Positions 1 to 64,000 of a stretch of DNA of 64,000 nt are shown here, one piece after another (positions within the stretch are counted from its first letter, which is position 1; every line of letters starts with the position of its first letter). A program made the position numbers and the translations under genes. Under the pieces are notes generated by a model. The model was given only the letters and a program-made list of their open reading frames with translations, had not been told where the DNA came from and searched no databases. Location: assembly GCF_021049265.1 (NCBI RefSeq), contig NZ_CP088018.1, positions 1,674,001 to 1,738,000 of the forward strand. The letters run 5' to 3'. Origin of the DNA: Ruania suaedae. Its GTDB lineage: Bacteria; Actinomycetota; Actinomycetes; Actinomycetales; Beutenbergiaceae.

Positions 1-321
1 TGCGAGCGAGGCGCGGAAGAGGTCCTCGACCAGTCCGCGGCCGCGGTATTCGGCGGCCACGGTCACGCCCGCGATACCGATGGTGGGCACGAGCGAGCCC
101 GCCCACCAGGAGTGGAAGTCCTTGGCGATCATCTGGCCGGCGAGCACGGCACCGTCGAAGGAGCCCCAGTGATGCTCGCCCGGCAGTGGCCACTGCTCGT
201 CCGCCGCGGGTGCCGGCCCACCGGCGGGCATCCCGAAGGCCTCCGCGCTGATCCGCCGCCCGGCGGCTCGGTCCTCGCGGGTGAAGCGGCGGACCACGGG
301 CGGCATGTCGGGAGCAGGCAT
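1..321 (-). CDS. Eis-type GNAT N-acetyltransferase, N-terminal part
   Basis: Only about the first 107 residues are inside the window; the gene runs off the left edge. Reading leftward, a GNAT core is visible with a tryptophan pair (SWWAGSLVPTIGIAGVTV) followed by the acetyl-CoA-binding signature AAEYRGRGL. This order matches the Eis (enhanced intracellular survival) subfamily, which acetylates amines including aminoglycosides and lysine side chains. The start is ATG at 321 or, five codons in, ATG at 306. It is transcribed divergently from parA. The family call is good; the substrate cannot be told from the fragment. Confidence 0.75.
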   Translation of the reverse strand, partial: MPAPDMPPVVRRFTREDRAAGRRISAEAFGMPAGGPAPAADEQWPLPGEHHWGSFDGAVLAGQMIAKDFHSWWAGSLVPTIGIAGVTVAAEYRGRGLVEDLFRASLA

Positions 322-438
322 GCTGAAGAGCCTAGAGCCCCACGTGCGCCCCGGCCGGAGCCGGGCTGCCGGCAACTCCGAGGCGATGCCCCGGTGTGCG
401 CGGTTGGTAAAGGCTCCGGAGGCCAGTAGTTTGGCGGG

Positions 439-1284
439 GTGAGTACCGATGCACCTGAGCTGCGCACCAGCCGTGACTTCCCCGTGCCGGAACCGCTGAG
501 CGGGCACGGCCCGGCACGCATCATCGCCATGTGCAACCAGAAGGGTGGGGTGGGCAAGACGACCACCACCATCAACCTCGGCGCGGCGCTGGCCGAGTAC
601 GGCCGCAAGGTGCTCATCGTCGACTTCGACCCCCAGGGCGCGGCCTCGGCGGGGCTGGGCTTCAACGCCCACGAGCTGGACCGGACCGTCTACACCGAGA
701 TCATGGCGGACAAGCCGGACATCACCGCGGTCATCCAGGAGACGGCAGTACCGGGCCTGGACGTCGTGCCGGCGAACATCGATCTCTCCGCGGCCGAGGT
801 GCAGCTGGTGAACGAGGTCGCGCGCGAGCAGGCCCTCACCCGGGTGCTGCGGCCGGTGGCCGACGTCTACGACGTGATTCTCATCGACTGCCAGCCCTCG
901 CTGGGGCTTCTCACCGTGAATGCGCTCACGGCCGCGCACGGGGTCATCATCCCGCTGGAGACGGAGTTCTTCGCGCTGCGTGGGGTGGCGCTGCTGGTGG
1001 AGACGATCGACAAGGTCCGTGACCGGCTCAACCCGCGTCTGCACACCGACGGGATCCTGGCCACCATGGTCGATGCCCGCACGCTGCACTCGCGGGAGGT
1101 GCTCGCTCGGGTGCGGGAGGCCTTCGGCGACACGGTCTTCGACACGGTCATCACCCGGACCGTGAAGTTCCCGGATGCCTCCGTGGCGACCGAGCCGATC
1201 ACCACCTACGCGCCCAACCACGCCGGTGCCTACAACTATCGCAAGCTGGCCCGTGAGCTCATCGCCCGTGGCGACGTGGCCTGA
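439..1284 (+). CDS. parA: ParA/Soj-family chromosome-partitioning ATPase
   Basis: A 281-residue P-loop ATPase of the MinD/ParA type. The deviant Walker A motif KGGVGKT lies at residues 35-41 with its signature lysine, followed by the VDFDPQG switch near residue 65 and a Walker B-like VILIDCQPS segment. It starts with GTG. ParA proteins move DNA or protein cargo by ATP-dependent dimerisation on the nucleoid. No parB gene follows; the next genes are scpA and scpB, an arrangement seen in many actinomycetes away from oriC, so this is probably the scp-linked paralogue rather than the origin-partition ParA. Confidence 0.9.
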   Translation: MSTDAPELRTSRDFPVPEPLSGHGPARIIAMCNQKGGVGKTTTTINLGAALAEYGRKVLIVDFDPQGAASAGLGFNAHELDRTVYTEIMADKPDITAVIQETAVPGLDVVPANIDLSAAEVQLVNEVAREQALTRVLRPVADVYDVILIDCQPSLGLLTVNALTAAHGVIIPLETEFFALRGVALLVETIDKVRDRLNPRLHTDGILATMVDARTLHSREVLARVREAFGDTVFDTVITRTVKFPDASVATEPITTYAPNHAGAYNYRKLARELIARGDVA

Positions 1285-2164
1285 GGCCGCGCCGGCGGCA
1301 GAACGCGACGCCGGGGACCCCGGCGAGGCCCTCGCGCCCTCGCGCAGCATCTTCGAGGTCCGGCTGACGAACTTCACCGGACCGTTCGACCTGCTGCTGT
1401 CCCTGATCGCCAAGCACAAGATGGACGTCACGGAGGTGGCGCTGGCCGTCGTCACCGACGACTTCATCGCCTACATCCGGGCGCAGGAGGAGTGGGACCT
1501 GTCCCAGGCGAGTGAGTTCCTCGTGATCGCCTCGACGCTGCTGGATCTCAAGGCGGCGCGGTTGCTGCCGCGGGGAACGGTGGAGGACAGCGAGGACCTG
1601 GAGCTGCTGGAGGCCCGGGACCTGCTGTTCGCCCGGCTCCTGCAGTACCGGGCCTACAAGGAGGTCGCGGCCCACCTGGCCGGAGCGTGGGAGCGTGCGG
1701 GGCGGTCACACCCGCGGCAGGCGCCACTGGAGCCCCGCTTCGCAGCCTTGCTGCCCGAGCTGGTCATGCAGATCGGTCCCGAGGAGCTGGCGATGCTGGC
1801 CGCACAGGCCTTGACGCCCAGGCCGGCGCCGGCCGGGGTGGACCTGACCCACCTGCACAATCCCGCGGTCAGTGTGCGCGAGCAGGCCGCCCACATCGTC
1901 GACCGGCTGCGACGTGCGCGCAGCCTCACCTTCCGCTCGCTGACCGACGACGCCGACGGCACCGCCGTCGTGGTGGCCCGCTTCCTAGCGCTGCTCGAGC
2001 TCTTCCGCGAAGGCGCGGTGGGCTTCGACCAGGCCGGCCCGCTGGGCGATCTCACAGTGCGCTGGACCGGCGCCGAGGACGGCGAGGTGGACGTCGACGA
2101 CGATTACGAGGACCCGGCCGAGCCGGGCCCCTCCGACCCAGTCACGAGCGAGGACCACACATGA
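1268..2164 (+). CDS. scpA: Segregation and condensation protein A (ScpA kleisin)
   Basis: A 298-residue kleisin that links Smc and ScpB into the bacterial condensin complex. The N-terminal Smc-neck-binding region (FEVRLTNFTGPFDLLLSLI) and the diagnostic EFLVIASTLLDLKAARLLP helix are intact, and the C-terminal winged-helix part ends in an acidic tail. GTG at 1268 was chosen because it overlaps the parA stop; an upstream in-frame ATG at 1175 would add about 30 residues that are only parA read in another frame. It is translationally coupled to parA and scpB. Confidence 0.92.
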   Translation: MATWPEAAPAAERDAGDPGEALAPSRSIFEVRLTNFTGPFDLLLSLIAKHKMDVTEVALAVVTDDFIAYIRAQEEWDLSQASEFLVIASTLLDLKAARLLPRGTVEDSEDLELLEARDLLFARLLQYRAYKEVAAHLAGAWERAGRSHPRQAPLEPRFAALLPELVMQIGPEELAMLAAQALTPRPAPAGVDLTHLHNPAVSVREQAAHIVDRLRRARSLTFRSLTDDADGTAVVVARFLALLELFREGAVGFDQAGPLGDLTVRWTGAEDGEVDVDDDYEDPAEPGPSDPVTSEDHT

Positions 2165-2796
2165 GCACGTCCGAGTCCGTTGCCGACCAGGCCGGCGTTG
2201 CTGAGCAGACGCCGGTGCAGGAGGTGCTCGCCCGGCCCGGCGGGCTCGAGGCCGCGCTGGAGGCCATCCTCATGGTCGCCGAGGCGCCCCTGCCCGCCGA
2301 CCGGATCGCCAGCGTGCTCGAGGTCCCGACGGCGCAGGTCACCGAGGCGTTGCACTCCCTGCGCGCCGAGTACGCCGGCGACGAGCGGCAGCGGCAACGC
2401 GGCTTCGAGCTCCGCGAGGCCGGCGGCGGCTGGCGGTTCTACTCCCACCCCGCCGTCAGCGCGGTGGTGGATGCGTTCGTGCTCGAGGGGCAGACGGCCC
2501 GCCTGACCCAGGCGGCGCTGGAGACGCTGGCGGTGATCGCCTACCGGCAACCCGTCTCGCGTGGGCGGATCTCAGCGATCCGGGGCGTCAATGTGGATTC
2601 CGTGGTGCGCACCCTCCTCACCCGGGGCCTGGTCGAGGATGCGGGCAGGGACGAGGAGGGCGGCGCCGTCCTCTACCGGACCACGTCGTATTTCCTGGAG
2701 CGGCTCGGGCTGCGTACGCTGGACGATCTGCCACCGCTGGCGCCCTACCTGCCTGACATCGACGCATTCGACGACATCGACGGAGCCTCCTCATGA
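2161..2796 (+). CDS. scpB: Segregation and condensation protein B (ScpB)
   Basis: A 211-residue partner of ScpA in the Smc-ScpAB condensin. It has two winged-helix domains: one around residues 30-100 (EAILMVAEAPLPADRIASVL), the other containing the conserved LETLAVIAYRQPVSRGRIS segment and the RGVNVD turn. The ATG overlaps the scpA stop (ATGA), and the stop overlaps the start of the next gene. The C-terminal 25 residues are acidic and variable. Confidence 0.93.
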   Translation: MSTSESVADQAGVAEQTPVQEVLARPGGLEAALEAILMVAEAPLPADRIASVLEVPTAQVTEALHSLRAEYAGDERQRQRGFELREAGGGWRFYSHPAVSAVVDAFVLEGQTARLTQAALETLAVIAYRQPVSRGRISAIRGVNVDSVVRTLLTRGLVEDAGRDEEGGAVLYRTTSYFLERLGLRTLDDLPPLAPYLPDIDAFDDIDGASS

Positions 2797-3566
2797 CCGA
2801 CCGCCGCGCCCGCGCCCAGGCACGCCAGGACGTGCACGACCCCGACGGCGTCCGGCTGCAGAAGGTGCTCGCCGGCGCCGGGTTCGGATCCCGTCGTGCC
2901 TGCGAGGGTCTGATCGCGGACGGCCGCGTCAGTGTGGACGGGGTGCAGGTGAGCGAGCTCGGGGTTCGGGTGGACCCGCAGCGGGCGGTGATCCACGTCA
3001 ACGGGCTGCGGGTGCAGCTCGACGACTCGGTGGTGACCCTGGCGCTGCACAAGCCGGCCGGGGTGTACTCCTCGATGTCGGACGAGAACGGCCGCCCGGA
3101 TCTGTCGCAGTTCGTCGCCGACCGCACCGAGCGGCTCTTCCACGTCGGCCGGCTCGACGCGGAGACCACCGGCCTGATGCTGCTGACCAACGACGGTGAG
3201 CTCGCCCATCGGCTGACCCACCCGTCCTTCGAGGTGCCCAAGACCTACGTGGCGCAGGTCGAGGGCAAGGTGGCGCGCGGTCTGGGCCACCAGCTCAAGC
3301 AGGGCACCGAGCTCGAGGACGGTCCGGTACGCGTGGACGAGTTCACGGTGATCGAGACCACGCCGCAGGCCAGTGTGGTCGAGGTGGTCCTGCACGAGGG
3401 CCGCAACCACATCGTGCGGCGGCTGCTGGCGGAGGTGGGCCACCCCGTCACGCACCTGAGCCGGACCAGCATCGGCCCGATCCGGTTGGGTCACCTCAAG
3501 GTCGGGCGTACCCGGGTGATCGAGGGACGGGAGCTCGGCAGGTTGATGTCCTCCGTCGGCCTCTGA
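2793..3566 (+). CDS. rluB: 23S rRNA pseudouridine synthase, RluB/RsuA family
   Basis: A 257-residue enzyme with an N-terminal S4 RNA-binding domain (residues about 22-60, RLQKVLAGAGFGSRRACE) and a RsuA-type catalytic domain. The GRLDAETTGLMLLTNDG motif carries the catalytic aspartate, and EGRNHIVRRLL is the conserved C-terminal signature. It isomerises uridine in 23S rRNA. The position right after scpB is typical for Gram-positive bacteria. RluB is the likely specificity by context, but RsuA-family members are hard to separate by sequence. Confidence 0.88.
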   Translation: MTDRRARAQARQDVHDPDGVRLQKVLAGAGFGSRRACEGLIADGRVSVDGVQVSELGVRVDPQRAVIHVNGLRVQLDDSVVTLALHKPAGVYSSMSDENGRPDLSQFVADRTERLFHVGRLDAETTGLMLLTNDGELAHRLTHPSFEVPKTYVAQVEGKVARGLGHQLKQGTELEDGPVRVDEFTVIETTPQASVVEVVLHEGRNHIVRRLLAEVGHPVTHLSRTSIGPIRLGHLKVGRTRVIEGRELGRLMSSVGL

Positions 3567-3567
3567 G

Positions 3568-4572
3568 GTGGAGACCAGGGCGCCGGACACGGCGGCGTTC
3601 TACCGGCGGTGGGCGGAGGTCGAGGCCGACGGCTCGTCGCCCCAGTACGCCGCGCTCGCCCGCGCCGTCGCCGGCTCGCCCTCGGCCCTCGCGCTGCTCG
3701 ACTCACTCCCGGCCGACAAGCGCCAGCCCAACCTCCTCCTCGGCGCGCTGCGATGGTCCGGCGCCCCTGTGCACGATCCGGCGGCGGCGCTCCGGCACCT
3801 CGAGCAGCGCGCCGGTGAGGTGACCCGCCTCATGCGCTGCCGGGCCACACAGACGAACGAGGTGGCGCGCTGCGGTGCACTGCTGCCCGCGCTGTCACTG
3901 CTGCACGCCCGCACCGGGCGTCCGTTGGCCCTGCTCGAGCTCGGTGCCAGCGCCGGCCTGTGCCTGGTGCCGGAGCGATGGAGCTACCGCTGGCGAGGGC
4001 CGGAGCACAGCACCGACCTCGACGGCCCGACGACGTCCTTCCGCGTGGACGTCACGGTCACCGGCCCCTTCCCGCCGCCGGCGATGCCCCCGATCGAGGC
4101 CAGGCTCGGCATCGACGCCACTCCGGTGGACCTCACCGATGACGAGGCCCTGCGCTGGCTGGAGTGCCTGGTCTGGCCCGAGCACGAGGACCGGGCGCAA
4201 CGGCTGCGCGCGGCACTGTCGCAACTGACCACGAACCCCCCTGCCGTGCGGGCCGGGTTCTTTCCGCAGGACGTGGCGGCTGCGGTCGCCGAGCTGCGCG
4301 CCGCCGCCCCCGCAGCGAGCGTCGTGGTCATGCACAGCGCCGCCGCGGCCTACCTCGACGCCGGCGGGCGGCGCCGCCTCGCGCAGGTGCTCGCCGACCT
4401 CGGCGTGCACCACCTCGGCCTGGAGGGCGCCGCCGTCAGCGCCGACCTCGGGATCCGGGGGCCGGCGGGGCTCACGAGCGACCACCGTTTCGTGCTGAGC
4501 CTGGACGCAGAGGTGCTCGCCACCGCGCACCCGCACGGGCGTGACCTGCACTGGCTCGCCGGTAGGGTGTGA
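3568..4572 (+). CDS. DUF2332 family protein
   Basis: A 334-residue soluble protein starting with GTG one base after the rluB stop. It has the DUF2332 layout: an N-terminal helical part with an FYRRWAEVEADGSSPQYAALA segment, then TNEVARCGALLPAL, the LLELGASAGLCL motif resembling a glycine-rich SAM- or nucleotide-binding loop, and an HSAAAAYL segment. The family has no proven function; the ELGASAGL loop suggests a Rossmann-like methyltransferase fold. It is an insert in the otherwise conserved scp-rluB-tyrA-cmk-der order. Confidence 0.75.
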   Translation: METRAPDTAAFYRRWAEVEADGSSPQYAALARAVAGSPSALALLDSLPADKRQPNLLLGALRWSGAPVHDPAAALRHLEQRAGEVTRLMRCRATQTNEVARCGALLPALSLLHARTGRPLALLELGASAGLCLVPERWSYRWRGPEHSTDLDGPTTSFRVDVTVTGPFPPPAMPPIEARLGIDATPVDLTDDEALRWLECLVWPEHEDRAQRLRAALSQLTTNPPAVRAGFFPQDVAAAVAELRAAAPAASVVVMHSAAAAYLDAGGRRRLAQVLADLGVHHLGLEGAAVSADLGIRGPAGLTSDHRFVLSLDAEVLATAHPHGRDLHWLAGRV

Positions 4573-4576
4573 CGTC

Positions 4577-5698
4577 GTGAGCGCCGACGACCCGACCGCG
4601 ACCGCAGGACCGGTCCACATCGTCGGCACGGGCCTGCTGGGGACCAGCATCGGCCTGGCGCTGAGCGTGCGAGGGGTCGAGGTCACGCTCGCCGACACCT
4701 CGCCCTCGATGCTCGCCCTCGCCCGCGACCTCGGCGCCGGAACGATCCCCGCGCACCCGCCGATGCCGCAGCTGGTGGTGGTAGCCGTACCGCCCGACGT
4801 CACCTCGGAGGAGGTGGCGGCCGCCCTGCGGAGGTTCCCGGACGCCGTCGTGACGGACGTGGCGAGCGTGAAGTCGGTGCTGCTGCGCGAGCTGCGCGCC
4901 GAGGCCGGCCCGGAGCTGGACCTGAGCCGCTACGTCGGCTCCCACCCGATGGCCGGACGCGAGCGGTCCGGTGCGGCGGCCGCCTCGGCGGACCTGTTCA
5001 CCGGCCGCCCCTGGGTGGTGGCCGCCCACGGGGAGACGGGTGAGCATGCGGTGCTCGCCGTCCGTGCGCTCGCCGCCGACGTCGGCGCCGCCGTCGTGAG
5101 CATGGACGCGGCCGAGCACGACGACGCCGTGGCACTGGTCTCTCACGTCCCGCAGCTGGTGGCCTCGTTGATGGCAGCCCAGCTCGTGGGCGCCCCCGAA
5201 CGGGCGCTCGCCCTCGCAGGCCAGGGCGTGCGCGATGTCACCCGGATCGCTGCGTCCGACCCCAGGCTCTGGTCCGCGATCCTCACGGGCAACGCCCCGG
5301 CCGTCAGCGGGCTCCTGCGCGGCATCCGTGAGGACCTCGACCTCCTCGTGCAGGCCGTGGACCGCGCGGCTGCCGAGGGCCCGCTCGCTCCGGGCGCGGT
5401 GGCGGGCATCTCCTCGGTGATCGCGGCCGGCAACGACGGCGTCGCCCGGGTCCCCGGCAAGCACGGCGGGGTCCGCCGCCGCTACGCCGAGGTGATCGTG
5501 CTGGTCCCGGACGAACCGGGCGAGCTCGGCCGGCTCTTCTCCGAGGTCGGGGAGATCGGCGTCAACATCGAGGACTTCCAGATGGAGCACTCCCCGAAGC
5601 AGAAGGTCGGTATGGCGATCGTGTCCGTGACCCCGCAGTCCGCGCCGCCGCTGGAGCAGGCGCTCGAGAGTCGTGGCTGGCGGGTGGTGGCTCCATGA
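4577..5698 (+). CDS. tyrA: Prephenate dehydrogenase with ACT domain
   Basis: A 373-residue NAD(P)-dependent enzyme that converts prephenate to 4-hydroxyphenylpyruvate in tyrosine synthesis. The Rossmann loop GTGLLGTSIGLAL is near residue 17, SVKSVLL and the active-site SHPMAGRE motif follow, and a C-terminal ACT domain (VLVPDEPGELGRLFSEVG) suggests feedback control by an aromatic amino acid. GTG at 4577 was chosen over an in-frame upstream ATG at 4541, which lies inside the preceding gene. The stop overlaps the cmk start. Confidence 0.9.
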   Translation: MSADDPTATAGPVHIVGTGLLGTSIGLALSVRGVEVTLADTSPSMLALARDLGAGTIPAHPPMPQLVVVAVPPDVTSEEVAAALRRFPDAVVTDVASVKSVLLRELRAEAGPELDLSRYVGSHPMAGRERSGAAAASADLFTGRPWVVAAHGETGEHAVLAVRALAADVGAAVVSMDAAEHDDAVALVSHVPQLVASLMAAQLVGAPERALALAGQGVRDVTRIAASDPRLWSAILTGNAPAVSGLLRGIREDLDLLVQAVDRAAAEGPLAPGAVAGISSVIAAGNDGVARVPGKHGGVRRRYAEVIVLVPDEPGELGRLFSEVGEIGVNIEDFQMEHSPKQKVGMAIVSVTPQSAPPLEQALESRGWRVVAP

Positions 5699-6420
5699 GC
5701 GGGATCGTGGTCGCCATCGACGGGCCCAGCGGATCGGGCAAGTCGACCATCAGCCGTCGGGTCGCGGCCGCGGAGGGGCTGGGCTATCTCGACACCGGCG
5801 CGATGTACCGGGCCGCGACCTGGTGGTGCATCCGCCAGGGCGTGGAGCTGACCGATACCGAGGCCGTGGCCGAGCTGGTGCGGGAGATGCCGCTGGAGAT
5901 CGGCACGGATCCGGCCGGGCCGGTCTTCGCCGTGGGCGGCGAGGATGTCGGGGTGGTCATCCGCAGCACCGAGATCTCCAGCCTCGTCAGCGCGGTCGCG
6001 ACCAACCTGCAGGTGCGACCGGAGCTGCAGCGTCGCCAGCGCGAGGTGATCGCGGCAGAGAGCGGTCGCGCACCCGGCAGTGGCCACCGGTGCCACAGCG
6101 ACGGGCGCGGGATCGTCGCCGAAGGTCGGGACCTGACGACCGTGGTCGCCCCCGACGCCGACGTCCGGATCCTGCTGCTGGCCTCGGAGGAGGCACGGCT
6201 GGCGCGCCGCGCGCAGGAGCTGCACGGCAGCGTCGACCAGGAGACGCTGGCGGCCACGCGCGACCAGGTCGTGCGGCGTGACGCGGACGATTCCACCGTC
6301 TCCAACTTCACCACCGCCGCCGACGGGGTGGTCACGGTCGACACCTCGGCACTGAGCCTGGAGGAAGCCGTCGCCACCGTGCACCGGATCGTCACGACCG
6401 CTCGGAGGCAGGCGCGATGA
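5695..6420 (+). CDS. cmk: Cytidylate kinase
   Basis: A 241-residue (d)CMP kinase. The P-loop IDGPSGSGKST sits at residues 8-18, LDTGAMYRA is the conserved nucleoside-binding segment, and DGRGIVAEGRD and RRDADDSTV follow in family order. It phosphorylates CMP and dCMP for nucleic acid and phospholipid synthesis. It overlaps tyrA and plsC by 4 bases each, so the three genes are probably co-translated. Confidence 0.94.
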   Translation: MSGIVVAIDGPSGSGKSTISRRVAAAEGLGYLDTGAMYRAATWWCIRQGVELTDTEAVAELVREMPLEIGTDPAGPVFAVGGEDVGVVIRSTEISSLVSAVATNLQVRPELQRRQREVIAAESGRAPGSGHRCHSDGRGIVAEGRDLTTVVAPDADVRILLLASEEARLARRAQELHGSVDQETLAATRDQVVRRDADDSTVSNFTTAADGVVTVDTSALSLEEAVATVHRIVTTARRQAR

Positions 6421-7121
6421 GCGAGGAACGACCCGCCTCACCGGGCCAGACCATCACCGCCGACCAGATCAAGCGGTGGGGTCCGACTTGGTCGCGCCGG
6501 GTGGGCACGATGCTGGCCAAGGGAGTCTGGAACACCCGCGTGGTGGGCGCCGAGCGAGTCCCTCGCACCGGCCGGCTGCTGGTGGCCGCCAACCACACCG
6601 GCATCATCGACGGCCCGCTGCTGCACGGGGTCATCCCGCGCGAGTCGCACATGATCATCAAGGAGGAGATGTTCTCCGGGGTCATCGGATTCCTGATGCG
6701 CGGCGCCGGTCAGATCCCGGTGGACCGGCGCAACGGCCGGGCCGCGCTCCAGACCGCGCTGACGCTGCTGCAGGAGGACAGGCTCGTCGGGGTCTTCCCC
6801 GAGGGAACCCGTGGTGGGGGCGACGTGAAGCAGACCAAGGCCGGGATCGCCTGGCTGGCGGTGCGCTCCGGGGCGCCCGTCCTGCCGGTGGCGATCCTCG
6901 GCACACGGCCGGCCGGGAAGAAGCCCGGGTACATCCCCGGGTTCCGTGGCCGGCTGCTGGTGGAGTTCGGGGAGCCGTTCGTGGCAGTGGACCCGGGCGC
7001 GGGGGTGGGCCGTGCGGCGGTGACCGAGGCGATGGGTCGCATCCAGCAGGAACTCGGCGCCCACGTGCACGGCGCGTCCGAGCGACACGACATCCCGCTG
7101 CCCAGGAGCACCGAGATCTGA
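6417..7121 (+). CDS. 1-acylglycerol-3-phosphate acyltransferase (PlsC-like)
   Basis: A 234-residue acyltransferase with the PlsC motif set: NHTGIIDGPLL (an NHxxxxD catalytic motif, N-H-T-G-I-I-D), an FPEGTRGGG glycerophosphate-binding motif and a PVLPVAILGT segment. Such enzymes add the second acyl chain in phosphatidic acid synthesis. A cmk-plsC-der order is common in actinomycetes. There is no N-terminal signal; association with the membrane surface is expected. Which of several PlsC paralogues it is cannot be told. Confidence 0.88.
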   Translation: MSEERPASPGQTITADQIKRWGPTWSRRVGTMLAKGVWNTRVVGAERVPRTGRLLVAANHTGIIDGPLLHGVIPRESHMIIKEEMFSGVIGFLMRGAGQIPVDRRNGRAALQTALTLLQEDRLVGVFPEGTRGGGDVKQTKAGIAWLAVRSGAPVLPVAILGTRPAGKKPGYIPGFRGRLLVEFGEPFVAVDPGAGVGRAAVTEAMGRIQQELGAHVHGASERHDIPLPRSTEI

Positions 7122-7178
7122 GGGCAGGGTCGGCGCTGCGCGAGTCCCGGTTGGGCAGATCGCGCTCGGGCGGGGACA

Positions 7179-8729
7179 ATGGCGGGCGTGACCGACGAGC
7201 CGAACCTTCCCACGCCCGCTGACGGCGACCCTGATGCCCCCGCCGACCCCGAGTCCTGGGAGCGGCCCGTCGCCGACCTGACCGAGACCGAGGACGACGC
7301 CCGGCGCGCCGACGCGCTCCGTGCCGGCCTCAGCGAGTACGACCTCGAGGACGAGGATCTCGCCCTGCTGGAGAGCCCCGAGGGCGAGGCCGATCATGCC
7401 GGGCCCGCCGGCCCGCCGCCCGTGCTGGCGGTGGTCGGTCGCCCGAACGTGGGCAAGTCGACGCTGGTCAACCGCATCCTCGGGCGTCGGGAGGCCGTCG
7501 TCCAGGACACCCCGGGGGTCACGCGCGACCGGGTGAGCTATCCCGCCGAGTGGGCGGGCCGGGACTTCACGGTGGTCGACACCGGCGGGTGGGAGCGCGA
7601 CGCCCGCGGGCTGGGCAGCCGGGTGGCGGACCAGGCGGAGATCGCGATCGCGCTGGCGGATGCGGTGCTCTTCGTGGTCGACGCGGTGGTCGGACCCACC
7701 GACGAGGACGAGTACGTGGTCCGGATGCTGCGCCGGGCGGGCAAGCCGACCATCCTGGTGGCCAACAAGGTCGACGACCAGCGCGGTGAGGCGGATGCGG
7801 CGCTGCTGTGGTCCCTGGGCCTGGGCGAGCCGTTCGCCATCTCAGCCCTGCACGGGCGCGGGTCCGGCGATCTGCTGGACGCCGCACTGGCGCTGATGCC
7901 GCTGACCTCGGAGGTCGCGGGCGAGATCCCGGAGGGCGGCCCCCGCAGGGTCGCGCTCGTCGGGCGGCCCAACGTGGGCAAGTCCTCGCTGCTCAACTCC
8001 GTCTCCGGGGGCGAGCGGGTGGTCGTCGACGAGGTCGCGGGCACCACCCGGGACCCGGTGGACGAGCTGGTCGTGCTCGGTGGCCGGCCGTGGTGGTTCG
8101 TCGACACCGCGGGGATCCGGCGGCGGGTCCACCAGACCTCGGGAGCCGACTTCTATGCCTCCTTGCGCACCCAGGGCGCGCTGGAGAAGGCGGAGGTGGC
8201 CGTCGTCCTCATCGACGCCAGCGTCCCGATGACCGAGCAGGACATCCGAGTCGTCCAGCAGGTGATCGACGCCGGGCGCGCCCTGGTGATCGCCTACAAC
8301 AAGTGGGACCTGATGGACGAGGACCGTCGCTCCTTCCTCGAGCGCGAGATCGAGCAGCAGCTGGTCCAGGTGCCGTGGGCCCCGCGCGTCAACCTCGCCG
8401 CACGCACCGGGTGGCACACGAACCGGTTGGTGTCCGCCCTCGACGTGGCGCTGCGGTCCTGGGACACGCGAGTGCCCACCGGGCGGCTGAACGCCTTCCT
8501 CGGGGAGCTGACGGCGGCCAACCCGCACCCGGTGCGCAGCGGCAAGCAGCCCCGGATCCTCTTCGCCACGCAGGCGAGCACCCGCCCGCCCCGGTTCGTG
8601 CTGTTCGCCACCGGTTTTCTCGACCCCGCCTACCGGCGGTTCGTCGAGCGCCGGCTTCGGGAGACGTTCGGTTTCGAGGGGACGCCGATCTCGATCGGTG
8701 TGCGGGTGCGGGAGAAGCGCCGCCGCTGA
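7179..8729 (+). CDS. der: Ribosome-associated double GTPase Der (EngA)
   Basis: A 516-residue GTPase with two tandem G domains, each with a GRPNVGKS P-loop (about residues 87-94 and 265-272) and DTxG switch motifs (VDTGGWER and VDTAGIRR). A C-terminal KH-like domain follows. Der acts in 50S subunit assembly. The first 80 residues form an acidic, low-complexity extension before the first G domain, common in actinomycete Der proteins. ATG at 7179 is used; GTG at 7188 is an alternative. Confidence 0.94.
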
Positions 8730-8762
8730 GATCCCGCCCCTGTGCCACGCCCGCACATGAGG

Positions 8763-8798
8763 ACGGCGCCGGGCCTGCTCCCGCAGACCCGGCGCCGT
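8763..8798. terminator. Bidirectional hairpin between der and the sugar-binding protein gene
   Basis: ACGGCGCCGGG at 8763-8773 pairs perfectly with CCCGGCGCCGT at 8788-8798 across a 14-base loop. It lies between two convergent genes, so it probably ends transcription from both sides. There is no strong T-tract, as usual in high-GC genomes. Confidence 0.7.
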
Positions 8799-8824
8799 TC
8801 TCGTTCGTGGCAGTGGCTGACTGC

Positions 8825-10207
8825 TCAGCCGCCGGCGGTGATGTTCTCGTAGGCGCGCATCGCTGCCGCCTGCGCGTCGGCGAGGGCTTCCTCGGGCTCG
8901 GCCTCACCCAGGAGCGTGGTGGTGATGGCGTTGTTGAGCTCGTTCTGGATGTCCTGACCGGCGGGGGAGGCCCCGAACGTCTGACCGTACTCGAGCACGT
9001 CGTAGTAGGTGGAGATCGTCTGGTCGAGGCCCTCGTTGCCGGTAGGGACGACCCACTCCTCGCGGATGGCGGCATCCGCCTCCGGTGAGCCGGTGAACAG
9101 CCCGGTGTTGATGCCACCGTCGGCCTCACGGGTCTCGCCACGGGCCTGACCCGCGGCCTCCCAGGCCTCGAAGGAGGTCAGGTTGAGCATCCACGCGCAG
9201 GCGGCGGCGGGGTTCTCGGCACCGGCCGGGACCACGAAGGCGGTACCGGAGGCCACCGAGAAGGGCTCGCCGTCAGCATCGCGGAACGGCACGGCCTGCA
9301 GCTCGAGGTCATCGACATAGGGCACCAGCACGTTGGGGTACCACTGCGCGTTGATCTGGGCACCGACCTGGTTGGCCACGTACTGGTTGTTCTCCCCGAA
9401 GGTGTCGAAGGAGTCCGTGAAGCTCTTCACCTCGGCGAAACCACCCTGAGCCTCGGTGACCTCCCGCAGCATCTCCAGGCCCGGGATGTTCGCGGGGTCG
9501 TCGAGCGTGGGAACGCCGTCGGCGTCGGTCAGCTGACCGCCCATGCCGAGGATCCACAGCTCGCCCTGACCGGTGGCCACGGGGTCGAAGCCCAACCGGG
9601 TGGGGACGCCGCCGTCCTCCTCGTACATCGCCTCGATGGCCTCGAGCAGCACCTCCGGCTGGGAGGTGTCGATGTCCTCGGGGCTGACACCGGCCTCGTC
9701 CAGGACCTCCATGTTCAGCAGGATGGCCGGCGGCTGGAAGAACTGCCCCACACCCCAGATCTGATCGTCCAGGCGCATGTCGTCGATGACGAAGGGGTAG
9801 TAGTCCTCCTCCGGAGCGACCTCATGGGCGTCGTAGCACTCGTCGAGCGGCATCAGCAGATCCTGCGCCGCATAGGTGGCGACGTACCGGCGGTCCATCT
9901 GGACCACGTCGGGAACGTCGCCGCTGGCGAGGCGGGTGGTGAACTTCTGGGCGTCGAAGCCGGTGGCGTCGAGCTCGATCTCCAGGTCCGAGAGCTGCTC
10001 CTCCGCGTAGTCCAGTCGCGACTGGCCGACGTCGTCGGCATTGTTGAAGCCCCAGGCGGATAGTGTCCCGGTGGGTTCGGCGCTCCAGTCGACGCCGGCG
10101 TCGCCGCCACCAGCGCCCTCGCCCCCGCCGCCGCTCTCGCCGCCGCAGGCGGACAGGAGCAGCGCCGCGGGGAGTACGGCGGCGAAGATCATGCGCTTTC
10201 TCGTCAT
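8825..10207 (-). CDS. Extracellular sugar-binding lipoprotein of an ABC transporter
   Basis: A 460-residue family 1 extracellular solute-binding protein. The N-terminus MTRKRMIFAAVLPAALLLSA is a lipoprotein signal ending in the lipobox LLSAC (cysteine 21), followed by a Gly/Ser/Glu linker. ATG at 10207 has an AGGGA ribosome site 8 bases upstream; a longer open frame to 10372 is only its promoter region. It is transcribed away from the GH38-like gene. The two permeases at 14.3-16.2 kb share its operator type, so they probably form one transporter. No ATPase gene is nearby. Confidence 0.88.
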   Translation of the reverse strand: MTRKRMIFAAVLPAALLLSACGGESGGGGEGAGGGDAGVDWSAEPTGTLSAWGFNNADDVGQSRLDYAEEQLSDLEIELDATGFDAQKFTTRLASGDVPDVVQMDRRYVATYAAQDLLMPLDECYDAHEVAPEEDYYPFVIDDMRLDDQIWGVGQFFQPPAILLNMEVLDEAGVSPEDIDTSQPEVLLEAIEAMYEEDGGVPTRLGFDPVATGQGELWILGMGGQLTDADGVPTLDDPANIPGLEMLREVTEAQGGFAEVKSFTDSFDTFGENNQYVANQVGAQINAQWYPNVLVPYVDDLELQAVPFRDADGEPFSVASGTAFVVPAGAENPAAACAWMLNLTSFEAWEAAGQARGETREADGGINTGLFTGSPEADAAIREEWVVPTGNEGLDQTISTYYDVLEYGQTFGASPAGQDIQNELNNAITTTLLGEAEPEEALADAQAAAMRAYENITAGG

Positions 10208-10286
10208 CTCACAGGTCCCTTCGTGTGACAGCCCGGCGACCATGCCGGGAGGTCGGTACCCGCCGCGCCGTCGTCGGAGCGACGTA

Positions 10287-10335
10287 TGGAATCCTTCCCA
10301 CACAAAACGGTAGATCACTGACGTGATCACCACAA
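10287..10335 (-). promoter_or_regulatory. Promoter and LacI-type operator of the sugar-binding protein gene
   Basis: Read on the minus strand: -35 TTGTGG (10335-10330), 17-base spacer, -10 TACCGT (10312-10307), six bases, then TGGGAAGGATTCCA (10300-10287). The last element matches the 14-bp operators at 10445, 16224 and 27136 at most positions and sits at the same distance from its -10 box. Taken alone it is the weakest of the four sites (centre GG instead of CG); the conserved spacing is what supports it. Confidence 0.6.
10313..10328. promoter_or_regulatory. Inverted repeat GATCAC-TGAC-GTGATC inside the -35/-10 spacer
   Basis: A perfect 6-bp inverted repeat fills the spacer of the binding-protein promoter, and a further GTGATC half-site follows about 13 bases away at 10341-10346. 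It differs from the LacI-type operator, so it may bind a second regulator. The function is inferred from position only. Confidence 0.4.
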
Positions 10336-10409
10336 GGGCAGTGATCAACCCGTGACCTAGCAACCGGGACAACCTGGGACGTAGCGCCGCGTTCGTCGGC
10401 GGTTCGGCC

Positions 10410-10458
10410 TTGCCGAGCGTTCCGAGCTAGGGCTAAGGTCTGTATGGCAACGTTGCCA
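10410..10458 (+). promoter_or_regulatory. Promoter and perfect LacI-type operator of the GH38-like gene and lacI
   Basis: -35 TTGCCG at 10410-10415, an 18-base spacer and -10 TAAGGT at 10434-10439 are followed five bases later by TGGCAACGTTGCCA (10445-10458), a perfect 14-bp palindrome of the LacI/GalR type with a central CG. It covers the expected transcription start, the position of a repressor site. An ATG inside it at 10444 is unlikely to be the gene start. Confidence 0.8.
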
Positions 10459-10485
10459 GATAGTGAAGGGGTCACGGCTCTCCTG

Positions 10486-13062
10486 ATGAGCACCATCCGA
10501 CACCTCCACCTGGTGGGACACACCCACCACGATGTGGGGTACACCCTCAGTCCGCGGCTCGTGGACGGCCTGCACTGCGAGATCGTCGGGCGCGTGCTCG
10601 ACCTCTGCGACGCCCACGACGGCGACGCACCCGGTGCATTCCGCTGGACGTTCGAAGCGGCCAGACCGGTGCTGCGGTTCGTCGCCGAGGCGCCCGCGCG
10701 GGACGTGGACCGTCTCGCCGAGCGGATACGGCAGGGGCGGATCAGCGTCACCGGCGGGTATCTGAACATGACGCAGCTGCCGGGCGAGGCGGAACTGGAT
10801 GTGGCCTACGACGCGTTGGCGGGCCTGCGCCGTCGCGGCATCGACCTGCGCACCGAGCAGCACGGGGATGTCAACGGCATCGCGTGGGGCACGGTCGAGC
10901 AGATGCGCCGGGCCGGCCTGTCGCGACTGGTGATGGCGCTCAACCCGGACCACGGCCGCCCGCCGGCGCCGCAGCCCTCGGGCTTCTGGTGGGAGGGGAT
11001 CAGTGGCCACCGGATCTTCGTCTGGCTCTCGACTCACTACGGCATCGTTGAGGAGTGGGGGATCATCGACGCCGACGTCGAGGAGGCGATCGCGCGGATC
11101 GAACGCTTCGTGGCCGAGCTCGAGGCGCGGGAGGACTATCCCTACGACGCGGCGCTCGTGCACGCCGCCAACGACAACCGATGGCCCACCGCGCTGTTCC
11201 TCGAGGTGGTCCGACGGTGGAACGAGCGGCACCCCGATCGCCCGATGAGGACGGCGACGATCGACCAGGCCCTGGACGCGCTGCTGGCCTCGGTCGACCC
11301 GGACGCCCTACCGGTGATGCGCGGCGAGTGGTCGGACTGGTGGTCGCACGGTCACGGATCGACCGCACGCGAGGTGGCGGTCTACCGGGAAGCCCGGTCC
11401 TTCGCCCGCGCCGCCGGTGCGCACCACGCCCTGACGATGCTGCGCGGGGACGGGCCGGTGGCCCACGCCGACGTCATCGGCTACCGGCGCGCTCCGGTGC
11501 GCTCCCGGTCGGCCGCGCGCGTCGTGGACGACCTCGACGCCGTCGACGAGCAGCTCCTGCTCTTCGGCGAGCACACCTGGGGGTCGTGGGAGACCTACCG
11601 CAAGCCTCACTCGACGTTCTCCCACTCCCATTGGAACGCCAAGGCCGGGTTCGCCTACACGGCGTGGGACCACGGGCGTGACCTGGCGGTCGAAGGCATG
11701 CATCGCCTGATCGCCAGCGGCACCGAGCAGGCCGGGACGGCCGGCGAGCCGCAGGATCCGGCGCGCGTGGTCGTCCTCAACCCGACCGAGAGCGAGCGCA
11801 CCGAACCGGTGGAGGTGGAGGTCGACGGCGCGAGCAGGGTGCGCCTGGTGGCCACCGTGCCTGCCTTCGGCATCGCGCTCCTGCCGCTCCCGGGCGCGGG
11901 AGAGGCGCGGACCGAGACAGATCGCGCCGAGGTCTCCTTCGGCGCCTACGACGTCACGGTGAGCAGGTCGGGCGGGGGAGTGGTCTCGCTGGTGGAGCGG
12001 CGCAGTGGACGCGAGCTCGTGGACACCGGCGCACCGCACGCGCTGGGTGCCGTCGTGATCGAGTCGGTCTGCGCAGGCAGTACGCATCCGATGCTGACCC
12101 GTGACCCGAAGGACTTCCATCCCGACAACCCCGGGCCGGAGTTCGACCGAACCCCCGCGGCCGTGAGCTCACCCATCACGGTGACCACGCGCGCGGATGC
12201 CGTGACGCTGGAGTGGGAGACGACGCCGGCGGAGCTGCCCGCCGCCCGGAGCACGCTGACCCTCTACCGCGACAGCGAGGCGATCGACTACGCCGTGCAC
12301 CTGGTCAAGCCGGAGCGGTTCGGGCCGGAGAGCATCTTCGTGGCCTTCCCGTTCGCCTTCGACGAGCCGGACTACCTGCTCGAGACCGCCGGCGCCATCT
12401 ACCGCCCCGACTCCGAGCAGCTCCCGGACACCTCGAAGGACTGGTTCTCCATCCAGCACGCGATCGGCGTCGGTGACGGGAGGTCCGGACTGCTCTGGTC
12501 GAGCGCCGACGCCCCGTTGGTCCAGCTGGGCGGCTTCCACACCGGGACCTGGGCGCGGACGCTGACACCCCGGACCGGTCACATCAACAGCTGGCTGATG
12601 AACAATCTGCACTTCACGAACTTCCAGGCACGCCAGGAGGGCACGCGGACCTATCGGTACCGCTTCGTCCCGACGTCGACCCCACCCTCCCCTGCGCAGG
12701 TGGCACGCTTCGGGCGCGATGCCGGGCTGCCACTGCAGGCACGCGCCACCCGGGTCCCGGTGCCCTGGCAGGGGCCGAGCGGCCTGAGTGTGCACACCGA
12801 CGGCGATGTCCTCTGTGAGCTGCGGCCCGTCAGCGCCGACACCGTGCGCGTGCGCCTGCGTGAGATCGCCGGGGAGCGCGCCACGGTGGAGGTCCGGACG
12901 CCGGGCGGCCACCACGACGCCCGCCTGCAGCCGTACGGGCGCGAGGACGTGATCGCCGGCGTCGCGCAGCAGACCGCGTGGCACGGGAGCGCGGCGGAGA
13001 TCGATACCATGCCTGACAATCACCTGTTCAGAGGCACGGTCGAGGAGGGAGCGCCATGGTGA
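10486..13062 (+). CDS. GH38-like glycoside hydrolase (DUF5054-type)
   Basis: An 858-residue cytoplasmic protein. An N-terminal GH38-like deacetylase/mannosidase barrel starts with LVGHTHHDVGYT (HTHHD, residues 12-16), the counterpart of the zinc-binding HxD motif. HGDVNG (Asp128) lies where GH38 enzymes have their nucleophile. A beta-rich C-terminal half resembling the GH38 C-terminal domains follows. It differs from classic alpha-mannosidases in lacking the WLWP tail of the first motif, so its substrate may differ. ATG at 10486 is preferred over ATG at 10444, which lies in the operator. The LacI gene follows 37 bases downstream, probably on the same transcript. Confidence 0.75.
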   Translation: MSTIRHLHLVGHTHHDVGYTLSPRLVDGLHCEIVGRVLDLCDAHDGDAPGAFRWTFEAARPVLRFVAEAPARDVDRLAERIRQGRISVTGGYLNMTQLPGEAELDVAYDALAGLRRRGIDLRTEQHGDVNGIAWGTVEQMRRAGLSRLVMALNPDHGRPPAPQPSGFWWEGISGHRIFVWLSTHYGIVEEWGIIDADVEEAIARIERFVAELEAREDYPYDAALVHAANDNRWPTALFLEVVRRWNERHPDRPMRTATIDQALDALLASVDPDALPVMRGEWSDWWSHGHGSTAREVAVYREARSFARAAGAHHALTMLRGDGPVAHADVIGYRRAPVRSRSAARVVDDLDAVDEQLLLFGEHTWGSWETYRKPHSTFSHSHWNAKAGFAYTAWDHGRDLAVEGMHRLIASGTEQAGTAGEPQDPARVVVLNPTESERTEPVEVEVDGASRVRLVATVPAFGIALLPLPGAGEARTETDRAEVSFGAYDVTVSRSGGGVVSLVERRSGRELVDTGAPHALGAVVIESVCAGSTHPMLTRDPKDFHPDNPGPEFDRTPAAVSSPITVTTRADAVTLEWETTPAELPAARSTLTLYRDSEAIDYAVHLVKPERFGPESIFVAFPFAFDEPDYLLETAGAIYRPDSEQLPDTSKDWFSIQHAIGVGDGRSGLLWSSADAPLVQLGGFHTGTWARTLTPRTGHINSWLMNNLHFTNFQARQEGTRTYRYRFVPTSTPPSPAQVARFGRDAGLPLQARATRVPVPWQGPSGLSVHTDGDVLCELRPVSADTVRVRLREIAGERATVEVRTPGGHHDARLQPYGREDVIAGVAQQTAWHGSAAEIDTMPDNHLFRGTVEEGAPW

Positions 13063-13099
13063 GCAGACGTCCTCAGCCGAGCGCCGGGGGGAGAAGCCG

Positions 13100-14182
13100 G
13101 TGAGCGCCCCGTCGCGGCGGCCCACGATCCGCGACGTGGCCGAGACTGCCGGGGTGTCCCGGTCGACCGCCTCGCGTGCCCTGACCGGCCGGGGCTACGT
13201 CGCCCCGGCGGTGCGCGAGCGCGTCCGGACCGTGGCGCAGCAGCTCGGCTACGTCCCGGACATCACCGCCCGGTTCCTCAAGCAGCAGACCAGCCGTTCC
13301 ATCGGTGTGCTGGTCTGGGACATGCGCAACTCCTTCTACGGTGAGCTCGCCTCGGGCATCAGCCAGGAGTCGCGCAAGCACGGTTACAGCATCATCCTCG
13401 CCGACGACCTCACCGGCCCCGAGGCCAAGGTCGAGGTGGCCGAGCGGTTCCTGTCCATGCGGGTGGCCGGGGTCATCATCACCCCGACCAGCCCGGAGGT
13501 GACCACCTACCTCGCCGAGCGCCACGTCCCGGTGGTGGAGGTGGACCGGCAGTTCGCCGCCGGCCAGGTGGACGCGGTGGTGGTCGACAACATGGCTGCC
13601 TCGCGGCGCGCGACGGAGAGTCTGCTCGCCCTGGGCCACGAGCGGATCGCCCTGGTCATCGACGAGATGGACTGGACCACCGGGCGCGACCGGCTGGCGG
13701 GCTACCAGGCGGCCCTCGCCGAGGCGGGTCACGACCCTGACCACGTCCTGGTGATCAGCGCCGGCTGGGACGTGCCGAACGTCTACCGGACGGCCCGTGA
13801 GCTGCTCAGCAGACCCGACGCGCCGACGGCGGTGTTCGCCGCCAACAACGTGCTCGCCGAAGGCGTGTGGCGGGCCGCGGCGGATCTGGGAATCGTGATC
13901 CCGCAGGACCTGAGCCTGGTCGCCTTCGACGACGCGCCGTGGATGACGCTGGTCTCACCGCGGGTGACGGCGGTGGCGCAGGATGCGGTGGCACTGGGCG
14001 AGATCGCCGTACGGCAGCTGCTCGAACGCATCGAGCGGCCGGACGTGCCCGCACGCACGATCATGCTCTCGGCGTTGCTGCGCGAACGCGAGTCCATCGC
14101 CCCGCCGGCGGCCGCTGCGCGGACGGTCCCGGCCGCGCGTACGACCCAGCAGCCCGTACTCAGGGCCCCGGGCGGCGCCTGA
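13100..14182 (+). CDS. LacI-family transcriptional regulator
   Basis: A 360-residue regulator with an N-terminal LacI helix-turn-helix (TIRDVAETAGVSRSTASRAL, residues 9-28, with the hinge helix following) and a periplasmic-binding-protein-like sensor domain (IGVLVWDMRNSFYGELASGI). The GTG start is preceded by GGGGGGAG. It lies downstream of the GH38-like gene behind a perfect operator, so it probably represses itself and the linked transporter and hydrolase genes. The effector is likely a sugar released by the hydrolases. A 30-residue Ala/Arg-rich tail is extra. Confidence 0.9.
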   Translation: MSAPSRRPTIRDVAETAGVSRSTASRALTGRGYVAPAVRERVRTVAQQLGYVPDITARFLKQQTSRSIGVLVWDMRNSFYGELASGISQESRKHGYSIILADDLTGPEAKVEVAERFLSMRVAGVIITPTSPEVTTYLAERHVPVVEVDRQFAAGQVDAVVVDNMAASRRATESLLALGHERIALVIDEMDWTTGRDRLAGYQAALAEAGHDPDHVLVISAGWDVPNVYRTARELLSRPDAPTAVFAANNVLAEGVWRAAADLGIVIPQDLSLVAFDDAPWMTLVSPRVTAVAQDAVALGEIAVRQLLERIERPDVPARTIMLSALLRERESIAPPAAAARTVPAARTTQQPVLRAPGGA

Positions 14183-14213
14183 GGCCCAGCTCTGCCGCTA
14201 CACCCCGGACCGA

Positions 14214-14249
14214 GGAGGGCCCGACACCGGAACCGGTGCCGGGCCCTCC
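14214..14249. terminator. Strong bidirectional hairpin between lacI and the permease operon
   Basis: 17-base arms (14214-14230 and 14233-14249) pair with one mismatch around a two-base AA loop. It lies between convergent genes and probably ends both transcripts. Confidence 0.8.
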
Positions 14250-14258
14250 GCGGTGTGC

Positions 14259-15188
14259 CTACCCCTTGCGGCCGGTGGTGGCCACTCCCTCGATGAAGTA
14301 GCGCTGACCGAAGGCGAACAGCGCCAGCATCGGGAGGGTGACCATGAGGGAGGCCACCATCACGTACTGGTAGTCGCCCTGGCCGCCGGCGGTGGGGGAG
14401 TACTTGGTCATCGCGTAGGCGATCCCGAGCGGACCGGTGAAGTCCTCGACGCTGCCGGCGTTGAGGTAGATCAGGGCCTGCTGGAGGTTGTTCCACGAGG
14501 CCTGGAACTCGAAGAGCAGGACGATCACCACCGACGGCACGGACAGCGGCATGGCGATCTTCGTGAACAGCCGCCAGTAGCTGGCACCGTCGATGCGGGC
14601 CGCCTCGAACAGCTCCCGGGGCAGCCCGAGGAAGAACTGGCGCTGCAGGAAGATGTAGAAGGCGGACCCGAACAGGTTGTAGGCCCACAGCGGCGCCCAG
14701 GTGCCCAGCAGGCCGATCTCCTTCCAGATGAGGTAGATCGGGATCATCGTCACCGCACCCGGAAGCATCATCGTGGCCAGCACGAGACCGAAGAGGATCT
14801 TGCGGCCCGGGAAGCGGAAATAGGCGAACCCGAAGGCCACGAGCGAGCTCGAGAAGGCCACGGCCACGGAGGCGAGGACGGCGATGCTGACGCTGTTGAA
14901 GAGCCAGCTCAACAGCGGCAGCTCCTCCCAGACGGTGATGTAGTTGCCCCAGTTGAACGTCTCCGGCACCAGCGAGTTGTCGAAGACCTGTCCGCGCCCC
15001 TTCAGGCTCGCCGAGATGAGCCAGATCAGGGGGTACATGAACGCGGCGGTGAAGATCAGCAGCAGCACCCAGCTGGTGCCCTTCCCGATCCGTGTGCTCA
15101 ACCGGGGCTTCTCGCGGATGATCTGCCGTTCGGGCTGCGGCTCCTCGGGAGCTGCGGCGCTCTGCCGCGCCGGGATGTTCACGCTCAT
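14259..15188 (-). CDS. Sugar ABC transporter permease (MalG-type)
   Basis: A 309-residue inner-membrane permease of the carbohydrate-uptake-1 family with six predicted membrane segments. The EAA-type loop that contacts the ATPase is visible as ELFEAARIDGASYWRLFTKI. ATG at 15188 overlaps the stop of the upstream permease. An open frame continues to 16238, but that is the upstream permease read in another frame. It pairs with the next permease and, by shared operator, with the binding protein at 8.8-10.2 kb. Confidence 0.9.
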   Translation of the reverse strand: MSVNIPARQSAAAPEEPQPERQIIREKPRLSTRIGKGTSWVLLLIFTAAFMYPLIWLISASLKGRGQVFDNSLVPETFNWGNYITVWEELPLLSWLFNSVSIAVLASVAVAFSSSLVAFGFAYFRFPGRKILFGLVLATMMLPGAVTMIPIYLIWKEIGLLGTWAPLWAYNLFGSAFYIFLQRQFFLGLPRELFEAARIDGASYWRLFTKIAMPLSVPSVVIVLLFEFQASWNNLQQALIYLNAGSVEDFTGPLGIAYAMTKYSPTAGGQGDYQYVMVASLMVTLPMLALFAFGQRYFIEGVATTGRKG

Positions 15189-16150
15189 CAGTTGCCTCCC
15201 TCGTAGTACACGAACCGGTTGCCGAACTTCATCTGGATGAACGTGACGCACATGATGATCACGAACATCAGCCACGCCATCGCGGCGGCGAAGCCGAAGT
15301 TGAACTGACGGAACGCCTGCTGGAAGAGGTACACGGCGTAGAACAGCGACGCCTCCGGGGAGGAGTTGGACTGGTCGCGCCAGAAGAGCAGGTAGGCCTG
15401 GTCGAAGGTCTGGAACGCCGCGATCGAGAGCACGATGACGTTGAAGAACATCGCCGCGGAGATCATCGGCAGGGTGATGGTGGTGAACTTGCGCACCGCG
15501 CCGGCGCCGTCCAGGGAGGCCACCTCGTAGAGCTCCCGGGGCACATTCTTCAGTGCGGCCAGGAAGATCACCATGGTGCCGCTGACGGCCCACAGGCCCA
15601 TCAGCACGATCGAGGGCTTGATCCAGTCCGGGTCGACCAGCCATTGGGGACCGGGAAGGCCGAAGAAGCGCAGGAACTCGTTGATCGCCCCCGAGTTGCC
15701 GTTCAGGAGCAGGAAGAAGATCGCCGCGGTGGCCACCACCGGCGTCATCTTCGGCAAGTAGAAGACGGTCCGGAAGAAGCCCGCCCCCCGGCCGAGGCGG
15801 TTCAGCAGGGTGGCGAGGAAGAGCGCGAAGGCGATCTCGAGCGGGACCGAGAGCAGGGCGAAGAACAGGGTGTTGCCGAGCGAGGTAGCCACCCGGGGGT
15901 CGGCGAACAAGTTCTCGTAGTTCGCCAGCCCCACAGGGGTCTGCGCGTTGGTGGCGAGGTTGTACCGGCTGAAGGAGAGCACCAGGCTCCAGATCATCGC
16001 CCCGGCCGTGAAGATGCAGAAGCCGAGGATCCAGGGCGTGATGAACAGATACCCGGCGATCGCTTCGCGCCGGTTGTACTTGCGGGCTTTGGGCGGCTTC
16101 GAAGGCGGTGCCTTCGAACCCTCGGCGGTCCCCGCCGTGGTCTGTGTCAT
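15188..16150 (-). CDS. Sugar ABC transporter permease (MalF-type)
   Basis: A 320-residue permease with a basic, Lys/Pro-rich N-terminal tail followed by six membrane segments. The coupling loop reads ELYEVASLDGAGAVRKFTTI. ATG at 16150 has AGGAGG seven bases upstream, so it was chosen over a GTG-type upstream extension to 16192. It is the first gene of a two-permease operon controlled by the operator at 16224. Confidence 0.9.
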   Translation of the reverse strand: MTQTTAGTAEGSKAPPSKPPKARKYNRREAIAGYLFITPWILGFCIFTAGAMIWSLVLSFSRYNLATNAQTPVGLANYENLFADPRVATSLGNTLFFALLSVPLEIAFALFLATLLNRLGRGAGFFRTVFYLPKMTPVVATAAIFFLLLNGNSGAINEFLRFFGLPGPQWLVDPDWIKPSIVLMGLWAVSGTMVIFLAALKNVPRELYEVASLDGAGAVRKFTTITLPMISAAMFFNVIVLSIAAFQTFDQAYLLFWRDQSNSSPEASLFYAVYLFQQAFRQFNFGFAAAMAWLMFVIIMCVTFIQMKFGNRFVYYEGGN

Positions 16151-16223
16151 CGCGTCCTCCTGGCCGTCGACATGTCCGGTGCCCATGCGCACCCTCGTGG
16201 TGCCGCAGGCCTGGGCCGGCGTG

Positions 16224-16275
16224 TGGCATCGTTACCACATGCGTTGATAGTAGCCACCTTCCCTAGTGTGTGCAA
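16224..16275 (-). promoter_or_regulatory. Promoter and LacI-type operator of the permease operon
   Basis: Read on the minus strand: -35 TTGCAC (16275-16270), 17-base spacer, -10 TACTAT (16252-16247), nine bases, then TGGTAACGATGCCA (16237-16224). The operator matches the perfect palindrome at 10445 at 12 of 14 positions and covers the expected transcription start. Confidence 0.75.
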
Positions 16276-16298
16276 CGGCGAACATCTGCGCCGAGGGC

Positions 16299-17066
16299 TC
16301 AGGGCGCCACCACGACGCGGGGCACGAGCTCGCGCCACTGGCTGAGCGCCGGCTCGTCCGCGCCCCGGTCGGTGACGACCACGTCGATCTGGTCCCAGCG
16401 CAGGAACCTCAGGGGAGCGCGCGCGGTCGCCTTGGAGTGGTCGACCAGAAGGATGGTGCGCTCGGCGCGCTCGGAGAGGATCTGTTTGACCTCCGCATCC
16501 CAGGCGGCCGTGCAGTACAGGCCGTCCGCGGCAACGGCCACCGCGGAGATCAGTGCCACATCGGCCGCCAGATCGGCGGCGCCCGCGCGGGTGGCGGGCC
16601 CGCCGAAGGAGCGCGTGGGCGAGTGGTAGGTGCCACCGAGCCCGATGAGTTCGAGGTCGCTGCGATGCTCGCAGGCGCTCAGGACCGGCATCGAGTGGGA
16701 GATCACCCGGTATCCGCCGGGCAGCAGCGCGGCGAGCGCGGCGACGGTGGTGCCGGCGTCCAGTGCCAGCGTGTCGGCCTCCTCCAGGAGCGGCAACACG
16801 GCTCGCGCGATGGCCTGTTTGGGGGCCTGTGAGCGACGTTCTCGCCGGTCGAAGGTCTCCAGTCCGGTGGCGTCGGGCGCAGTGGCCCCTCCCGGCACGC
16901 GCCGGGCCAGGCCGTCGGTGTCGAGCTGGGTCAGGTCGCGGCGGATGGTCATCTCCGAGACGCCGAGCTCGGCCGCGACGTCCTTGGAGGCCACGTAACC
17001 GCGATCGCGCAGCCGCCGGAGCAGGTCCTCGCGGCGGGTCGGGGCGTCGGTGTAGCGCACGCGCAC
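16299..17066 (-). CDS. DeoR/GlpR-family transcriptional regulator
   Basis: A 255-residue sugar-phosphate-responsive regulator. The N-terminal DeoR helix-turn-helix reads DVAAELGVSEMTIRRDLTQL, and the sensor domain has the ISOCOT-fold signatures ALDAGTTVAALAALL and a VDHSKATA segment. It is divergent from the aldolase-led operon, with an inverted repeat in the shared promoter, so it probably represses that operon until a phosphorylated sugar accumulates. The start is GTG at 17066 or GTG at 17060. Confidence 0.88.
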   Translation of the reverse strand: MRVRYTDAPTRREDLLRRLRDRGYVASKDVAAELGVSEMTIRRDLTQLDTDGLARRVPGGATAPDATGLETFDRRERRSQAPKQAIARAVLPLLEEADTLALDAGTTVAALAALLPGGYRVISHSMPVLSACEHRSDLELIGLGGTYHSPTRSFGGPATRAGAADLAADVALISAVAVAADGLYCTAAWDAEVKQILSERAERTILLVDHSKATARAPLRFLRWDQIDVVVTDRGADEPALSQWRELVPRVVVAP

Positions 17067-17099
17067 AGTTCAGCGGGCCGCACACTGCTTTGTCAATAG

Positions 17100-17139
17100 G
17101 TGAACATCCTTGACCTATGTGTTCACATCCGAACAGAAT
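17100..17139 (+). promoter_or_regulatory. Promoter and DeoR-type operator before the aldolase operon
   Basis: GTGAACA at 17100-17106 and TGTTCAC at 17120-17126 form a perfect inverted repeat with a 13-base spacer, and CGAACA at 17130-17135 may be a third half-site. They enclose a possible -35 TTGACC (17110-17115) and -10 CAGAAT (17134-17139). The GTG start at 17146 lies seven bases after the -10 box, so the mRNA may be leaderless. Binding by the adjacent DeoR protein is inferred. Confidence 0.6.
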
Positions 17140-17145
17140 GGTCAC

Positions 17146-18024
17146 GTGACCACACCGACGTTGAACGCCATCGCCCGCCCGAGCGGCACCCTCGCGATGG
17201 TTGCCATGGACCAGCGCGAGAGCCTGCGCACGATGTTCGCCGATGCGGGCGCCGGCACGGTCGGCGACCAGACGCTGGTCGACTTCAAACTCGCCGTCGC
17301 CCAGACCCTCGGCACCCGTGCCTCCGGCTTCCTCATCGACCGGCAGTTCGGCCACGACCAGGCCCGTGACCTGCTCGGAGGGCGCACCGGTTTCATCCTG
17401 GCGGCCGACGCGCTCACCCAGGAGCCCGGGGGACCGGTGGAGGAGACCGGCCTCGATGACGTCATCCTCGCCCCCGACTTCGACCTCACCGGCATCGACG
17501 CGCTGAAGCTGCTCGTCATCTGGCGCCGGGACGACAAGCGTGAGGAGCGGGTGCGGCTGGCCGAGCGCTTCATCGCAGCGGCCGCCGAGCGCGGTGTCCT
17601 CTCGGTGCTCGAGCCGGTGGTCCGGCAGTCCACCGAGTCCGACGCCGACTGGGACCAGACCGCCGCCATCCGCGAGGCCGCCCGCGAACTCTCCCCGCTC
17701 GGGCCGAGCCTGTACAAGGTGCAGGTCCCGATGGCGGGTGCCGGTGATCCCGCTGCGCTGCGCGAGGCGTGCGAGGACCTCGCGCGCGACATCACCGGCC
17801 CCTGGGTGGTGCTCTCCCAGGGCGTGGCGCTACACGACTTCCACGACGCCGTCGCCACCGCCTGTGCTGCCGGCGCCAGCGGCTTCCTTGCCGGCCGCGC
17901 GCTGTGGAGCGACGTCGTCGGGGTCGAGGACGTACCGAGCCGGCTGCGTGAGGTCTCCCTGCCGCGCCTCGAGCGCCTGGTCGAAACGGTCGAGACCACC
18001 GCCCGTCCGTGGACCCAGGCGTAA
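17146..18024 (+). CDS. LacD/YihT-type class I aldolase
   Basis: A 292-residue aldolase of the DeoC/LacD superfamily, the same length as E. coli YihT. Compared from memory, segments match YihT closely: AMVAMDQRESLRTMFADAGA, ALKLLVIWRRDD, VLSVLEPVVR, SLYKV (Schiff-base lysine) and ASGFLAGRALWSDVVG (arginine that recognises the substrate acid group). YihT cleaves 6-deoxy-6-sulfofructose 1-phosphate; LacD cleaves tagatose 1,6-bisphosphate. The residue after the lysine pair is Gln (KVQVP) where I recall Glu in YihT. GTG 17146 was chosen because it fits the family N-terminus; the longer frame from TTG 17110 would run through the operator. Confidence 0.78.
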   Translation: MTTPTLNAIARPSGTLAMVAMDQRESLRTMFADAGAGTVGDQTLVDFKLAVAQTLGTRASGFLIDRQFGHDQARDLLGGRTGFILAADALTQEPGGPVEETGLDDVILAPDFDLTGIDALKLLVIWRRDDKREERVRLAERFIAAAAERGVLSVLEPVVRQSTESDADWDQTAAIREAARELSPLGPSLYKVQVPMAGAGDPAALREACEDLARDITGPWVVLSQGVALHDFHDAVATACAAGASGFLAGRALWSDVVGVEDVPSRLREVSLPRLERLVETVETTARPWTQA

Positions 18025-18035
18025 GCGGCACGCCG

Positions 18036-18695
18036 ATGACCACACGGGTCGGATTCGTGCACACGGCCCCCGCCCTGACGCCGGTGTTCGAGGACCTGCT
18101 CGCGGAGTACAGCGGCGAGGTCGGAGCCGAGGCGCTGCACGTGGCCGACGCCTGGCTGCTGCGCACCGCGATGGCCACCGGTGTCAACCCGGGCGTTCAC
18201 GCGCGCGTCCGGGCCCACGTGGAGCACCTGGCCGCCCTCGGCGCCGACGCCGTGCTGATCACCTGCTCCTCGATCGGGGAGACGATCGACTCGGCCGCTG
18301 CGCACGTGTCGGTCCCGGTGCTCCGGGTGGATGCGGCCATGGCCCAGCAGGCCCGCGCACTGGCGGCCGGTGGCACCCACCACCGCATCGCGGCGCTGGC
18401 CACGTTCGAGTCCACCCTCGGGCCGACCCGCCGGTTGCTCGAGGCCGCGGCCGGCCCCGGTGTCGAGGTGACCGCTGAGGTGGTGGCCGGTGCCGCCGAC
18501 GCCAAAGCCGCCGGAGACATCGCCGGACATGACTCTGCCATCCGTGCCGCCGCCCGACGGCTGGCCGCGGCGGCCGACGTCATCGTGGTGGCCCAGGCCT
18601 CGATGGCCTCCGCCGTGGCCGACGCCGACCTGCCCGTACCGGTGCTCACCTCTCCCCGCACCGGGGTGGAGGCGGTGCTTGCTGCCGCTCGCTGA
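18036..18695 (+). CDS. Asp/Glu/hydantoin racemase-like protein with a single cysteine
   Basis: A 219-residue protein of the aspartate/glutamate racemase superfamily with two alpha/beta lobes. The first active-site cysteine is present in LITCSSIGE, but the second position reads VVAQASMAS with no cysteine, and the protein has no other cysteine. True two-base racemases need both. One-cysteine relatives include arylmalonate decarboxylase-like enzymes, so a decarboxylase, isomerase or one-base epimerase role is more likely. It lies 11 bases after the aldolase and should act on the same pathway. Confidence 0.7.
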   Translation: MTTRVGFVHTAPALTPVFEDLLAEYSGEVGAEALHVADAWLLRTAMATGVNPGVHARVRAHVEHLAALGADAVLITCSSIGETIDSAAAHVSVPVLRVDAAMAQQARALAAGGTHHRIAALATFESTLGPTRRLLEAAAGPGVEVTAEVVAGAADAKAAGDIAGHDSAIRAAARRLAAAADVIVVAQASMASAVADADLPVPVLTSPRTGVEAVLAAAR

Positions 18696-18748
18696 CACCG
18701 GCCCTCGCCCGCAGCTCCGCTGATCCTCCCCTGACCCCGGAAGGTCTC

Positions 18749-21700
18749 ATGCATCGCACCATCACCGACGTCGGAGCGCGCGTCGCGCGCGCGCTGGCCG
18801 AGCGCATCACCCCCGCCGTCCACTCCTACCGCACCCCGGTCACCGTCGAGGCACACGCGCTGCCCGGCGAACCCGCGCCGTTCGCGGAGGGCGTGGCCGG
18901 CGCGTTCATCCCGTTCGCGGTCGGGTCCGAGTGGGGCCGGCCCTGGGGCACCACCTGGTTCCGGTTCACCGGGACGGTTCCGGCGCCGATGCTCGCCCAG
19001 GCCGACCAGCAGCGGATCGAGCTGCTGGTCGATCTCGGCTTCGGGTCGGGTGGGCCGGGCTTCCGTTCCGAGGGCCTGGCCTATACCGCGGCGGGCACCA
19101 TCCTCAAGGCTGTCGAGCCGCGCACCGCCTACGTCCCGGTCGGGGGTACCCACGGCGCCCCGATCGCCTCCGACGGTTCCTTCGAGATCTACCTCGAAGC
19201 CGCCTCCAACCCCCGCTTCGACGGCACCGTCTCCACCCTCGGGGATCTCGACACCGCGGGGGACGAGCCGTTGTACCGGCTCGAGCGCGCCGAGCTCGCG
19301 CTGCGTGAACCCGAGGTATACCACCTCCTCGTCGAGGCCCGGCTGCTGCACCAGCTCGCGATCACCACACCCGAGAGCGACCCGCGCCATCACGAGCTGC
19401 GCCAGGCGCTGGACCGGATGGTCGACGAGATCGACGCCGGCGGCTTCGACCGGGTGGCCACCTCCGCCCCCGCCGCCCGGGCCCAGCTCGCCGCCGTGCT
19501 GGCCGACCGTGCCCGGACCAGCGCGCACTCCATCAGTGCCGTGGGGCATGCCCACATCGACTCCGCCTGGCTGTGGCCGGTCCGGGAGACGATCCGTAAG
19601 TGCTCGCGCACGTTCTCCAATGTGGTGGCGCTGGCGCAGGAGTACCCGGAGTTCCTCTTCGCCTGCTCCTCGGCTCAGCAGTACGCCTGGATGCGCGACC
19701 ACCACCCGCAGGTGTGGGACCGGATCACCGAGGCCGTCGCCGCCGGCACATTCATCCCCGTGGGCGGCATGTGGGTGGAGTCCGATACCAACCTGCCCGG
19801 CGGCGAGGCGCTGGTGCGCCAGTTCACCGCCGGCAAGCGGTTCTTCGCCGAGCACTTCGGCACCGAGTCACGCGAGGTGTGGCTGCCGGACTCCTTCGGC
19901 TACTCCGGCTCCCTGCCCCAGCTGGCCCGGCTGGCCGGGTTCGACTGGTTCCTCTCCCAGAAGATGTCCTGGAACTCCACCAACCCCTTCCCCCACCACA
20001 CGTTCTGGTGGGAGGGCATCGACGGCACCCGCGTCTTCACCCACTTCCCGCCCTCGGACACCTACTCCTCGGAGTTCAACGGCCAGGAACTGGCTCGCTC
20101 CACCACGAACTTCCGTGAGAACGGCCGCGCCACCCGCTCCCTGATGCCGTTCGGCTACGGCGACGGCGGCGGCGGGCCGACCCGGGAGATGCTCGAGACG
20201 GCCCGCCGGCTGGCCGACCTGGACGGCGCCCCGCGGGTGCGGATCGAGACCCCGGAGCAGTTCTTCACCGACGCCCACGCCGAGTACGGCGAGCACGCCC
20301 CGGTGTGGTCGGGGGAGATGTACCTGGAGTTCCACCGCGGCACCTACACCAGCCAGCGGGCCATGAAGGAGGGCAACCGCCGCACCGAGCACCTGCTGCA
20401 CGAGGCCGAGCTGTGGTCCGCCACGGCCACCGTGCGCCGCGGCGCCCCCTACCCGGCCGAGCAGCTGCAGCGCCTCTGGGAGGAGGTGTTGCTGCTGCAG
20501 TTCCACGACATTCTGCCCGGCTCCTCCATCGCCTGGGTGCACCGCGAGGCCCGCCAGCGCTACGCCGACCTGACCGCGCAGCTGGAGACGATCATCGGCA
20601 CCGCCCTGGACGCACTCGCCGGATCGGGTGACGTCCCGCTCGCGTTCAACGCCACCCCGCACGCCCACGACGGCGTCCCCTCCCACGGCGCGGCGGCTCG
20701 CCGGAGGGACACGACCGCCGTCGAGGCCGTGGCCTCCGGCGGCGAGGTGCACCTGGACAACGGGCTGCTGGGCGTGCGTATCGGCGCCGACGGCACCCTC
20801 GCCTCCGTCTGGGACCACCGCGCGGGCCGCGAGGTCCTCGCCGGCCCCGGCAATGTGCTTTGGCTGCACCCCGACACGCCCAACCGGTTCGACGCCTGGG
20901 ACCTGGACGAGTTCTACCGGCACTCCGGCCACGCCCTCACCGGGGTGGACCGGCTCGAGCTGGACACCTCCGACCCGGCGCGCCCCGAGGTGCGCATCAC
21001 CCGCTCCGACGGCGACTCCACCTACGTCCAGCACCTCGCCCTGGCAGCCGGCTCGATGTCGATCGAGTGCACCACCGAGGTGGACTGGCGCGAGCGCGAG
21101 CGCATCCTCAAGGTCGCCTTCCCGCTGGACGTCCACGCTCGTGAGTCCACGGCCGAGACCCAGTTCGGGCACGTGCAGCGCCCCACCCACACCAACACCT
21201 CCTGGGACGCCGCGAAGTTCGAGGTCCCGGCGCACAAATGGCTGCACGTGGGCGAACCCGGCTACGGCGTCGCCGTGGCGAACGAGACCACCTACGGCCA
21301 CGAGGCCACCCGCCCCGGGCCGGGCGAGGCCCACGGCGCCGGCGCCACCACCGTGCGGCTGTCGCTGCTGCGGGCTCCGCGCTACCCGGACCCGCAGACC
21401 GACCAGGGCCGTCACGTGCTGCGCTACCGGCTGGTCTGTGGCGCCGACCTGCCCGAGGCGATCCGGGCCGGCTACGCCGCCGGCCGGCCACTGCGGGAAC
21501 GCCTGGGCTCGGGCCCGGTGGACCCGCTGGTCCGCCTGGACGAGGGCCCGGTGCTGCTGGAGACGGTCAAGCTCGCCGACGACGGTTCCAGGGACCTCGT
21601 CCTGCGTCTGTACGAGTCACGCGGGGGCCGCGGCCGCGCCGTGCTCACCGTGGCCGAGGGCGTGATGAGTGAGGCGATGGTCACCGACCTGCTGGAGCGC

Positions 21701-21823
21701 GAGGACGAGCAGATCGCCGCACTGGCACCACTGGCGCGCGACGGCGCTCGACTCACCCTGGACCTGGCCCCCTTCCAAGTGGTCACCCTCCGCATCGCCC
21801 GCCCGGAAGGAGCCCGCACATGA
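18749..21823 (+). CDS. GH38 alpha-mannosidase
   Basis: A 1024-residue cytoplasmic enzyme with the full class II alpha-mannosidase layout. An N-terminal beta domain is followed by the catalytic barrel starting with GHAHIDSAWLWPVRET (zinc ligands His269 and Asp271 by homology), and the nucleophile Asp381 lies in WLPDSFGYSGSLPQ. A helical bundle with LLLQFHDILPGSSI and C-terminal beta domains follow. Such enzymes cut terminal alpha-mannose with retention. GGAAGG stands before ATG. The stop overlaps the next start, so it belongs to the aldolase-led operon. Confidence 0.9.
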   Translation: MHRTITDVGARVARALAERITPAVHSYRTPVTVEAHALPGEPAPFAEGVAGAFIPFAVGSEWGRPWGTTWFRFTGTVPAPMLAQADQQRIELLVDLGFGSGGPGFRSEGLAYTAAGTILKAVEPRTAYVPVGGTHGAPIASDGSFEIYLEAASNPRFDGTVSTLGDLDTAGDEPLYRLERAELALREPEVYHLLVEARLLHQLAITTPESDPRHHELRQALDRMVDEIDAGGFDRVATSAPAARAQLAAVLADRARTSAHSISAVGHAHIDSAWLWPVRETIRKCSRTFSNVVALAQEYPEFLFACSSAQQYAWMRDHHPQVWDRITEAVAAGTFIPVGGMWVESDTNLPGGEALVRQFTAGKRFFAEHFGTESREVWLPDSFGYSGSLPQLARLAGFDWFLSQKMSWNSTNPFPHHTFWWEGIDGTRVFTHFPPSDTYSSEFNGQELARSTTNFRENGRATRSLMPFGYGDGGGGPTREMLETARRLADLDGAPRVRIETPEQFFTDAHAEYGEHAPVWSGEMYLEFHRGTYTSQRAMKEGNRRTEHLLHEAELWSATATVRRGAPYPAEQLQRLWEEVLLLQFHDILPGSSIAWVHREARQRYADLTAQLETIIGTALDALAGSGDVPLAFNATPHAHDGVPSHGAAARRRDTTAVEAVASGGEVHLDNGLLGVRIGADGTLASVWDHRAGREVLAGPGNVLWLHPDTPNRFDAWDLDEFYRHSGHALTGVDRLELDTSDPARPEVRITRSDGDSTYVQHLALAAGSMSIECTTEVDWRERERILKVAFPLDVHARESTAETQFGHVQRPTHTNTSWDAAKFEVPAHKWLHVGEPGYGVAVANETTYGHEATRPGPGEAHGAGATTVRLSLLRAPRYPDPQTDQGRHVLRYRLVCGADLPEAIRAGYAAGRPLRERLGSGPVDPLVRLDEGPVLLETVKLADDGSRDLVLRLYESRGGRGRAVLTVAEGVMSEAMVTDLLEREDEQIAALAPLARDGARLTLDLAPFQVVTLRIARPEGART

Positions 21824-23634
21824 GGATCCAGACCCACGACGGCGTGATCACGGTGGCCACCGACGCCTACCGCCTCGAGGTCCACCCGGTCGGCGTGACG
21901 CCGCCGCGGGCGCTGCTGTACGCCCCGGACGGCACCGAGATCTCCCAGCTCTCCCTGTTCGCCTCACTCGACCGGGTGGGAGCGGCGGACGAGACCTTCC
22001 GCGTGGAGCCACCGAGGGTGCGCGAGACGACTCCCGGCGTCGAGGCGGACCGGGTCGAGATCGAGGTGCGCCGCTCGTCCTCCGCGTGGCAGGAGGCGGC
22101 CGTCGTGCTCAGCGCGGGCCCCGACGACGTGCGCATCCGTGCCGAGGTGACCGGCACGGGCACGCTGACCACCGCCCGGGTGCTCGGCGGCTCGGCCGTG
22201 CTGCCCAGCGGCGCCTGCGGCCACTTCTACTCGCGCACCGCCGGGGCATCCATGGTCACCCCGAACCCGACCGAACCGGTGCAGTGGGAGCGCCCCGCCA
22301 CCTCCGCATCCGTGCTCGGGATCCTGGGCGATGCCCACCCGGGGCGACTGCACGCCGTGTTCTCCCCGCCCCCGCTGGCCGTGGCGATCGGCGAGCGGGA
22401 CCGGTGGCTGAGCGCGTGGGTACGTGCCGGCATCGAGGGGTGCACCTTCACCGAGTGGCGCTACGAGCCGCTCGACTCCGGCTTCCGGTTCGCCTTCGAC
22501 TACGACGCCCACACCGTGGTCGAGGGCGCCTTCGCCACACCGGAGATCGCGCTGCGACTCACCAATGACCCGTGGGACTGCGTCGGCGCTTCCCAGCGCG
22601 ATCTGGTCGACTCGGGACTGGCGCCGCAGCCATCGGCGCGGCCCGCTGGCACGCCTGACTGGTGGCATGAGCCGATCTTCTGCGGCTGGGGCGCCCAGTG
22701 CGCCCGCGCCCGCTGGGGACCCCCGGGCGGGCCGGCCGCCGACGGCGTGAGTGGCGCGGCGCTGGCCCGCCAGGACGTCTACGACGAGCTGCTCGGGACC
22801 CTCGCCTCTCACGACATCACCCCCGGCACCGTGGTCATCGACGACAAGTGGCAGGCCGAGTACGGCACCGCCGCCGTGGACACCGAGAAGTGGCCGGACC
22901 TGCCGGGATGGATCGCCGGACGGCACGCCGCCGGTCAACGGGTGCTGCTGTGGTGGAAGGCCTGGGACCCCGAGGGACTGCCGGCCGCCGAGTGCATCCT
23001 CGACCCGGCCGGGCGGCCGGTGGCCGCCGATCCGTCGAACCCGGCCTACCGGGAACGGCTGCGACGTGTGGTCGCCCACCTGCTCACCCCGGTGGCCGAC
23101 GGCGGGCTCGGCGCCGACGGCTTCAAGGTGGACTTCACCCAGCGTGCCCCGGCCGGGCACCACCTGCGCGGCACCCCAGGAGCGCCCTGGGGGATCGCCG
23201 GCCTGCACGCGCTGCTGGCCGAGCTGTACGCGGCCACCAAGACGGTCCGGCCGGACGCGCTGGTCGTCACCCATACCCCGAACCCGCTGTTCGCCGGCGT
23301 CACCGACATGGTGCGGCTCAACGACGTCCTCGAACGCGACCCGGCCGGGACGTTCGTGCCGGTGGCCGACCAGGTCCGCACCCGCGCCCGGATCGCCGCC
23401 GCAGCCCTCCCGGGCCTCCCACTGGACACCGATCAGTGGCCGATGCCGGATCGGGAGCAGTGGCGCGGCTACACCGCCGCCCAGCCGGACCTCGGCGTGC
23501 CCGCCCTGTACTACGCCGAGCGGATCGACGGCAGCGGCGAGCTCCTCACCGACGACGACTACGCTCTGGTCCGTGGCACCTGGGCGCAGTACCAGCGCGA
23601 TCGAGCCGGCCGCAGGCCGGTACCGGAGCGATGA
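21820..23634 (+). CDS. TIM-barrel glycoside hydrolase, GH31/GH36-like
   Basis: A 604-residue protein with a beta-rich N-terminal domain (to about residue 270) and a TIM barrel. VVIDDKWQ (residues 338-345) and GQRVLLWWKAWDPEG match barrel strands of clan GH-D and GH31, and GADGFKVDFTQ places Asp438 as a likely nucleophile. Asp456-type acid/base residues cannot be assigned with certainty. Such enzymes usually cleave alpha-galactosides or alpha-glucosides. There is no signal peptide, so imported oligosaccharides are the likely substrates. It overlaps both neighbours. Confidence 0.72.
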   Translation: MRIQTHDGVITVATDAYRLEVHPVGVTPPRALLYAPDGTEISQLSLFASLDRVGAADETFRVEPPRVRETTPGVEADRVEIEVRRSSSAWQEAAVVLSAGPDDVRIRAEVTGTGTLTTARVLGGSAVLPSGACGHFYSRTAGASMVTPNPTEPVQWERPATSASVLGILGDAHPGRLHAVFSPPPLAVAIGERDRWLSAWVRAGIEGCTFTEWRYEPLDSGFRFAFDYDAHTVVEGAFATPEIALRLTNDPWDCVGASQRDLVDSGLAPQPSARPAGTPDWWHEPIFCGWGAQCARARWGPPGGPAADGVSGAALARQDVYDELLGTLASHDITPGTVVIDDKWQAEYGTAAVDTEKWPDLPGWIAGRHAAGQRVLLWWKAWDPEGLPAAECILDPAGRPVAADPSNPAYRERLRRVVAHLLTPVADGGLGADGFKVDFTQRAPAGHHLRGTPGAPWGIAGLHALLAELYAATKTVRPDALVVTHTPNPLFAGVTDMVRLNDVLERDPAGTFVPVADQVRTRARIAAAALPGLPLDTDQWPMPDREQWRGYTAAQPDLGVPALYYAERIDGSGELLTDDDYALVRGTWAQYQRDRAGRRPVPER

Positions 23635-25220
23635 CCGCGGTGTCGGCGTCCACCGAGGTCCTCGTCTACGGCGCCACCTCGGCGGGCGTGTGCGCCGCCG
23701 TGGCCGCCGCCCGTGCGGGAGCCCAGGTGGTCCTCGCCGAGCCGGGCCGGCACGTGGGCGGGATGACCTCCGGAGGGCTCGGCTACACCGACGTCGGTGA
23801 CGTGCGCGCCCTGGGTGGCCCCGCGGCGCGGTTCCGGCAGGCGATCGCCGATCACTACGGCGTGCTGGTGGGCCACTTCGCCGGCCCGGAGCCACACGTG
23901 GCCGAGGCGATCTTCACGAGGTGGCTCGAGGAGTCCGGGGTGGACGTGCGCTTCGGCCGCCGCCTGAGCGGTGCCTCCACTCGCGAGGGCACCATCACCG
24001 AGGTCACCTTCGACCTCGCCCCGCCGGATACCCACCTGGGCGCCCACGCGGCCCACGGCAGCGAACGGGTGCGCCCCGCCGTCGTGATCGATGCCTCCTA
24101 CGAGGGAGACCTGCTCGCCGCGGCCGGGGTGAGCTACGCCGTCGGACGGGACGCGGTGAGCACCTATGGGGAGGCCCATGCGGGCCGGCAGGAGCTTCTC
24201 CCGGGCCGGCACACCATGCCGGCCTGGATCTCCCCGTTCGCCGGCGACCCCACCGGTCGCGTCGAGGGGCCGCTGCTGCCGCAGGTCAAGCCCGAGCCGA
24301 TGGTCCCGGTGGGGGCGGCCGACGGCGGAGTGATGTCCTACGGCTACCGGGTGTGCCTGTCCAGCGCGGTCGACCGGGTGCCGTTCACCCCGAGCCCGGG
24401 CTACGACGACACCTACTGGGAGCTCTACCGCCGGGTCTTCGCCCACTGGCAGGCCCACGGCGGCAGCCCCGCGGCGGGCAGGCTGCTCGGGCTCCAGCCG
24501 AACCTGCCCGGGGGGATGGCCGACGGCAACTCCCTCGGCCCGATCTCGTTGAGCGTGCTCGACGGCACCGCCTGGGAGTACCCGGACGCCTCGCCGCATC
24601 GGCGCGAGCAGATCCGCACCCACCACCTGGACCACACCCGCGATTTCCTGTTCTTCCTCAGCCACGACCCGGCCGTGCCGGAGCATGTGCGCACCGAGAT
24701 GCAGCGGTGGGGTCTGCCGGCGGGGGAGTTCACCGACACCGAGCACCTCCCGCACCAGCTGTACGTGCGCGAGGCGCGGCGGATGCTCGGCGAGCACGTG
24801 CTCACCGCCCACGACCTGCTCGGCGCCACACCCGCCGAGGACGTGATCGCGCTGGGTTCGTATCACCTGGACGTCCGCGAGGTGCAGCGCACCTGGCGGT
24901 GGGCGCATGAGCACCCCGACCCGATCGCCATGACGGTCACCGAGGGATACCTGTCCATCGGCGTGCCCGCCTACCCGATCCCGTACCGGAGCCTGCTGCC
25001 ACGGCGGACCGAGTGCACCAACCTGATCGCCCCCGTGTGCCTGTCCGCCTCCCACCTGGCGTTCAGCTCGGTGCGGATGGAGCCGCAGTACCAGATGCTG
25101 GGGGAGGCGGCCGGCTTCGCCGCGGCCGCCGCCGCGCGCGATGCGGTGGCGGTGCAGGATGTGCCCGTGCCGGCCCTGCAGGACCAGCTGCGCGCGGCCG
25201 GCGCCGTGCTCGCCCGCTGA
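23631..25220 (+). CDS. FAD-dependent oxidoreductase (PF12831-type)
   Basis: A 529-residue flavoprotein. A Rossmann dinucleotide loop near residues 10-26 (VLVYGATSAGVCAAVAAAR) is followed by an FAD-contacting GGMTSGGLGYTD turn, VIDASYEGDLLAAAG and a C-terminal SVRMEPQYQMLGEAAGFAAA closure typical of the family. Members occur beside glycosidase genes in soil bacteria, and their substrates are mostly unknown. There is no signal peptide or disulfide pattern, so it probably acts on an intracellular sugar. ATG overlaps the preceding stop. Confidence 0.78.
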   Translation: MTAVSASTEVLVYGATSAGVCAAVAAARAGAQVVLAEPGRHVGGMTSGGLGYTDVGDVRALGGPAARFRQAIADHYGVLVGHFAGPEPHVAEAIFTRWLEESGVDVRFGRRLSGASTREGTITEVTFDLAPPDTHLGAHAAHGSERVRPAVVIDASYEGDLLAAAGVSYAVGRDAVSTYGEAHAGRQELLPGRHTMPAWISPFAGDPTGRVEGPLLPQVKPEPMVPVGAADGGVMSYGYRVCLSSAVDRVPFTPSPGYDDTYWELYRRVFAHWQAHGGSPAAGRLLGLQPNLPGGMADGNSLGPISLSVLDGTAWEYPDASPHRREQIRTHHLDHTRDFLFFLSHDPAVPEHVRTEMQRWGLPAGEFTDTEHLPHQLYVREARRMLGEHVLTAHDLLGATPAEDVIALGSYHLDVREVQRTWRWAHEHPDPIAMTVTEGYLSIGVPAYPIPYRSLLPRRTECTNLIAPVCLSASHLAFSSVRMEPQYQMLGEAAGFAAAAAARDAVAVQDVPVPALQDQLRAAGAVLAR

Positions 25221-25232
25221 GAGGAGAGCCAG

Positions 25233-27098
25233 ATGACCGACGACGTCCCTTCCACCCCCCACGAGGACGTGACCGAGGTGGCACCCGGGGTGTTCCGGGT
25301 GCGCGACACCTGCCACGTCTACGTGATCCGTGCCGCCGAGAGCACCGATGGCCGCCGCACCGGCATCTCGATCGACTTCGGGTCCGGGCGCGTGCTCGAC
25401 CTGCTGGACGAGCTCGGGCTGGAGGCGATCACCGATGTGCTGATGACCCACCACCACCGCGATCAGGCCCAGGGACTCCCGCGGGCCGTCGCCGCCGGCA
25501 TCGCCGTGCACGTGCCACCGGTGGAGGCCGAGCTGTTCTCCGACGTGGACGCGATGTGGGCCGCGCGGGAGGTGGGCAACAACTACAACCTGCGCACCGA
25601 CCGGTTCTCGCTGCTGGAACCGGTCCCGATCACCTCGACCGTGCCCGAGTACCGCAGCGCCGAGTACGGCGGCATCACGGTGCACACCCTGCCCACGCCG
25701 GGGCACACGCCGGGTTCGGTGACCTACCTGGTGGAGGCGGGCGGTCGCCGGCTGGCCTTCACCGGTGACCTGCTCTATGGCCCCGGCAAGGTGTGGTCGC
25801 TGCTGGCCACGCAGTGGTCCTACACCGAGAACGAGGGGCCGACGATGGCGGTGCTCGCCTGCGACCTTCTCGCCGCCGAGGAACCGGACGTGCTGCTGCC
25901 CTCGCACGGGGAGGTGATGGACCCGGGCTCCCCGGCGCTCACGCTCACCGGGGACCGGCTGCTGCAGTACGTGAACCAGCGCCGCCCCGAGCCGACTCGG
26001 ATCCGGGAGAAGCTGGCGAACCCGTACCGCAACCTCACCGAGCATCTCCTCGTCAACGAATCGAGTGAGTCCCGCAGCTATGTGCTCGTCTCCGAGACCG
26101 GCGCGGCGATGGTGATCGACTACGGCTACGACATGACCACCGGCCTGCCACCCGGTCACGAGCGCGCCGCCCGCCGCCCCTGGCTGGCGAGCCTGCCCGG
26201 GCTGAAGGCGCACCACCCGGTCGACCGGGTGGAGGTGGCGCTGCCCACCCACTACCACGACGACCACGTGGCGGGGATGAACCTGCTTCGCGACGTCGAG
26301 GGCACGCAGGTGTGGAGCCCGGCGAACGTGGCCCCGATCCTGGCCGACCCGCTGCGCTACGACCTGCCGTGCCTGTGGCACGACCCGATCCCGAGCGACC
26401 GCGAGCTCCCGATCGGGGAGACCTTCACCTGGCACGAGTACGAGATCACCGTGCACGAGCTGCCCGGGCACACCCTGTTCGCCGCCGCCTTCGAGTTCGT
26501 CGTGGACGGCGTGCGGGTACTGGTCACCGGTGACCAGCAGGACGGTCAGGGGGTCCCCGGGAAGACGCGCGAGACGCGGAACTACCAGTACCACAACAGA
26601 TTCCGCATCACCGACTACCGCGACAGCGCCGCCCTGTACCAGCGGGTGGAGCCGGGGCTGATGATCACCGGTCACTGGCAGGAACGCTGGGTCACCGAGG
26701 ACTACCTGCAGATGCTGGCCACCGAAGCCGAGGAACTGGTGCAGATCCACCACGACCTGCTGCCGCTGACCGAGCTGGACACCGGCGCCGACGGCGTCTT
26801 CGCCCGGATCGAGCCCTACCGGTCCACGGTGGGCTCCGGGCGGAGCGCCACCTACGAGATCTGGGTCCGCAACCCCCTCCGGGAGGAGGCCACGGCCCAC
26901 CTGACGCCGGTGCTGCCCGAGGGGTGGACCGCCGTCGGGCCGGAGCCGGTCACGCTCGCCCCGGGCGGCACGGCCCGGGTCACCTTCACCGTGACCGCCA
27001 CCGGCCCACGACGGCGCCGCGCCCGGATCGCCGTGGACGTCACCGTCGATCACCTGCGCCTCGGCCAGCATGCGGAGGCCCTCGTGGACGTGATCTGA
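25233..27098 (+). CDS. Tandem metallo-beta-lactamase-fold hydrolase with C-terminal Ig-like domain
   Basis: A 621-residue protein with two MBL domains in one chain. Domain 1 has HHHRDQ (73-78; the last metal-binding His is Gln), then PGH (His158), TGD (Asp179) and SHG (His225). Domain 2 has the complete HYHDDH (340-345), PGH (413), TGD (434) and TGH (481) set. Residues 525-621 form a beta-sandwich like the NEW3/alpha-galactosidase-associated domain. MBL enzymes hydrolyse esters, lactones or thioesters, so a lactone made by the neighbouring flavoprotein is a possible substrate (inference). The AGGAGAG ribosome site is clear. Confidence 0.8.
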   Translation: MTDDVPSTPHEDVTEVAPGVFRVRDTCHVYVIRAAESTDGRRTGISIDFGSGRVLDLLDELGLEAITDVLMTHHHRDQAQGLPRAVAAGIAVHVPPVEAELFSDVDAMWAAREVGNNYNLRTDRFSLLEPVPITSTVPEYRSAEYGGITVHTLPTPGHTPGSVTYLVEAGGRRLAFTGDLLYGPGKVWSLLATQWSYTENEGPTMAVLACDLLAAEEPDVLLPSHGEVMDPGSPALTLTGDRLLQYVNQRRPEPTRIREKLANPYRNLTEHLLVNESSESRSYVLVSETGAAMVIDYGYDMTTGLPPGHERAARRPWLASLPGLKAHHPVDRVEVALPTHYHDDHVAGMNLLRDVEGTQVWSPANVAPILADPLRYDLPCLWHDPIPSDRELPIGETFTWHEYEITVHELPGHTLFAAAFEFVVDGVRVLVTGDQQDGQGVPGKTRETRNYQYHNRFRITDYRDSAALYQRVEPGLMITGHWQERWVTEDYLQMLATEAEELVQIHHDLLPLTELDTGADGVFARIEPYRSTVGSGRSATYEIWVRNPLREEATAHLTPVLPEGWTAVGPEPVTLAPGGTARVTFTVTATGPRRRRARIAVDVTVDHLRLGQHAEALVDVI

Positions 27099-27100
27099 CG

Positions 27101-27149
27101 TTGCCACCGCCGGACCGATCCCGTACCGTCGGATGTGGGAACGATGCCA
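27101..27149 (+). promoter_or_regulatory. Promoter and LacI-type operator of the second GH38 gene
   Basis: -35 TTGCCA (27101-27106), a 17-base spacer, -10 TACCGT (27124-27129), six bases, then TGGGAACGATGCCA (27136-27149). The operator matches the perfect site at 10445 at 12 of 14 positions. It starts a new transcription unit within the otherwise collinear run and links it to the LacI regulator at 13.1 kb. Confidence 0.75.
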
Positions 27150-27205
27150 CGTTCGATGATGCACGCACCTGACCGCCCCTTCACCTCCCCAGGAGCACCT
27201 CTCCC

Positions 27206-29851
27206 ATGAGCGACGCTGCGGACGCCTCCGCCGCCCCGATGTCGAACGCCCCCTCCGGCGCCCAGCCGGCCGGACTGGACGGGCGCCGCCCGCCCGCCAC
27301 CGTGGACCGCACGCTGTACATGATCGGCGCGACCCACCTGGACCCGGTGTGGCTGTGGCCCTGGCAGGAGGGCTACCAGGAGGCCCGTGCGACCTTCCGC
27401 TCCGCCCTGGACCGGATGGAGGAGTACGAGGACTTCGTCTTCACCTGCGATCAGGTGGTGCTGCTCGCCTGGGTGGAGGAGCAGGACCCGGAGCTCTTCG
27501 AGCGCATCCGGGCCCGCGTGGCCGAGGGGCGGTGGGTGAACGCCGGCGGCTGGTGGGTCGAGCCCGACTGCAACCTGCCCACGGGGGAGTCCTTCGCACG
27601 TCAGGGCCTGATCGGCCAGCGCTACCTCGACGAGAAGTTCGGCAAGCCCGCCACGGTGGGGATGAACGTGGACCCGTTCGGCCACCACGCCATGATCCCG
27701 GCGATCCTGCGCGGGCAGGGCATGGACACCTACATGTTCCTGCGCCCCGGGCCCGCCGAGGACGGGCGCCTGCGCACGGCCTTCTGGTGGGAGTCCCCGG
27801 ACGGGTCGCGGGTGCTCGGCTACCGCATCCCGCACGAGTACTGCAGCCCGCCCGGGGATGTCTCCGGGCACACGGACAAGTCCCTCGGCGCGCTGGACCG
27901 TTCCCTGGGCGACCTGATGGTCCTGTTCGGCGTCGGAAACCACGGCGGCGGACCCACCAGGGCGAACATCGACTCCATCCACCGCTTCGACCGCATGGGA
28001 TCCTTCGGAAGGCTGATCATGAGCTCACCACGGGAGTACTTCGACGAGTTCATCGCCCGCCGGGGCGGCATCGACAGCGACGAGATGGCCGCGCTGCCGG
28101 TGTGGAAGGACGATCTGCAGCACCACGCCTCGGGCTGCTACTCCGCCCACTCGGGCATCAAAGCCTGGCAGCGGCGCGCCCAGAACGCGGTGCTCTCCGC
28201 CGAGCGGTGGGCGGCGGTCGGCACGGTGCAGCACGGCCTGGAGCACCCCGGCGAGGACCTCTACCGGGCCTGGCAGCAGGTGCTGTTCAACCAGTTCCAC
28301 GACATCCTGCCCGGGTCGGCGATCGAACCCTCCTACGAGGACTCCCGGGACCAGCTCGGAGAGGCGATCGCGATCTCCAAGCGGATCATCACCCGGGTGC
28401 ACAACGTGATCGCCCGCAAGGTGGACATTCCCTTCGACGAGAGCAGCCAGCCGGTGCTCGTGTTCAACCCGCACGCCTGGCCGGTGCGCCAGGTGGTCGA
28501 GCTGCAGTACGGCGCCCAGCCGCTCGGCGTGCACGTGGTGGACGAGGCCGGCCGCCCGGTGGCCGCGCAGAAGGTGCAGTCGGTGGCCACCACCGATGAC
28601 AAGGGCCGGGCCGCGTGCGCCTTCGAGACCGAGATCCCGGCGTTCGGGTACCGCCTCTACCGGTTGCTGCGTGGACCGCAGGAGATCGAGGACGCCGGCC
28701 TGAGCGTGTCCGAGTCCGACGGCGCCACCGCGGTCGAGAACGAGCACCTGCGCCTCGAGGTCGATCACGGCACCGGCTGGGTCCGCTCGCTGCTGGACAA
28801 GCGCACCGGAGCGGATGTGCTCGCCGGAGCCACCGGCCCGCACACGCAGGTCTGTGACGACCCCACCGACACCTGGGGCCACCGGGTGGTCTCCTACGCC
28901 TGGCCGGGTGAGGAGATGCCGGTGACCCGCACCGTGGTGCGCGAGCGCGGACCGGTGCGCGCGATCGTGCGGGTGGAGCGCGAGTGGGGCCGGTCCCGGC
29001 TGATCGAGGAGTTCGTGCTCACCCGGGACGCGACCGCCGTGCAGGTGCGCACCACCCTGGACTGGCGTGAGGAGCACCACCTGCTCAAGCTCCGCTTCCC
29101 GGTGGCCCTCGACGAGCCCGAGGCCACCTACGAGATCCCCTACGCTGCGATCGAGCGCCCCGTGGACGGCGCCGAGGAGCCCGCCCAGCAGTGGGTCAGC
29201 GTCAGCGGCCGCCTGCGGGGCGAGCACAGCGGCGGGCAGCGGGCCGGTCTTGCCGTGGTGACCACCACCAAGCACGGCTACGACGTCTCCCCGCCCGAGA
29301 GCGGCGCGGACCCGAGCATCGGCGTGACGGCGGTGCGCAGCCCCGTCTACTCCTGGCACGACCCGCGCCTGCTCGACCCGGAGGGCTTCTACTCCTTCCA
29401 GGACCAGGGCGCGCAGACGTTCAGCTACCTGCTGGTGCCACACGCCGGCGACTGGCGCGAGGCGGATCTGACCCGCCGCGGGAACGAGCTGAGCGCCCCG
29501 GTGCGGGCGATGCTGGAGTCCTTCCACGACGGCGAGCTCGCCCCGGTCGGCTCCTTCGCCGCCGACGGTGGCGAGCAGGTGATGATCACCGCCGTGAAGA
29601 TCACCGAGGACGCCCGGGGCGGGGGTGCGCCCGACGTGATCGTGCGTGCGGTGGAGACCACCGGCCGGCCCGCGCGAGCGCGACTGGAGCTGCCGATCAC
29701 CGGGCAGGTGCTCGAGACCGACTTCGGCCCGCACCAGGTCCGTACCTTCCGGATCGCCGCCGACGGCGCCGTCACCGAGACCGATCTGGTCGAGTGGCCG
29801 CTCCCCGACGGGCCGGTCGCCGAGATCAACACGCATCCGCTGGGGCAGTGA
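27206..29851 (+). CDS. GH38 alpha-mannosidase-type hydrolase
   Basis: An 881-residue cytoplasmic GH38 enzyme, shorter than and clearly different from the 1024-residue one. The zinc motif GATHLDPVWLWPWQEG gives His44 and Asp46, and the nucleophile is Asp156 in GMNVDPFGHHAMIP. FNQFHDILPGSAIE and a C-terminal beta region follow. Bacterial relatives act on alpha-mannosides, including unusual linkages. An extra 30-residue Ala/Pro-rich N-terminus precedes the barrel. Its stop overlaps the next start. Confidence 0.88.
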   Translation: MSDAADASAAPMSNAPSGAQPAGLDGRRPPATVDRTLYMIGATHLDPVWLWPWQEGYQEARATFRSALDRMEEYEDFVFTCDQVVLLAWVEEQDPELFERIRARVAEGRWVNAGGWWVEPDCNLPTGESFARQGLIGQRYLDEKFGKPATVGMNVDPFGHHAMIPAILRGQGMDTYMFLRPGPAEDGRLRTAFWWESPDGSRVLGYRIPHEYCSPPGDVSGHTDKSLGALDRSLGDLMVLFGVGNHGGGPTRANIDSIHRFDRMGSFGRLIMSSPREYFDEFIARRGGIDSDEMAALPVWKDDLQHHASGCYSAHSGIKAWQRRAQNAVLSAERWAAVGTVQHGLEHPGEDLYRAWQQVLFNQFHDILPGSAIEPSYEDSRDQLGEAIAISKRIITRVHNVIARKVDIPFDESSQPVLVFNPHAWPVRQVVELQYGAQPLGVHVVDEAGRPVAAQKVQSVATTDDKGRAACAFETEIPAFGYRLYRLLRGPQEIEDAGLSVSESDGATAVENEHLRLEVDHGTGWVRSLLDKRTGADVLAGATGPHTQVCDDPTDTWGHRVVSYAWPGEEMPVTRTVVRERGPVRAIVRVEREWGRSRLIEEFVLTRDATAVQVRTTLDWREEHHLLKLRFPVALDEPEATYEIPYAAIERPVDGAEEPAQQWVSVSGRLRGEHSGGQRAGLAVVTTTKHGYDVSPPESGADPSIGVTAVRSPVYSWHDPRLLDPEGFYSFQDQGAQTFSYLLVPHAGDWREADLTRRGNELSAPVRAMLESFHDGELAPVGSFAADGGEQVMITAVKITEDARGGGAPDVIVRAVETTGRPARARLELPITGQVLETDFGPHQVRTFRIAADGAVTETDLVEWPLPDGPVAEINTHPLGQ

Positions 29852-31728
29852 TGGCGGGTCCGCACGTGGAGGTGGTCGTCGAGACGGCCGATGGCGGCTC
29901 CTCCGACGGATTCGAGGCCTCGGTGGCCGTGGCGGAGCCCGGTACCGCCGGACTGCGCCCGGTGACGGTCACCGTGCGGCACACCGGAGCGGAGCCCGTC
30001 GCTGCCTCGGTCCGGCTGAGCGCCGTGGTGGCCGGATGGAGCCCCGGCGGCCAGGATCCGTGGTGGCTGATCCCGGGCGCGTTCTACGGCGAGAACCGCC
30101 CGGCCGAGTGCGAGCGGACCTTCCCGCGCTTCGCCCTGGGCGCGGTCGATCCCGAGGCTATGGTGAGCCCGGCGTGGGAGCTCCGCGCCGACCGTGCGGC
30201 CACTCCGGCCGTCTTCGGCTGGAGCGAGACCGGCGGTGTGGCCCTCGTGGCCCCGGAGTCCTCCCCGCTGGGGATGACCGGGCTGGGGCTTGCCGCGGAC
30301 GAGGCCGGTGCGCGGGTGCACCTGCGGTTCCCGTTCTCCGAGCACCCGGTCTCCTACGACGGCTCCCAGGTGGCGGCACCGGCGGAGCAGGCCAGCCACA
30401 CCTGGCAGCCCGGCGAGAGCCACGAGCTGACGGCGTGGGTGGCCGAGCTCGACGCAGACCGCCACGGGTACGCCGGGGTGCTGCGCGCCGTGCACGGGCG
30501 CTGGGCCGGCGAGGCGCCGATCGAGCCATGGGTGAGCATTCCCGAGGCCGCGCACATCGCCGCCGAAGGGCTCGTGCGATGGCACTACGACCCCGATCCG
30601 GGCGTGCTGCTGGAGACGATGGGCTTCGACCGCGGTATCGGCGGCACCGATCGGCAGGCCATGCACATCGGCTGGATCAGCGGTATCCCGTGGGCGCAGG
30701 CACTGCTCGGGTACGGGTACCGGGCCGGCGACGCGGCCGCGGTGGGCGCGGCCGAGCGGGTGATCGACTTCTGCACGGCCGAGCTCGCCCCGTGCGGGAC
30801 CTTCTGGGGCACCTGGTACCGCGCAAGCGGGTGGGCGCAGTCCTGGTCACCGGTCAAGGGGGCCCTGCACGCCCGCACCCTTGGGGAGGCGGCACTGTTC
30901 CTGGTCCGTGCCCTCGGTAGCCCCTCCGGGGCGAGCCACCCGCAGTGGCGCGCGGCCGCCGTCGGCAATCTCGACGTGATGACCGGGCGCCAGCGCGCGG
31001 ACGGCAACCTCGGCACGCTGCACCACATGCAGACCGGGCAGGTGATGAGCTGGTCCGGGGCCGCCGGGCTGACCTGGGTCGCAGCGCTGTGCGAGGCGGG
31101 CGAGCAGGGCCTGGACGAGGGCGGTCGCTACCTGGCGGCGGCCGAACGTGCGGGGGAGTACTACGCGCAATTCGTCGAGGCGGAGTTCCTCTACGGTGCG
31201 CCGGAGGATGTGGACCTGGCCCCGAGCTCGGAGGACGGCTATGCGGCCGTGCTCGCCTACGTGGCGCTGCACCGGCGGACCGGTGAGGGGCGGTGGCTGG
31301 ACCTGGCCCGCCGCGCCGCGGACTGGTTGCTGACCTTCCGCTACACCTACAACACCGCCTTCGATCCGCGCACCCCGCTCGGGATGTACGGATTCGCGAG
31401 GCGGGGCGCCGACAACGCCTCCCCGTCGAACCCGCACCTGCACGCCTACGGCCTGGTCTGCACCGCCGAGATGCTCCAGCTCGCCGAGGCGCTCGGGGAC
31501 AGCTACTACGCCGAGCGCGCGTTGGAGCACCTGGCCTGCTTCCGCCAGTGCGTGCCGCGCGTGGACGGGGAGATGAACGCCTATCGCGGCATGATCACCG
31601 AGCGGTACTACCAGACGGCGGCATTCCAGCCGAAGGGCATGATCCTCGGCCTCTCGCACGCCTGGTGCGTGGGAGTGCTGTTGCTGGGGGCCGAGCAGGC
31701 GCTGGGTGCCGGGCACGCTGACGCGTGA
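29851..31728 (+). CDS. Uncharacterised all-helical barrel protein, probable glycoside hydrolase
   Basis: A 625-residue protein I do not place in a named family. The first 200 residues look beta-rich (EVVVETADGG, VRLSAVVAGW). From about residue 230 it is helical with repeated aromatic motifs (GTFWGTWYRASGW, QTGQVMSWSGAAGLTW, SSEDGYAAVLAYVALHRRTG, RYTYNTAFDPRTPLGMYGF), a pattern typical of (alpha/alpha)6-barrel hydrolases or epimerases. It lacks a signal peptide. ATG overlaps the GH38 stop, and a much longer open frame upstream is the GH38 gene read in another frame. The co-transcription suggests the same substrate. Confidence 0.6.
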   Translation: MAGPHVEVVVETADGGSSDGFEASVAVAEPGTAGLRPVTVTVRHTGAEPVAASVRLSAVVAGWSPGGQDPWWLIPGAFYGENRPAECERTFPRFALGAVDPEAMVSPAWELRADRAATPAVFGWSETGGVALVAPESSPLGMTGLGLAADEAGARVHLRFPFSEHPVSYDGSQVAAPAEQASHTWQPGESHELTAWVAELDADRHGYAGVLRAVHGRWAGEAPIEPWVSIPEAAHIAAEGLVRWHYDPDPGVLLETMGFDRGIGGTDRQAMHIGWISGIPWAQALLGYGYRAGDAAAVGAAERVIDFCTAELAPCGTFWGTWYRASGWAQSWSPVKGALHARTLGEAALFLVRALGSPSGASHPQWRAAAVGNLDVMTGRQRADGNLGTLHHMQTGQVMSWSGAAGLTWVAALCEAGEQGLDEGGRYLAAAERAGEYYAQFVEAEFLYGAPEDVDLAPSSEDGYAAVLAYVALHRRTGEGRWLDLARRAADWLLTFRYTYNTAFDPRTPLGMYGFARRGADNASPSNPHLHAYGLVCTAEMLQLAEALGDSYYAERALEHLACFRQCVPRVDGEMNAYRGMITERYYQTAAFQPKGMILGLSHAWCVGVLLLGAEQALGAGHADA

Positions 31729-31738
31729 GCCCGCGTTG

Positions 31739-31754
31739 CCCCGAATCGTCGGGG
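31739..31754 (+). terminator. Possible terminator hairpin ending the catabolic cluster
   Basis: CCCCGA and TCGGGG form a perfect 6-bp hairpin with a four-base ATCG loop, 11 bases after the stop. It is nested in a wider inverted repeat, CCGCGTTGCC (31731-31740) with GGCAACGCGG (31781-31790). Confidence 0.5.
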
Positions 31755-31854
31755 GCGGCGAGCGTGAGCCGACAGAGCGAGGCAACGCGGCACCAGGCGA
31801 GGAGCGATGACGAGGTTCCGGGCGGAGGACGTCGCACTGCTGACCCGGCGAGGC

Positions 31855-32169
31855 TCAGCCCAGCACGCTGACCAGGAGCATGACCATTCCGAGCACGACG
31901 CCGAGCGCCCCGAGCAGGAACGTCCCGCGCTGCCACCCGACCGGCGGGCCGGCACCGCGGGGGCGGCTGCGGTCGGCCGAACCGCCGAGAGCCAGCGCGC
32001 CGAAGACGACCGCGGCGATGCGCAGGTCGGTGGCGGCGATGACCTCGCCGTAGGCAGCGGGGGAGAGGAGTCGCAGGATCAGCGCGGCCACGCCCGATCC
32101 GGCGCTGACGAGGGCGACGGCGGTCACGAGCCACCGCGCGTGCAGGATGCCGGCGCGCTGCTCACTCAT
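31855..32169 (-). CDS. Small membrane protein of unknown function
   Basis: A 104-residue protein with about three hydrophobic segments (WLVTAVALVSAGSGVAALIL, LRIAAVVFGALALGG, FLLGALGVVLGMVMLLVSVL), similar in layout to DUF202 proteins but without a motif I can name with confidence. ATG at 32169 is preferred over an upstream GTG at 32181. It stands alone, convergent with the catabolic cluster. Confidence 0.55.
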   Translation of the reverse strand: MSEQRAGILHARWLVTAVALVSAGSGVAALILRLLSPAAYGEVIAATDLRIAAVVFGALALGGSADRSRPRGAGPPVGWQRGTFLLGALGVVLGMVMLLVSVLG

Positions 32170-32193
32170 CGAGCCCGACACTACCGCTCCCCC

Positions 32194-32928
32194 TCAGCCG
32201 TTCAGGTCGAGAACCTCGAAGGTGGTGGCATGGCGCACGCCGAGGGCGGGCCCGGCGGCTGAGCACAGCTCGTCGAGGAAAGCCACCGGGTCGAACTCCC
32301 AGCTCAGGCCCTCGATGTAGGCGCGATGCTCCTGCAGCGAGGCGACGCCGTCGTCGAAGGTGGCGGTGACGTCGACCGCGTGGGTGGACTGAGGGGAGAC
32401 CGCCAGCCAGACCTGACGGACGCCGTTCCACGGCTCGAGCCCGTCGGTGAGCTCCTCGGGGAAGATCCAGCGATTGCCCGCATCCCGCACGGCGTCGAGC
32501 GTGGCGCGCCCGGTGGCGATGTGGTCGGCCTGGTTGAGCGACCCACCGGGCCAGGTGTCGCGGAAGTTGCCGGTGATCACGATCTCCGGGCGATGCTTGC
32601 GGACCTGGGCGGCGATGGCCCGCCGCAGCGCGACGCCGTACTCGAGGACGCCGTCGGGCAGGCGGAGGAACTCCACCTGGTCGACGCCGACGACCTTCGC
32701 CGAGGCGATCTCCTCCTGCTCGCGCAGCGGTCCCGACTCGGCCGGGTCGAGGGCGTCGATCCCGGCCTCGCCGGAGGTCACCATGCAGTAGACGATGTGC
32801 TTGCCCTGCCCGGTCCAGCGGGCGATGGCGGCCGCGGTGCCGAACTCGAGGTCGTCCGGGTGGGCGACGACGGCCAGGGCGGTGGTCCAGTCCTCATCGA
32901 TCTCGGGCAGGCGGGGCTGATCGGTCAT
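32194..32928 (-). CDS. PIG-L family deacetylase
   Basis: A 244-residue zinc-dependent N-deacetylase of the LmbE/PIG-L family. VVAHPDDLEFG near residue 20 carries the AHPDD zinc motif, TSGEAGID follows, and NQADHIATG has the third zinc-binding histidine. The family includes MshB and Mca of mycothiol metabolism; which one this is cannot be settled. AAGGAG stands before ATG, and the start overlaps the stop of the DUF2236 gene (ATGA), so the two are co-translated. Confidence 0.85.
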   Translation of the reverse strand: MTDQPRLPEIDEDWTTALAVVAHPDDLEFGTAAAIARWTGQGKHIVYCMVTSGEAGIDALDPAESGPLREQEEIASAKVVGVDQVEFLRLPDGVLEYGVALRRAIAAQVRKHRPEIVITGNFRDTWPGGSLNQADHIATGRATLDAVRDAGNRWIFPEELTDGLEPWNGVRQVWLAVSPQSTHAVDVTATFDDGVASLQEHRAYIEGLSWEFDPVAFLDELCSAAGPALGVRHATTFEVLDLNG

Positions 32929-33815
32929 CGCAGGCTCCTTCGGCTCTGGTCGGTGGTCGGGAACGGGTCGCCCTCCAGCCGGGCGCCGCTGATCCAGCGC
33001 ACCCCGGCGGTGCCGGCCCGGCCCGCGAGGAGCGAGAGGCGGCGGGCGGGATGGGGCAGGCCGAGCGGTTCGCGCGCCCAGGCGGGCAGGCTCACGACGG
33101 CGCCGCGTGCCAGCAGCGCGTAGCCGGGCCGGACGGCGGCGGGAACCGGCGGGCGGTGCAGCAGGAACTGCGCCACCTCGCGGGCCTCGGCGGTGGCGGC
33201 GAGCTCGGGCCGGTAGCGCTCGAGGGCGTCCTCGAGCTCGGCCACGGTGGTCGGGACGTCGGCGGCACCCAGCCGGGCGGCGACCGTGCCGGCCTGCTGG
33301 ACGTAGGTGTCCTGCTCGGCGGGGGAGAGGCGGCGGGCGCCGAACAGACGATGGGAGGTGAGGAAGGAGTCGATCTCGGCGATGTGCACCCAGGTCAGCA
33401 GGTGCGGATCGTCGGCGCGGTAGGCGCGCCCGTCCGGGGCGACGCCACGGATGCGGGCGTGGACGGCCTGCACGATCGCGATCGCTTCCTCGGCGTGTTC
33501 GACCGTCGCATAGGTGGTGGTGGCGATGTAGGTGGCGGTGCGCGCCAGCCGGCCCCAGACGTCCTCCCGGTAGCGCGAGTGCTGCGCCACACCGGCCATC
33601 GCCAGCGGATGCAGGGCCTGCAGCAGCAGTGCGCGGATGCCGCCGACGTACATCGAGGTGTCCCCGTGCACCACCCCGATCGGGGAGTCCGGCGCGAACC
33701 AGCGCGGGCCGGGTGTGGCGTGGATCCTCCGGCGGGCGCCGACCGGGTCCGGCCCGGCCACGCGCTGCATCAACGCGGTGTTCAGCCGGCGGCGGGCCTG
33801 ATCGAGCGGGTGCAC
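32925..33815 (-). CDS. DUF2236 / MpaB-type oxygenase domain protein
   Basis: A 296-residue protein of the ER-bound oxygenase MpaB / rubber-oxygenase-like family. Visible signatures are ALLLQALHPLAMAGVAQHSRY, followed by TWVHIAEIDSFL with conserved histidines expected to bind heme. Actinomycetes carry many such proteins, mostly of unknown substrate. GTG at 33815 is the likely start; the open frame continues upstream into the tRNA gene without coding character. Confidence 0.75.
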   Translation of the reverse strand: MHPLDQARRRLNTALMQRVAGPDPVGARRRIHATPGPRWFAPDSPIGVVHGDTSMYVGGIRALLLQALHPLAMAGVAQHSRYREDVWGRLARTATYIATTTYATVEHAEEAIAIVQAVHARIRGVAPDGRAYRADDPHLLTWVHIAEIDSFLTSHRLFGARRLSPAEQDTYVQQAGTVAARLGAADVPTTVAELEDALERYRPELAATAEAREVAQFLLHRPPVPAAVRPGYALLARGAVVSLPAWAREPLGLPHPARRLSLLAGRAGTAGVRWISGARLEGDPFPTTDQSRRSLR

Positions 33816-33916
33816 CTTCCCAGTGTGACCTATGGCCCACCCGCGGCGCTCGCTGCGATTGGGAGGTTGCGCCTGGGCTGCGGTAGTCTCGACCCCGGCT
33901 CGTACAGCGGGCCTTC

Positions 33917-33977
<61 letters not shown>

Positions 33978-33989
<12 letters not shown>

Positions 33990-34062
33990 CTGATTGTGAT
34001 GTCGCAAGACATCGGAATAGCCCGAACCCACGGATTGTGGGTTCGGGCTAGTTCTTCGTGGG
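33978..34062 (+). repeat. Left copy of an 85-bp direct repeat at the tRNA-Pro 3' end
   Basis: It begins in the T stem of tRNA-Pro, covers the acceptor 3' strand, an IS end-like segment and a hairpin, and recurs at 35357-35442 with about ten differences and a one-base indel. The two copies flank the IS481-family transposase. Confidence 0.85.
34018..34050. terminator. Perfect hairpin after tRNA-Pro and after the transposase gene
   Basis: TAGCCCGAACCCAC and GTGGGTTCGGGCTA form 14-bp perfect arms around GGATT, followed by GTTCTTCGT. It can serve tRNA-Pro on the plus strand and lies directly after the transposase stop on the minus strand. Confidence 0.75.
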
Positions 34063-35259
34063 GGCTGGTCCTGGGGGGCGTCCGGTGGGTTGGTAGCGCT
34101 TGGTGGGGTCGAGGGTGAGCTCGCGCAGGATCTCGCCGGTGGCGGCATTGATGATGGTGATGTCGAGGTCGGCGATGAGGAGGATCACGGGGGTTCGGGC
34201 GTGGGTTCGTCCGATGCCGATGTGGTGGAGGGTGCCGCCGTGGCGGAGGGTGACTTTGCCGGCGTTATCGACGCGGTCGTGGCGCACGCGGTGGTGAGGT
34301 TCGCCGGGTGTGGTGGCGGGGGTGGCCTTGGGGCGGGTGGTGTAGGCGGTGGCCGGGGTTGCCCGGTGGGGTAGGGACCGGTGGGGGCGTCGGTGGTTGT
34401 ACTCGGTGGTGAACTCATCGAGCAGCGCTTGCAGGGCGGTGATGGTGGTGGGCTGGTCGGGGCGGGCGCGTAGCCACTTCTTGAGGGTCTGCTGGAAGCG
34501 CTCGACTTTGCCCTGGGTGGTGGGGTGGCCAGGCTTGCCGTTCTTCTGGATGATGCCGCGTCGGTGCAGGTCGGTCTCCAGTGCGGTGCGTCCACCGCGG
34601 CGCTTCTTGCTGGCCAGGCGCACGGTGTAGACCAGGCCGTTGTCGGTCAGGGTGGAGGCGGGGTAGCCGTGTTCGCGGGCGGTCTGGGCGAAGGTGGCGG
34701 CCACGATGGTGGAGGTGATCGCTTTGTGGGCGCTCAGGTGCAGCACGGCGCGGGAGTGGTCATCGAGCCAGGTGATGATCTCGGTGTCGGCGCCGGCGCG
34801 TCCGCTGGGGCGGGTGAGGCGGTAGTGGGTGAAGTCCGATTGCCAGCACTCGTTCGGCTGCGCGGCTTCGAAACGCACGTAGGAGGACTTCGGTCGCTTC
34901 TTCGGCTCGGCGGTGATGAGCCCGGCGCGGGTCAGGATCCGGTGGATCGTGGCCCGGTGGACCTCGATGTGGTGGGTGTGGCCCAGGTGCCAGGCGATCG
35001 TTTCGGCGCCGCAGTCCAGGCCAGCACGCGACAGGCGGGCGCGGATGGCCACGATCAGCTCCACGACCTCGGCATCGGTGGCCCTCGGCGTGGTGTGGGG
35101 GCGCCGCGAGCGTGGGACGAATGCGGCCTCGCCCTCGAGCCGATAGCGGGCCATCAACTTGGAGATCCAACTCTGGGATACGCCGTAGCGGCGAGCGATG
35201 GCGGACTGAGACTGGCCCGAGTTCACCGCGGTCACCACCAGGCGTCGCTTGTTGTCCAT
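34048..35259 (-). CDS. IS481-family DDE transposase
   Basis: A 403-residue transposase that appears intact. The N-terminal helix-turn-helix reads SQSAIARRYGVSQSWISKLM; a second HTH region follows. The integrase core has DDE-type motifs: CWQSDFTHY (first Asp), STLTDNGLVYT (second Asp) and GKVERFQQTLKKWL (Glu). A C-terminal extension of about 100 residues is typical of the longer actinobacterial IS481 members. Its last codons lie in the hairpin region of the left direct repeat. Confidence 0.93.
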   Translation of the reverse strand: MDNKRRLVVTAVNSGQSQSAIARRYGVSQSWISKLMARYRLEGEAAFVPRSRRPHTTPRATDAEVVELIVAIRARLSRAGLDCGAETIAWHLGHTHHIEVHRATIHRILTRAGLITAEPKKRPKSSYVRFEAAQPNECWQSDFTHYRLTRPSGRAGADTEIITWLDDHSRAVLHLSAHKAITSTIVAATFAQTAREHGYPASTLTDNGLVYTVRLASKKRRGGRTALETDLHRRGIIQKNGKPGHPTTQGKVERFQQTLKKWLRARPDQPTTITALQALLDEFTTEYNHRRPHRSLPHRATPATAYTTRPKATPATTPGEPHHRVRHDRVDNAGKVTLRHGGTLHHIGIGRTHARTPVILLIADLDITIINAATGEILRELTLDPTKRYQPTGRPPGPAPTKN

Positions 35260-35356
35260 AGACCACGAGCCTGGCCACAGCGGCTATACCGATCTCGTGC
35301 GACACCCCTATTCCCATGACCCGCGACACCCTATTCCGATGTCCTGCACCAGCACA

Positions 35357-35442
35357 CCGCCAGCCCGACTGATTGCGATGTCGCAGGACATCGCCACTAG
35401 CCCGGGCCCACGGATTGTGGGTTCGGGCTAGTTCTTTGTGGG
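35357..35442 (+). repeat. Right copy of the 85-bp direct repeat
   Basis: It carries the tRNA-Pro 3' fragment CCGCCAGCCCGAC without the rest of the tRNA, then a diverged IS end-like segment and a weaker hairpin (35398-35430). Similarity to the left copy ends after GTTCTTTGTGGG. Confidence 0.85.
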
Positions 35443-35790
35443 AGTGGGGTGCGCCCCAGCGCCTTTTGACGAGGAACCGTGTCACCCACGACCATGGTGA
35501 CCGCGAGCCTCACCGCGCGTCCGTGCTCGGCTCGGCTTCACCGTGTCGCGACCACCGGGTGCTGGCGGGGGTAGATCGGCGCATCGGTCGCGGTGTCATC
35601 GGGATCGCCCTGCGCATGCCATTCAGCATGGTCATCCAACGGTGGCGCACGGTGTGCCGGCCTCATCCCCCACGCTGTCGCCGCCCGCTTGCGATTCGAT
35701 ATAGCACTCGTGACGTGGCGCACCGGAGGGGTCGAGATCGCAGCGGTCATCCACGCCGCCTTCACTGTCCTCTGAGGCACGAGGGTCTCG
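35443..35790. other. Non-coding, degenerate stretch
   Basis: No open frame here has coding character on either strand, and I see no RNA gene. It lies between the IS-flanking repeat and a decayed oxidoreductase gene and looks like a decay or deletion scar. Confidence 0.55.
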
Positions 35791-36448
35791 CACGCGGCCG
35801 CGATCCGTGCGGCCGTGACAGAGGCGGTGCTCGCCGACCAGATCGGTATCGACGCGGTCGCGCTGGGGGAGCATCACCGTCCGGAGATCGCGATCTCCAG
35901 CCCGGAGGCGGTACTGGCAGGTATCGCGACAGCAACCGAGCGCATCCGGCTGGCGTCCGGGGTGACCGTGCTCTCGTCCGACGACCCGGTGCGCGTCTTC
36001 CAGCGCTTCGCGACGGTGGACGCCCTCTTGAACGGTCGCGCCGAGGTGATCCTCGGACGCGGCTCGTTCACCGAGTCGTTCCCGCTCTTCGGGTACGACA
36101 TGAAGGACTACGAGGTGCTCTTCGATGAGAAGGTCGATCTCCTCCATCGACTGCTCAGCGAAGAGCCGGTGACCTGGGAGGGCACCACTCGCCCCGCCCT
36201 GCACGACGCCGACGTCTATCCGAAGACCGACTCGGTCGGCTCAGCACCTGGGTGGGAGTCGGCGGGTCGCCACAGTCGGTCATCCGTACCGCCCGTTACG
36301 GGTTCCGGCTGATGCTCGCCATCATCGGCGGCGCACACGACCGGTGTTCGCACCCTTGGTAGACCTGTACCGACGCGCGAGCCAGCAACTCGGCACGACA
36401 GCGCAGCCGGTCGGCATGCACTCGCCCGGCTTCGTCGCCGCCACCAGT
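35791..36448 (+). pseudogene. Decayed LLM-class luciferase-like monooxygenase
   Basis: Three pieces in different frames together read like an LLM-class flavin oxidoreductase. Piece 1 (to about 36239) contains ALGEHHRPEIAISSPEAVLA and LGRGSFTESFPLFGYD. Piece 2 has STWVGVGGSPQSVIRTARYG and LMLAIIGG. Piece 3, from 36344, has FAPLVDLYRRASQQLG and VGMHSPGFVAAT. At least two frameshifts break the gene, the first 20 or so residues are missing, and the C-terminal third is replaced by the DoxX gene. Confidence 0.8.
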
Positions 36449-36451
36449 GGC

Positions 36452-36958
36452 GTGGGGATCGACATCGGCCTGTTGGTGCTTCGGCTCGCCCTCGGCCTTC
36501 TACTCTTCGGCCACGGCATGCGGAGGGTGTCCCGGTGGTTCGGCGGTGCCGGACTGCGCAGTGGGATCGAGGAGCTCCGGCGGGCGGGCCTGCGCGGTGG
36601 TGCGCTCACGGCGCTGGTCGTGGGCGGCGGGCAGGTGCTCGCTGGCGTTCTCTTCGTCTCAGGTGCCCTGACCTCGATCGCGGTCATGTCCGCCACCGGC
36701 GTGATGCTGGTGGCCGCCACGGTCAAGGCGAAGAACGGTCTGTGGCTCCAGCGCGACGGGCGCGAGTTCGCGTTCGTCCTCATCGTCACGAGCGTCGCAC
36801 CGGGCTTCACCGGTCCGGGCGCCTACTCGGCCGATGCGCTTCTCGGCATCGCCTCCATCCCCGCGTGGACGGGGCTCATGCCCGCCCTCGCGGGTCTGCT
36901 CGCAGGGTTGTCCGTGTGTCTGGCCGTCCACGTCCCCACGATGTCGAGTGCGGCATGA
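36452..36958 (+). CDS. DoxX-family membrane protein
   Basis: About 168 residues with four hydrophobic segments: IDIGLLVLRLALGLLLFGHG, ALTALVVGGGQVLAGVLFVS, SIAVMSATGVMLVAATVKAK and a C-terminal one, the DoxX layout. The open frame actually begins at GTG 36344, inside the remains of the LLM oxidoreductase, giving a 204-residue hybrid; GTG 36452 would give the DoxX part alone. The family is linked to redox balance; its role here is unknown. The junction suggests a deletion. Confidence 0.65.
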   Translation: MGIDIGLLVLRLALGLLLFGHGMRRVSRWFGGAGLRSGIEELRRAGLRGGALTALVVGGGQVLAGVLFVSGALTSIAVMSATGVMLVAATVKAKNGLWLQRDGREFAFVLIVTSVAPGFTGPGAYSADALLGIASIPAWTGLMPALAGLLAGLSVCLAVHVPTMSSAA

Positions 36959-37077
36959 CGACCACCACCGAGACCGGAGGACGTCGCAGCACATGCGAAC
37001 AGGCCGGATTCGTTGTCTCCTGGAGGGAACGCGGATCAACGATCCGCGTGACTTGCCCGAACCGAGAGGAGAACCAG

Positions 37078-37539
37078 ATGAGCACGGTCGAGGAATCGGT
37101 CGACGTGAACGTCCCGGTCAGCACGGCGTACAACCAGTGGACCCAGTTCGAGGACTTCCCCGAGTTCATGGAAGGCGTCGTCTCCATCACTCAGACCGAC
37201 GATGTTCACAACCACTGGGTCACCGAGGTCGGCGGACAGCGCAGGGAGTTCGACACCAAGATCACCGAGCAGCATCCGGACGAACGCATCGCGTGGACGA
37301 CCACCAGCGGTGACGTTGACCACGGCGGCGTGGTGACCTTCCATCGGCTGAGCGAGTCGACCACGCGGATCATGGTCCAGATCGACTGGGCACCGAAGGG
37401 TATCGCTGAGAAGGTCGGCGCGGCAGTGGGAGTCGATGAGCACCGGGTGAAGGCGGATACCAAGCGTTTCAAGACCTTCATCGAGGAGCGCCAGCGTCCG
37501 ACCGGTGCGTGGCCCGGTGAGGTCGAGAACCCCAGCTGA
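37078..37539 (+). CDS. SRPBCC-family (polyketide cyclase/START-like) protein
   Basis: A 153-residue helix-grip protein: VEESVDVNVPVSTAYNQWTQ at the start, FPEFMEGV, then DERIAWTTTSGDVDHGGVVT. It has the cavity fold that binds hydrophobic ligands, but no catalytic residues can be assigned. Similar proteins occur as stand-alone coenzyme Q-binding or stress proteins. GAGAGGAG precedes ATG. A longer upstream open frame is DoxX in another frame. Confidence 0.8.
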   Translation: MSTVEESVDVNVPVSTAYNQWTQFEDFPEFMEGVVSITQTDDVHNHWVTEVGGQRREFDTKITEQHPDERIAWTTTSGDVDHGGVVTFHRLSESTTRIMVQIDWAPKGIAEKVGAAVGVDEHRVKADTKRFKTFIEERQRPTGAWPGEVENPS

Positions 37540-37681
37540 GGTCACTCCGGCGGACCCTTCCGCCTCACGCTGAGTGGACGCCCCGGGGTCGCTGCCGCCC
37601 ATGGCACGATCCGGGGCGCCCTTTGCTCACCTCCGCAGCAACACCTGGCGCGGCCTCAGCGCCGGAAAGGACACCGCCACG

Positions 37682-38707
37682 ATGGGCGACATCATCAGCA
37701 CCGAAATCCATCTGGCAGCCCGGCCCGAGGGCTGGCCTACGGACGCAGACTTCCGCACCGTCACCCACACCTATGGTGACCTCACGCCCGGCAAGATACG
37801 CGTGGCCAACGAGTTCGTCTCCGTCGACCCCTACATGCGGGGGCGGATGAACGACGTCCGCAGCTACGTGCCGCCGTTCGAACTCGGCCAGAGGATCACC
37901 GGCGCCGCAGTCGGTCGCGTGACCGACTCGGCGTCGGAGGACATCGCCGAGGGTGAGCTCGTCCTCCACCAGCACGGATGGAGTGACGTGATCCAGGAGG
38001 ACGCCTCCACATTCCGGGTGGTGCCGGACGTCCCCGGCCTCTCTCCTTCCCTCCGCCTGCACATCTTCGGGATGACAGGCCTGACGGCGTACGTGGGCCT
38101 CACCGAGATCGCCGGCCTGGCCGAGGGAGAGACTGTCTTCGTCTCCGGCGCCGCGGGTGCTGTCGGGACCGCTGCCGGGCAGATCGCGGCGCTGCTCGGA
38201 GCCGGACGCGTGGTCGGCTCTGCCGGGACGGCCGAGAAGGTCGCCCTGCTGACCGAGAAGTACGGCTACGACGCTGCCTTCAACTACAAGGACGGCGATA
38301 CCCGCGAGCAGCTCCTCGAGGTCGCGCCGGAGGGTATCGACGTGTACTTCGACAACGTCGGTGGCGACCACCTCGAGGCCGCGATCGCCGTGTTCAACGA
38401 CGGCGGACGCGCTGCGCTGTGCGGCGCCATCTCCGGCTACAACGCCACCGAGCCCGCGCCCGGCCCCGACAACATGATGAACCTGATCACCCGCGGCCTC
38501 ACGCTGCGGGGCTTCACCCTCGGTGGCCATCTTCACCTGGCCTCGGAGTTCGACGAACGGATGACCGGATGGTTCAGCGAGGGACGGATCGCCTACGACG
38601 AGACCGTGGTGGATGGCATCGAGAACGTGGTGGGGGCGTTCCTGGGCATGATGCGGGGGGAGAACGTCGGCAAGATGCTCGTCCGCGTCGGCGGGGCCGG
38701 GCAGTGA
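37682..38707 (+). CDS. NADP-dependent oxidoreductase, zinc-free MDR family
   Basis: A 341-residue medium-chain reductase of the prostaglandin/leukotriene reductase (CurA/YncB) type. FVSVDPYMRGRMND is the family-specific N-terminal motif, VSGAAGAVGTAAGQIAALLG is the NADP-binding loop near residue 155, and GIDVYFDNVGGDHLEAA and RAALCGAISGYN follow. It reduces enals or enones. ATG 37682 is used; an open frame to 37574 lacks support. About 140 bases of non-coding sequence separate it from the SRPBCC gene. Confidence 0.88.
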   Translation: MGDIISTEIHLAARPEGWPTDADFRTVTHTYGDLTPGKIRVANEFVSVDPYMRGRMNDVRSYVPPFELGQRITGAAVGRVTDSASEDIAEGELVLHQHGWSDVIQEDASTFRVVPDVPGLSPSLRLHIFGMTGLTAYVGLTEIAGLAEGETVFVSGAAGAVGTAAGQIAALLGAGRVVGSAGTAEKVALLTEKYGYDAAFNYKDGDTREQLLEVAPEGIDVYFDNVGGDHLEAAIAVFNDGGRAALCGAISGYNATEPAPGPDNMMNLITRGLTLRGFTLGGHLHLASEFDERMTGWFSEGRIAYDETVVDGIENVVGAFLGMMRGENVGKMLVRVGGAGQ

Positions 38708-38738
38708 CCGTACCGGCGGAACGGCCTTAGGTTCGCAG

Positions 38739-39245
38739 ATGTGGTTCGACTCGTGGTCCGATGTGATCCGCACCGTGGTCCTGGGCACCGCGGCCTACGC
38801 GACTCTGGTGCTGATCCTGCGCGTGAGCGGCAAACGCACCCTCAGCCAGCTCAACGCCTTCGACTTCGTCGTCACGGTGGCGCTGGGTTCGACGCTCGCC
38901 ACCATCCTGCTCAGCACGGACGTCTCATGGGCGCAGGGCACCGCGGCGCTGCTGCTGCTCGCCGCACTCCAGTTCGTGCTCGCCCTGTGCACCGCCCGGT
39001 GGCAGGCGTTGCGCCGCGCGGTGACCTCGTCGCCGGCGGTGCTTCTGCGCGATGGACGCATGGATGCGGCGGCGCTGCGCTCGGCACGTCTGACCGAGAG
39101 TGAAGTGCGTCAGGCGGTCCGCTCGGCCGGCTCGGGGGACCTCGCCGACATCGCCGTCGTCGTGCTGGAGACCGACGGTCGGCTGTCGGTGATCCCACGC
39201 TCGCAGTGGGGGGACGGGTCCGCGCTCAGCGACGTGAGCCTCTGA
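38739..39245 (+). CDS. DUF421 / YetF-type membrane protein
   Basis: A 168-residue protein with about three membrane segments, followed by a small cytoplasmic DUF421 domain. LRVSGKRTLSQLNAFDFVVTVALGSTLA is split across the first two helices as in YetF; the C-terminal part carries ARLTESEVRQAVRSAG and VVVLETDGRLSVIP. Its function is unproven; relatives are sporulation or stress-linked in Bacillus. Confidence 0.82.
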   Translation: MWFDSWSDVIRTVVLGTAAYATLVLILRVSGKRTLSQLNAFDFVVTVALGSTLATILLSTDVSWAQGTAALLLLAALQFVLALCTARWQALRRAVTSSPAVLLRDGRMDAAALRSARLTESEVRQAVRSAGSGDLADIAVVVLETDGRLSVIPRSQWGDGSALSDVSL

Positions 39246-39277
39246 CGGCCGTGCCGATCAGTACGTCAGTTCAATAG

Positions 39278-39304
39278 ATTGTGCACAATTGAGTTGTGTG
39301 CAAT
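39278..39304. promoter_or_regulatory. OhrR-type operator upstream of ohrR
   Basis: ATTGTGCACAAT (39278-39289) is a perfect 12-bp palindrome, followed by the related imperfect element TTGTGTGCAA (39294-39303). AT-rich palindromes like this are known OhrR binding sites. The in-frame GTG at 39296 lies inside it, which argues for the ATG at 39314 as start. Confidence 0.65.
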
Positions 39305-39313
39305 CCTTCTCGT

Positions 39314-39799
39314 ATGGGTACGCAGGAGTCACCGCGAGCAGTCGACCGGATGCTGTGCTTCGCCCTCTACACGGCCAGCCGCGTCACCACCCAGGCCTAC
39401 CGCCGCGTGCTCGCGCCCTGGGGCCTGACGTACCCGCAGTTCTTGGTGCTGGTCGAATTGTGGGACCGCGGGCCGCTGACCGTCAGCGACCTGGGCGAGG
39501 ACCTGGCACTGGACTCGGGCACGTTGTCCCCGTTGCTCACCCGGCTCGAGCGCTCGGGTTTCGTCAGCCGTTCGCGCACCAGCGAGGACGCGCGCGTGGT
39601 GACCGTGCAGCTCACCGCCGCCGGAAGCCGTCTGCGCGAGGACATGGCCGAGGTGCCGGGGCAGATCGCCGACTGCATGAACCTCGAGCCGTACGAGGCG
39701 AAAGCGCTGATATCGAGCCTGCAGGAGTACACCGACGTGGTCGAGACCCGGTCCGGCGCGCGCCACCCCTATCCCACCACCACGCCTCACCACCGGTGA
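39314..39799 (+). CDS. ohrR: OhrR-type MarR regulator, organic-peroxide sensor
   Basis: A 161-residue MarR-family repressor. MLCFALYTASR places the reactive cysteine at residue 15, exactly the OhrR sensing position when ATG 39314 is used. The winged helix contains LTVSDLGEDLALDSGTLSPLLTRLERSGFV. Peroxides oxidise the cysteine and release DNA. ohr lies 29 bases downstream. The GTG at 39296 would add six residues inside the operator. Confidence 0.88.
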   Translation: MGTQESPRAVDRMLCFALYTASRVTTQAYRRVLAPWGLTYPQFLVLVELWDRGPLTVSDLGEDLALDSGTLSPLLTRLERSGFVSRSRTSEDARVVTVQLTAAGSRLREDMAEVPGQIADCMNLEPYEAKALISSLQEYTDVVETRSGARHPYPTTTPHHR

Positions 39800-39828
39800 G
39801 GCGGCCCATCAGGAGGAGAGCAACACAC

Positions 39829-40251
39829 ATGCAGAGCATCTACACAGCCGAGGCACTCGCCACCGGGGACGGTCGCAACGGCCACGTCGCCACCACCGAC
39901 GGGCTGCTCGACGCCGACGTCCGGGTGCCGAAGGAGATGGGCGGTGCCGGGGGAGCGCTCAATCCCGAGCTGCTGTTCGCGGCCGGCTTCGGCGCCTGCT
40001 TCCACAGCGCGTTGCTGAGTGTGGCGCGCGCGCAGAAGGTGACACTGCACGATACCAGCGTCGGTGCCAGGGTCGGCGTCGGTCAGAACGGCGACGGCGG
40101 ATTCGCCCTGGCGGTCGAGTTGGAGGTCGTGATCCCCGACGTGCCGGCCGAGCAGGCACAGCAGCTCGCCGACGCCGCGCACCAGGTGTGCCCCTACTCG
40201 AACGCCACCCGCGGCAACATCGAGGTCTCGGTGCGCGTGGTCGAGGACTGA
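39829..40251 (+). CDS. ohr: Organic hydroperoxide resistance protein Ohr
   Basis: A 140-residue thiol peroxidase of the OsmC/Ohr family that reduces organic hydroperoxides. Both active-site cysteines are present: the peroxidatic one in FAAGFGACFHSAL and the resolving one in HQVCPYSNATRGN. AGGAGGAG precedes ATG. It is co-transcribed with ohrR and controlled by it. Confidence 0.94.
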   Translation: MQSIYTAEALATGDGRNGHVATTDGLLDADVRVPKEMGGAGGALNPELLFAAGFGACFHSALLSVARAQKVTLHDTSVGARVGVGQNGDGGFALAVELEVVIPDVPAEQAQQLADAAHQVCPYSNATRGNIEVSVRVVED

Positions 40252-40266
40252 CCGCGCAGCACGCGA

Positions 40267-40302
40267 GCGGGCCCCGGGCCTCCATCGGAGGTCCGGGCCC
40301 GC
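40267..40302. terminator. Bidirectional hairpin after ohr
   Basis: GCGGGCCCCGGGCCTCC pairs with GGAGGTCCGGGCCCGC around ATC with one bulge and one mismatch. It lies between the convergent ohr and AI-2E transporter genes. Confidence 0.75.
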
Positions 40303-40324
40303 CGGTGCGTGTGCGGTGCGCGCT

Positions 40325-41515
40325 CTACGCCGGCTGGACGCTCTCGCGCCGGCGGTCCTTCTGCCGGGCGAACCAGGCCGGGGTATCCGGACCGTCCCAG
40401 ACCTGAACGGCGCCCCAGATCGAGGCGGCGATCGGCACGGCCAGGATCGCTCCGGTCAGACCCACGAGCACGGTTCCGGCGGTCAGTGCGATCAGGATGA
40501 CGAGCGGGTGCAGGCTGAGCGTGCGCGCCATCACCACCGGCTGCAGGAAGTTGCCCTCGAGCTGGTTGACCAGCACCACGATCCCCACGACCACGAGTGC
40601 TTCCACGGGCCCGAGGGCGACCAGGGCGACCAGCGCCGAGAGCACGCCGGCCAGCGTGGCACCCACCAGCGGGATGAAGGCCAGCAGGAACACCAGCACC
40701 GCCAGCGGGATGGCCAGCGGCACGCCCACGATCGCCAGCCCGATCCCGATGAAGAGGGCGTCGACCGCGGCAATGATCGCCGTACCCCGCACGTAGCCGC
40801 CGAGCGTGCGCACCGTCGAATCGCCGATGCGCCGGCCCCGCTCATAGCGCTCGCCCTGGAACGGGCGCAGCATGAACTCCCAGATCTGCGGTCCGTCCTT
40901 GAGGAAGAAGAACAGCACGACGACGAAGATGATCAACCCGGCCACGAAGTCGAACGTCTGCGTCGCCCCGGCGACCGCACCCGAACCGACGGCGCTGGAC
41001 TGAAGCAGGTCGAGGGCGGAATCCTGCACCGACTGGATCTGCTCCTCGGTGATCTCGAAGGGGAGTCCCTGCACGTAGTCCTGCAACTGGGTGAAGCCTT
41101 CCAGGGCCTGATCTCGCAGGGTGGGCCACTGGGCGACGACCGCGGCAGCCACGAGCCAGACGATCCCGGCCAGCAGGGCGACGACGGCGACGAGCGCGAT
41201 CACGGTGGCCAGGACGGAGGGCACACCGCGGCGGCGCATCAACCCCACCAAGGGGGAGATGGCTGCGGCGACCACCAGCGCGATGAGCACAGGGATCACG
41301 ACCAGGGTCAGCTGGGTGAGCCCCAGCACGGCGACGGCGACGAGAGCGAGGATGGCCAGCACCTGCAGCGAGCGGGTACCGACCCTGCCCACCCCGTCCG
41401 ACCAGAGCGCCGAGGCTCCGCCTGGGTGTGGGGCGTCCTGCGGGCGTCGGTCGGCGGCGTGCTCGACCGCCTGCGGGCGGGATCGCCGGCGATCACGACG
41501 GGTGAACAGACCCAT
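40325..41515 (-). CDS. AI-2E-family transporter
   Basis: A 396-residue membrane protein of the autoinducer-2 exporter (TqsA/PerM) family with about eight membrane segments, including LQVLAILALVAVAVLGLTQL, a periplasmic helical region, and the conserved VVLFFFLKDGP and NQLEGNFLQPVVM signatures. Basic, disordered termini are cytoplasmic. Substrates of most members are unknown; some move Na+ or small metabolites. It is a single-gene unit. Confidence 0.85.
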   Translation of the reverse strand: MGLFTRRDRRRSRPQAVEHAADRRPQDAPHPGGASALWSDGVGRVGTRSLQVLAILALVAVAVLGLTQLTLVVIPVLIALVVAAAISPLVGLMRRRGVPSVLATVIALVAVVALLAGIVWLVAAAVVAQWPTLRDQALEGFTQLQDYVQGLPFEITEEQIQSVQDSALDLLQSSAVGSGAVAGATQTFDFVAGLIIFVVVLFFFLKDGPQIWEFMLRPFQGERYERGRRIGDSTVRTLGGYVRGTAIIAAVDALFIGIGLAIVGVPLAIPLAVLVFLLAFIPLVGATLAGVLSALVALVALGPVEALVVVGIVVLVNQLEGNFLQPVVMARTLSLHPLVILIALTAGTVLVGLTGAILAVPIAASIWGAVQVWDGPDTPAWFARQKDRRRESVQPA

Positions 41516-41574
41516 GGACTTCTTCTCCTCGGAACGCGGGATTCGGGCCGCTGCCGGCCTCAGCGGGTGACAGC

Positions 41575-42819
41575 CTACGTGAGGTCACCCAGCTGCACCG
41601 GACCAACGAGCGATCCGGTCTCCTCACGGACCCACCAGCTGCCGCAGGAACGTGGTGAACCATCGATGCTGAGTGCTCGATCCCAGGCCAGGAACCACAT
41701 GCCCCAGTCGAGACGCAGATGGTAGGGAGCCACCTGACGCGGACGGCGGTTCACGGGGCCCGGCTTGCCGTGGAAGACGTACTCACGCCAGCCGCCGTCG
41801 GGACGTTCGTGGTCGGTGCCCTCGACCACGATCTCGTGCCGGACCCGCGTGATCGTCCCGAAGGCGCCGTAGGACCCGCCCAGATGCCAGCGGTTGTAGG
41901 AGGCGTTCATCACCGGGCGGCGGGAGAAGAAGTTCCGGGCCGGCCGGTAGGCGAGCAGCACGCACCCCAGCACCGCAGCGAGCACGAGCACCACCCACCA
42001 GATCGGACCGGGTTCCACCGGGTCCGGGTCTGCGCCGAGAGCCGGTTCCAGGAACGGCAGCACCGCGACCAGTTGGGCGTCCCCGACGGCGGAGAAGGCG
42101 AGCAATATCGTCAGCCAGATCAACCAGGCGAAGTTGCCCGAGAGCACGAGCCAGAGCTGGGTGCCGACGATCAGAGCCGCAACGATCGAGGCGACCGGTT
42201 GCGGGGCGAACGGCAGGAGCGGTACCCCCAGCTGGACGACATGGTTGGCCGCGACCTCCACCCGATGCACCGGCCTGGGCAGGTGGTGGAAGGACCAGCT
42301 GAGCGGGCCGGGCATCGGTTGGGTCTGGTGGTGGTAGTCCAGCGCCGTCAGGTTCCGCCAGGTACTGTCCCCGCGGATCTTGATCAGGCCGGCACCGAGC
42401 TCGACGCGCAGCAGCAACCAGCGAAAGGCCAGCAGCACCAACCACGGGGGAGCGACGTCGTGCGAACCCAGGAAGGCCGCGAGCAGCCCGACCTCCAGCA
42501 GCAGCGACTCCGACCCGAAGCTGTAGAACACCTGACCCACGTTGACCACCGACAGGTACAGCAGATACAGCACCACGAAGGCCAGCAGTGGCGCCCAGGC
42601 CGGGCCGGCTTGGGGGAAGCCGAGCACGAGCGCGACGGCGATTCCCACCCCGACCCACGCCAGCGCCACCACGTACCGGTCGGAGTAGTGGTGGCGGAAG
42701 AGGGTGGGCCCGGCCCGATCGCCGGCACGGGCCAGGAAGTCGGGGACCGGCAGCAGCCCGCGCGAGCCGAGCAGCGGAACGAACTGACGCAGCACCGCGA
42801 CGAAGGCGAAGAGATACAC
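41575..42819 (-). CDS. Lipase-maturation-factor-family membrane protein, 5' end interrupted by an amber codon
   Basis: 414 residues from GTG 42819, with LMF signatures: FGSESLLLEVGLLAAFLG, FRWLLLRVELGAGLIKIRGD, TWRNLTALDYHHQTQPMPGP and a C-terminal beta domain (REYVFHGKPG, RLDWGMWFLAW). The expected start is ATG 42885, which has a strong GGGAGG site, but the third codon is TAG (42879-42877) where relatives have Trp in MxWF. The frame is open afterwards (FAAENYDAARFVLQRGIAA), so only codon 3 breaks it. Either it is translated from GTG 42819, losing part of the first membrane segment, or it is a young pseudogene. Confidence 0.78.
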   Translation of the reverse strand: MYLFAFVAVLRQFVPLLGSRGLLPVPDFLARAGDRAGPTLFRHHYSDRYVVALAWVGVGIAVALVLGFPQAGPAWAPLLAFVVLYLLYLSVVNVGQVFYSFGSESLLLEVGLLAAFLGSHDVAPPWLVLLAFRWLLLRVELGAGLIKIRGDSTWRNLTALDYHHQTQPMPGPLSWSFHHLPRPVHRVEVAANHVVQLGVPLLPFAPQPVASIVAALIVGTQLWLVLSGNFAWLIWLTILLAFSAVGDAQLVAVLPFLEPALGADPDPVEPGPIWWVVLVLAAVLGCVLLAYRPARNFFSRRPVMNASYNRWHLGGSYGAFGTITRVRHEIVVEGTDHERPDGGWREYVFHGKPGPVNRRPRQVAPYHLRLDWGMWFLAWDRALSIDGSPRSCGSWWVREETGSLVGPVQLGDLT

Positions 42820-43065
42820 GGCGGCGATGCCGCGCTGCAGGACGAACCGGGCGGCGTCATAGTTCTCGGCCGCGAACTAGTCCATGGCACCCTCCCTGTG
42901 CGATCGGCTCAGTGTCTCGCCTCACCCGCTCGTCGGCACCCGCGGCCGGCGCCAGGATGGATTCGGGCGGGGGACCACCGCGTGTGTGTGGTGACCGGAC
43001 GTGACACCATGCCGGAATCGGGAGGCGCTGCCGCGTCTCCTGCGTCGGCACAGCCAGGAGAAACC

Positions 43066-44058
43066 ATGCAGCATCGTCCGCTCGCGCGCACTGGGCGTCA
43101 GGTCTCCGCCATCGGCCTGGGCACTTGGCAGATCGGTGGTGGCTGGGGCGACGTCGCCGAAGCCGACGCCCTGGCGGTGCTGAAGGCCTCCGTCGATGCA
43201 GGCGTCACGGTGTTCGACACGGCGGACGTCTACGGCGACGGGCGCAGCGAAGCACTCATCGGTCGCTTCCTGAACCAGCACACCCAGCCCCCGGTCACCG
43301 TGGCCACGAAGATGGGCCGGCGCGCCGACCAGACGCCCGAGAACTACACGCTCGAGAACTTCCGTACCTGGACCGCCCGCTCGCGCGAGCACCTGGGCGT
43401 GGACACCCTCGACCTGGTGCAGCTCCACTGCCCACCCTCGGCCGTGATCGAGGACGACGCCACCTATGACGCGCTCGATGCCCTGGTGGCCGACGGGATG
43501 ATCGCCGCCTACGGCGTCTCGGTGGAGACGTGCGCGCAGGCGCTTGCCGCGATCGAGCACCCGAACGTGAGCAATGTGCAGATCATCCTCAACCCCTTCC
43601 GGCTCAAGCCGCTGGAGGAGGTCCTGCCGGCCGCGCAGGCGGCCGGCGTGGCAGTGTTCGCACGCGTGCCGCTCGCCTCGGGACTGCTCTCGGGCCGGTA
43701 CACCGCCTCGACCACCTTCGCCGAGGACGACCACCGTACGTTCAACCGCCACGGTGAGGCCTTCGACCGGGGTGAGACCTTCTCCGGAGTCGAGCTCGGA
43801 GTCGGCGTGAGCGCCGCCGCTGAGCTCGCCGAATCACTCCCGGAGGGCGTCACGCTGCCGGCGGCGACCCTCGCGTGGATCGCCAGCCGGCCCGGGGTCA
43901 CGACCGTGATCCCCGGTGCGCGCGACGCCGTCCAGGCACGAGCCAACGCCGCGGCCGCCGATCTGCTGACCGAGGGCCTGGACCTTGACGCCTTCGACGC
44001 TGCCGTGCGTGAGGTCTACGACCGCCGCCTGAGGGACTCCGTGCACCCACATTGGTGA
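43066..44058 (+). CDS. Aldo/keto reductase
   Basis: A 330-residue NADPH-dependent reductase with the AKR barrel: GLGTWQIGGGWG, DTADVYGDGRSE (catalytic Asp and Tyr), ATKMGRR (Lys), LDLVQLHCPP (His) and VTTVIPGAR near the cofactor site. It is closest to the YajO/IolS-like aldehyde reductases. CAGGAG precedes ATG 43066; a long upstream open frame is antisense to the LMF gene. It is divergent from the LMF gene. Confidence 0.9.
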   Translation: MQHRPLARTGRQVSAIGLGTWQIGGGWGDVAEADALAVLKASVDAGVTVFDTADVYGDGRSEALIGRFLNQHTQPPVTVATKMGRRADQTPENYTLENFRTWTARSREHLGVDTLDLVQLHCPPSAVIEDDATYDALDALVADGMIAAYGVSVETCAQALAAIEHPNVSNVQIILNPFRLKPLEEVLPAAQAAGVAVFARVPLASGLLSGRYTASTTFAEDDHRTFNRHGEAFDRGETFSGVELGVGVSAAAELAESLPEGVTLPAATLAWIASRPGVTTVIPGARDAVQARANAAAADLLTEGLDLDAFDAAVREVYDRRLRDSVHPHW

Positions 44059-44087
44059 GCAGGGGCCATCCGGAGCGGGCCCAGTCC

Positions 44088-45398
44088 TCAGATCGCCGCG
44101 GGAACCGCGGCGAGCATCGAGGTGACGACTGTGCCCTCGCCGTCGGGCAGGTCCAGCCCGAGCAGGTGCGCGAAGGTGGCCGGCTCGTCCAGCATGCTGC
44201 GCCGTCCCGCGTCGGCCCCCGGAGCGAAATCCGGGCCGGCACCGATGAAGACCGGCTGGCCCCCGTGCCGTGGTGCGTGCCCGTGGGCGCCTCGCAGCGG
44301 CGGGAAGTCCTCGTCGCCGGTGCGCACCACCACGCGACGTTCCCAGAGCATCCCGACGATGACGCCGGGCTCGGACTCGACCACCCACTGGAACGGCCCG
44401 TCGAGGCCGTACTCACGCAGGGTCTCCTCGGCGGTCCAGATCTTCTCGACCCGGTACTGCGGGTCGGACTCGATCTCGACCAGCAGCGCCTCGACCTCCC
44501 GCCGGCGTGCGGCGGACAGCCCGTCGGCGAGGAACAGCTGGCCGGAAAGCCCGGCGCCGAGACAGAAGACGTCCCAGTCGGCCAGGGTGCCGTCGTCGTG
44601 GAGGCGCAGGAAGCCCCGCTCGAGGAAGAGCGCGTTGAGGTTGGTGTGCTGTTCGACGTCGACGTGGCCGTGGTCGGAGACGAGCACGATATTGGTCGAG
44701 TCCAGGTCACCGTTGCCCTCGAGCACCTGCAGGTAGGTCCCGAGCGTGGCGTCGACCTCCCGCAGGGCGGCTTCCACGTGTGGGCCGTAGGAGCCACCGG
44801 CGTGGCGTGCGGTGTCGACCTCGACCAGATGGACGAACATCACATCCGGTCGCTCGGCGCGCAGCACCTCGGCGGAGACGTGGTTGACGAAGTCGAAGTA
44901 CTTGCCCTTGCGCCTGTCGGCGTGGATCAGCGGCAGATTCGGCCGGATGTAGGTCTCGTACGAGCGCGCGTCGGTGGTGCGCAGGTACTGATCCTCCAGA
45001 CCGTCGAAGACCTGCGGGCACGCGATCTCCGGCACGAGATGGTCCACGCCGGAGGCGTTGCCGGTCACCGGCCACTGCACGGCCGCGGTGCTCAGACCGG
45101 CCCGATGAGCGACTTCGAAGAGGGTCGGCACCCGGATCATCGAGGCGTCCCAGAACCAGGCGGAGGCATCGCCCCGGCCGGGCTGGAACTGCAGGTTGTT
45201 GAAGATCCCGCTGCGCGCGGGAGGGCACCCGGTGATCTGGGCGGTGTGGTTGGGATAGGTCACCGAGGGGTAGATGCCCTCGATCTCGGCGATCGCTGCC
45301 CGCTCCAGGATGCGGGAGAAGGCGGGAAGGGTGCGGGCGAAGGGGATGTCGTCGGTGTGCATGGCGTCAACGGAGACGACGAGCAGCTTGTTCGGCAC
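44088..45398 (-). CDS. Type I phosphodiesterase / nucleotide pyrophosphatase-like (alkaline phosphatase superfamily)
   Basis: A 436-residue metal-dependent phosphodiesterase. LLVVSVDAM gives the first metal-binding Asp, YPSVTYPNHTAQITG has the catalytic Thr, FVHLVEVDTARHAGG and LVSDHGHVDV give the remaining Asp/His ligands. No signal peptide is seen, so it acts in the cytoplasm. GTG 45398 has AAGGA nine bases upstream; GTG 45404 is an alternative. As the last gene of the Ugp-like operon it probably cleaves an imported phosphodiester. Confidence 0.83.
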   Translation of the reverse strand: MPNKLLVVSVDAMHTDDIPFARTLPAFSRILERAAIAEIEGIYPSVTYPNHTAQITGCPPARSGIFNNLQFQPGRGDASAWFWDASMIRVPTLFEVAHRAGLSTAAVQWPVTGNASGVDHLVPEIACPQVFDGLEDQYLRTTDARSYETYIRPNLPLIHADRRKGKYFDFVNHVSAEVLRAERPDVMFVHLVEVDTARHAGGSYGPHVEAALREVDATLGTYLQVLEGNGDLDSTNIVLVSDHGHVDVEQHTNLNALFLERGFLRLHDDGTLADWDVFCLGAGLSGQLFLADGLSAARRREVEALLVEIESDPQYRVEKIWTAEETLREYGLDGPFQWVVESEPGVIVGMLWERRVVVRTGDEDFPPLRGAHGHAPRHGGQPVFIGAGPDFAPGADAGRRSMLDEPATFAHLLGLDLPDGEGTVVTSMLAAVPAAI

Positions 45399-45414
45399 GG
45401 TCACGGTTCCTTGT

Positions 45415-46137
45415 CTAGAGGGTGCGGTCGGTGAGCAGCGCGGTGAGCTCGGCCCGGCACCACGCCGGGTCGTCCGCGGTGACGAGATCGACGCCGGCGG
45501 CGAGCGCGGATCGCACGTCCGCCGTGGTGAGCACTGGCCACCCGCACACGAGGGCGCCGTCGGCGTGGGCGTGGGCCACCACCGCCCGGTCGAGGTGGCG
45601 TACCTGCACCGCGAGGGAGGCGGCGCGAAGCGTGCGGACGGCGTCCAGGGCCGCCGGCGAGGCGGCACGGGAGATGACCCCGACGGCGAGCGCCGGGGCC
45701 ATCCGGCGCACCGTGGCCAGGATGTCGAGATCGAAGCTGGTGATGGTCACCCGGGAGGCGAGCCCGGACGAACGCACCAGCTCGGCCACCGCTTCTGCAG
45801 CCGCCGGAGCCTTGATCTCGACATGGATCTCGATGTCGATGGCCGCCAGCGCCTCGGCGAGCGAGGGGATGCGTTCGCCACCGGCCAGCTCGGCCTCCTG
45901 CAGCTGGACCCAGGTGAGGTCCCGGACGGCGCCGGTCCGGCGCCCACCGACGGCGGTGCGGTCGAGTGTCGCGTCGTGGATCACGGCCAGCTCGCCGTCG
46001 GCGCTCAGGTGCACGTCGAGCTCGATGGCATCGGCCCCGTCCGCGACACCGCGGGCGAAGGCGGTGAGCGTGTTCTCCGCACTCACCGCCGCCGCACCGC
46101 GGTGTCCGACCACACCAGGGGTGGCAGCAGGGGTCAC
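45415..46137 (-). CDS. Glycerophosphodiester phosphodiesterase (UgpQ-like)
   Basis: A 240-residue GDPD TIM barrel: GHRGAAAVSAENTLTAF holds the HR and EN catalytic residues, ELDVHLSADGELAVIHD the metal ligands (E, D) and second histidine, and HVEIKAP the third acidic residue. It hydrolyses glycerophosphodiesters to glycerol-3-phosphate and an alcohol. No signal peptide, so cytoplasmic like E. coli UgpQ. GTG overlaps the binding-protein stop. Confidence 0.9.
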   Translation of the reverse strand: MTPAATPGVVGHRGAAAVSAENTLTAFARGVADGADAIELDVHLSADGELAVIHDATLDRTAVGGRRTGAVRDLTWVQLQEAELAGGERIPSLAEALAAIDIEIHVEIKAPAAAEAVAELVRSSGLASRVTITSFDLDILATVRRMAPALAVGVISRAASPAALDAVRTLRAASLAVQVRHLDRAVVAHAHADGALVCGWPVLTTADVRSALAAGVDLVTADDPAWCRAELTALLTDRTL

Positions 46138-47519
46138 TGCACGCCCACGGCCTCGAGGTCCTCGCGGTTGTCCTCCAGCAGGGACTCGTACTCGCCGCGC
46201 AAGGTGTCGATCGACTCCTGGATGTCGCCGTTGTCGCCGGTCAGACGGGCGAAGGCCTCGCTCAGCGAGGCGGTACCGGAGTTGAACCAGTTCACCGGCG
46301 CGACGGTCTGGGCGTTCTCCAGCTGCTGGATCGCCACCGTGAAGTTCGGGTCGCTGGCGTGCAGCTCCTGGACCTCCGGTTCGTCCTGGGCGGCCTTGAC
46401 GATCGGCACGTACCCGGAGTCGATGTGCCACTTGCCGGACACCTCGGGCCGGGCGAGGAAGCGCAGCAGCTCCGCGGTGGCGTCCTGACGCTCCTGGGAC
46501 TCCGAGCGCACCATCGAGAAGCCGGACCCACCGGTCGGGACGGTAGGGGGCTGGTTCACCTCACCGGGCATGAACGCGGCACCGAGCTCGAAGTCGACGG
46601 CCTCGGTCAGGCCGCGCATGGAGGCGGTGGACCCGTGCACGGCGGCGACGAGGCCGGTCTGGAAGTCGGTGTGTGCGGCCTGTGCCATGTAGGCGTTGCC
46701 GTCCACGTGCACCCACTCGTTGGCGAACGTCATCAGCTCGCGCACCTTCTCCTCGTCCGGCATCACGTCGAAGCCGTCCGACCACACGCCGTCGAAGGCC
46801 CACAGCCAGGAGTTGGCGAACCACGCGTCGCCGGAGGAGTAGGCGAAGGTCTTGATCGGCTGCCCGGCGCTGGAGACGGACGAGATCTCCGAGCCCAGCT
46901 CGCGCAGCTGGGACCAGGTGTACTGGGTGTCCACCGGCAGACCGAGGTCGTTGAAGAGGGTCTTGTTGTAGTAGAAGAGCGGGGTCGAACGCGCGAACGG
47001 CACCACGAAGGTCTGGTCCTCGGCCTTGCTCTCCTCGGTGAAGTTCTCCAGGTAGACGTCGAGGTTCCACTCGTCGTCGAAGTGGGGGTCGAGCGGGGCG
47101 AGCGCGCCGGCGAAATAGAACTGCAGCCACTGCATCTCGGGGAAGCAGACCATGTCCGGCACCGCCCGGGCCTGCAGGGCGGCGGTGAAGGCGGTGTTCA
47201 GGTCGGCGTACCCACCGACGGACTCGATCGCGGCGTAGATGTCACTCTGGGCCTCGTTGAACATGGCGAACTGCTCGCTCATCGCCTCGAACAGCCCACC
47301 GGTCCACGGTGCCCAGAAGAGGATGTTCGTCCGGCCGGCGTATTCGGAGGGGATCTCGCCGAGCGCGGCCTGGCTGAAGCCGCTGCGCAGGTTGCCGGCA
47401 GCCTCCGATCCGCCATCGGATGCCGAGACCGGTCCGGTGCAGGCCGCGAGCGCGGCGGCCCCGGTGCCCAGCCCGAGGGCGGAGAGCAGGTGACGGCGGG
47501 TCAGGGTCAGGTTGTGCAC
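46134..47519 (-). CDS. ABC transporter substrate-binding lipoprotein (UgpB-like)
   Basis: A 461-residue extracellular binding protein. The N-terminus TRRHLLSALGLGTGAAALAAC has a twin-arginine-like start and a lipobox ending at a cysteine. Family 1 binding-protein features follow (FYYNKTLFNDLGLPVDTQYTW, GGSGFSMVR). GTG 47519 has AAGGAG upstream. It lies between two permeases and a glycerophosphodiesterase, so glycerol-3-phosphate or glycerophosphodiesters are the probable ligands; sugar binding cannot be excluded. Confidence 0.85.
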   Translation of the reverse strand: MHNLTLTRRHLLSALGLGTGAAALAACTGPVSASDGGSEAAGNLRSGFSQAALGEIPSEYAGRTNILFWAPWTGGLFEAMSEQFAMFNEAQSDIYAAIESVGGYADLNTAFTAALQARAVPDMVCFPEMQWLQFYFAGALAPLDPHFDDEWNLDVYLENFTEESKAEDQTFVVPFARSTPLFYYNKTLFNDLGLPVDTQYTWSQLRELGSEISSVSSAGQPIKTFAYSSGDAWFANSWLWAFDGVWSDGFDVMPDEEKVRELMTFANEWVHVDGNAYMAQAAHTDFQTGLVAAVHGSTASMRGLTEAVDFELGAAFMPGEVNQPPTVPTGGSGFSMVRSESQERQDATAELLRFLARPEVSGKWHIDSGYVPIVKAAQDEPEVQELHASDPNFTVAIQQLENAQTVAPVNWFNSGTASLSEAFARLTGDNGDIQESIDTLRGEYESLLEDNREDLEAVGVQ

Positions 47520-47602
47520 GGGTGCTCCTTGGTGGGGACAGGTGACGTCGAGTGCTCGACGCACGGCTAGGGGTGCTCGCTCGCGCGAGCGGTTCGAGGA
47601 CC

Positions 47603-48529
47603 TCAGCCCTTGAGGGCGCCGGCGGTGATGCCGCCGATGATGCGACGCTGGGCGAGGAAGAAGACGATGAGCATCGGAGCAGCCACGATGACGGTGCCGG
47701 CCATGACCGGGCCCCACGCGTCATAGCCCTCCTGGCTGCGCAGGAACATCAGCCCGATCGGCAGGGTGCGCATGTCGGAGGTGGAGGTCACGATCAGCGG
47801 CCACACGAAGTCGTTCCACTTCGTGATGAGCACGATCAGGGTGGCGGTGAGGATCATCGGGCGGCAGATCGGGATCACCACCGCATGCATGCGGCGCATG
47901 TGGCTGGTGCCGTCCATGCGTGCGGCGTCGACGAGTTCCTCGGGGACCTGGCGCATCTGCTGGTAGATCAGGAACATCGCGAAGGCGGAGCCGATCCCCG
48001 GCAGGATCAGGCCCTGGTAGGTGTTGAGCCACCCCAGGTTGGAGATGGTGATGTAGTTGACCAGCAGGGTGATGTGGCCGGGCAGCATCAGCGAACCGAC
48101 CATCACCGCGAAGACGATCATCTTGCCGCGGAAGTAGACGAAGGCGAAGGCATAGGCCGAGAGCAGCGCCACCCCGATCTCGAGCGCGGTGCCCACCACC
48201 GTGGTGATGATCGAGTTCCGCAGGAATGCTCCGAACGGTGCTGAGGTCCAGGCGTCGGCGAAGTTGCTCCACTCCAGCGAGCTCGGCACCCACGTCAGCG
48301 GGTAGGTGTAGATCTCGTGCTCGGGCTTCAGAGCGGAACTGAACAACCAGTACAAGGGTACGGCGAAGAGGGCGAACGTGGCAGCGATGAGGACGTACAG
48401 GGCCATCGTCGCCGGGAGCGGACGGCGAGGGCCTGGCCGGCGGCGAACGGGCCTGGGGCGAGGCGCCGCGGTGGCGGGCGGAGCGCCCGGGGACTCGAGC
48501 TCGTCCTTGCGGTCGATCGTGAGGCTCAT
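47603..48529 (-). CDS. ABC transporter permease (UgpE/MalG-type)
   Basis: A 308-residue permease with a Pro/Arg-rich N-terminal tail and six membrane segments. The coupling loop reads ELVDAARMDGTSHMRRMHAV. ATG overlaps the stop of the upstream permease. Eighty-three bases separate it from the binding-protein gene. No ATPase gene is in the operon. Confidence 0.9.
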   Translation of the reverse strand: MSLTIDRKDELESPGAPPATAAPRPRPVRRRPGPRRPLPATMALYVLIAATFALFAVPLYWLFSSALKPEHEIYTYPLTWVPSSLEWSNFADAWTSAPFGAFLRNSIITTVVGTALEIGVALLSAYAFAFVYFRGKMIVFAVMVGSLMLPGHITLLVNYITISNLGWLNTYQGLILPGIGSAFAMFLIYQQMRQVPEELVDAARMDGTSHMRRMHAVVIPICRPMILTATLIVLITKWNDFVWPLIVTSTSDMRTLPIGLMFLRSQEGYDAWGPVMAGTVIVAAPMLIVFFLAQRRIIGGITAGALKG

Positions 48530-49488
48530 GAGTAGTGCACCTGCTTGCTCGCGTACTTGGTCTGGACACCGGTCACGATCAGCAGCAGCACGAACATCAC
48601 CGTGGCGGTGGCGGCGGAGGTGCCGATGTTGAAGTCCACGAAGGCCTGGTCGTAGATCATCCAGGGCAGGGTGGTGCTCGACGTGCCGGGGCCGCCCATG
48701 GTCAGGGTGGCGATGATGTCGAAGGTCTGCGCGGCGGCGATGATCCCGGTGACGGTGAGGAAGAACGTCACCGGGCTCAGCAGCGGCAGCGTGATGTATC
48801 GGAACAGCGGCAGCCCGCGGGCGCCGTCGAGGGAGGCGGCCTCGTAGATGTCCTTGGGCAGGTCCAGGATCGCGGTGTAGTAGATGATCGCGACGAAGCC
48901 CAGCCGTTGCCAGGCATAGGCGATCGTGATCGACCACAGCGAGAAGTCCGAGGTCGTCGTCCAGGAAGGTGACTCCATGCCGAACATCGAGAAGAGCCAG
49001 CGGCTCAGCCCGTAGTTCGGGTCGAACATGAACAGCCAGAGCACACCGATCGCGGCACCGGGAAGCATGTGCGGGGCGAATGCGAGTGTGCGCACGAGCC
49101 CGGAGAAGCGCAGCCGTTGCGCCAGCAGCGCACCGATCGCCATGCCGCCGAAGAGCGTGCCGATCACGGCCACGAGCACGAAGATCGCGGTGTTGCGCAG
49201 GGCATCCATCAGCATCGAGCCGGACTGGAACAGTTCGATGTAGTTGTCCAGGCCCACCACGACCGGGGCGGGTTGGACGAAGTCCCAGTCGGTGAAGCTC
49301 AGGACGAAGTTGTAGAGGGTGGGGTAGTAGCCGAACACCACGATCGCGGTGAGATTGGGAAGGATCAGCGCCCAGAAGAGCGCACCCTCGGCGAGGCGTC
49401 GGCGCCGCAGCTGTGGCGAGCTACGGCGCGGTGGTGGCGCCGTGCGGGACCGCGGGGGCCGCCGCACGGGCTGCAGCAGGGTGGTCAT
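48526..49488 (-). CDS. ABC transporter permease (UgpA/MalF-type)
   Basis: A 320-residue permease, first gene of the Ugp-like operon. An Arg/Pro-rich cytoplasmic tail precedes six membrane segments (LFWALILPNLTAIVVFGYYP, TAIFVLVAVIGTLFGGMAIG); the coupling loop reads DIYEAASLDGARGLPLFRYI. ATG 49488 fits the family; an open frame to 49530 adds nothing conserved. A 7-bp hairpin (49527-49544) lies in the leader. Confidence 0.9.
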   Translation of the reverse strand: MTTLLQPVRRPPRSRTAPPPRRSSPQLRRRRLAEGALFWALILPNLTAIVVFGYYPTLYNFVLSFTDWDFVQPAPVVVGLDNYIELFQSGSMLMDALRNTAIFVLVAVIGTLFGGMAIGALLAQRLRFSGLVRTLAFAPHMLPGAAIGVLWLFMFDPNYGLSRWLFSMFGMESPSWTTTSDFSLWSITIAYAWQRLGFVAIIYYTAILDLPKDIYEAASLDGARGLPLFRYITLPLLSPVTFFLTVTGIIAAAQTFDIIATLTMGGPGTSSTTLPWMIYDQAFVDFNIGTSAATATVMFVLLLIVTGVQTKYASKQVHYS

Positions 49489-49665
49489 CGATCTCGTCTC
49501 GTCTGGGATGGCGTGGCGCCGGGAGGCCACCGCAGCAGCGGTGGTCGGTCCCGGGTACGCGCCCAGTCAAGCGAGTCGAGGTGAGCGGATCAGGAGCGAG
49601 AGGTGACTTCTGCCGGACGAACGCGCAAACGCGTCCAGGCGAGAGATCGGGTGACGAAAGGGCGA

Positions 49666-49697
49666 GATCACCCGCCCCCGGCTGGGGGCGGGTGATC
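49666..49697 (-). terminator. Strong hairpin after gdhA
   Basis: GATCACCCGCCCCC and GGGGGCGGGTGATC form 14-bp perfect arms around GGCT, 25 bases after the gdhA stop on the minus strand. It insulates the Ugp-like operon from gdhA transcription. Confidence 0.85.
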
Positions 49698-49721
49698 AGC
49701 GGGTGAACGGCGAGGGGAGGC

Positions 49722-52197
<2,476 letters not shown>

Positions 52198-52213
52198 GCC
52201 GCGCCGGGCGCCC

Positions 52214-53416
52214 TCAGCTCTCCAGCCGTAGCGCCTGACGCCAGCTCAACGCCGTCCCGCCCTGCATGACGGCCCGTTGGTAGATCCGCTCCCCGCCACG
52301 CACCATCAGGTAGGCCGCTGCCCCCGTCAGCAGCAGTGAGACGATCGGCTGCCAGAGGGCGACATCGCCGGCGAGGAGGCGGACCGGCATCGCCACCGAG
52401 GACATGACGGGGACGAAGCTGGCCGCGGTGAGCAGGGGCCCGGTGGCGAAGAGGCCCACGAACAGCACGGCCATGATGACCACGATGATCGGTCCGGTGT
52501 TCGACTGCAGGTCCTCCGCGCGGCTGGCCAGGGAGCCGAGTACTGCCCAGACGGCGGCGAGCGCGAGGAAGCCCACCGCGAAGAAGGCGATGAACCAGCC
52601 CGAGGCGCCCACCATCCAGCCGATGTCCTGGGCCAGCCCGGCGGCGTTCACGGCGACGAGTCCGACCACGGCGTACAGCGCGATCTGGGCGAACGCCAGG
52701 ATCGAGTTGCCCAGCACCTTGCCGTAGAGGAGCTGACGGACCGGGATCGCGGTGGCGAGGATCTCCACCACGCGGTTCTGCTTCTCCTCCAGCACCGAGT
52801 TCGCGATCGTCATCCCGAACATGATCGCGGCCATGTAGAACAGGAACGCGAAGACAAATCCGAGGACCTGCGCCGCCACGTTCTGGCCCGAGTCCTCGTT
52901 CAGCAGCTGTACCGCCAGCTCGCTGCCGGCCTCCAGCTCCGCCAGTGAGGATCCGGCGGCGGCGGCGTTCTCCGCCAGGACCGCGTCTCGCACGGCCTGA
53001 GTCATGGCGCCCTGCAACGCTCCCGGGATCTCGTCGTCCCCGACCAGGACGTAGCCCTCGCCGGTGCGGACCAACCCGGCGTCGGCCTCGCCGCCGCCGA
53101 CGGCGTCACGCACCTCCTGCGCCGAACCCGCGGCAAGGAGCTCGAGCTCGTCACCTCCGGCCTCGATCGCCTCGGCCGCTGTGTCCGCGACTGTGGCCAC
53201 CGCCTCCTCGGCCGTGGCCACCGTGTAGGTGCTCGTGCGCGCGGACAGGAAGGCGGAGAGGGCGACGGCCGCAATGAGCATGACCGTGGTCAGCACGGTG
53301 GAGAGCACGAAACTACGGTCGGTGATCTTGACGAGGATCTCGCGGGAGGTGACCGTGCGCCACGGTGCGCGCACCAGCACGCGTTCGGTCGTCTCCTCGG
53401 TCGCGGCGGGGCTCAT
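52214..53416 (-). CDS. ABC-2-type exporter permease (NatB-like)
   Basis: A 400-residue membrane protein with one N-terminal membrane helix (VLSTVLTTVMLIAAVALSAF), a 130-residue extracellular acidic domain and a cluster of five or more membrane segments in the C-terminal half. The layout matches NatB of the Na+ efflux ABC system. It overlaps the ATPase gene by 4 bases. The actual substrate is unknown. Confidence 0.85.
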   Translation of the reverse strand: MSPAATEETTERVLVRAPWRTVTSREILVKITDRSFVLSTVLTTVMLIAAVALSAFLSARTSTYTVATAEEAVATVADTAAEAIEAGGDELELLAAGSAQEVRDAVGGGEADAGLVRTGEGYVLVGDDEIPGALQGAMTQAVRDAVLAENAAAAGSSLAELEAGSELAVQLLNEDSGQNVAAQVLGFVFAFLFYMAAIMFGMTIANSVLEEKQNRVVEILATAIPVRQLLYGKVLGNSILAFAQIALYAVVGLVAVNAAGLAQDIGWMVGASGWFIAFFAVGFLALAAVWAVLGSLASRAEDLQSNTGPIIVVIMAVLFVGLFATGPLLTAASFVPVMSSVAMPVRLLAGDVALWQPIVSLLLTGAAAYLMVRGGERIYQRAVMQGGTALSWRQALRLES

Positions 53417-54300
53417 GCGGTCACCTCACGGTAGATGTCGGCCAGGGTGGGCACCAGCGGCGTCAGCTCGGTCAGTCCGAACGCGGCTGCCCGGGTGATG
53501 AGTGCGCGATCCAGCGGGCCGGGGGATTCGACGATCGCGGTCGCGCCGTCGACGTCGAGCACCTGCAGGTCCGCCACCTCCCGCAGCCAACCGGCGTCGG
53601 GCGGGGTGGTGATCCGGAAGCGCCTCGGCCCGCGGCTGCGCAGCGCGTGTGCGGTGCCCGAGGCCATCACCACGCCGTCGGAGAGCACCACCAGCGAGTC
53701 GCAGAGCCGGTCCACGAGGTCGAGCTGATGGCTGGAGAAGAGCACCGGGACGCCGTCACGCAGCTTGTCGCTGAGCAGGTCGACCATCGAGTCCACCGCC
53801 ACCGGGTCGAGCCCGGAGAAGGGCTCGTCGAGGATGAGCGCGGTGGGGCCGTGCAGCAGGGCCGCGGCGACCTGGACCCGCTGCTGGTTGCCCAGGGAGA
53901 GGGACTCGAGCTTGTCCTTGGCGCGCCCGCCGAGCGAGAAGCGCTCGAGCAGCCGCTGCGCCTCGGCGGCGGCGTCGCCTCGGGTGAGGCCGCGCAGCTG
54001 CCCGAGATAGCACAGCTGATCCAGGATGCCCTGCTTGGGATAGAGGCCGCGTTCCTCGGGCATGTAGCCGAAGGCGGCACGGTCGGCGCGGGTGATCGGC
54101 CGGCCGTCCCAGAGCACCTCACCGCCATGGCGGGCCAGGACGCCCATGATCATGCGCATGGTCGAGGTCTTCCCCGCCCCGTTGGCACCGACGAAGCCGG
54201 TCATGGTGCCCGGCTCCACGGTGAACGAGACGTTGTCGACGGCGACCTTCTCGCCGAACCGTCGGGTGAGGTCGCGGACCTCCAGGGCAGGTGCGGACAT
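53413..54300 (-). CDS. ABC transporter ATPase (NatA-like)
   Basis: A 295-residue ATPase: Walker A GANGAGKTS (residues 38-46), signature LSLGNQQRVQVAAALL, Walker B ALILDEPFSGLDP and the switch histidine in LFSSHQLD. A C-terminal DUF4162-like extension follows, as in NatA-type exporters. It works with the overlapping permease gene downstream and may answer to the two-component system next to it. Confidence 0.92.
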   Translation of the reverse strand: MSAPALEVRDLTRRFGEKVAVDNVSFTVEPGTMTGFVGANGAGKTSTMRMIMGVLARHGGEVLWDGRPITRADRAAFGYMPEERGLYPKQGILDQLCYLGQLRGLTRGDAAAEAQRLLERFSLGGRAKDKLESLSLGNQQRVQVAAALLHGPTALILDEPFSGLDPVAVDSMVDLLSDKLRDGVPVLFSSHQLDLVDRLCDSLVVLSDGVVMASGTAHALRSRGPRRFRITTPPDAGWLREVADLQVLDVDGATAIVESPGPLDRALITRAAAFGLTELTPLVPTLADIYREVTA

Positions 54301-54387
54301 GGCACTCCTTCACGCCGGCTGATTGAGATTTCCAGCCTAGGGAGAGTGACCCTGCGGCCGCCTCGCCCGGGCGGCGGAGATCCGGTG

Positions 54388-54405
54388 CTCCCCCGTGCGG
54401 GGGAG
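54388..54405 (-). terminator. Short GC hairpin after the response regulator gene
   Basis: CTCCCCC and GGGGGAG with a four-base loop, 11 bases after the regulator stop. It is a modest terminator candidate. Confidence 0.45.
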
Positions 54406-54415
54406 GTGCGGCGAC

Positions 54416-55114
54416 TTAGGGGCGGGTGGTCATCCCCGCACGATGGGCGTAGACGACCGCCTGCACCCGGTCCCGGGCTCCGATCTTGGCGAGCACGTGC
54501 GAGACGTGCGTCTTCACGGTCGACTCCCCGACGAACAACCGGGTGGCGATCTCGGCGTTCGACATGCCCTCGGCCATGAGCGCCAGCACGTCGCGCTCGC
54601 GCGCGGTGAGCGCTTCGACCGGGTGCGCCGCCGCCGGTGGTGGTGGGGAGCCCTCGCCCGGCCCTGCTCCGCCGGCCGGAGCCTGATCCTGCTTTCCCTG
54701 CACCAGCCGCTGGATGACCCGGACCGTCAGTTCGGGAGCGAGCAGCGCATGCCCCTCGGCCACGGCGTGGATGGCAGCGACGAGCTCGTCCGGGTCGGCG
54801 TTCTTGAGCAGGAAGCCGCTGGCGCCGGCCTCGAGGGCCGCGAACAGGTAGTCGTCGCGGTCGAAGGTGGTGAGGATGATGACCTTGGCGAGATCCTCCC
54901 GGACGATCTGCAGCGTCGACTCGATCCCGTCCATGACCGGCATCTGGACATCCATGAGCACGATGTCGACGTCGTCGCGGCGCGCCAGGTCGAGGCCGGC
55001 CCGTCCGTCGGCCGCCTGACCGACCACCTCCATGTCCGGTTCGACCGAGAGCACCATCGCGAAACCCGAGCGCACGAGCGCCTGATCGTCGACCAGCCCG
55101 ATCCTGATCGTCAT
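54416..55114 (-). CDS. NarL/LuxR-family response regulator
   Basis: A 232-residue regulator. The receiver domain has the phospho-acceptor in DIVLMDVQMPVMDG and starts IRIGLVDDQALVRSGF. The C-terminal LuxR helix-turn-helix reads LTARERDVLALMAEGMSNAE with GESTVKTHVSHVLAKIG. A Gly/Pro-rich linker of about 25 residues joins them. ATG overlaps the kinase stop. The likely target is the neighbouring exporter. Confidence 0.93.
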   Translation of the reverse strand: MTIRIGLVDDQALVRSGFAMVLSVEPDMEVVGQAADGRAGLDLARRDDVDIVLMDVQMPVMDGIESTLQIVREDLAKVIILTTFDRDDYLFAALEAGASGFLLKNADPDELVAAIHAVAEGHALLAPELTVRVIQRLVQGKQDQAPAGGAGPGEGSPPPPAAAHPVEALTARERDVLALMAEGMSNAEIATRLFVGESTVKTHVSHVLAKIGARDRVQAVVYAHRAGMTTRP

Positions 55115-56499
55115 CCGGTTGCTCCTTCGGTACTCGGGGCTGCGTGTGCCGGTTCGGCTCCGGCCGCGCTCCGGTAGGGAAAACGTACCCGGACCCGCCA
55201 ACCCGGTCCGGCCGTGCGCGGCCCGGCCTCGACATGCCCATGATGGAGGGCTGCCCGTTCCCGGATTCCCCGCAGACCGTACCCTCCGCCCGACGTCCGT
55301 CCACGCGGCCGGCCGGCGTCGAGAACCTCCACCTCGAGCCACGACGTCGTCTCCTCGCCCCCGGTGCGCACGGTCACCGAGGCGCGCCGCGCGCTGGAGT
55401 GCGTGCGCACGTTCGTCAAGGACTCCTGCACGCACCGGTAGGCGGACAATGACAGCGGATCCGAGATCCGCGCGAGGTCTCCGGCACGCGCCTCGACGAT
55501 CTCCACGTCCACCTCCAGACCGGCCTCGCGGTGCGTGTGGGCGAGGGCATCGAGATCGGCCAGCCCGGGCTCGGGGGCGCGGGAGAGCCCGTCGTGTCCG
55601 TCGTTGCGCAGGATGTGCAGCAACGTGCGGAGCTCGCTGACGGCCTCCCTGCTGGTGACCTCGATCGTGCGCAGCGCCTCGGTGCTACGCGCGGGGTCGA
55701 CCGGGAGGGTGCGCCGGGCGGCGGCGGCCTGGACGCCGATCACCGAGACGTGATGGGCGACGACATCGTGCAGCTCACGGGCGATGCGGACACGTTCGGC
55801 GAGCACCGCCTGCGTCGCCAGTTCGGCGGCCTGCCCGGCGATCTGCTCCGCCTGCGTACGCACGCGCTCACGGTCCAGAGCCGTACGCCAGGCGGTGCGG
55901 CCGATCAGCACGGCCCCACCGAAGTAGGCGCCGTTGAGCAGCGCGGTGTAGACCACGAAGGCGAGCATCGGCGGCAGGGGCCCTGCCGCATCGACGAACA
56001 CGTCGTCCATCTGCGTGGCGGCATTGGTGACCGTCAGGGTGATCGTGATCCACAGTGCCATCGCCAGGACCACGGCGGCCATCAGGATCCACAGCAGGCG
56101 ACGGTCCTTCGCCCAGGCGACCGCGGTGTACAGCGCCGCGAAGTAGGCCACCTGGAAGGGGGCCGAGATCGAGACCTCCGGGCTGAGATAGCTCAGGACG
56201 ACGAAGAGCATCGAGGCAGCCATCAGGCACGGCAGCGGCCAGCGCCGGCGGATTCCGAGTGGCGTCGCCATGAGGGCGATCGCCAGGTAGGCGCGCCACG
56301 TCGGCTCCTCGGGGATCCGCATGCCGTAGGACTTCGACAGCGCCACCACCCCCAGCGCGACCGCGAGATAGACCAGCGCACCGACGACGTCGTGGCGTCG
56401 CTGGGACGGCGTCGGGCCGGGCCGTTCCCACCACGGTTCGTCCGGGTCGTTCAGCCAGGCGAAGAGTCGCCGGCCTCGGGTCGTCTCGGTGGTGTCCAT
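55111..56499 (-). CDS. Membrane sensor histidine kinase (HisKA_3 type)
   Basis: A 462-residue kinase with an N-terminal region of about six membrane helices and no large external domain. The dimerisation/phospho-acceptor helix reads RVRIARELHDVVAHHVSVIG with the phosphorylated His in ELHDVVAHH, and the ATPase domain has GGGYGLRGIRERAALHHGHV. It resembles DesK/LiaS-type kinases that sense the membrane. ATG 56499 was chosen over the start of the open frame at 56580. Confidence 0.9.
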   Translation of the reverse strand: MDTTETTRGRRLFAWLNDPDEPWWERPGPTPSQRRHDVVGALVYLAVALGVVALSKSYGMRIPEEPTWRAYLAIALMATPLGIRRRWPLPCLMAASMLFVVLSYLSPEVSISAPFQVAYFAALYTAVAWAKDRRLLWILMAAVVLAMALWITITLTVTNAATQMDDVFVDAAGPLPPMLAFVVYTALLNGAYFGGAVLIGRTAWRTALDRERVRTQAEQIAGQAAELATQAVLAERVRIARELHDVVAHHVSVIGVQAAAARRTLPVDPARSTEALRTIEVTSREAVSELRTLLHILRNDGHDGLSRAPEPGLADLDALAHTHREAGLEVDVEIVEARAGDLARISDPLSLSAYRCVQESLTNVRTHSSARRASVTVRTGGEETTSWLEVEVLDAGRPRGRTSGGGYGLRGIRERAALHHGHVEAGPRTAGPGWRVRVRFPYRSAAGAEPAHAAPSTEGATG

Positions 56500-56622
56500 C
56501 GTCGCCCGAGCGTAGCCGCCACCCGCACCCCGCACCTCCCTCGTACGACGGAGACGGCGCCGGAGAGTTGATTTGCTCACTTGGGGATCACGAAAGTCGC
56601 ATAGCCATGATTGACTGAGGCA

Positions 56623-57612
56623 ATGCTCACCTCACTCGCCGATGCCCAGGACGTGCGCAAGGACGACCGCCCCGCGTACCGGCCCTACGCCGTGAGTGTG
56701 CGGGCGCTGCGCCGGTTGACACCGCACTTCGTCCGGGTGACCTTCACGGGGCCGCAGCTGCAGTGGTTCGGGACCGATGGTGACGATCAGCGGATCAAGC
56801 TCCTGTTTCCCTGCGCGGACGGCACGCTCGATGACATCGGGGCCGATGACGAGGCGACCTGCCTGTCGGGCTCGTGGTACGAGCGCTGGCGCGGCCTGCC
56901 CGTCGAGTCGCGGGGAGCCATCCGGACCTACACGGTCCGGGCGGTGCGCCCCGACCAGGCCGAGGTCGACGTCGACATGGTCGCCCACGGTGAGACCGGA
57001 CCGGCCTCGCGCTGGGTCGGGCAGGCCAGGGTCGGCGATCGGCTGGTGATCAGCGGCCCGGACGTGCGCTCCGCGGGCTCGGCCGGCGGGCGGGACTGGG
57101 CCCCCGGGGACGCGCGCGAGGTGCTGCTGGCCGGTGATGAGACCGCAGCGCCGGCGATCTGTGCCATCCTCGAGCGGCTGCCGCCGGGGCGCCGGGCCAC
57201 GGCGTTCATCGAGGTTCCCGCGGCCGGTGACCAGTTGCCGCTCGAGCTGCCTGCCGGGGTTTCGATCCGGTGGCTGGCGCGCGAGGGGCGTCCGCACGGA
57301 GCACTGCTGCTCCCGGCCGTGACGAGCTGGGCGCGCCGGCACGGCGATCTGATCGGGCCGGGCAACGGCGGGGCCGAGCTGGAGGAGGTCGACATCGACT
57401 CCACCATCCTCTGGGACACGCCGGTGCTGCGCCAGGCCCCGGACACCTGTGGGCGCGGGGAGCGCTGCGGGGGAGCGTTCTACGCCTGGTTCGCCGGTGA
57501 AGCCGGGGTGATCAGGGCGCTGCGTCGCACCATGGTGAGCGAGATCGGCCTGTGCCGGCGCCGGGTGGCGTTCATGGGCTACTGGCGCGACGGGCGTGCC
57601 GAGGGCCAGTAG
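56623..57612 (+). CDS. Siderophore-interacting protein (NADPH/FAD ferric reductase)
   Basis: A 329-residue SIP-family flavoprotein that reduces ferric siderophores in the cytoplasm. The FAD-binding motif IRTYTVRAV with the preceding FVRVTFTGPQLQWF is typical, EVLLAGDETAAPAICAIL is the nucleotide-binding region, and the C-terminal YAWFAGEAGVIRALRR is diagnostic. ATG 56623 is chosen; the frame also has TTG 56611. No siderophore transport genes adjoin it here. Confidence 0.9.
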   Translation: MLTSLADAQDVRKDDRPAYRPYAVSVRALRRLTPHFVRVTFTGPQLQWFGTDGDDQRIKLLFPCADGTLDDIGADDEATCLSGSWYERWRGLPVESRGAIRTYTVRAVRPDQAEVDVDMVAHGETGPASRWVGQARVGDRLVISGPDVRSAGSAGGRDWAPGDAREVLLAGDETAAPAICAILERLPPGRRATAFIEVPAAGDQLPLELPAGVSIRWLAREGRPHGALLLPAVTSWARRHGDLIGPGNGGAELEEVDIDSTILWDTPVLRQAPDTCGRGERCGGAFYAWFAGEAGVIRALRRTMVSEIGLCRRRVAFMGYWRDGRAEGQ

Positions 57613-57744
57613 CCCCGGCGGCGCAGGAGGTCGCCGCGGTACCATCGCGTCACCGGCAGCCGCCTCGTGCGCAGCCCGGCCCAGCACGTCCCACAATCCC
57701 TAGTGAAGCCGCTCCGTACCCGCCATCGGCGCGTCGGCGGACAG

Positions 57745-57780
57745 CAGGTCCCGGTCGTTCGGGGGAGCGGCCGGGACCTG
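57745..57780. terminator. Hairpin between the SIP gene and the next gene
   Basis: CAGGTCCCGG (57745-57754) and CCGGGACCTG (57771-57780) form 10-bp perfect arms with a partly paired 16-base loop, in the 209-base gap after the SIP gene. Confidence 0.6.
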
Positions 57781-57821
57781 CCTCGTCCACCGGGGGACCG
57801 GTCATCGACGATGGAGGTTCC

Positions 57822-58643
57822 ATGTTCCCGATCGGCTCCGCCCCACTCCCGACGGCGTCCGCTGAGTTCGACGCGCGCCTGTGCGCGGGCCTCGTGGAGA
57901 CGCTGCGCCCCGATGCAGGTGTTCCGCAGGTCGCTTCGGTCCTGGCCGCCGACGGGCGGATCCTCTCCTTGGACCTCGGCCTGACGGGCCTCGAGCTGCG
58001 CGCCCGGGGGTTGCGCACCTCCCGTCCGGCGAGCCTCGAGTCGACGGGGGAACTTCTCAGCCACACCGATGACGTCGTCGTCCGAGCACGGCCGATCGTG
58101 GTCGACGGCGTCCCCGTCCACGCCGAGGCGCGGGTGCAGGGCCTGGTGCTGGGATACCGCAGGGATCCCGACGGGCAGTGGTGGCTCGGGGCCGAGCAGC
58201 CGGCCGCGGGGGCGTTGTCCGGGCGCGCGCGGCTGCAGACCGACCTCGACACCCTCGAGGTCGGTGCCCTCGCGCTGCTCGGTGAGCGGGTCGCCGCGAG
58301 CGGGTTCACGCTGACCGGGGCGCACCTGACGGCGACCTGTCCTGACCCCCGCCGCGTGCAGATCGAGGTGGAGGCCACGATCAGGCGCGGGCCGCTGCGG
58401 GCAGTGATCATCGGCAGCGGCTCGGCCGCCGTCGGGACCGACATGGTGCTGCGCCTGAGCGATCTCGCCGTGCGTAGCCCGAGTCCGCTCGTGGCGATGG
58501 CGCTCGGCACCGTACGCGCACGCCTGGCGCCGTGGGAGGGGCACGAGATCGACCTCAGCGCACTGACGTTCGGCAGTGTGGGCGACGTCGCGCTCGCCGT
58601 GCAGGGGCGCAGCATGGTGCTCGAGGCCGATCTCGGGCGCTGA
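57822..58643 (+). CDS. Uncharacterised protein, possibly LmeA/DUF2993-like
   Basis: A 273-residue protein. Alternating beta-strand character and segments such as ILSLDLGLTGLELRARGL, VHAEARVQGLVLGYRR and RVQIEVEATIRRGPLRAVI suggest the lipid-binding tubular fold of DUF2993/LmeA proteins, but I cannot confirm it. There is no signal peptide or lipobox at the chosen ATG (GGAGG upstream), which is unusual for LmeA. Confidence 0.5.
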   Translation: MFPIGSAPLPTASAEFDARLCAGLVETLRPDAGVPQVASVLAADGRILSLDLGLTGLELRARGLRTSRPASLESTGELLSHTDDVVVRARPIVVDGVPVHAEARVQGLVLGYRRDPDGQWWLGAEQPAAGALSGRARLQTDLDTLEVGALALLGERVAASGFTLTGAHLTATCPDPRRVQIEVEATIRRGPLRAVIIGSGSAAVGTDMVLRLSDLAVRSPSPLVAMALGTVRARLAPWEGHEIDLSALTFGSVGDVALAVQGRSMVLEADLGR

Positions 58644-58671
58644 TCCGCGGCCCCGGTGCCAGAATGTGCCG

Positions 58672-59574
58672 ATGACCGATCCGCTCGTGGACGCTGCCGC
58701 GAGGGTCTACCGCGCCCGCCCGGAGGAGTTCGTCGACGTCCGGAAGGCTGAGGCGGCGGCCCTGGCACCGAGTGCACCGCAGGCGGCAGCCCTGATCCGG
58801 TCGTTGCCGAAGCCGGTGCGTGCGGCGTGGGCGGTGAACGTGCTCGTCGCCCGGATGCCGGAGCGCCTGGCGCAGCTGCTCGACCTCGGTGAAGCCTTGC
58901 GCCGGGCCCACGTGCAGCCCGACGCCGAACGCCTCCGGTTGCTCGCCCGGGAGCGCCGCGTCCTCGTGCACGCCATCGAGCGGGAGCTGGGCGCGCTGTG
59001 CACCGAGCTGGGGGTGCCGCTGAGCGCGAGCGCGCTGGACCAGGTGAACCAGACTCTTGCTGCCGTCCTGGCCGAGGAGGCCGCGGAGCGGGCGGTGATC
59101 ACGGGCAGGCTGACCAAGCCGCTCGGGCCCGGTGTCGATCCCGTCGCGGCGACGGCACTGGCCGATGCTCCTGGGCGCCGTCCACGCGGACGTCGCCCGG
59201 GCGCCGTCGTCGTGCCCGTCCCGGAGCTCGCTCCCGACGAGGTCCCGGGCCCTCGCCCGGGCCGGGCTGCTCAGCGCGGGCGTCACGAGGCGGAGATCCG
59301 CGCAGCCCGGCGTCGGGTGGACCGCTTGCAGGCGGCGCTGGACCGGATCGAGTCGGAGCTGGCCGGCCGGGCCGGATCCCTCGCCTCGATCCGGTCCGAG
59401 GCGCTGCAGGCCCGCCGCCGCTGGGAAGAACTCGAGCGGGAGGCGGCCCAGGTGGCGAGGGAGAAGGAGCGAGCCGAGCAATCGCGCCGGCATGCGCAGG
59501 AGGCGCTCGACGAGGCTGCCGACCTGCTGGCATCCGCCGAGCAGAGCGGACGTCTCACCGAGCGAGACGCCTGA
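58672..59574 (+). CDS. Helical coiled-coil protein of unknown function
   Basis: A 300-residue, Ala/Arg/Glu-rich protein. The N-terminal 140 residues form helices (VYRARPEEFVDVRKAEAAAL, SLPKPVRAAWAVNVLVARMP), then a Pro/Arg-rich linker, then a long coiled coil from about residue 200 to the end (RRVDRLQAALDRIESELAGR). I know this layout from actinomycete hypothetical proteins but not its function. Confidence 0.6.
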   Translation: MTDPLVDAAARVYRARPEEFVDVRKAEAAALAPSAPQAAALIRSLPKPVRAAWAVNVLVARMPERLAQLLDLGEALRRAHVQPDAERLRLLARERRVLVHAIERELGALCTELGVPLSASALDQVNQTLAAVLAEEAAERAVITGRLTKPLGPGVDPVAATALADAPGRRPRGRRPGAVVVPVPELAPDEVPGPRPGRAAQRGRHEAEIRAARRRVDRLQAALDRIESELAGRAGSLASIRSEALQARRRWEELEREAAQVAREKERAEQSRRHAQEALDEAADLLASAEQSGRLTERDA

Positions 59575-59617
59575 GCGGCGGGAACGAGCGGGGGTGCCCG
59601 CGGCCTAGCCTCACTCC

Positions 59618-60034
59618 ATGGCCGACCTGTGGATCCGACTCGCTGCCGTGGCAGCGCTGCTCGCCGCCGCGACCGTGGCGTGGCTGCTGGTCCAGCGTCG
59701 GCGTGCGCCGCGCTCGGTCCGGCACAGCAGCGGGCTCGCGCGGATCGCTGCCGCGGTCTCCGTGCCGAGCGGGCCCGAGGGAGTGGTGGTGCAGTTCTCC
59801 GGACCGTACTGCTCGGCCTGCGGCCCCAGCGCCCGGTTGTGGCGGACGGTCGTGGGGCCGGAGGCGTTCGTCGAGCTGGATGTGAGCGAGCATCTGGAGC
59901 TGGTGCGCACCTTCGGCGTGCTGAGCACGCCCACCAGCCTCGTCTTCGACGGTGACGGCACCCTACGTGCCCGGGTGAGCGGGGCGCCGTCCCCCCGACG
60001 TGCCCGCGAGGCGCTGGCACTGGCGACCGGCTGA
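59618..60034 (+). CDS. Membrane-anchored thioredoxin-like protein
   Basis: A 138-residue protein with one N-terminal membrane helix (LAAVAALLAAATVAWLLVQR) and a thioredoxin fold. The active site is YCSACGPS (Cys-Ser-Ala-Cys rather than CGPC), and the cis-proline lies in LSTPTSLVF. It is probably a thiol-disulfide oxidoreductase at the membrane. The topology (N-in or N-out) is not clear. The next gene encodes the DUF4395 partner often found beside such proteins. Confidence 0.82.
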   Translation: MADLWIRLAAVAALLAAATVAWLLVQRRRAPRSVRHSSGLARIAAAVSVPSGPEGVVVQFSGPYCSACGPSARLWRTVVGPEAFVELDVSEHLELVRTFGVLSTPTSLVFDGDGTLRARVSGAPSPRRAREALALATG

Positions 60035-60071
60035 GATCGACGACGGCGAGACGATCCGGAGGAGACAACAC

Positions 60072-60515
60072 ATGTCACAGGCAGCGCAGGGTATCGATCC
60101 CCGTGGCCCCAGGGTCGGGGCCGCGATCACCAGCATCCTGCTGATCGCCGTGATCATCCTCGACCCACAGGCCGGCCTGGTGGTGCTCGCGGTGGTCGTT
60201 GCCTCGTTCGCCCTCGGCGCGGCCGCGGGCGTGGGGCGCACCTGGCAGGGCCTGCTCTACCGCCGGCTCATCCGGCCGCGGCTGCGGCCACCCGCCGAGC
60301 TGGAGCACCCGGCGCCGCCGAGGTTCGCCCAGGCCGTCGGGCTGGTCATCACCGGTCTCGGGCTCACTCTCGGTCTGCTCGGCGTCGCGTGGGCGCCTCC
60401 CGTCTTCGCCGGCGTGGCGCTGGTGGCGGCGTTCCTCAACGCGGCCTTCGGGTTCTGCCTGGGGTGCGAGATGTATCTCCTGGTGCGGCGGGCCCGCACG
60501 CCCCGCGCTGCCTAG
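60072..60515 (+). CDS. DUF4395 membrane protein
   Basis: A 147-residue protein with about four hydrophobic helices and the DUF4395 features: IDPRGPRVGAAITSILL at the start and FLNAAFGFCLGCEMYLLVRR near the end, with a conserved CLGC cysteine pair facing the membrane. The pairing with a thioredoxin-like gene suggests electron transfer across the membrane (inference). GGAGGAGA precedes ATG. Confidence 0.85.
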   Translation: MSQAAQGIDPRGPRVGAAITSILLIAVIILDPQAGLVVLAVVVASFALGAAAGVGRTWQGLLYRRLIRPRLRPPAELEHPAPPRFAQAVGLVITGLGLTLGLLGVAWAPPVFAGVALVAAFLNAAFGFCLGCEMYLLVRRARTPRAA

Positions 60516-60727
60516 CGGCGTCGCCGGTTCCACCAGGTGGCCACGAACGGCCACGAGAACGCGATCAGCGCGCAGAGCACGAGCGTGCCCCCGAACCCGA
60601 GCCCGAGGCGGTAGGCCACCAGGTTGATCAGCAGGATCACCCCGAGGGTGATCAGCATCTGCTTGGTCCCCATCCGCCACAGCCGGCGGTCGCGGTGGAT
60701 ACCCGGACGCTGCGGGCTGCTGGTCAT
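60512..60727 (-). CDS. Small two-helix membrane protein
   Basis: 71 residues with two hydrophobic helices (MLITLGVILLINLVAYRLGL, LVLCALIAFSWPFVATWW) and an Arg-rich end. ATG overlaps the stop of the LLM oxidoreductase, so it is co-translated with it. Its function is unknown. Confidence 0.65.
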   Translation of the reverse strand: MTSSPQRPGIHRDRRLWRMGTKQMLITLGVILLINLVAYRLGLGFGGTLVLCALIAFSWPFVATWWNRRRR

Positions 60728-61713
60728 GACGTCAGCTCCGGCAGCACCTGCTGCTCGAACATCTCGATCCCGGAACGGTCGTAGGCCGCCTCGGGGAAGT
60801 ACAGGATCGCGTAGGTCATGCCGGCCTCCTGCATCGCGCTCAGACGCTCGACGATCTGCTCGGGGGTGCCTGTGGTGAGCGAGGTGCGGTACTGCTCGGT
60901 GATCGCCCGGGCTCGCTCGTCCCCGAGGGAGGAGGTCATCCGTTCCTGCAGCAGCCGCAGCCGGTCGGCCACCTCGGCTTCGGTGGCCCCGATGGCCACG
61001 TTGTAGTTGGAGGAGCGGACGATGGCATCGACGTCGGTACCGACCTGCGCGCAGTGCTCGGCGAGTATCGCGCTCTTGTGCGCGAACCCTTCCGGCGACC
61101 CGTCGAAGTTGGTGTGGGTGGCATACCGTGCGGCGATCCGCAGGGTGACCTTCTCCCCGCCCCCGGCGATCCACAACGGCAGGCCGCCCTCCTGCAGCGG
61201 GCGCGGTTGCACGATGGCGCCGTCGACCTGGTAGTGGGTACCGTCCAGGGTGGCCGAGCCCTCCGTCCAGGCCTGCCGCATGATCTGCACGCCTTCGTCG
61301 AGCATGCCCAGGCGGACGCCGGCCCGCGGGAACCCGTATCCATAGGCCCGCCACTCGTGCTCGTACCAGCCTCCGCCGATCCCCATCTGGGCGCGCCCGC
61401 CGGAGATGACGTCGACCGTCGCGGCCACCTTGGCGAGATAGGCGGGGTTGCGGTACGCCATGCACGTGCACATCTGGCCGAGCTTGACCCGCGACGTCGA
61501 GGCCGCGAACGCTGCCATCAGCGACCACGCCTCATGGGTGGCCTCGTCGCTGGGCTCGGGTGTGGTGTGGAAGTGGTCGTAGACCCAGATCGAGTCCCAG
61601 GCGCCGGCGTCGGCGACCTGCGCGAGGCCATTCATCGTGCTCCAGTGGTCGACGGGGTCGATCCCGACGAGGTCGAAGCGCCAGCCCTGGGGGATGAAGA
61701 AACCGAATCTCAT
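60724..61713 (-). CDS. LLM-class F420-dependent oxidoreductase
   Basis: A 329-residue TIM-barrel oxidoreductase. FGFFIPQGW at the start, SIWVYDHFHT with the cofactor-binding His, QMCTCMAYRNPAYLAKVAAT and GIGGGWYEHEWRAYGYGF are typical of F420-using members. The substrate is unknown. ATG 61713 is used; GTG 61719 is possible. Confidence 0.88.
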   Translation of the reverse strand: MRFGFFIPQGWRFDLVGIDPVDHWSTMNGLAQVADAGAWDSIWVYDHFHTTPEPSDEATHEAWSLMAAFAASTSRVKLGQMCTCMAYRNPAYLAKVAATVDVISGGRAQMGIGGGWYEHEWRAYGYGFPRAGVRLGMLDEGVQIMRQAWTEGSATLDGTHYQVDGAIVQPRPLQEGGLPLWIAGGGEKVTLRIAARYATHTNFDGSPEGFAHKSAILAEHCAQVGTDVDAIVRSSNYNVAIGATEAEVADRLRLLQERMTSSLGDERARAITEQYRTSLTTGTPEQIVERLSAMQEAGMTYAILYFPEAAYDRSGIEMFEQQVLPELTS

Positions 61714-61722
61714 GGGCACAAC

Positions 61723-62298
61723 CTACGCCGGTCGGCGTCGCCGCCGCTGCACCCGCCACCCGATGAGTGCCGCGGCGAGGACCAGCACGATGACCAGGAC
61801 CGGCAGCAGCAGCGCGACGATCGTCAGGGCCACCGAGGTGATGTCCTCGACCGTGGACGCCACCGGTGCGCCGACACCGGCGGTGGAGAGATTGATCCCG
61901 GCCCGTGCCGTGGACTTGCCGACGTGGGTCAGCAGCGCCAGCACCACACCGCAGGCGAAGGGCACCACAGCGGCGCTGGTGAAGAACTCGGCGGGATCGG
62001 TCGTGGCCGGGGTCACGGCCCCGGATCCGGCGGTGAAGACGATGCCGCCCGCCGTCGGCCGCACGATCGTCTGCAGCAGATCATTGACGTGATCGACGGC
62101 CGGGACCTTGTCGGCCACGATCTCGACCGCGAGCAGCACGCCCAGGATCACCAGCACCCACTCGTTCGTGATCCAGGCCCACTCCCCGGGCAGTTCGAGG
62201 ACGGAGGTGAAGCGGCCGAGCAGCCCGATGATGAGCATGGGCACATAGGCATTGAGTCCGGAGGCCAGCGCGAGTCCGCTCCCGGTGAGCAGCTCCAC
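61723..62298 (-). CDS. DUF4126 membrane protein
   Basis: A 191-residue protein starting with GTG. GSGLALASGLNAYVPMLIIG at the N-terminus and VDHVNDLLQTIVRPTAGGIV match DUF4126; about five hydrophobic segments and an Arg-rich tail. The family has no proven function. Confidence 0.82.
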   Translation of the reverse strand: MELLTGSGLALASGLNAYVPMLIIGLLGRFTSVLELPGEWAWITNEWVLVILGVLLAVEIVADKVPAVDHVNDLLQTIVRPTAGGIVFTAGSGAVTPATTDPAEFFTSAAVVPFACGVVLALLTHVGKSTARAGINLSTAGVGAPVASTVEDITSVALTIVALLLPVLVIVLVLAAALIGWRVQRRRRRPA

Positions 62299-62440
62299 CG
62301 CTCAGCCCCCGGCCACGGTGGCGGTCCGGGGCACGTCGGCGCCGCGGGACGCCACGAGGAGGGCCGGCAGCATGGGCACCAGTGTGGCAGAACGGTAGGT
62401 GCGCGGCGCCGCGTACGCGCGGATCGCATAGCATCGCCTG

Positions 62441-63076
62441 GTGAGCACGTCCGAGGGTCCGAGCCGGTCCGTGGGCCCGTCCGAGGGCGGGTCCGGGACC
62501 GACGATGCAGCTGCCGACCGGATCGTGACGGTACCGAACGCGATCAGTGCGCTGCGGCTGCTGATGGTGCCGGTGGTCGGTGTGCTCATCTTCGAGGGGC
62601 ACATGATCGCCGCCTTCTTCGTGCTCGTCGCGGCCGGTGTCAGCGACTGGCTCGACGGCGTGATCGCACGGCGGTTCGACCAGACCACGCGCCTGGGCAA
62701 GTTCCTCGACCCCTCGGCCGACCGGCTCTTCATCCTGGTCACCATCACCGGGCTCGCTTTCCAGGGCACCATCGGTTGGTGGCTGGTCGGAGCGATCCTG
62801 GCACGTGAGCTCGCGGTGGGCCTGTGCCTGCCCTCCATGGCGCGGCGCGGCTACGACGGGTTCCCGGTGCACATGGCGGGTAAGGCGGGCACGTTCGCCC
62901 TGATGTACGCCTTCCCGCTGCTGCTGCTCACCCACCTGGACAACCCGCTGGGTGAGGTGGCCTGGGTGATCGGGTGGGCTGCCGCGCTCTGGGGCGTGTT
63001 CCTCTACTGGGTCGCCGGTCTGCTCTATCTCAAGCAGTTCCGCGACGTCCTGACCGGCCGGGCGGTCGCCGCGTGA
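62441..63076 (+). CDS. CDP-alcohol phosphatidyltransferase (PgsA-like)
   Basis: A 211-residue membrane enzyme with the complete signature D-x2-DG-x2-AR-x8-G-x3-D-x3-D, seen as DWLDGVIARRF, then GKFLDPSADR. Six membrane segments follow an acidic N-terminal tail. It transfers a phosphatidyl group from CDP-diacylglycerol to an alcohol, probably glycerol-3-phosphate. The DUF881 gene overlaps it (GTGA), as in the conserved actinomycete pgsA-DUF881-sbp block. Confidence 0.88.
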   Translation: MSTSEGPSRSVGPSEGGSGTDDAAADRIVTVPNAISALRLLMVPVVGVLIFEGHMIAAFFVLVAAGVSDWLDGVIARRFDQTTRLGKFLDPSADRLFILVTITGLAFQGTIGWWLVGAILARELAVGLCLPSMARRGYDGFPVHMAGKAGTFALMYAFPLLLLTHLDNPLGEVAWVIGWAAALWGVFLYWVAGLLYLKQFRDVLTGRAVAA

Positions 63077-63936
63077 GGGGCGGACAGGTCCCGCTGAAAT
63101 CCAGGGCGGGTGATCCTGCCGGCGCACGTCGCCCCGACGCGTCGATGACCCTGCTCAACGAGGTGCTGGAACGCCCACTCGACCTCGGGTATGCCGCGGC
63201 GAGCGAGGCGCGCCGACGCGGAACGGCCCGGCCCGCCACGCCCCTGCGCCGGTCGGTGACGTTCGTCCTCGCCGTGGTGCTCGGCCTGACCGCGGTGTGG
63301 GCCGCCCGCGAGTTGCGCGCTCCTGCTCTGGAGACCGCCTCCGACGTGCTCGTGGAGGAGGTCCGGGACAGGACGGCCGACGGCGAGACACTGGCCGCGC
63401 GCAACGCCGAGTTGCGGGAGGAGATCACCGAGCTGCAGGAGCTGTCCCTGGGCGCGGAGGCCGAGGAGATCCTGGAACTGACCGAGCGGATCGGCACGGC
63501 TGCCGGCACGACGGCGGTGCACGGGCCAGGCGTGGTGGTCACCATCGCCGATGCCCCCTCCGTCGACAGCGGTGAGCGCGATGCCGCCGACGGCCGGGTG
63601 CGTGACGGGGACCTGCAGATCATCGTCAACGGGCTGTGGTCCGCCGGTGCGGAGGCGGTCACGGTCAACGGACACCGGTTGACGTCGCAGACGGCGATCC
63701 GGGCGGCCGGCGATGCGATCCTGGTCGATCTGCAACCGCTCGTCTCGCCGTATGAGATCCAGGCGATCGGGGACCCGGACGGGATGCGCACCGCCTTCGC
63801 CAGGACGCAGGCGGCCGGCTACCTGAATTTCCTGTCGGCACAGCACTCGATCTCGTCCTCGCTCGAGCGGGCGCAGGAGCTGCGCATGGAAGCCGGGACC
63901 CCGTTGACACCGAGGGTCGTGACCGAGTCGTCATGA
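63073..63936 (+). CDS. DUF881 family membrane-anchored protein
   Basis: A 287-residue protein with one membrane helix (SVTFVLAVVLGLTAVWAARE), a coiled-coil stretch (ARNAELREEITELQELSLG) and an outer DUF881 domain (GPGVVVTIADAP, LQIIVNGLWSAGAEAVTVNG). The family is linked to cell division in actinomycetes. GTG 63073 overlaps the pgsA stop; ATG 63145 is an alternative that removes a basic tail. Confidence 0.87.
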   Translation: MRGGQVPLKSRAGDPAGARRPDASMTLLNEVLERPLDLGYAAASEARRRGTARPATPLRRSVTFVLAVVLGLTAVWAARELRAPALETASDVLVEEVRDRTADGETLAARNAELREEITELQELSLGAEAEEILELTERIGTAAGTTAVHGPGVVVTIADAPSVDSGERDAADGRVRDGDLQIIVNGLWSAGAEAVTVNGHRLTSQTAIRAAGDAILVDLQPLVSPYEIQAIGDPDGMRTAFARTQAAGYLNFLSAQHSISSSLERAQELRMEAGTPLTPRVVTESS

Positions 63937-64000
63937 GGGGCGCAGACGGGGAGCCGGGCGCGCGTGTCAGACTGAACGGCGACGACGAAGGGAGGGCGCG
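63933..64000 (+). other. Start of the next unit, cut by the window edge
   Basis: ATG 63933 overlaps the DUF881 stop and stays open to the edge, but its codons look non-coding. AAGGGAGG at 63988-63995 looks like a ribosome site for a gene starting just outside; by synteny a small basic (DUF1290) protein is expected. Confidence 0.4.

Follow-up and report, generated by a model that had tools for sequence, protein, structure and literature searches.

A run of genes in Ruania suaedae, in which glycoside hydrolases of family GH38, a flavoprotein, a tandem metallo-beta-lactamase-fold (MBL) protein, a racemase-fold protein (RAC) and a YihT-like aldolase are encoded side by side, raises the question of whether these genes serve one pathway and, if so, for which sugar. 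In the window, the 64-kb stretch of DNA that was analyzed, all eight collinear plus-strand genes of the preliminary description were found within 17146-31728 in the order first read, with 4-base overlaps at three junctions (GH38a/GH31-like, GH31-like/FAD-dependent oxidoreductase and GH38b/last gene). The full unit is wider, covering about 23 kb at 8825-31728, and additionally contains genes for a solute-binding protein (SBP), a GH38-like protein, a LacI-family regulator, two ABC permeases and a DeoR-family regulator (Table 1). The family names of the two permeases are our assumption. With these genes, a predicted ABC importer is linked to the cluster, in keeping with the uptake route proposed earlier.

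Table 1. Genes and predicted operator sites of the block, with their positions in the window
Feature	Coordinates	Strand	Evidence or remark
ABC solute-binding protein (SBP_bac_1)	8825..10372	-	Pfam PF01547, E 1.2e-13; divergent from GH38z; also in G001, G004
GH38z, divergent GH38-like protein, 872 aa as called	10444..13062	+	PF01074 only, 36.7 bits
LacI-type operator motif TGGCAACGTTGCCA	10445..10458	.	Perfect palindrome between SBP and GH38z; predicted
LacI-family regulator	13100..14182	+	NCBIfam matches; tblastn matches in 63/80 loci, weaker included
ABC permease, presumably MalG type	14259..15188	-	Translation; tblastn
ABC permease, presumably MalF type	15188..16192	-	tblastn
LacI-type operator motif TGGCATCGTTACCA	16224..16237	.	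~32 bp upstream of permease operon; predicted
DeoR-family regulator	16299..17066	-	PF00455, PF08220
DeoR-type inverted repeat GTGAACA-N13-TGTTCAC	17100..17126	.	Before aldolase; predicted
Class I DeoC/LacD-family aldolase, clade beside YihT	17146..18024	+	PF01791; PDB; tree
RAC, Asp/Glu racemase-fold protein, one conserved Cys	18036..18695	+	PF01177, 48.6 bits
GH38a, full-domain alpha-mannosidase-type enzyme, 1024 aa	18749..21823	+	Four GH38 Pfam domains
GH31-like (clan GH-D-like) putative alpha-glycosidase	21820..23634	+	PDB profile match; D438, D502
FAD-dependent oxidoreductase (FAD_oxidored)	23631..25220	+	PF12831, 302 bits vs gathering score 27
Tandem MBL protein, C-terminal beta-sandwich	25233..27098	+	Pfam, model, metal ligand positions
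LacI-type operator motif TGGGAACGATGCCA	27136..27149	.	Before GH38b; predicted
GH38b, alpha-mannosidase-type enzyme, 881 aa	27206..29851	+	PF01074, PF09261, PF07748
Last protein, predicted beta-sandwich + (alpha/alpha)6 barrel	29848..31728	+	Model pLDDT 76.5, Foldseek

The block adjoins der in identical order in three of eight same-genus genomes, the order recurring in genomes G001 and G004, and two other genomes of the genus have an empty site at the der position; within the genus, the block is all-or-none. A tRNA-Pro gene and a transposase lie nearby, in an accessory region. With the window's own genome included, MBL was matched in 2 of 396 genomes of the phylum (E 1e-20), GH38b in 3 of 296 (E 1e-150) and the aldolase in 4 of 396 (E 1e-40), of which the window's alone belongs to the clade described below. 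One of the three GH38b-positive genomes (G153; 46%, two in-frame stops) was absent from the MBL matches.

Neighborhoods were compared in 80 named MBL loci, out of at least 364 confirmed relatives. Because some ORFs called in high-GC loci are antisense artefacts, neighbors were counted by tblastn with a score of at least 50 bits, and gene calls in such loci were made by GC content at codon positions. The counts are lower bounds, since many loci stop at contig ends, and the lineages among the loci are not independent samples. MBL was accompanied by the GH31-like gene in at least 74 loci, LacI in at least 63, a ROK kinase in at least 59, GH38b in at least 57, a GmhA-like SIS isomerase in at least 55, the permeases in at least 45 and 42, SBP in at least 38, the last protein in at least 36, the flavoprotein in at least 30, an FGGY kinase in at least 14 and the aldolase in at least 12. 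Within the 12 aldolase loci, RAC was found in 10 and FGGY in 9. In Sinorhizobium and Mesorhizobium, MBL relatives (about 30%) sit among annotated genes of other kinds. Environmental carriers include Cellulomonas aerilata, Microbacterium yannicii and Nonomuraea candida. Since the order recurs in G001 and G004 and the neighborhood recurs in part in the 80 loci, though single genes are rare, the grouping is more than chance.

The predicted operator sites agree with this picture. The LacI-type motif precedes three of the block's units. TGGCATCGTTACCA and TGGGAACGATGCCA are identical in sequence and place in G001 and G004, with the G004 copy of TGGGAACGATGCCA on the opposite strand, while one-mismatch copies of TGGCAACGTTGCCA occupy the equivalent position in both genomes. 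As TGGCAACGTTGCCA overlaps the called ATG of GH38z, the true start of this gene is probably downstream. Six matches with at most three mismatches were found in the window vs 1.94 expected, a number reached by 1 of 100 shuffles, and the related loci held 62 sites in 42 of 80, compared with a mean of 3.2 and a maximum of 16 for 40 scrambled palindromes. The DeoR-type repeat is a single window match, and 0 of 100 shuffles reached one. The two transcription units described earlier would lie behind the predicted DeoR-type repeat before the aldolase and the predicted LacI-type motif before GH38b. The earlier claim that the genes form one set was borne out by co-occurrence, whose absence from other genomes had been named as a refutation and which was found there, by the empty site and by the common operator motif. 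The 23-kb block appears to be a genuine unit, carried entire or not at all, with variants in several bacterial phyla. We give about an even chance to the reading, taken as a whole, in which the block at 8825-31728 is portable, carries LacI and DeoR regulators of its own and would serve the catabolism of an alpha-manno-type glycoside by way of a kinase/DHAP-aldolase branch.

Both GH38a and GH38b have N-terminal, middle and C-terminal GH38 domains above Pfam gathering scores, and H44, D46, D156 and H365 of GH38b, which we take to be the zinc ligands and nucleophile Asp positions of GH38, are invariant in 24 of 24 rows. GH38z lacks the full domain set in Pfam, PF01074 being its sole match. The protein at 21820 had no Pfam match; a profile match to a PDB GH31 alpha-galactosidase covered about 60 residues only (E 1e-06), and D438 and D502, whose catalytic roles are assumed, are invariant in 30 rows. 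Judged by its sequence, this protein is only distantly GH31-like.

These hydrolases could also be read as ordinary mannoside use, with fragments of fungal mannan, N-glycan or xanthan as substrates and the accessory genes of minor importance. GH38, an ABC importer, LacI and a kinase make up the usual set for such use. As far as its main text goes, the report on the xanthan region of Paenarthrobacter ilicis 6C describes GH38, an FAD-dependent oxidoreductase, LacI, an ABC importer and a sugar kinase in one actinobacterial region, as here, together with PL8, GH9, GH3 and ManA (PMC12772297). That main text has no match to the words for MBL or aldolase, however (PMC12772297). PL8, GH9 and GH3 are not among the window cluster genes typed by Pfam/NCBIfam. 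Beside MBL, moreover, the GH31-like gene (74/80) is a steadier companion than GH38b (57/80). Ordinary mannoside use is unlikely on this evidence.

The MBL protein has, by alignment, two complete predicted metal sites. Domain 1 carries HxHxD followed by Q78 (46 of 48 rows), with H158, D179 and H225; domain 2 carries HxHxDH, with H413, D434 and H481; and the ligand positions other than Q78 are invariant in 48 of 48 rows. From its fold alone, a substrate cannot be named, because Foldseek matched the model mostly to B3 lactamases, one domain at a time, with TMq of about 0.3. The flavoprotein may not be obligatory, given its presence in 30 of 80 loci, a count that includes loci cut by contig ends. 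The last protein had no Pfam or NCBIfam family; against the PDB, it gave one match by sequence (E 0.14) and none by profile. Foldseek matches of its moderate model were spread over lyases, isomerases and hydrolases of one fold class, and the predicted fold is loosely like that of YihS.

The preliminary description had noted that kinase and isomerase steps were missing. This holds for the window's cluster, from which ROK, SIS and FGGY are absent, but relatives do carry FGGY, ROK and PfkB-type kinases and a GmhA-like SIS. SIS was not found in the window's genome either, in a first search or in a second one for which G018 and G021 served as positive controls. The sole FGGY match there was 31%. 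The SIS proteins of relatives have phosphoheptose isomerases as best matches, below NCBIfam cut-offs (164.5 vs 209.45 bits; 169.9 vs 276 bits), and keep H55, E59 and Q166, which we take to be the GmhA metal ligands, in 18 of 18 rows. They differ from GmhA in scoring below the curated cut-offs, in being paired with a ROK kinase and in their absence from the window's genome. The aldolase branch also varies. In Nonomuraea gerenzanensis, DeoR, FGGY, aldolase and RAC form a separate group, with the aldolase unlinked from MBL. A class II aldolase stands in place of class I with FGGY in Bacillus L080, as in Neobacillus L086 (judged by protein start and tblastn), and with RAC, a DUF1537 kinase and a PfkB-type kinase in Deinococcus QL22.

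As for RAC, the racemase fold claimed earlier was retained (PF01177), while the second catalytic cysteine is missing. Classic Asp/Glu racemases have two catalytic cysteines; RAC has an invariant C77, and its second site reads AQASM in 10 of 10, so a classic two-cysteine racemase was rejected. RAC matches occurred in 11 of 396 phylum genomes, with 13 places listed; beyond the window's own, 8 of 12 places plus G066 were inspected (G318, G424 and G285 were left out). By tblastn, an OtnK (DUF1537-type kinase) match lay near RAC in L144 (30%) and L148 (28%) and none lay near it in L145, L146, L147, L149, L150 or L151; a DUF1537 kinase is near RAC in G066. This kinase adjoins RAC in L148 and is about 4 kb or less away in L144 and L100. 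OtnK was found in at least 5 of 80 MBL loci. The protein of L041 scored 420.7 bits, above the 3-oxo-tetronate kinase NCBIfam cut-off of 350, and others scored 265 (L053 fragment), 239.7 (Deinococcus QL22) and 48.6 (L100); the OtnC-like protein of Deinococcus QL22 scored 145.9 bits vs a cut-off of 250. An OtnK-like/OtnC-like pair is encoded elsewhere in the window's genome (L152), unlinked to the block. The DUF1537-type kinase (5 of 80 loci) and the kinase- and decarboxylase-like genes of Deinococcus loci recall tetronate catabolism (OtnK/OtnC), from which the system differs in its linkage with glycoside hydrolases and an aldolase of the DHAP type. That RAC is an isomerase in a tetronate-like branch is a guess.

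Such genes could instead point to heptose catabolism. GH38 would free a manno-configured aldoheptose, which a ROK kinase and GmhA-like isomerase would convert to sedoheptulose-7-phosphate; alternatively, a kinase and aldolase would cut heptulose-1-phosphate into DHAP and a tetrose, MBL would open the tetrose lactone to tetronate, and RAC, OtnK and OtnC would lead back to DHAP. For C3-C4 aldol cleavage to leave a C4 piece, the substrate must be a heptulose, and the phosphoheptose isomerase matches of SIS, the L041 OtnK, the OtnC- and OtnK-like proteins of Deinococcus QL22, the kinases close to RAC in L148, L144 and L100 and the L152 pair all fit. Against this, SIS is under the curated cut-offs and missing from the window's genome, OtnK is present in just 5 of 80 loci, six other inspected RAC places have no OtnK match, the C4-acid genes may serve another part of the substrate, and we know of no heptosidase in GH38. 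We regard heptose catabolism as quite unlikely. More doubtful still is its fullest form, an undescribed heptose system in which the GH38 enzymes would be alpha-heptosidases on manno-configured heptosides and the two exits, ROK with the GmhA-type isomerase and kinase with DHAP aldolase plus a tetronate branch (MBL lactonase, one-cysteine racemase-fold isomerase), would be interchangeable.

The aldolase was YihT-like by family and structure match, as first described, but fell outside the sulfofructose-phosphate (SFP) aldolase group in the tree. SFP aldolases are the closest solved structures (PDB search, E 2.9e-59), and K191, presumably the Schiff-base lysine, aligns with the YihT lysine. In a tree of 17 rows, with a long outgroup branch and stars on only 3 of its 14 inner branches, the MBL-linked aldolases formed their own group (support 88/97) apart from YihT, L101 and L102 (100/99). 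In 9 of 9 rows they have K-x-Q where the YihT type has K-x-E, and LSQGV for LSSGV. LacD tagatose-bisphosphate aldolase was rejected, as scores were below NCBIfam cut-offs (138.1 vs 184 and 33.7 vs 432.2 bits).

A sulfosugar (sulfoglycolytic) pathway with a true SFP aldolase would account for the match to solved SFP aldolases and for the shared Pfam family, and a DeoR-type regulator and ABC genes also lie near the actinobacterial L101 and L102. SFP aldolases are described as split into class I and class II between Actinobacteria and Firmicutes (PMC12890257). The aldolase split in MBL loci resembles this division. The separate group and its residues beside the lysine and at LSxGV argue otherwise, however. 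The PfkB/ribokinase-type kinase beside the aldolase belongs to L101 and L102, whereas the aldolase partners in relatives of the block are FGGY and RAC, and no SF kinase, SQ isomerase or sulfolactaldehyde (SLA) enzyme was recognized by Pfam/NCBIfam among the window cluster genes, though the last protein is, as modeled, loosely YihS-like. Sulfo-EMP membership was rejected on tree, context and group-specific residues, and a sulfosugar pathway is very improbable. That unrelated genes were parked together, as the accessory setting close to the tRNA-Pro gene and transposase might suggest, has next to no chance of being right, chance assembly being rejected on conserved order, the common operator motif and co-occurrence across several phyla.

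In the favored reading, catabolism of an alpha-manno-type glycoside, the cell would import a glycoside or oligosaccharide that contains alpha-manno-configured residues, and the GH38 and GH31-like enzymes would release its sugars in the cytoplasm. MBL would hydrolyze an ester or lactone bond, made in some versions by the flavoprotein. One freed sugar, as the ketose, would receive a C1 phosphate from a kinase, which would be FGGY in relatives, of the PfkB type in Deinococcus and unlinked in the window's genome. The Schiff-base aldolase would cleave the ketose phosphate to DHAP and an aldehyde. The leftover carbons, as a hydroxy acid, might be handled by RAC and the unlinked DUF1537 kinase/decarboxylase pair; in most relatives, the ROK kinase and GmhA-like isomerase would pass another freed sugar to central metabolism. 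A matching sugar breakdown pathway was not found described in the open-access literature searched. A catabolic unit that is patchily distributed yet conserved points to a sugar without a breakdown route described in that literature, and it brings together enzymes with roles yet to be assigned: the tandem MBL protein, the GH31-like protein, the (alpha/alpha)6 protein, the one-Cys racemase fold and the aldolase clade beside YihT. Given the operator motif and the aldolase/kinase partners, the question of the substrate is directly testable.

The eight collinear genes of the preliminary description were all recovered, with three 4-base overlaps, and form a real catabolic unit that extends beyond them; genes for a solute-binding protein (SBP), a divergent GH38-like protein (GH38z), LacI, two permeases (ABCg and ABCf) and DeoR occur together with the eight, in identical order, in two genomes of the same genus, G001 and G004. 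Identity to the window is 75-95% for most genes, 67 and 82% for the Asp/Glu racemase-fold protein (RAC) and 89 and 85% for SBP. The gene der adjoins the unit in the window genome (G000; 3.56 Mb, one contig), G001 and G004, while in G003 and G006 the site is empty: immediately next to der are homologues of the genes that lie to the right of 31728 in the window; G002, G005 and G007 carry different genes at the der-side site. Among 8 same-genus genomes the MBL gene was detected in 3, and among 59 relatives in 6. GC across the window is 0.68-0.74 (4-kb steps). Right of the unit lie a tRNA-Pro gene and an rve-domain transposase, and beyond them two ORFs that are possibly one split gene.

Coordinates of the unit, its flank, predicted LacI-type sites (mismatches in parentheses) and separate loci
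Feature	Window	G001	G004	Other locus
Window in genome				G000:C1:1674001-1738000
Whole unit	8825-31728
Eight-gene run	17146-31728
LacI-type site before SBP/GH38z	10445 (0)	3426	27878
LacI-type site before permease operon	16224 (2)	9305	22022
LacI-type site before GH38b	27136 (2)	20567	10987
tRNA-Pro gene, rve-domain transposase	33916-35259
Luciferase-like monooxygenase ORF (PF00296, partial match), second ORF after	35815-36958
DeoR, FGGY kinase, YihT-like aldolase (53%), RAC; Nonomuraea gerenzanensis				L153:6646-10541
Adjacent OtnC-like and OtnK-like genes, DeoR-type gene adjoining				L152:7678-9565 (G000:C1 ~3.36 Mb)
RAC homologue directly adjoining DUF1537-type kinase (28% to OtnK), no MBL context				L148:7077-9055

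Pfam assigned the aldolase to PF01791, RAC to PF01177 and the flavoprotein to FAD_oxidored (PF12831), and gave four GH38 domains in GH38a, three in GH38b and two MBL domains in the MBL protein; the 604-aa GH31-like and 626-aa last proteins had no match in Pfam or NCBIfam. RAC has a single invariant Cys across 10 rows. The MBL protein (model pLDDT 91.3) has metal ligands in two sets, and the top PDB matches of GH38b carry the names Ams1 and Alpha-mannosidase (lowest E 1.9e-64). The last protein (model pLDDT 76.5, eight weak segments) matched the folds of a polysaccharide lyase, AGE-type isomerases including YihS, GH76, GH94 and GH116; because these matches spread over all three activities, its predicted fold would not distinguish a lyase, a hydrolase and an isomerase.

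Named genomes were scanned with a 7-row MBL alignment and the best 80 of at least 364 confirmed relatives were kept, among them Cellulomonas, Nonomuraea, Jiangella, Microbacterium, two Chloroflexota MAGs, a Bacillus and a Neobacillus. Neighbours in these 80 loci, counted with loci that are cut off and with weak LacI, DeoR, FGGY and SBP matches, were GH31-like (74), LacI (63), ROK kinase (59), GH38b (57), GmhA-like isomerase (SIS, 55), ABCg (45), ABCf (42), SBP (38), the last protein (36), FAD (30), GH1 (18), FGGY kinase (14), aldolase (12), sucrose-phosphorylase-like GH13, sodium/solute symporter and DeoR (11 each), RAC (10), GH2 (8), OtnK and GH38z (5 each) and GH38a (4). Phylum base rates, with the window's own genome counted, were 2/396 genomes for MBL, 4/396 for the aldolase and 3/296 for GH38b. 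Both MBL-positive phylum genomes (G000, G066) also carry GH38b; the third GH38b-positive genome, G153, was absent among the MBL matches of the phylum search. A distant MBL homologue (30%) in Haladaptatus sp. YSMS36 lies near SMP-30/gluconolactonase and enolase-superfamily genes, a hint of sugar-acid or lactone chemistry there.

The LacI-type motif TGGCAACGTTGCCA has three further window matches with three mismatches. At two mismatches or fewer, 62 sites were found in 42 of the 80 named loci, leaving 38 without one; for 40 scrambled palindromes the mean was 3.2 sites and the maximum 16, and none hit more than 15 loci. The nearest downstream cluster gene was SBP for 21 predicted sites, MBL for 10, ABCf for 6 and others for the rest, and 5 of the 62 had no cluster gene nearby. 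The aldolase operon has its own putative DeoR-type repeat, separate from this motif.

The kinase and isomerase reported missing from the window are both present in the loci of many relatives, where ROK and then SIS lie between LacI and GH38b, and FGGY lies between DeoR and the aldolase; SIS, however, was not found in the window genome. It was detected in none of the five window-genus genomes G000-G004 nor in G014, and G018 and G021 were positive. G000 has six ROK matches (best 33%), one FGGY match (31%) and, elsewhere in the genome, an OtnK-like kinase (42%) with an OtnC-like neighbour (34%). Looser pairings of RAC with a DUF1537-type kinase were seen in L144 and L100. Where a close GH38a (at least 63%) lies near GH38b (L030, window, G001, G004), the cluster lacks ROK and SIS, which may reflect shared ancestry; in L083 both occur alongside a GH38a-type gene (37%).

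Lysine K191 of the window aldolase aligns with the YihT lysine. MBL-linked aldolases form their own group in the tree (88/97, moderate support with one long outgroup branch), with Q two residues after K, and LSQGV, in 9/9 rows. The N. gerenzanensis aldolase group is unlinked to its MBL gene, ~1.5 Mb away, which weakens strict aldolase-MBL linkage and, being a separate group, indicates that this aldolase module can exist as a unit in its own right. In a Bacillus locus (L080) the aldolase is replaced by a class II aldolase (PF01116), which occurs there with FGGY, a GH84-like protein, MBL and GH38b. Two Deinococcus plasmids carry GH31-like and MBL genes (both 40%), a class II aldolase sharing 49-53% identity with that of L080, GH38b-like sequence (39% in D. 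taeanensis; 53% in QL22, for a piece at the edge of the locus) and RAC (whole in QL22, 38%; matched over a 58-residue piece in D. taeanensis). They also have genes of three further types, DUF1537 kinase, PfkB and class II aldolase/adducin, of which the last is OtnC-like in QL22. Because unrelated aldolases appear to supply the same kind of chemistry, we infer that a DHAP-type aldol split would belong to the pathway. Two actinobacterial loci, L101 and L102, have a PfkB/ribokinase-type kinase beside a YihT-like aldolase (42-43%), L102 also an aldehyde dehydrogenase, and are likely sulfo-EMP clusters.

The open-access papers searched yielded no description of the unit. Heptose catabolism is the most daring of its possible readings. 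As a cluster for an imported glycoside the unit is of a kind already known, and its enzyme set is unusual.
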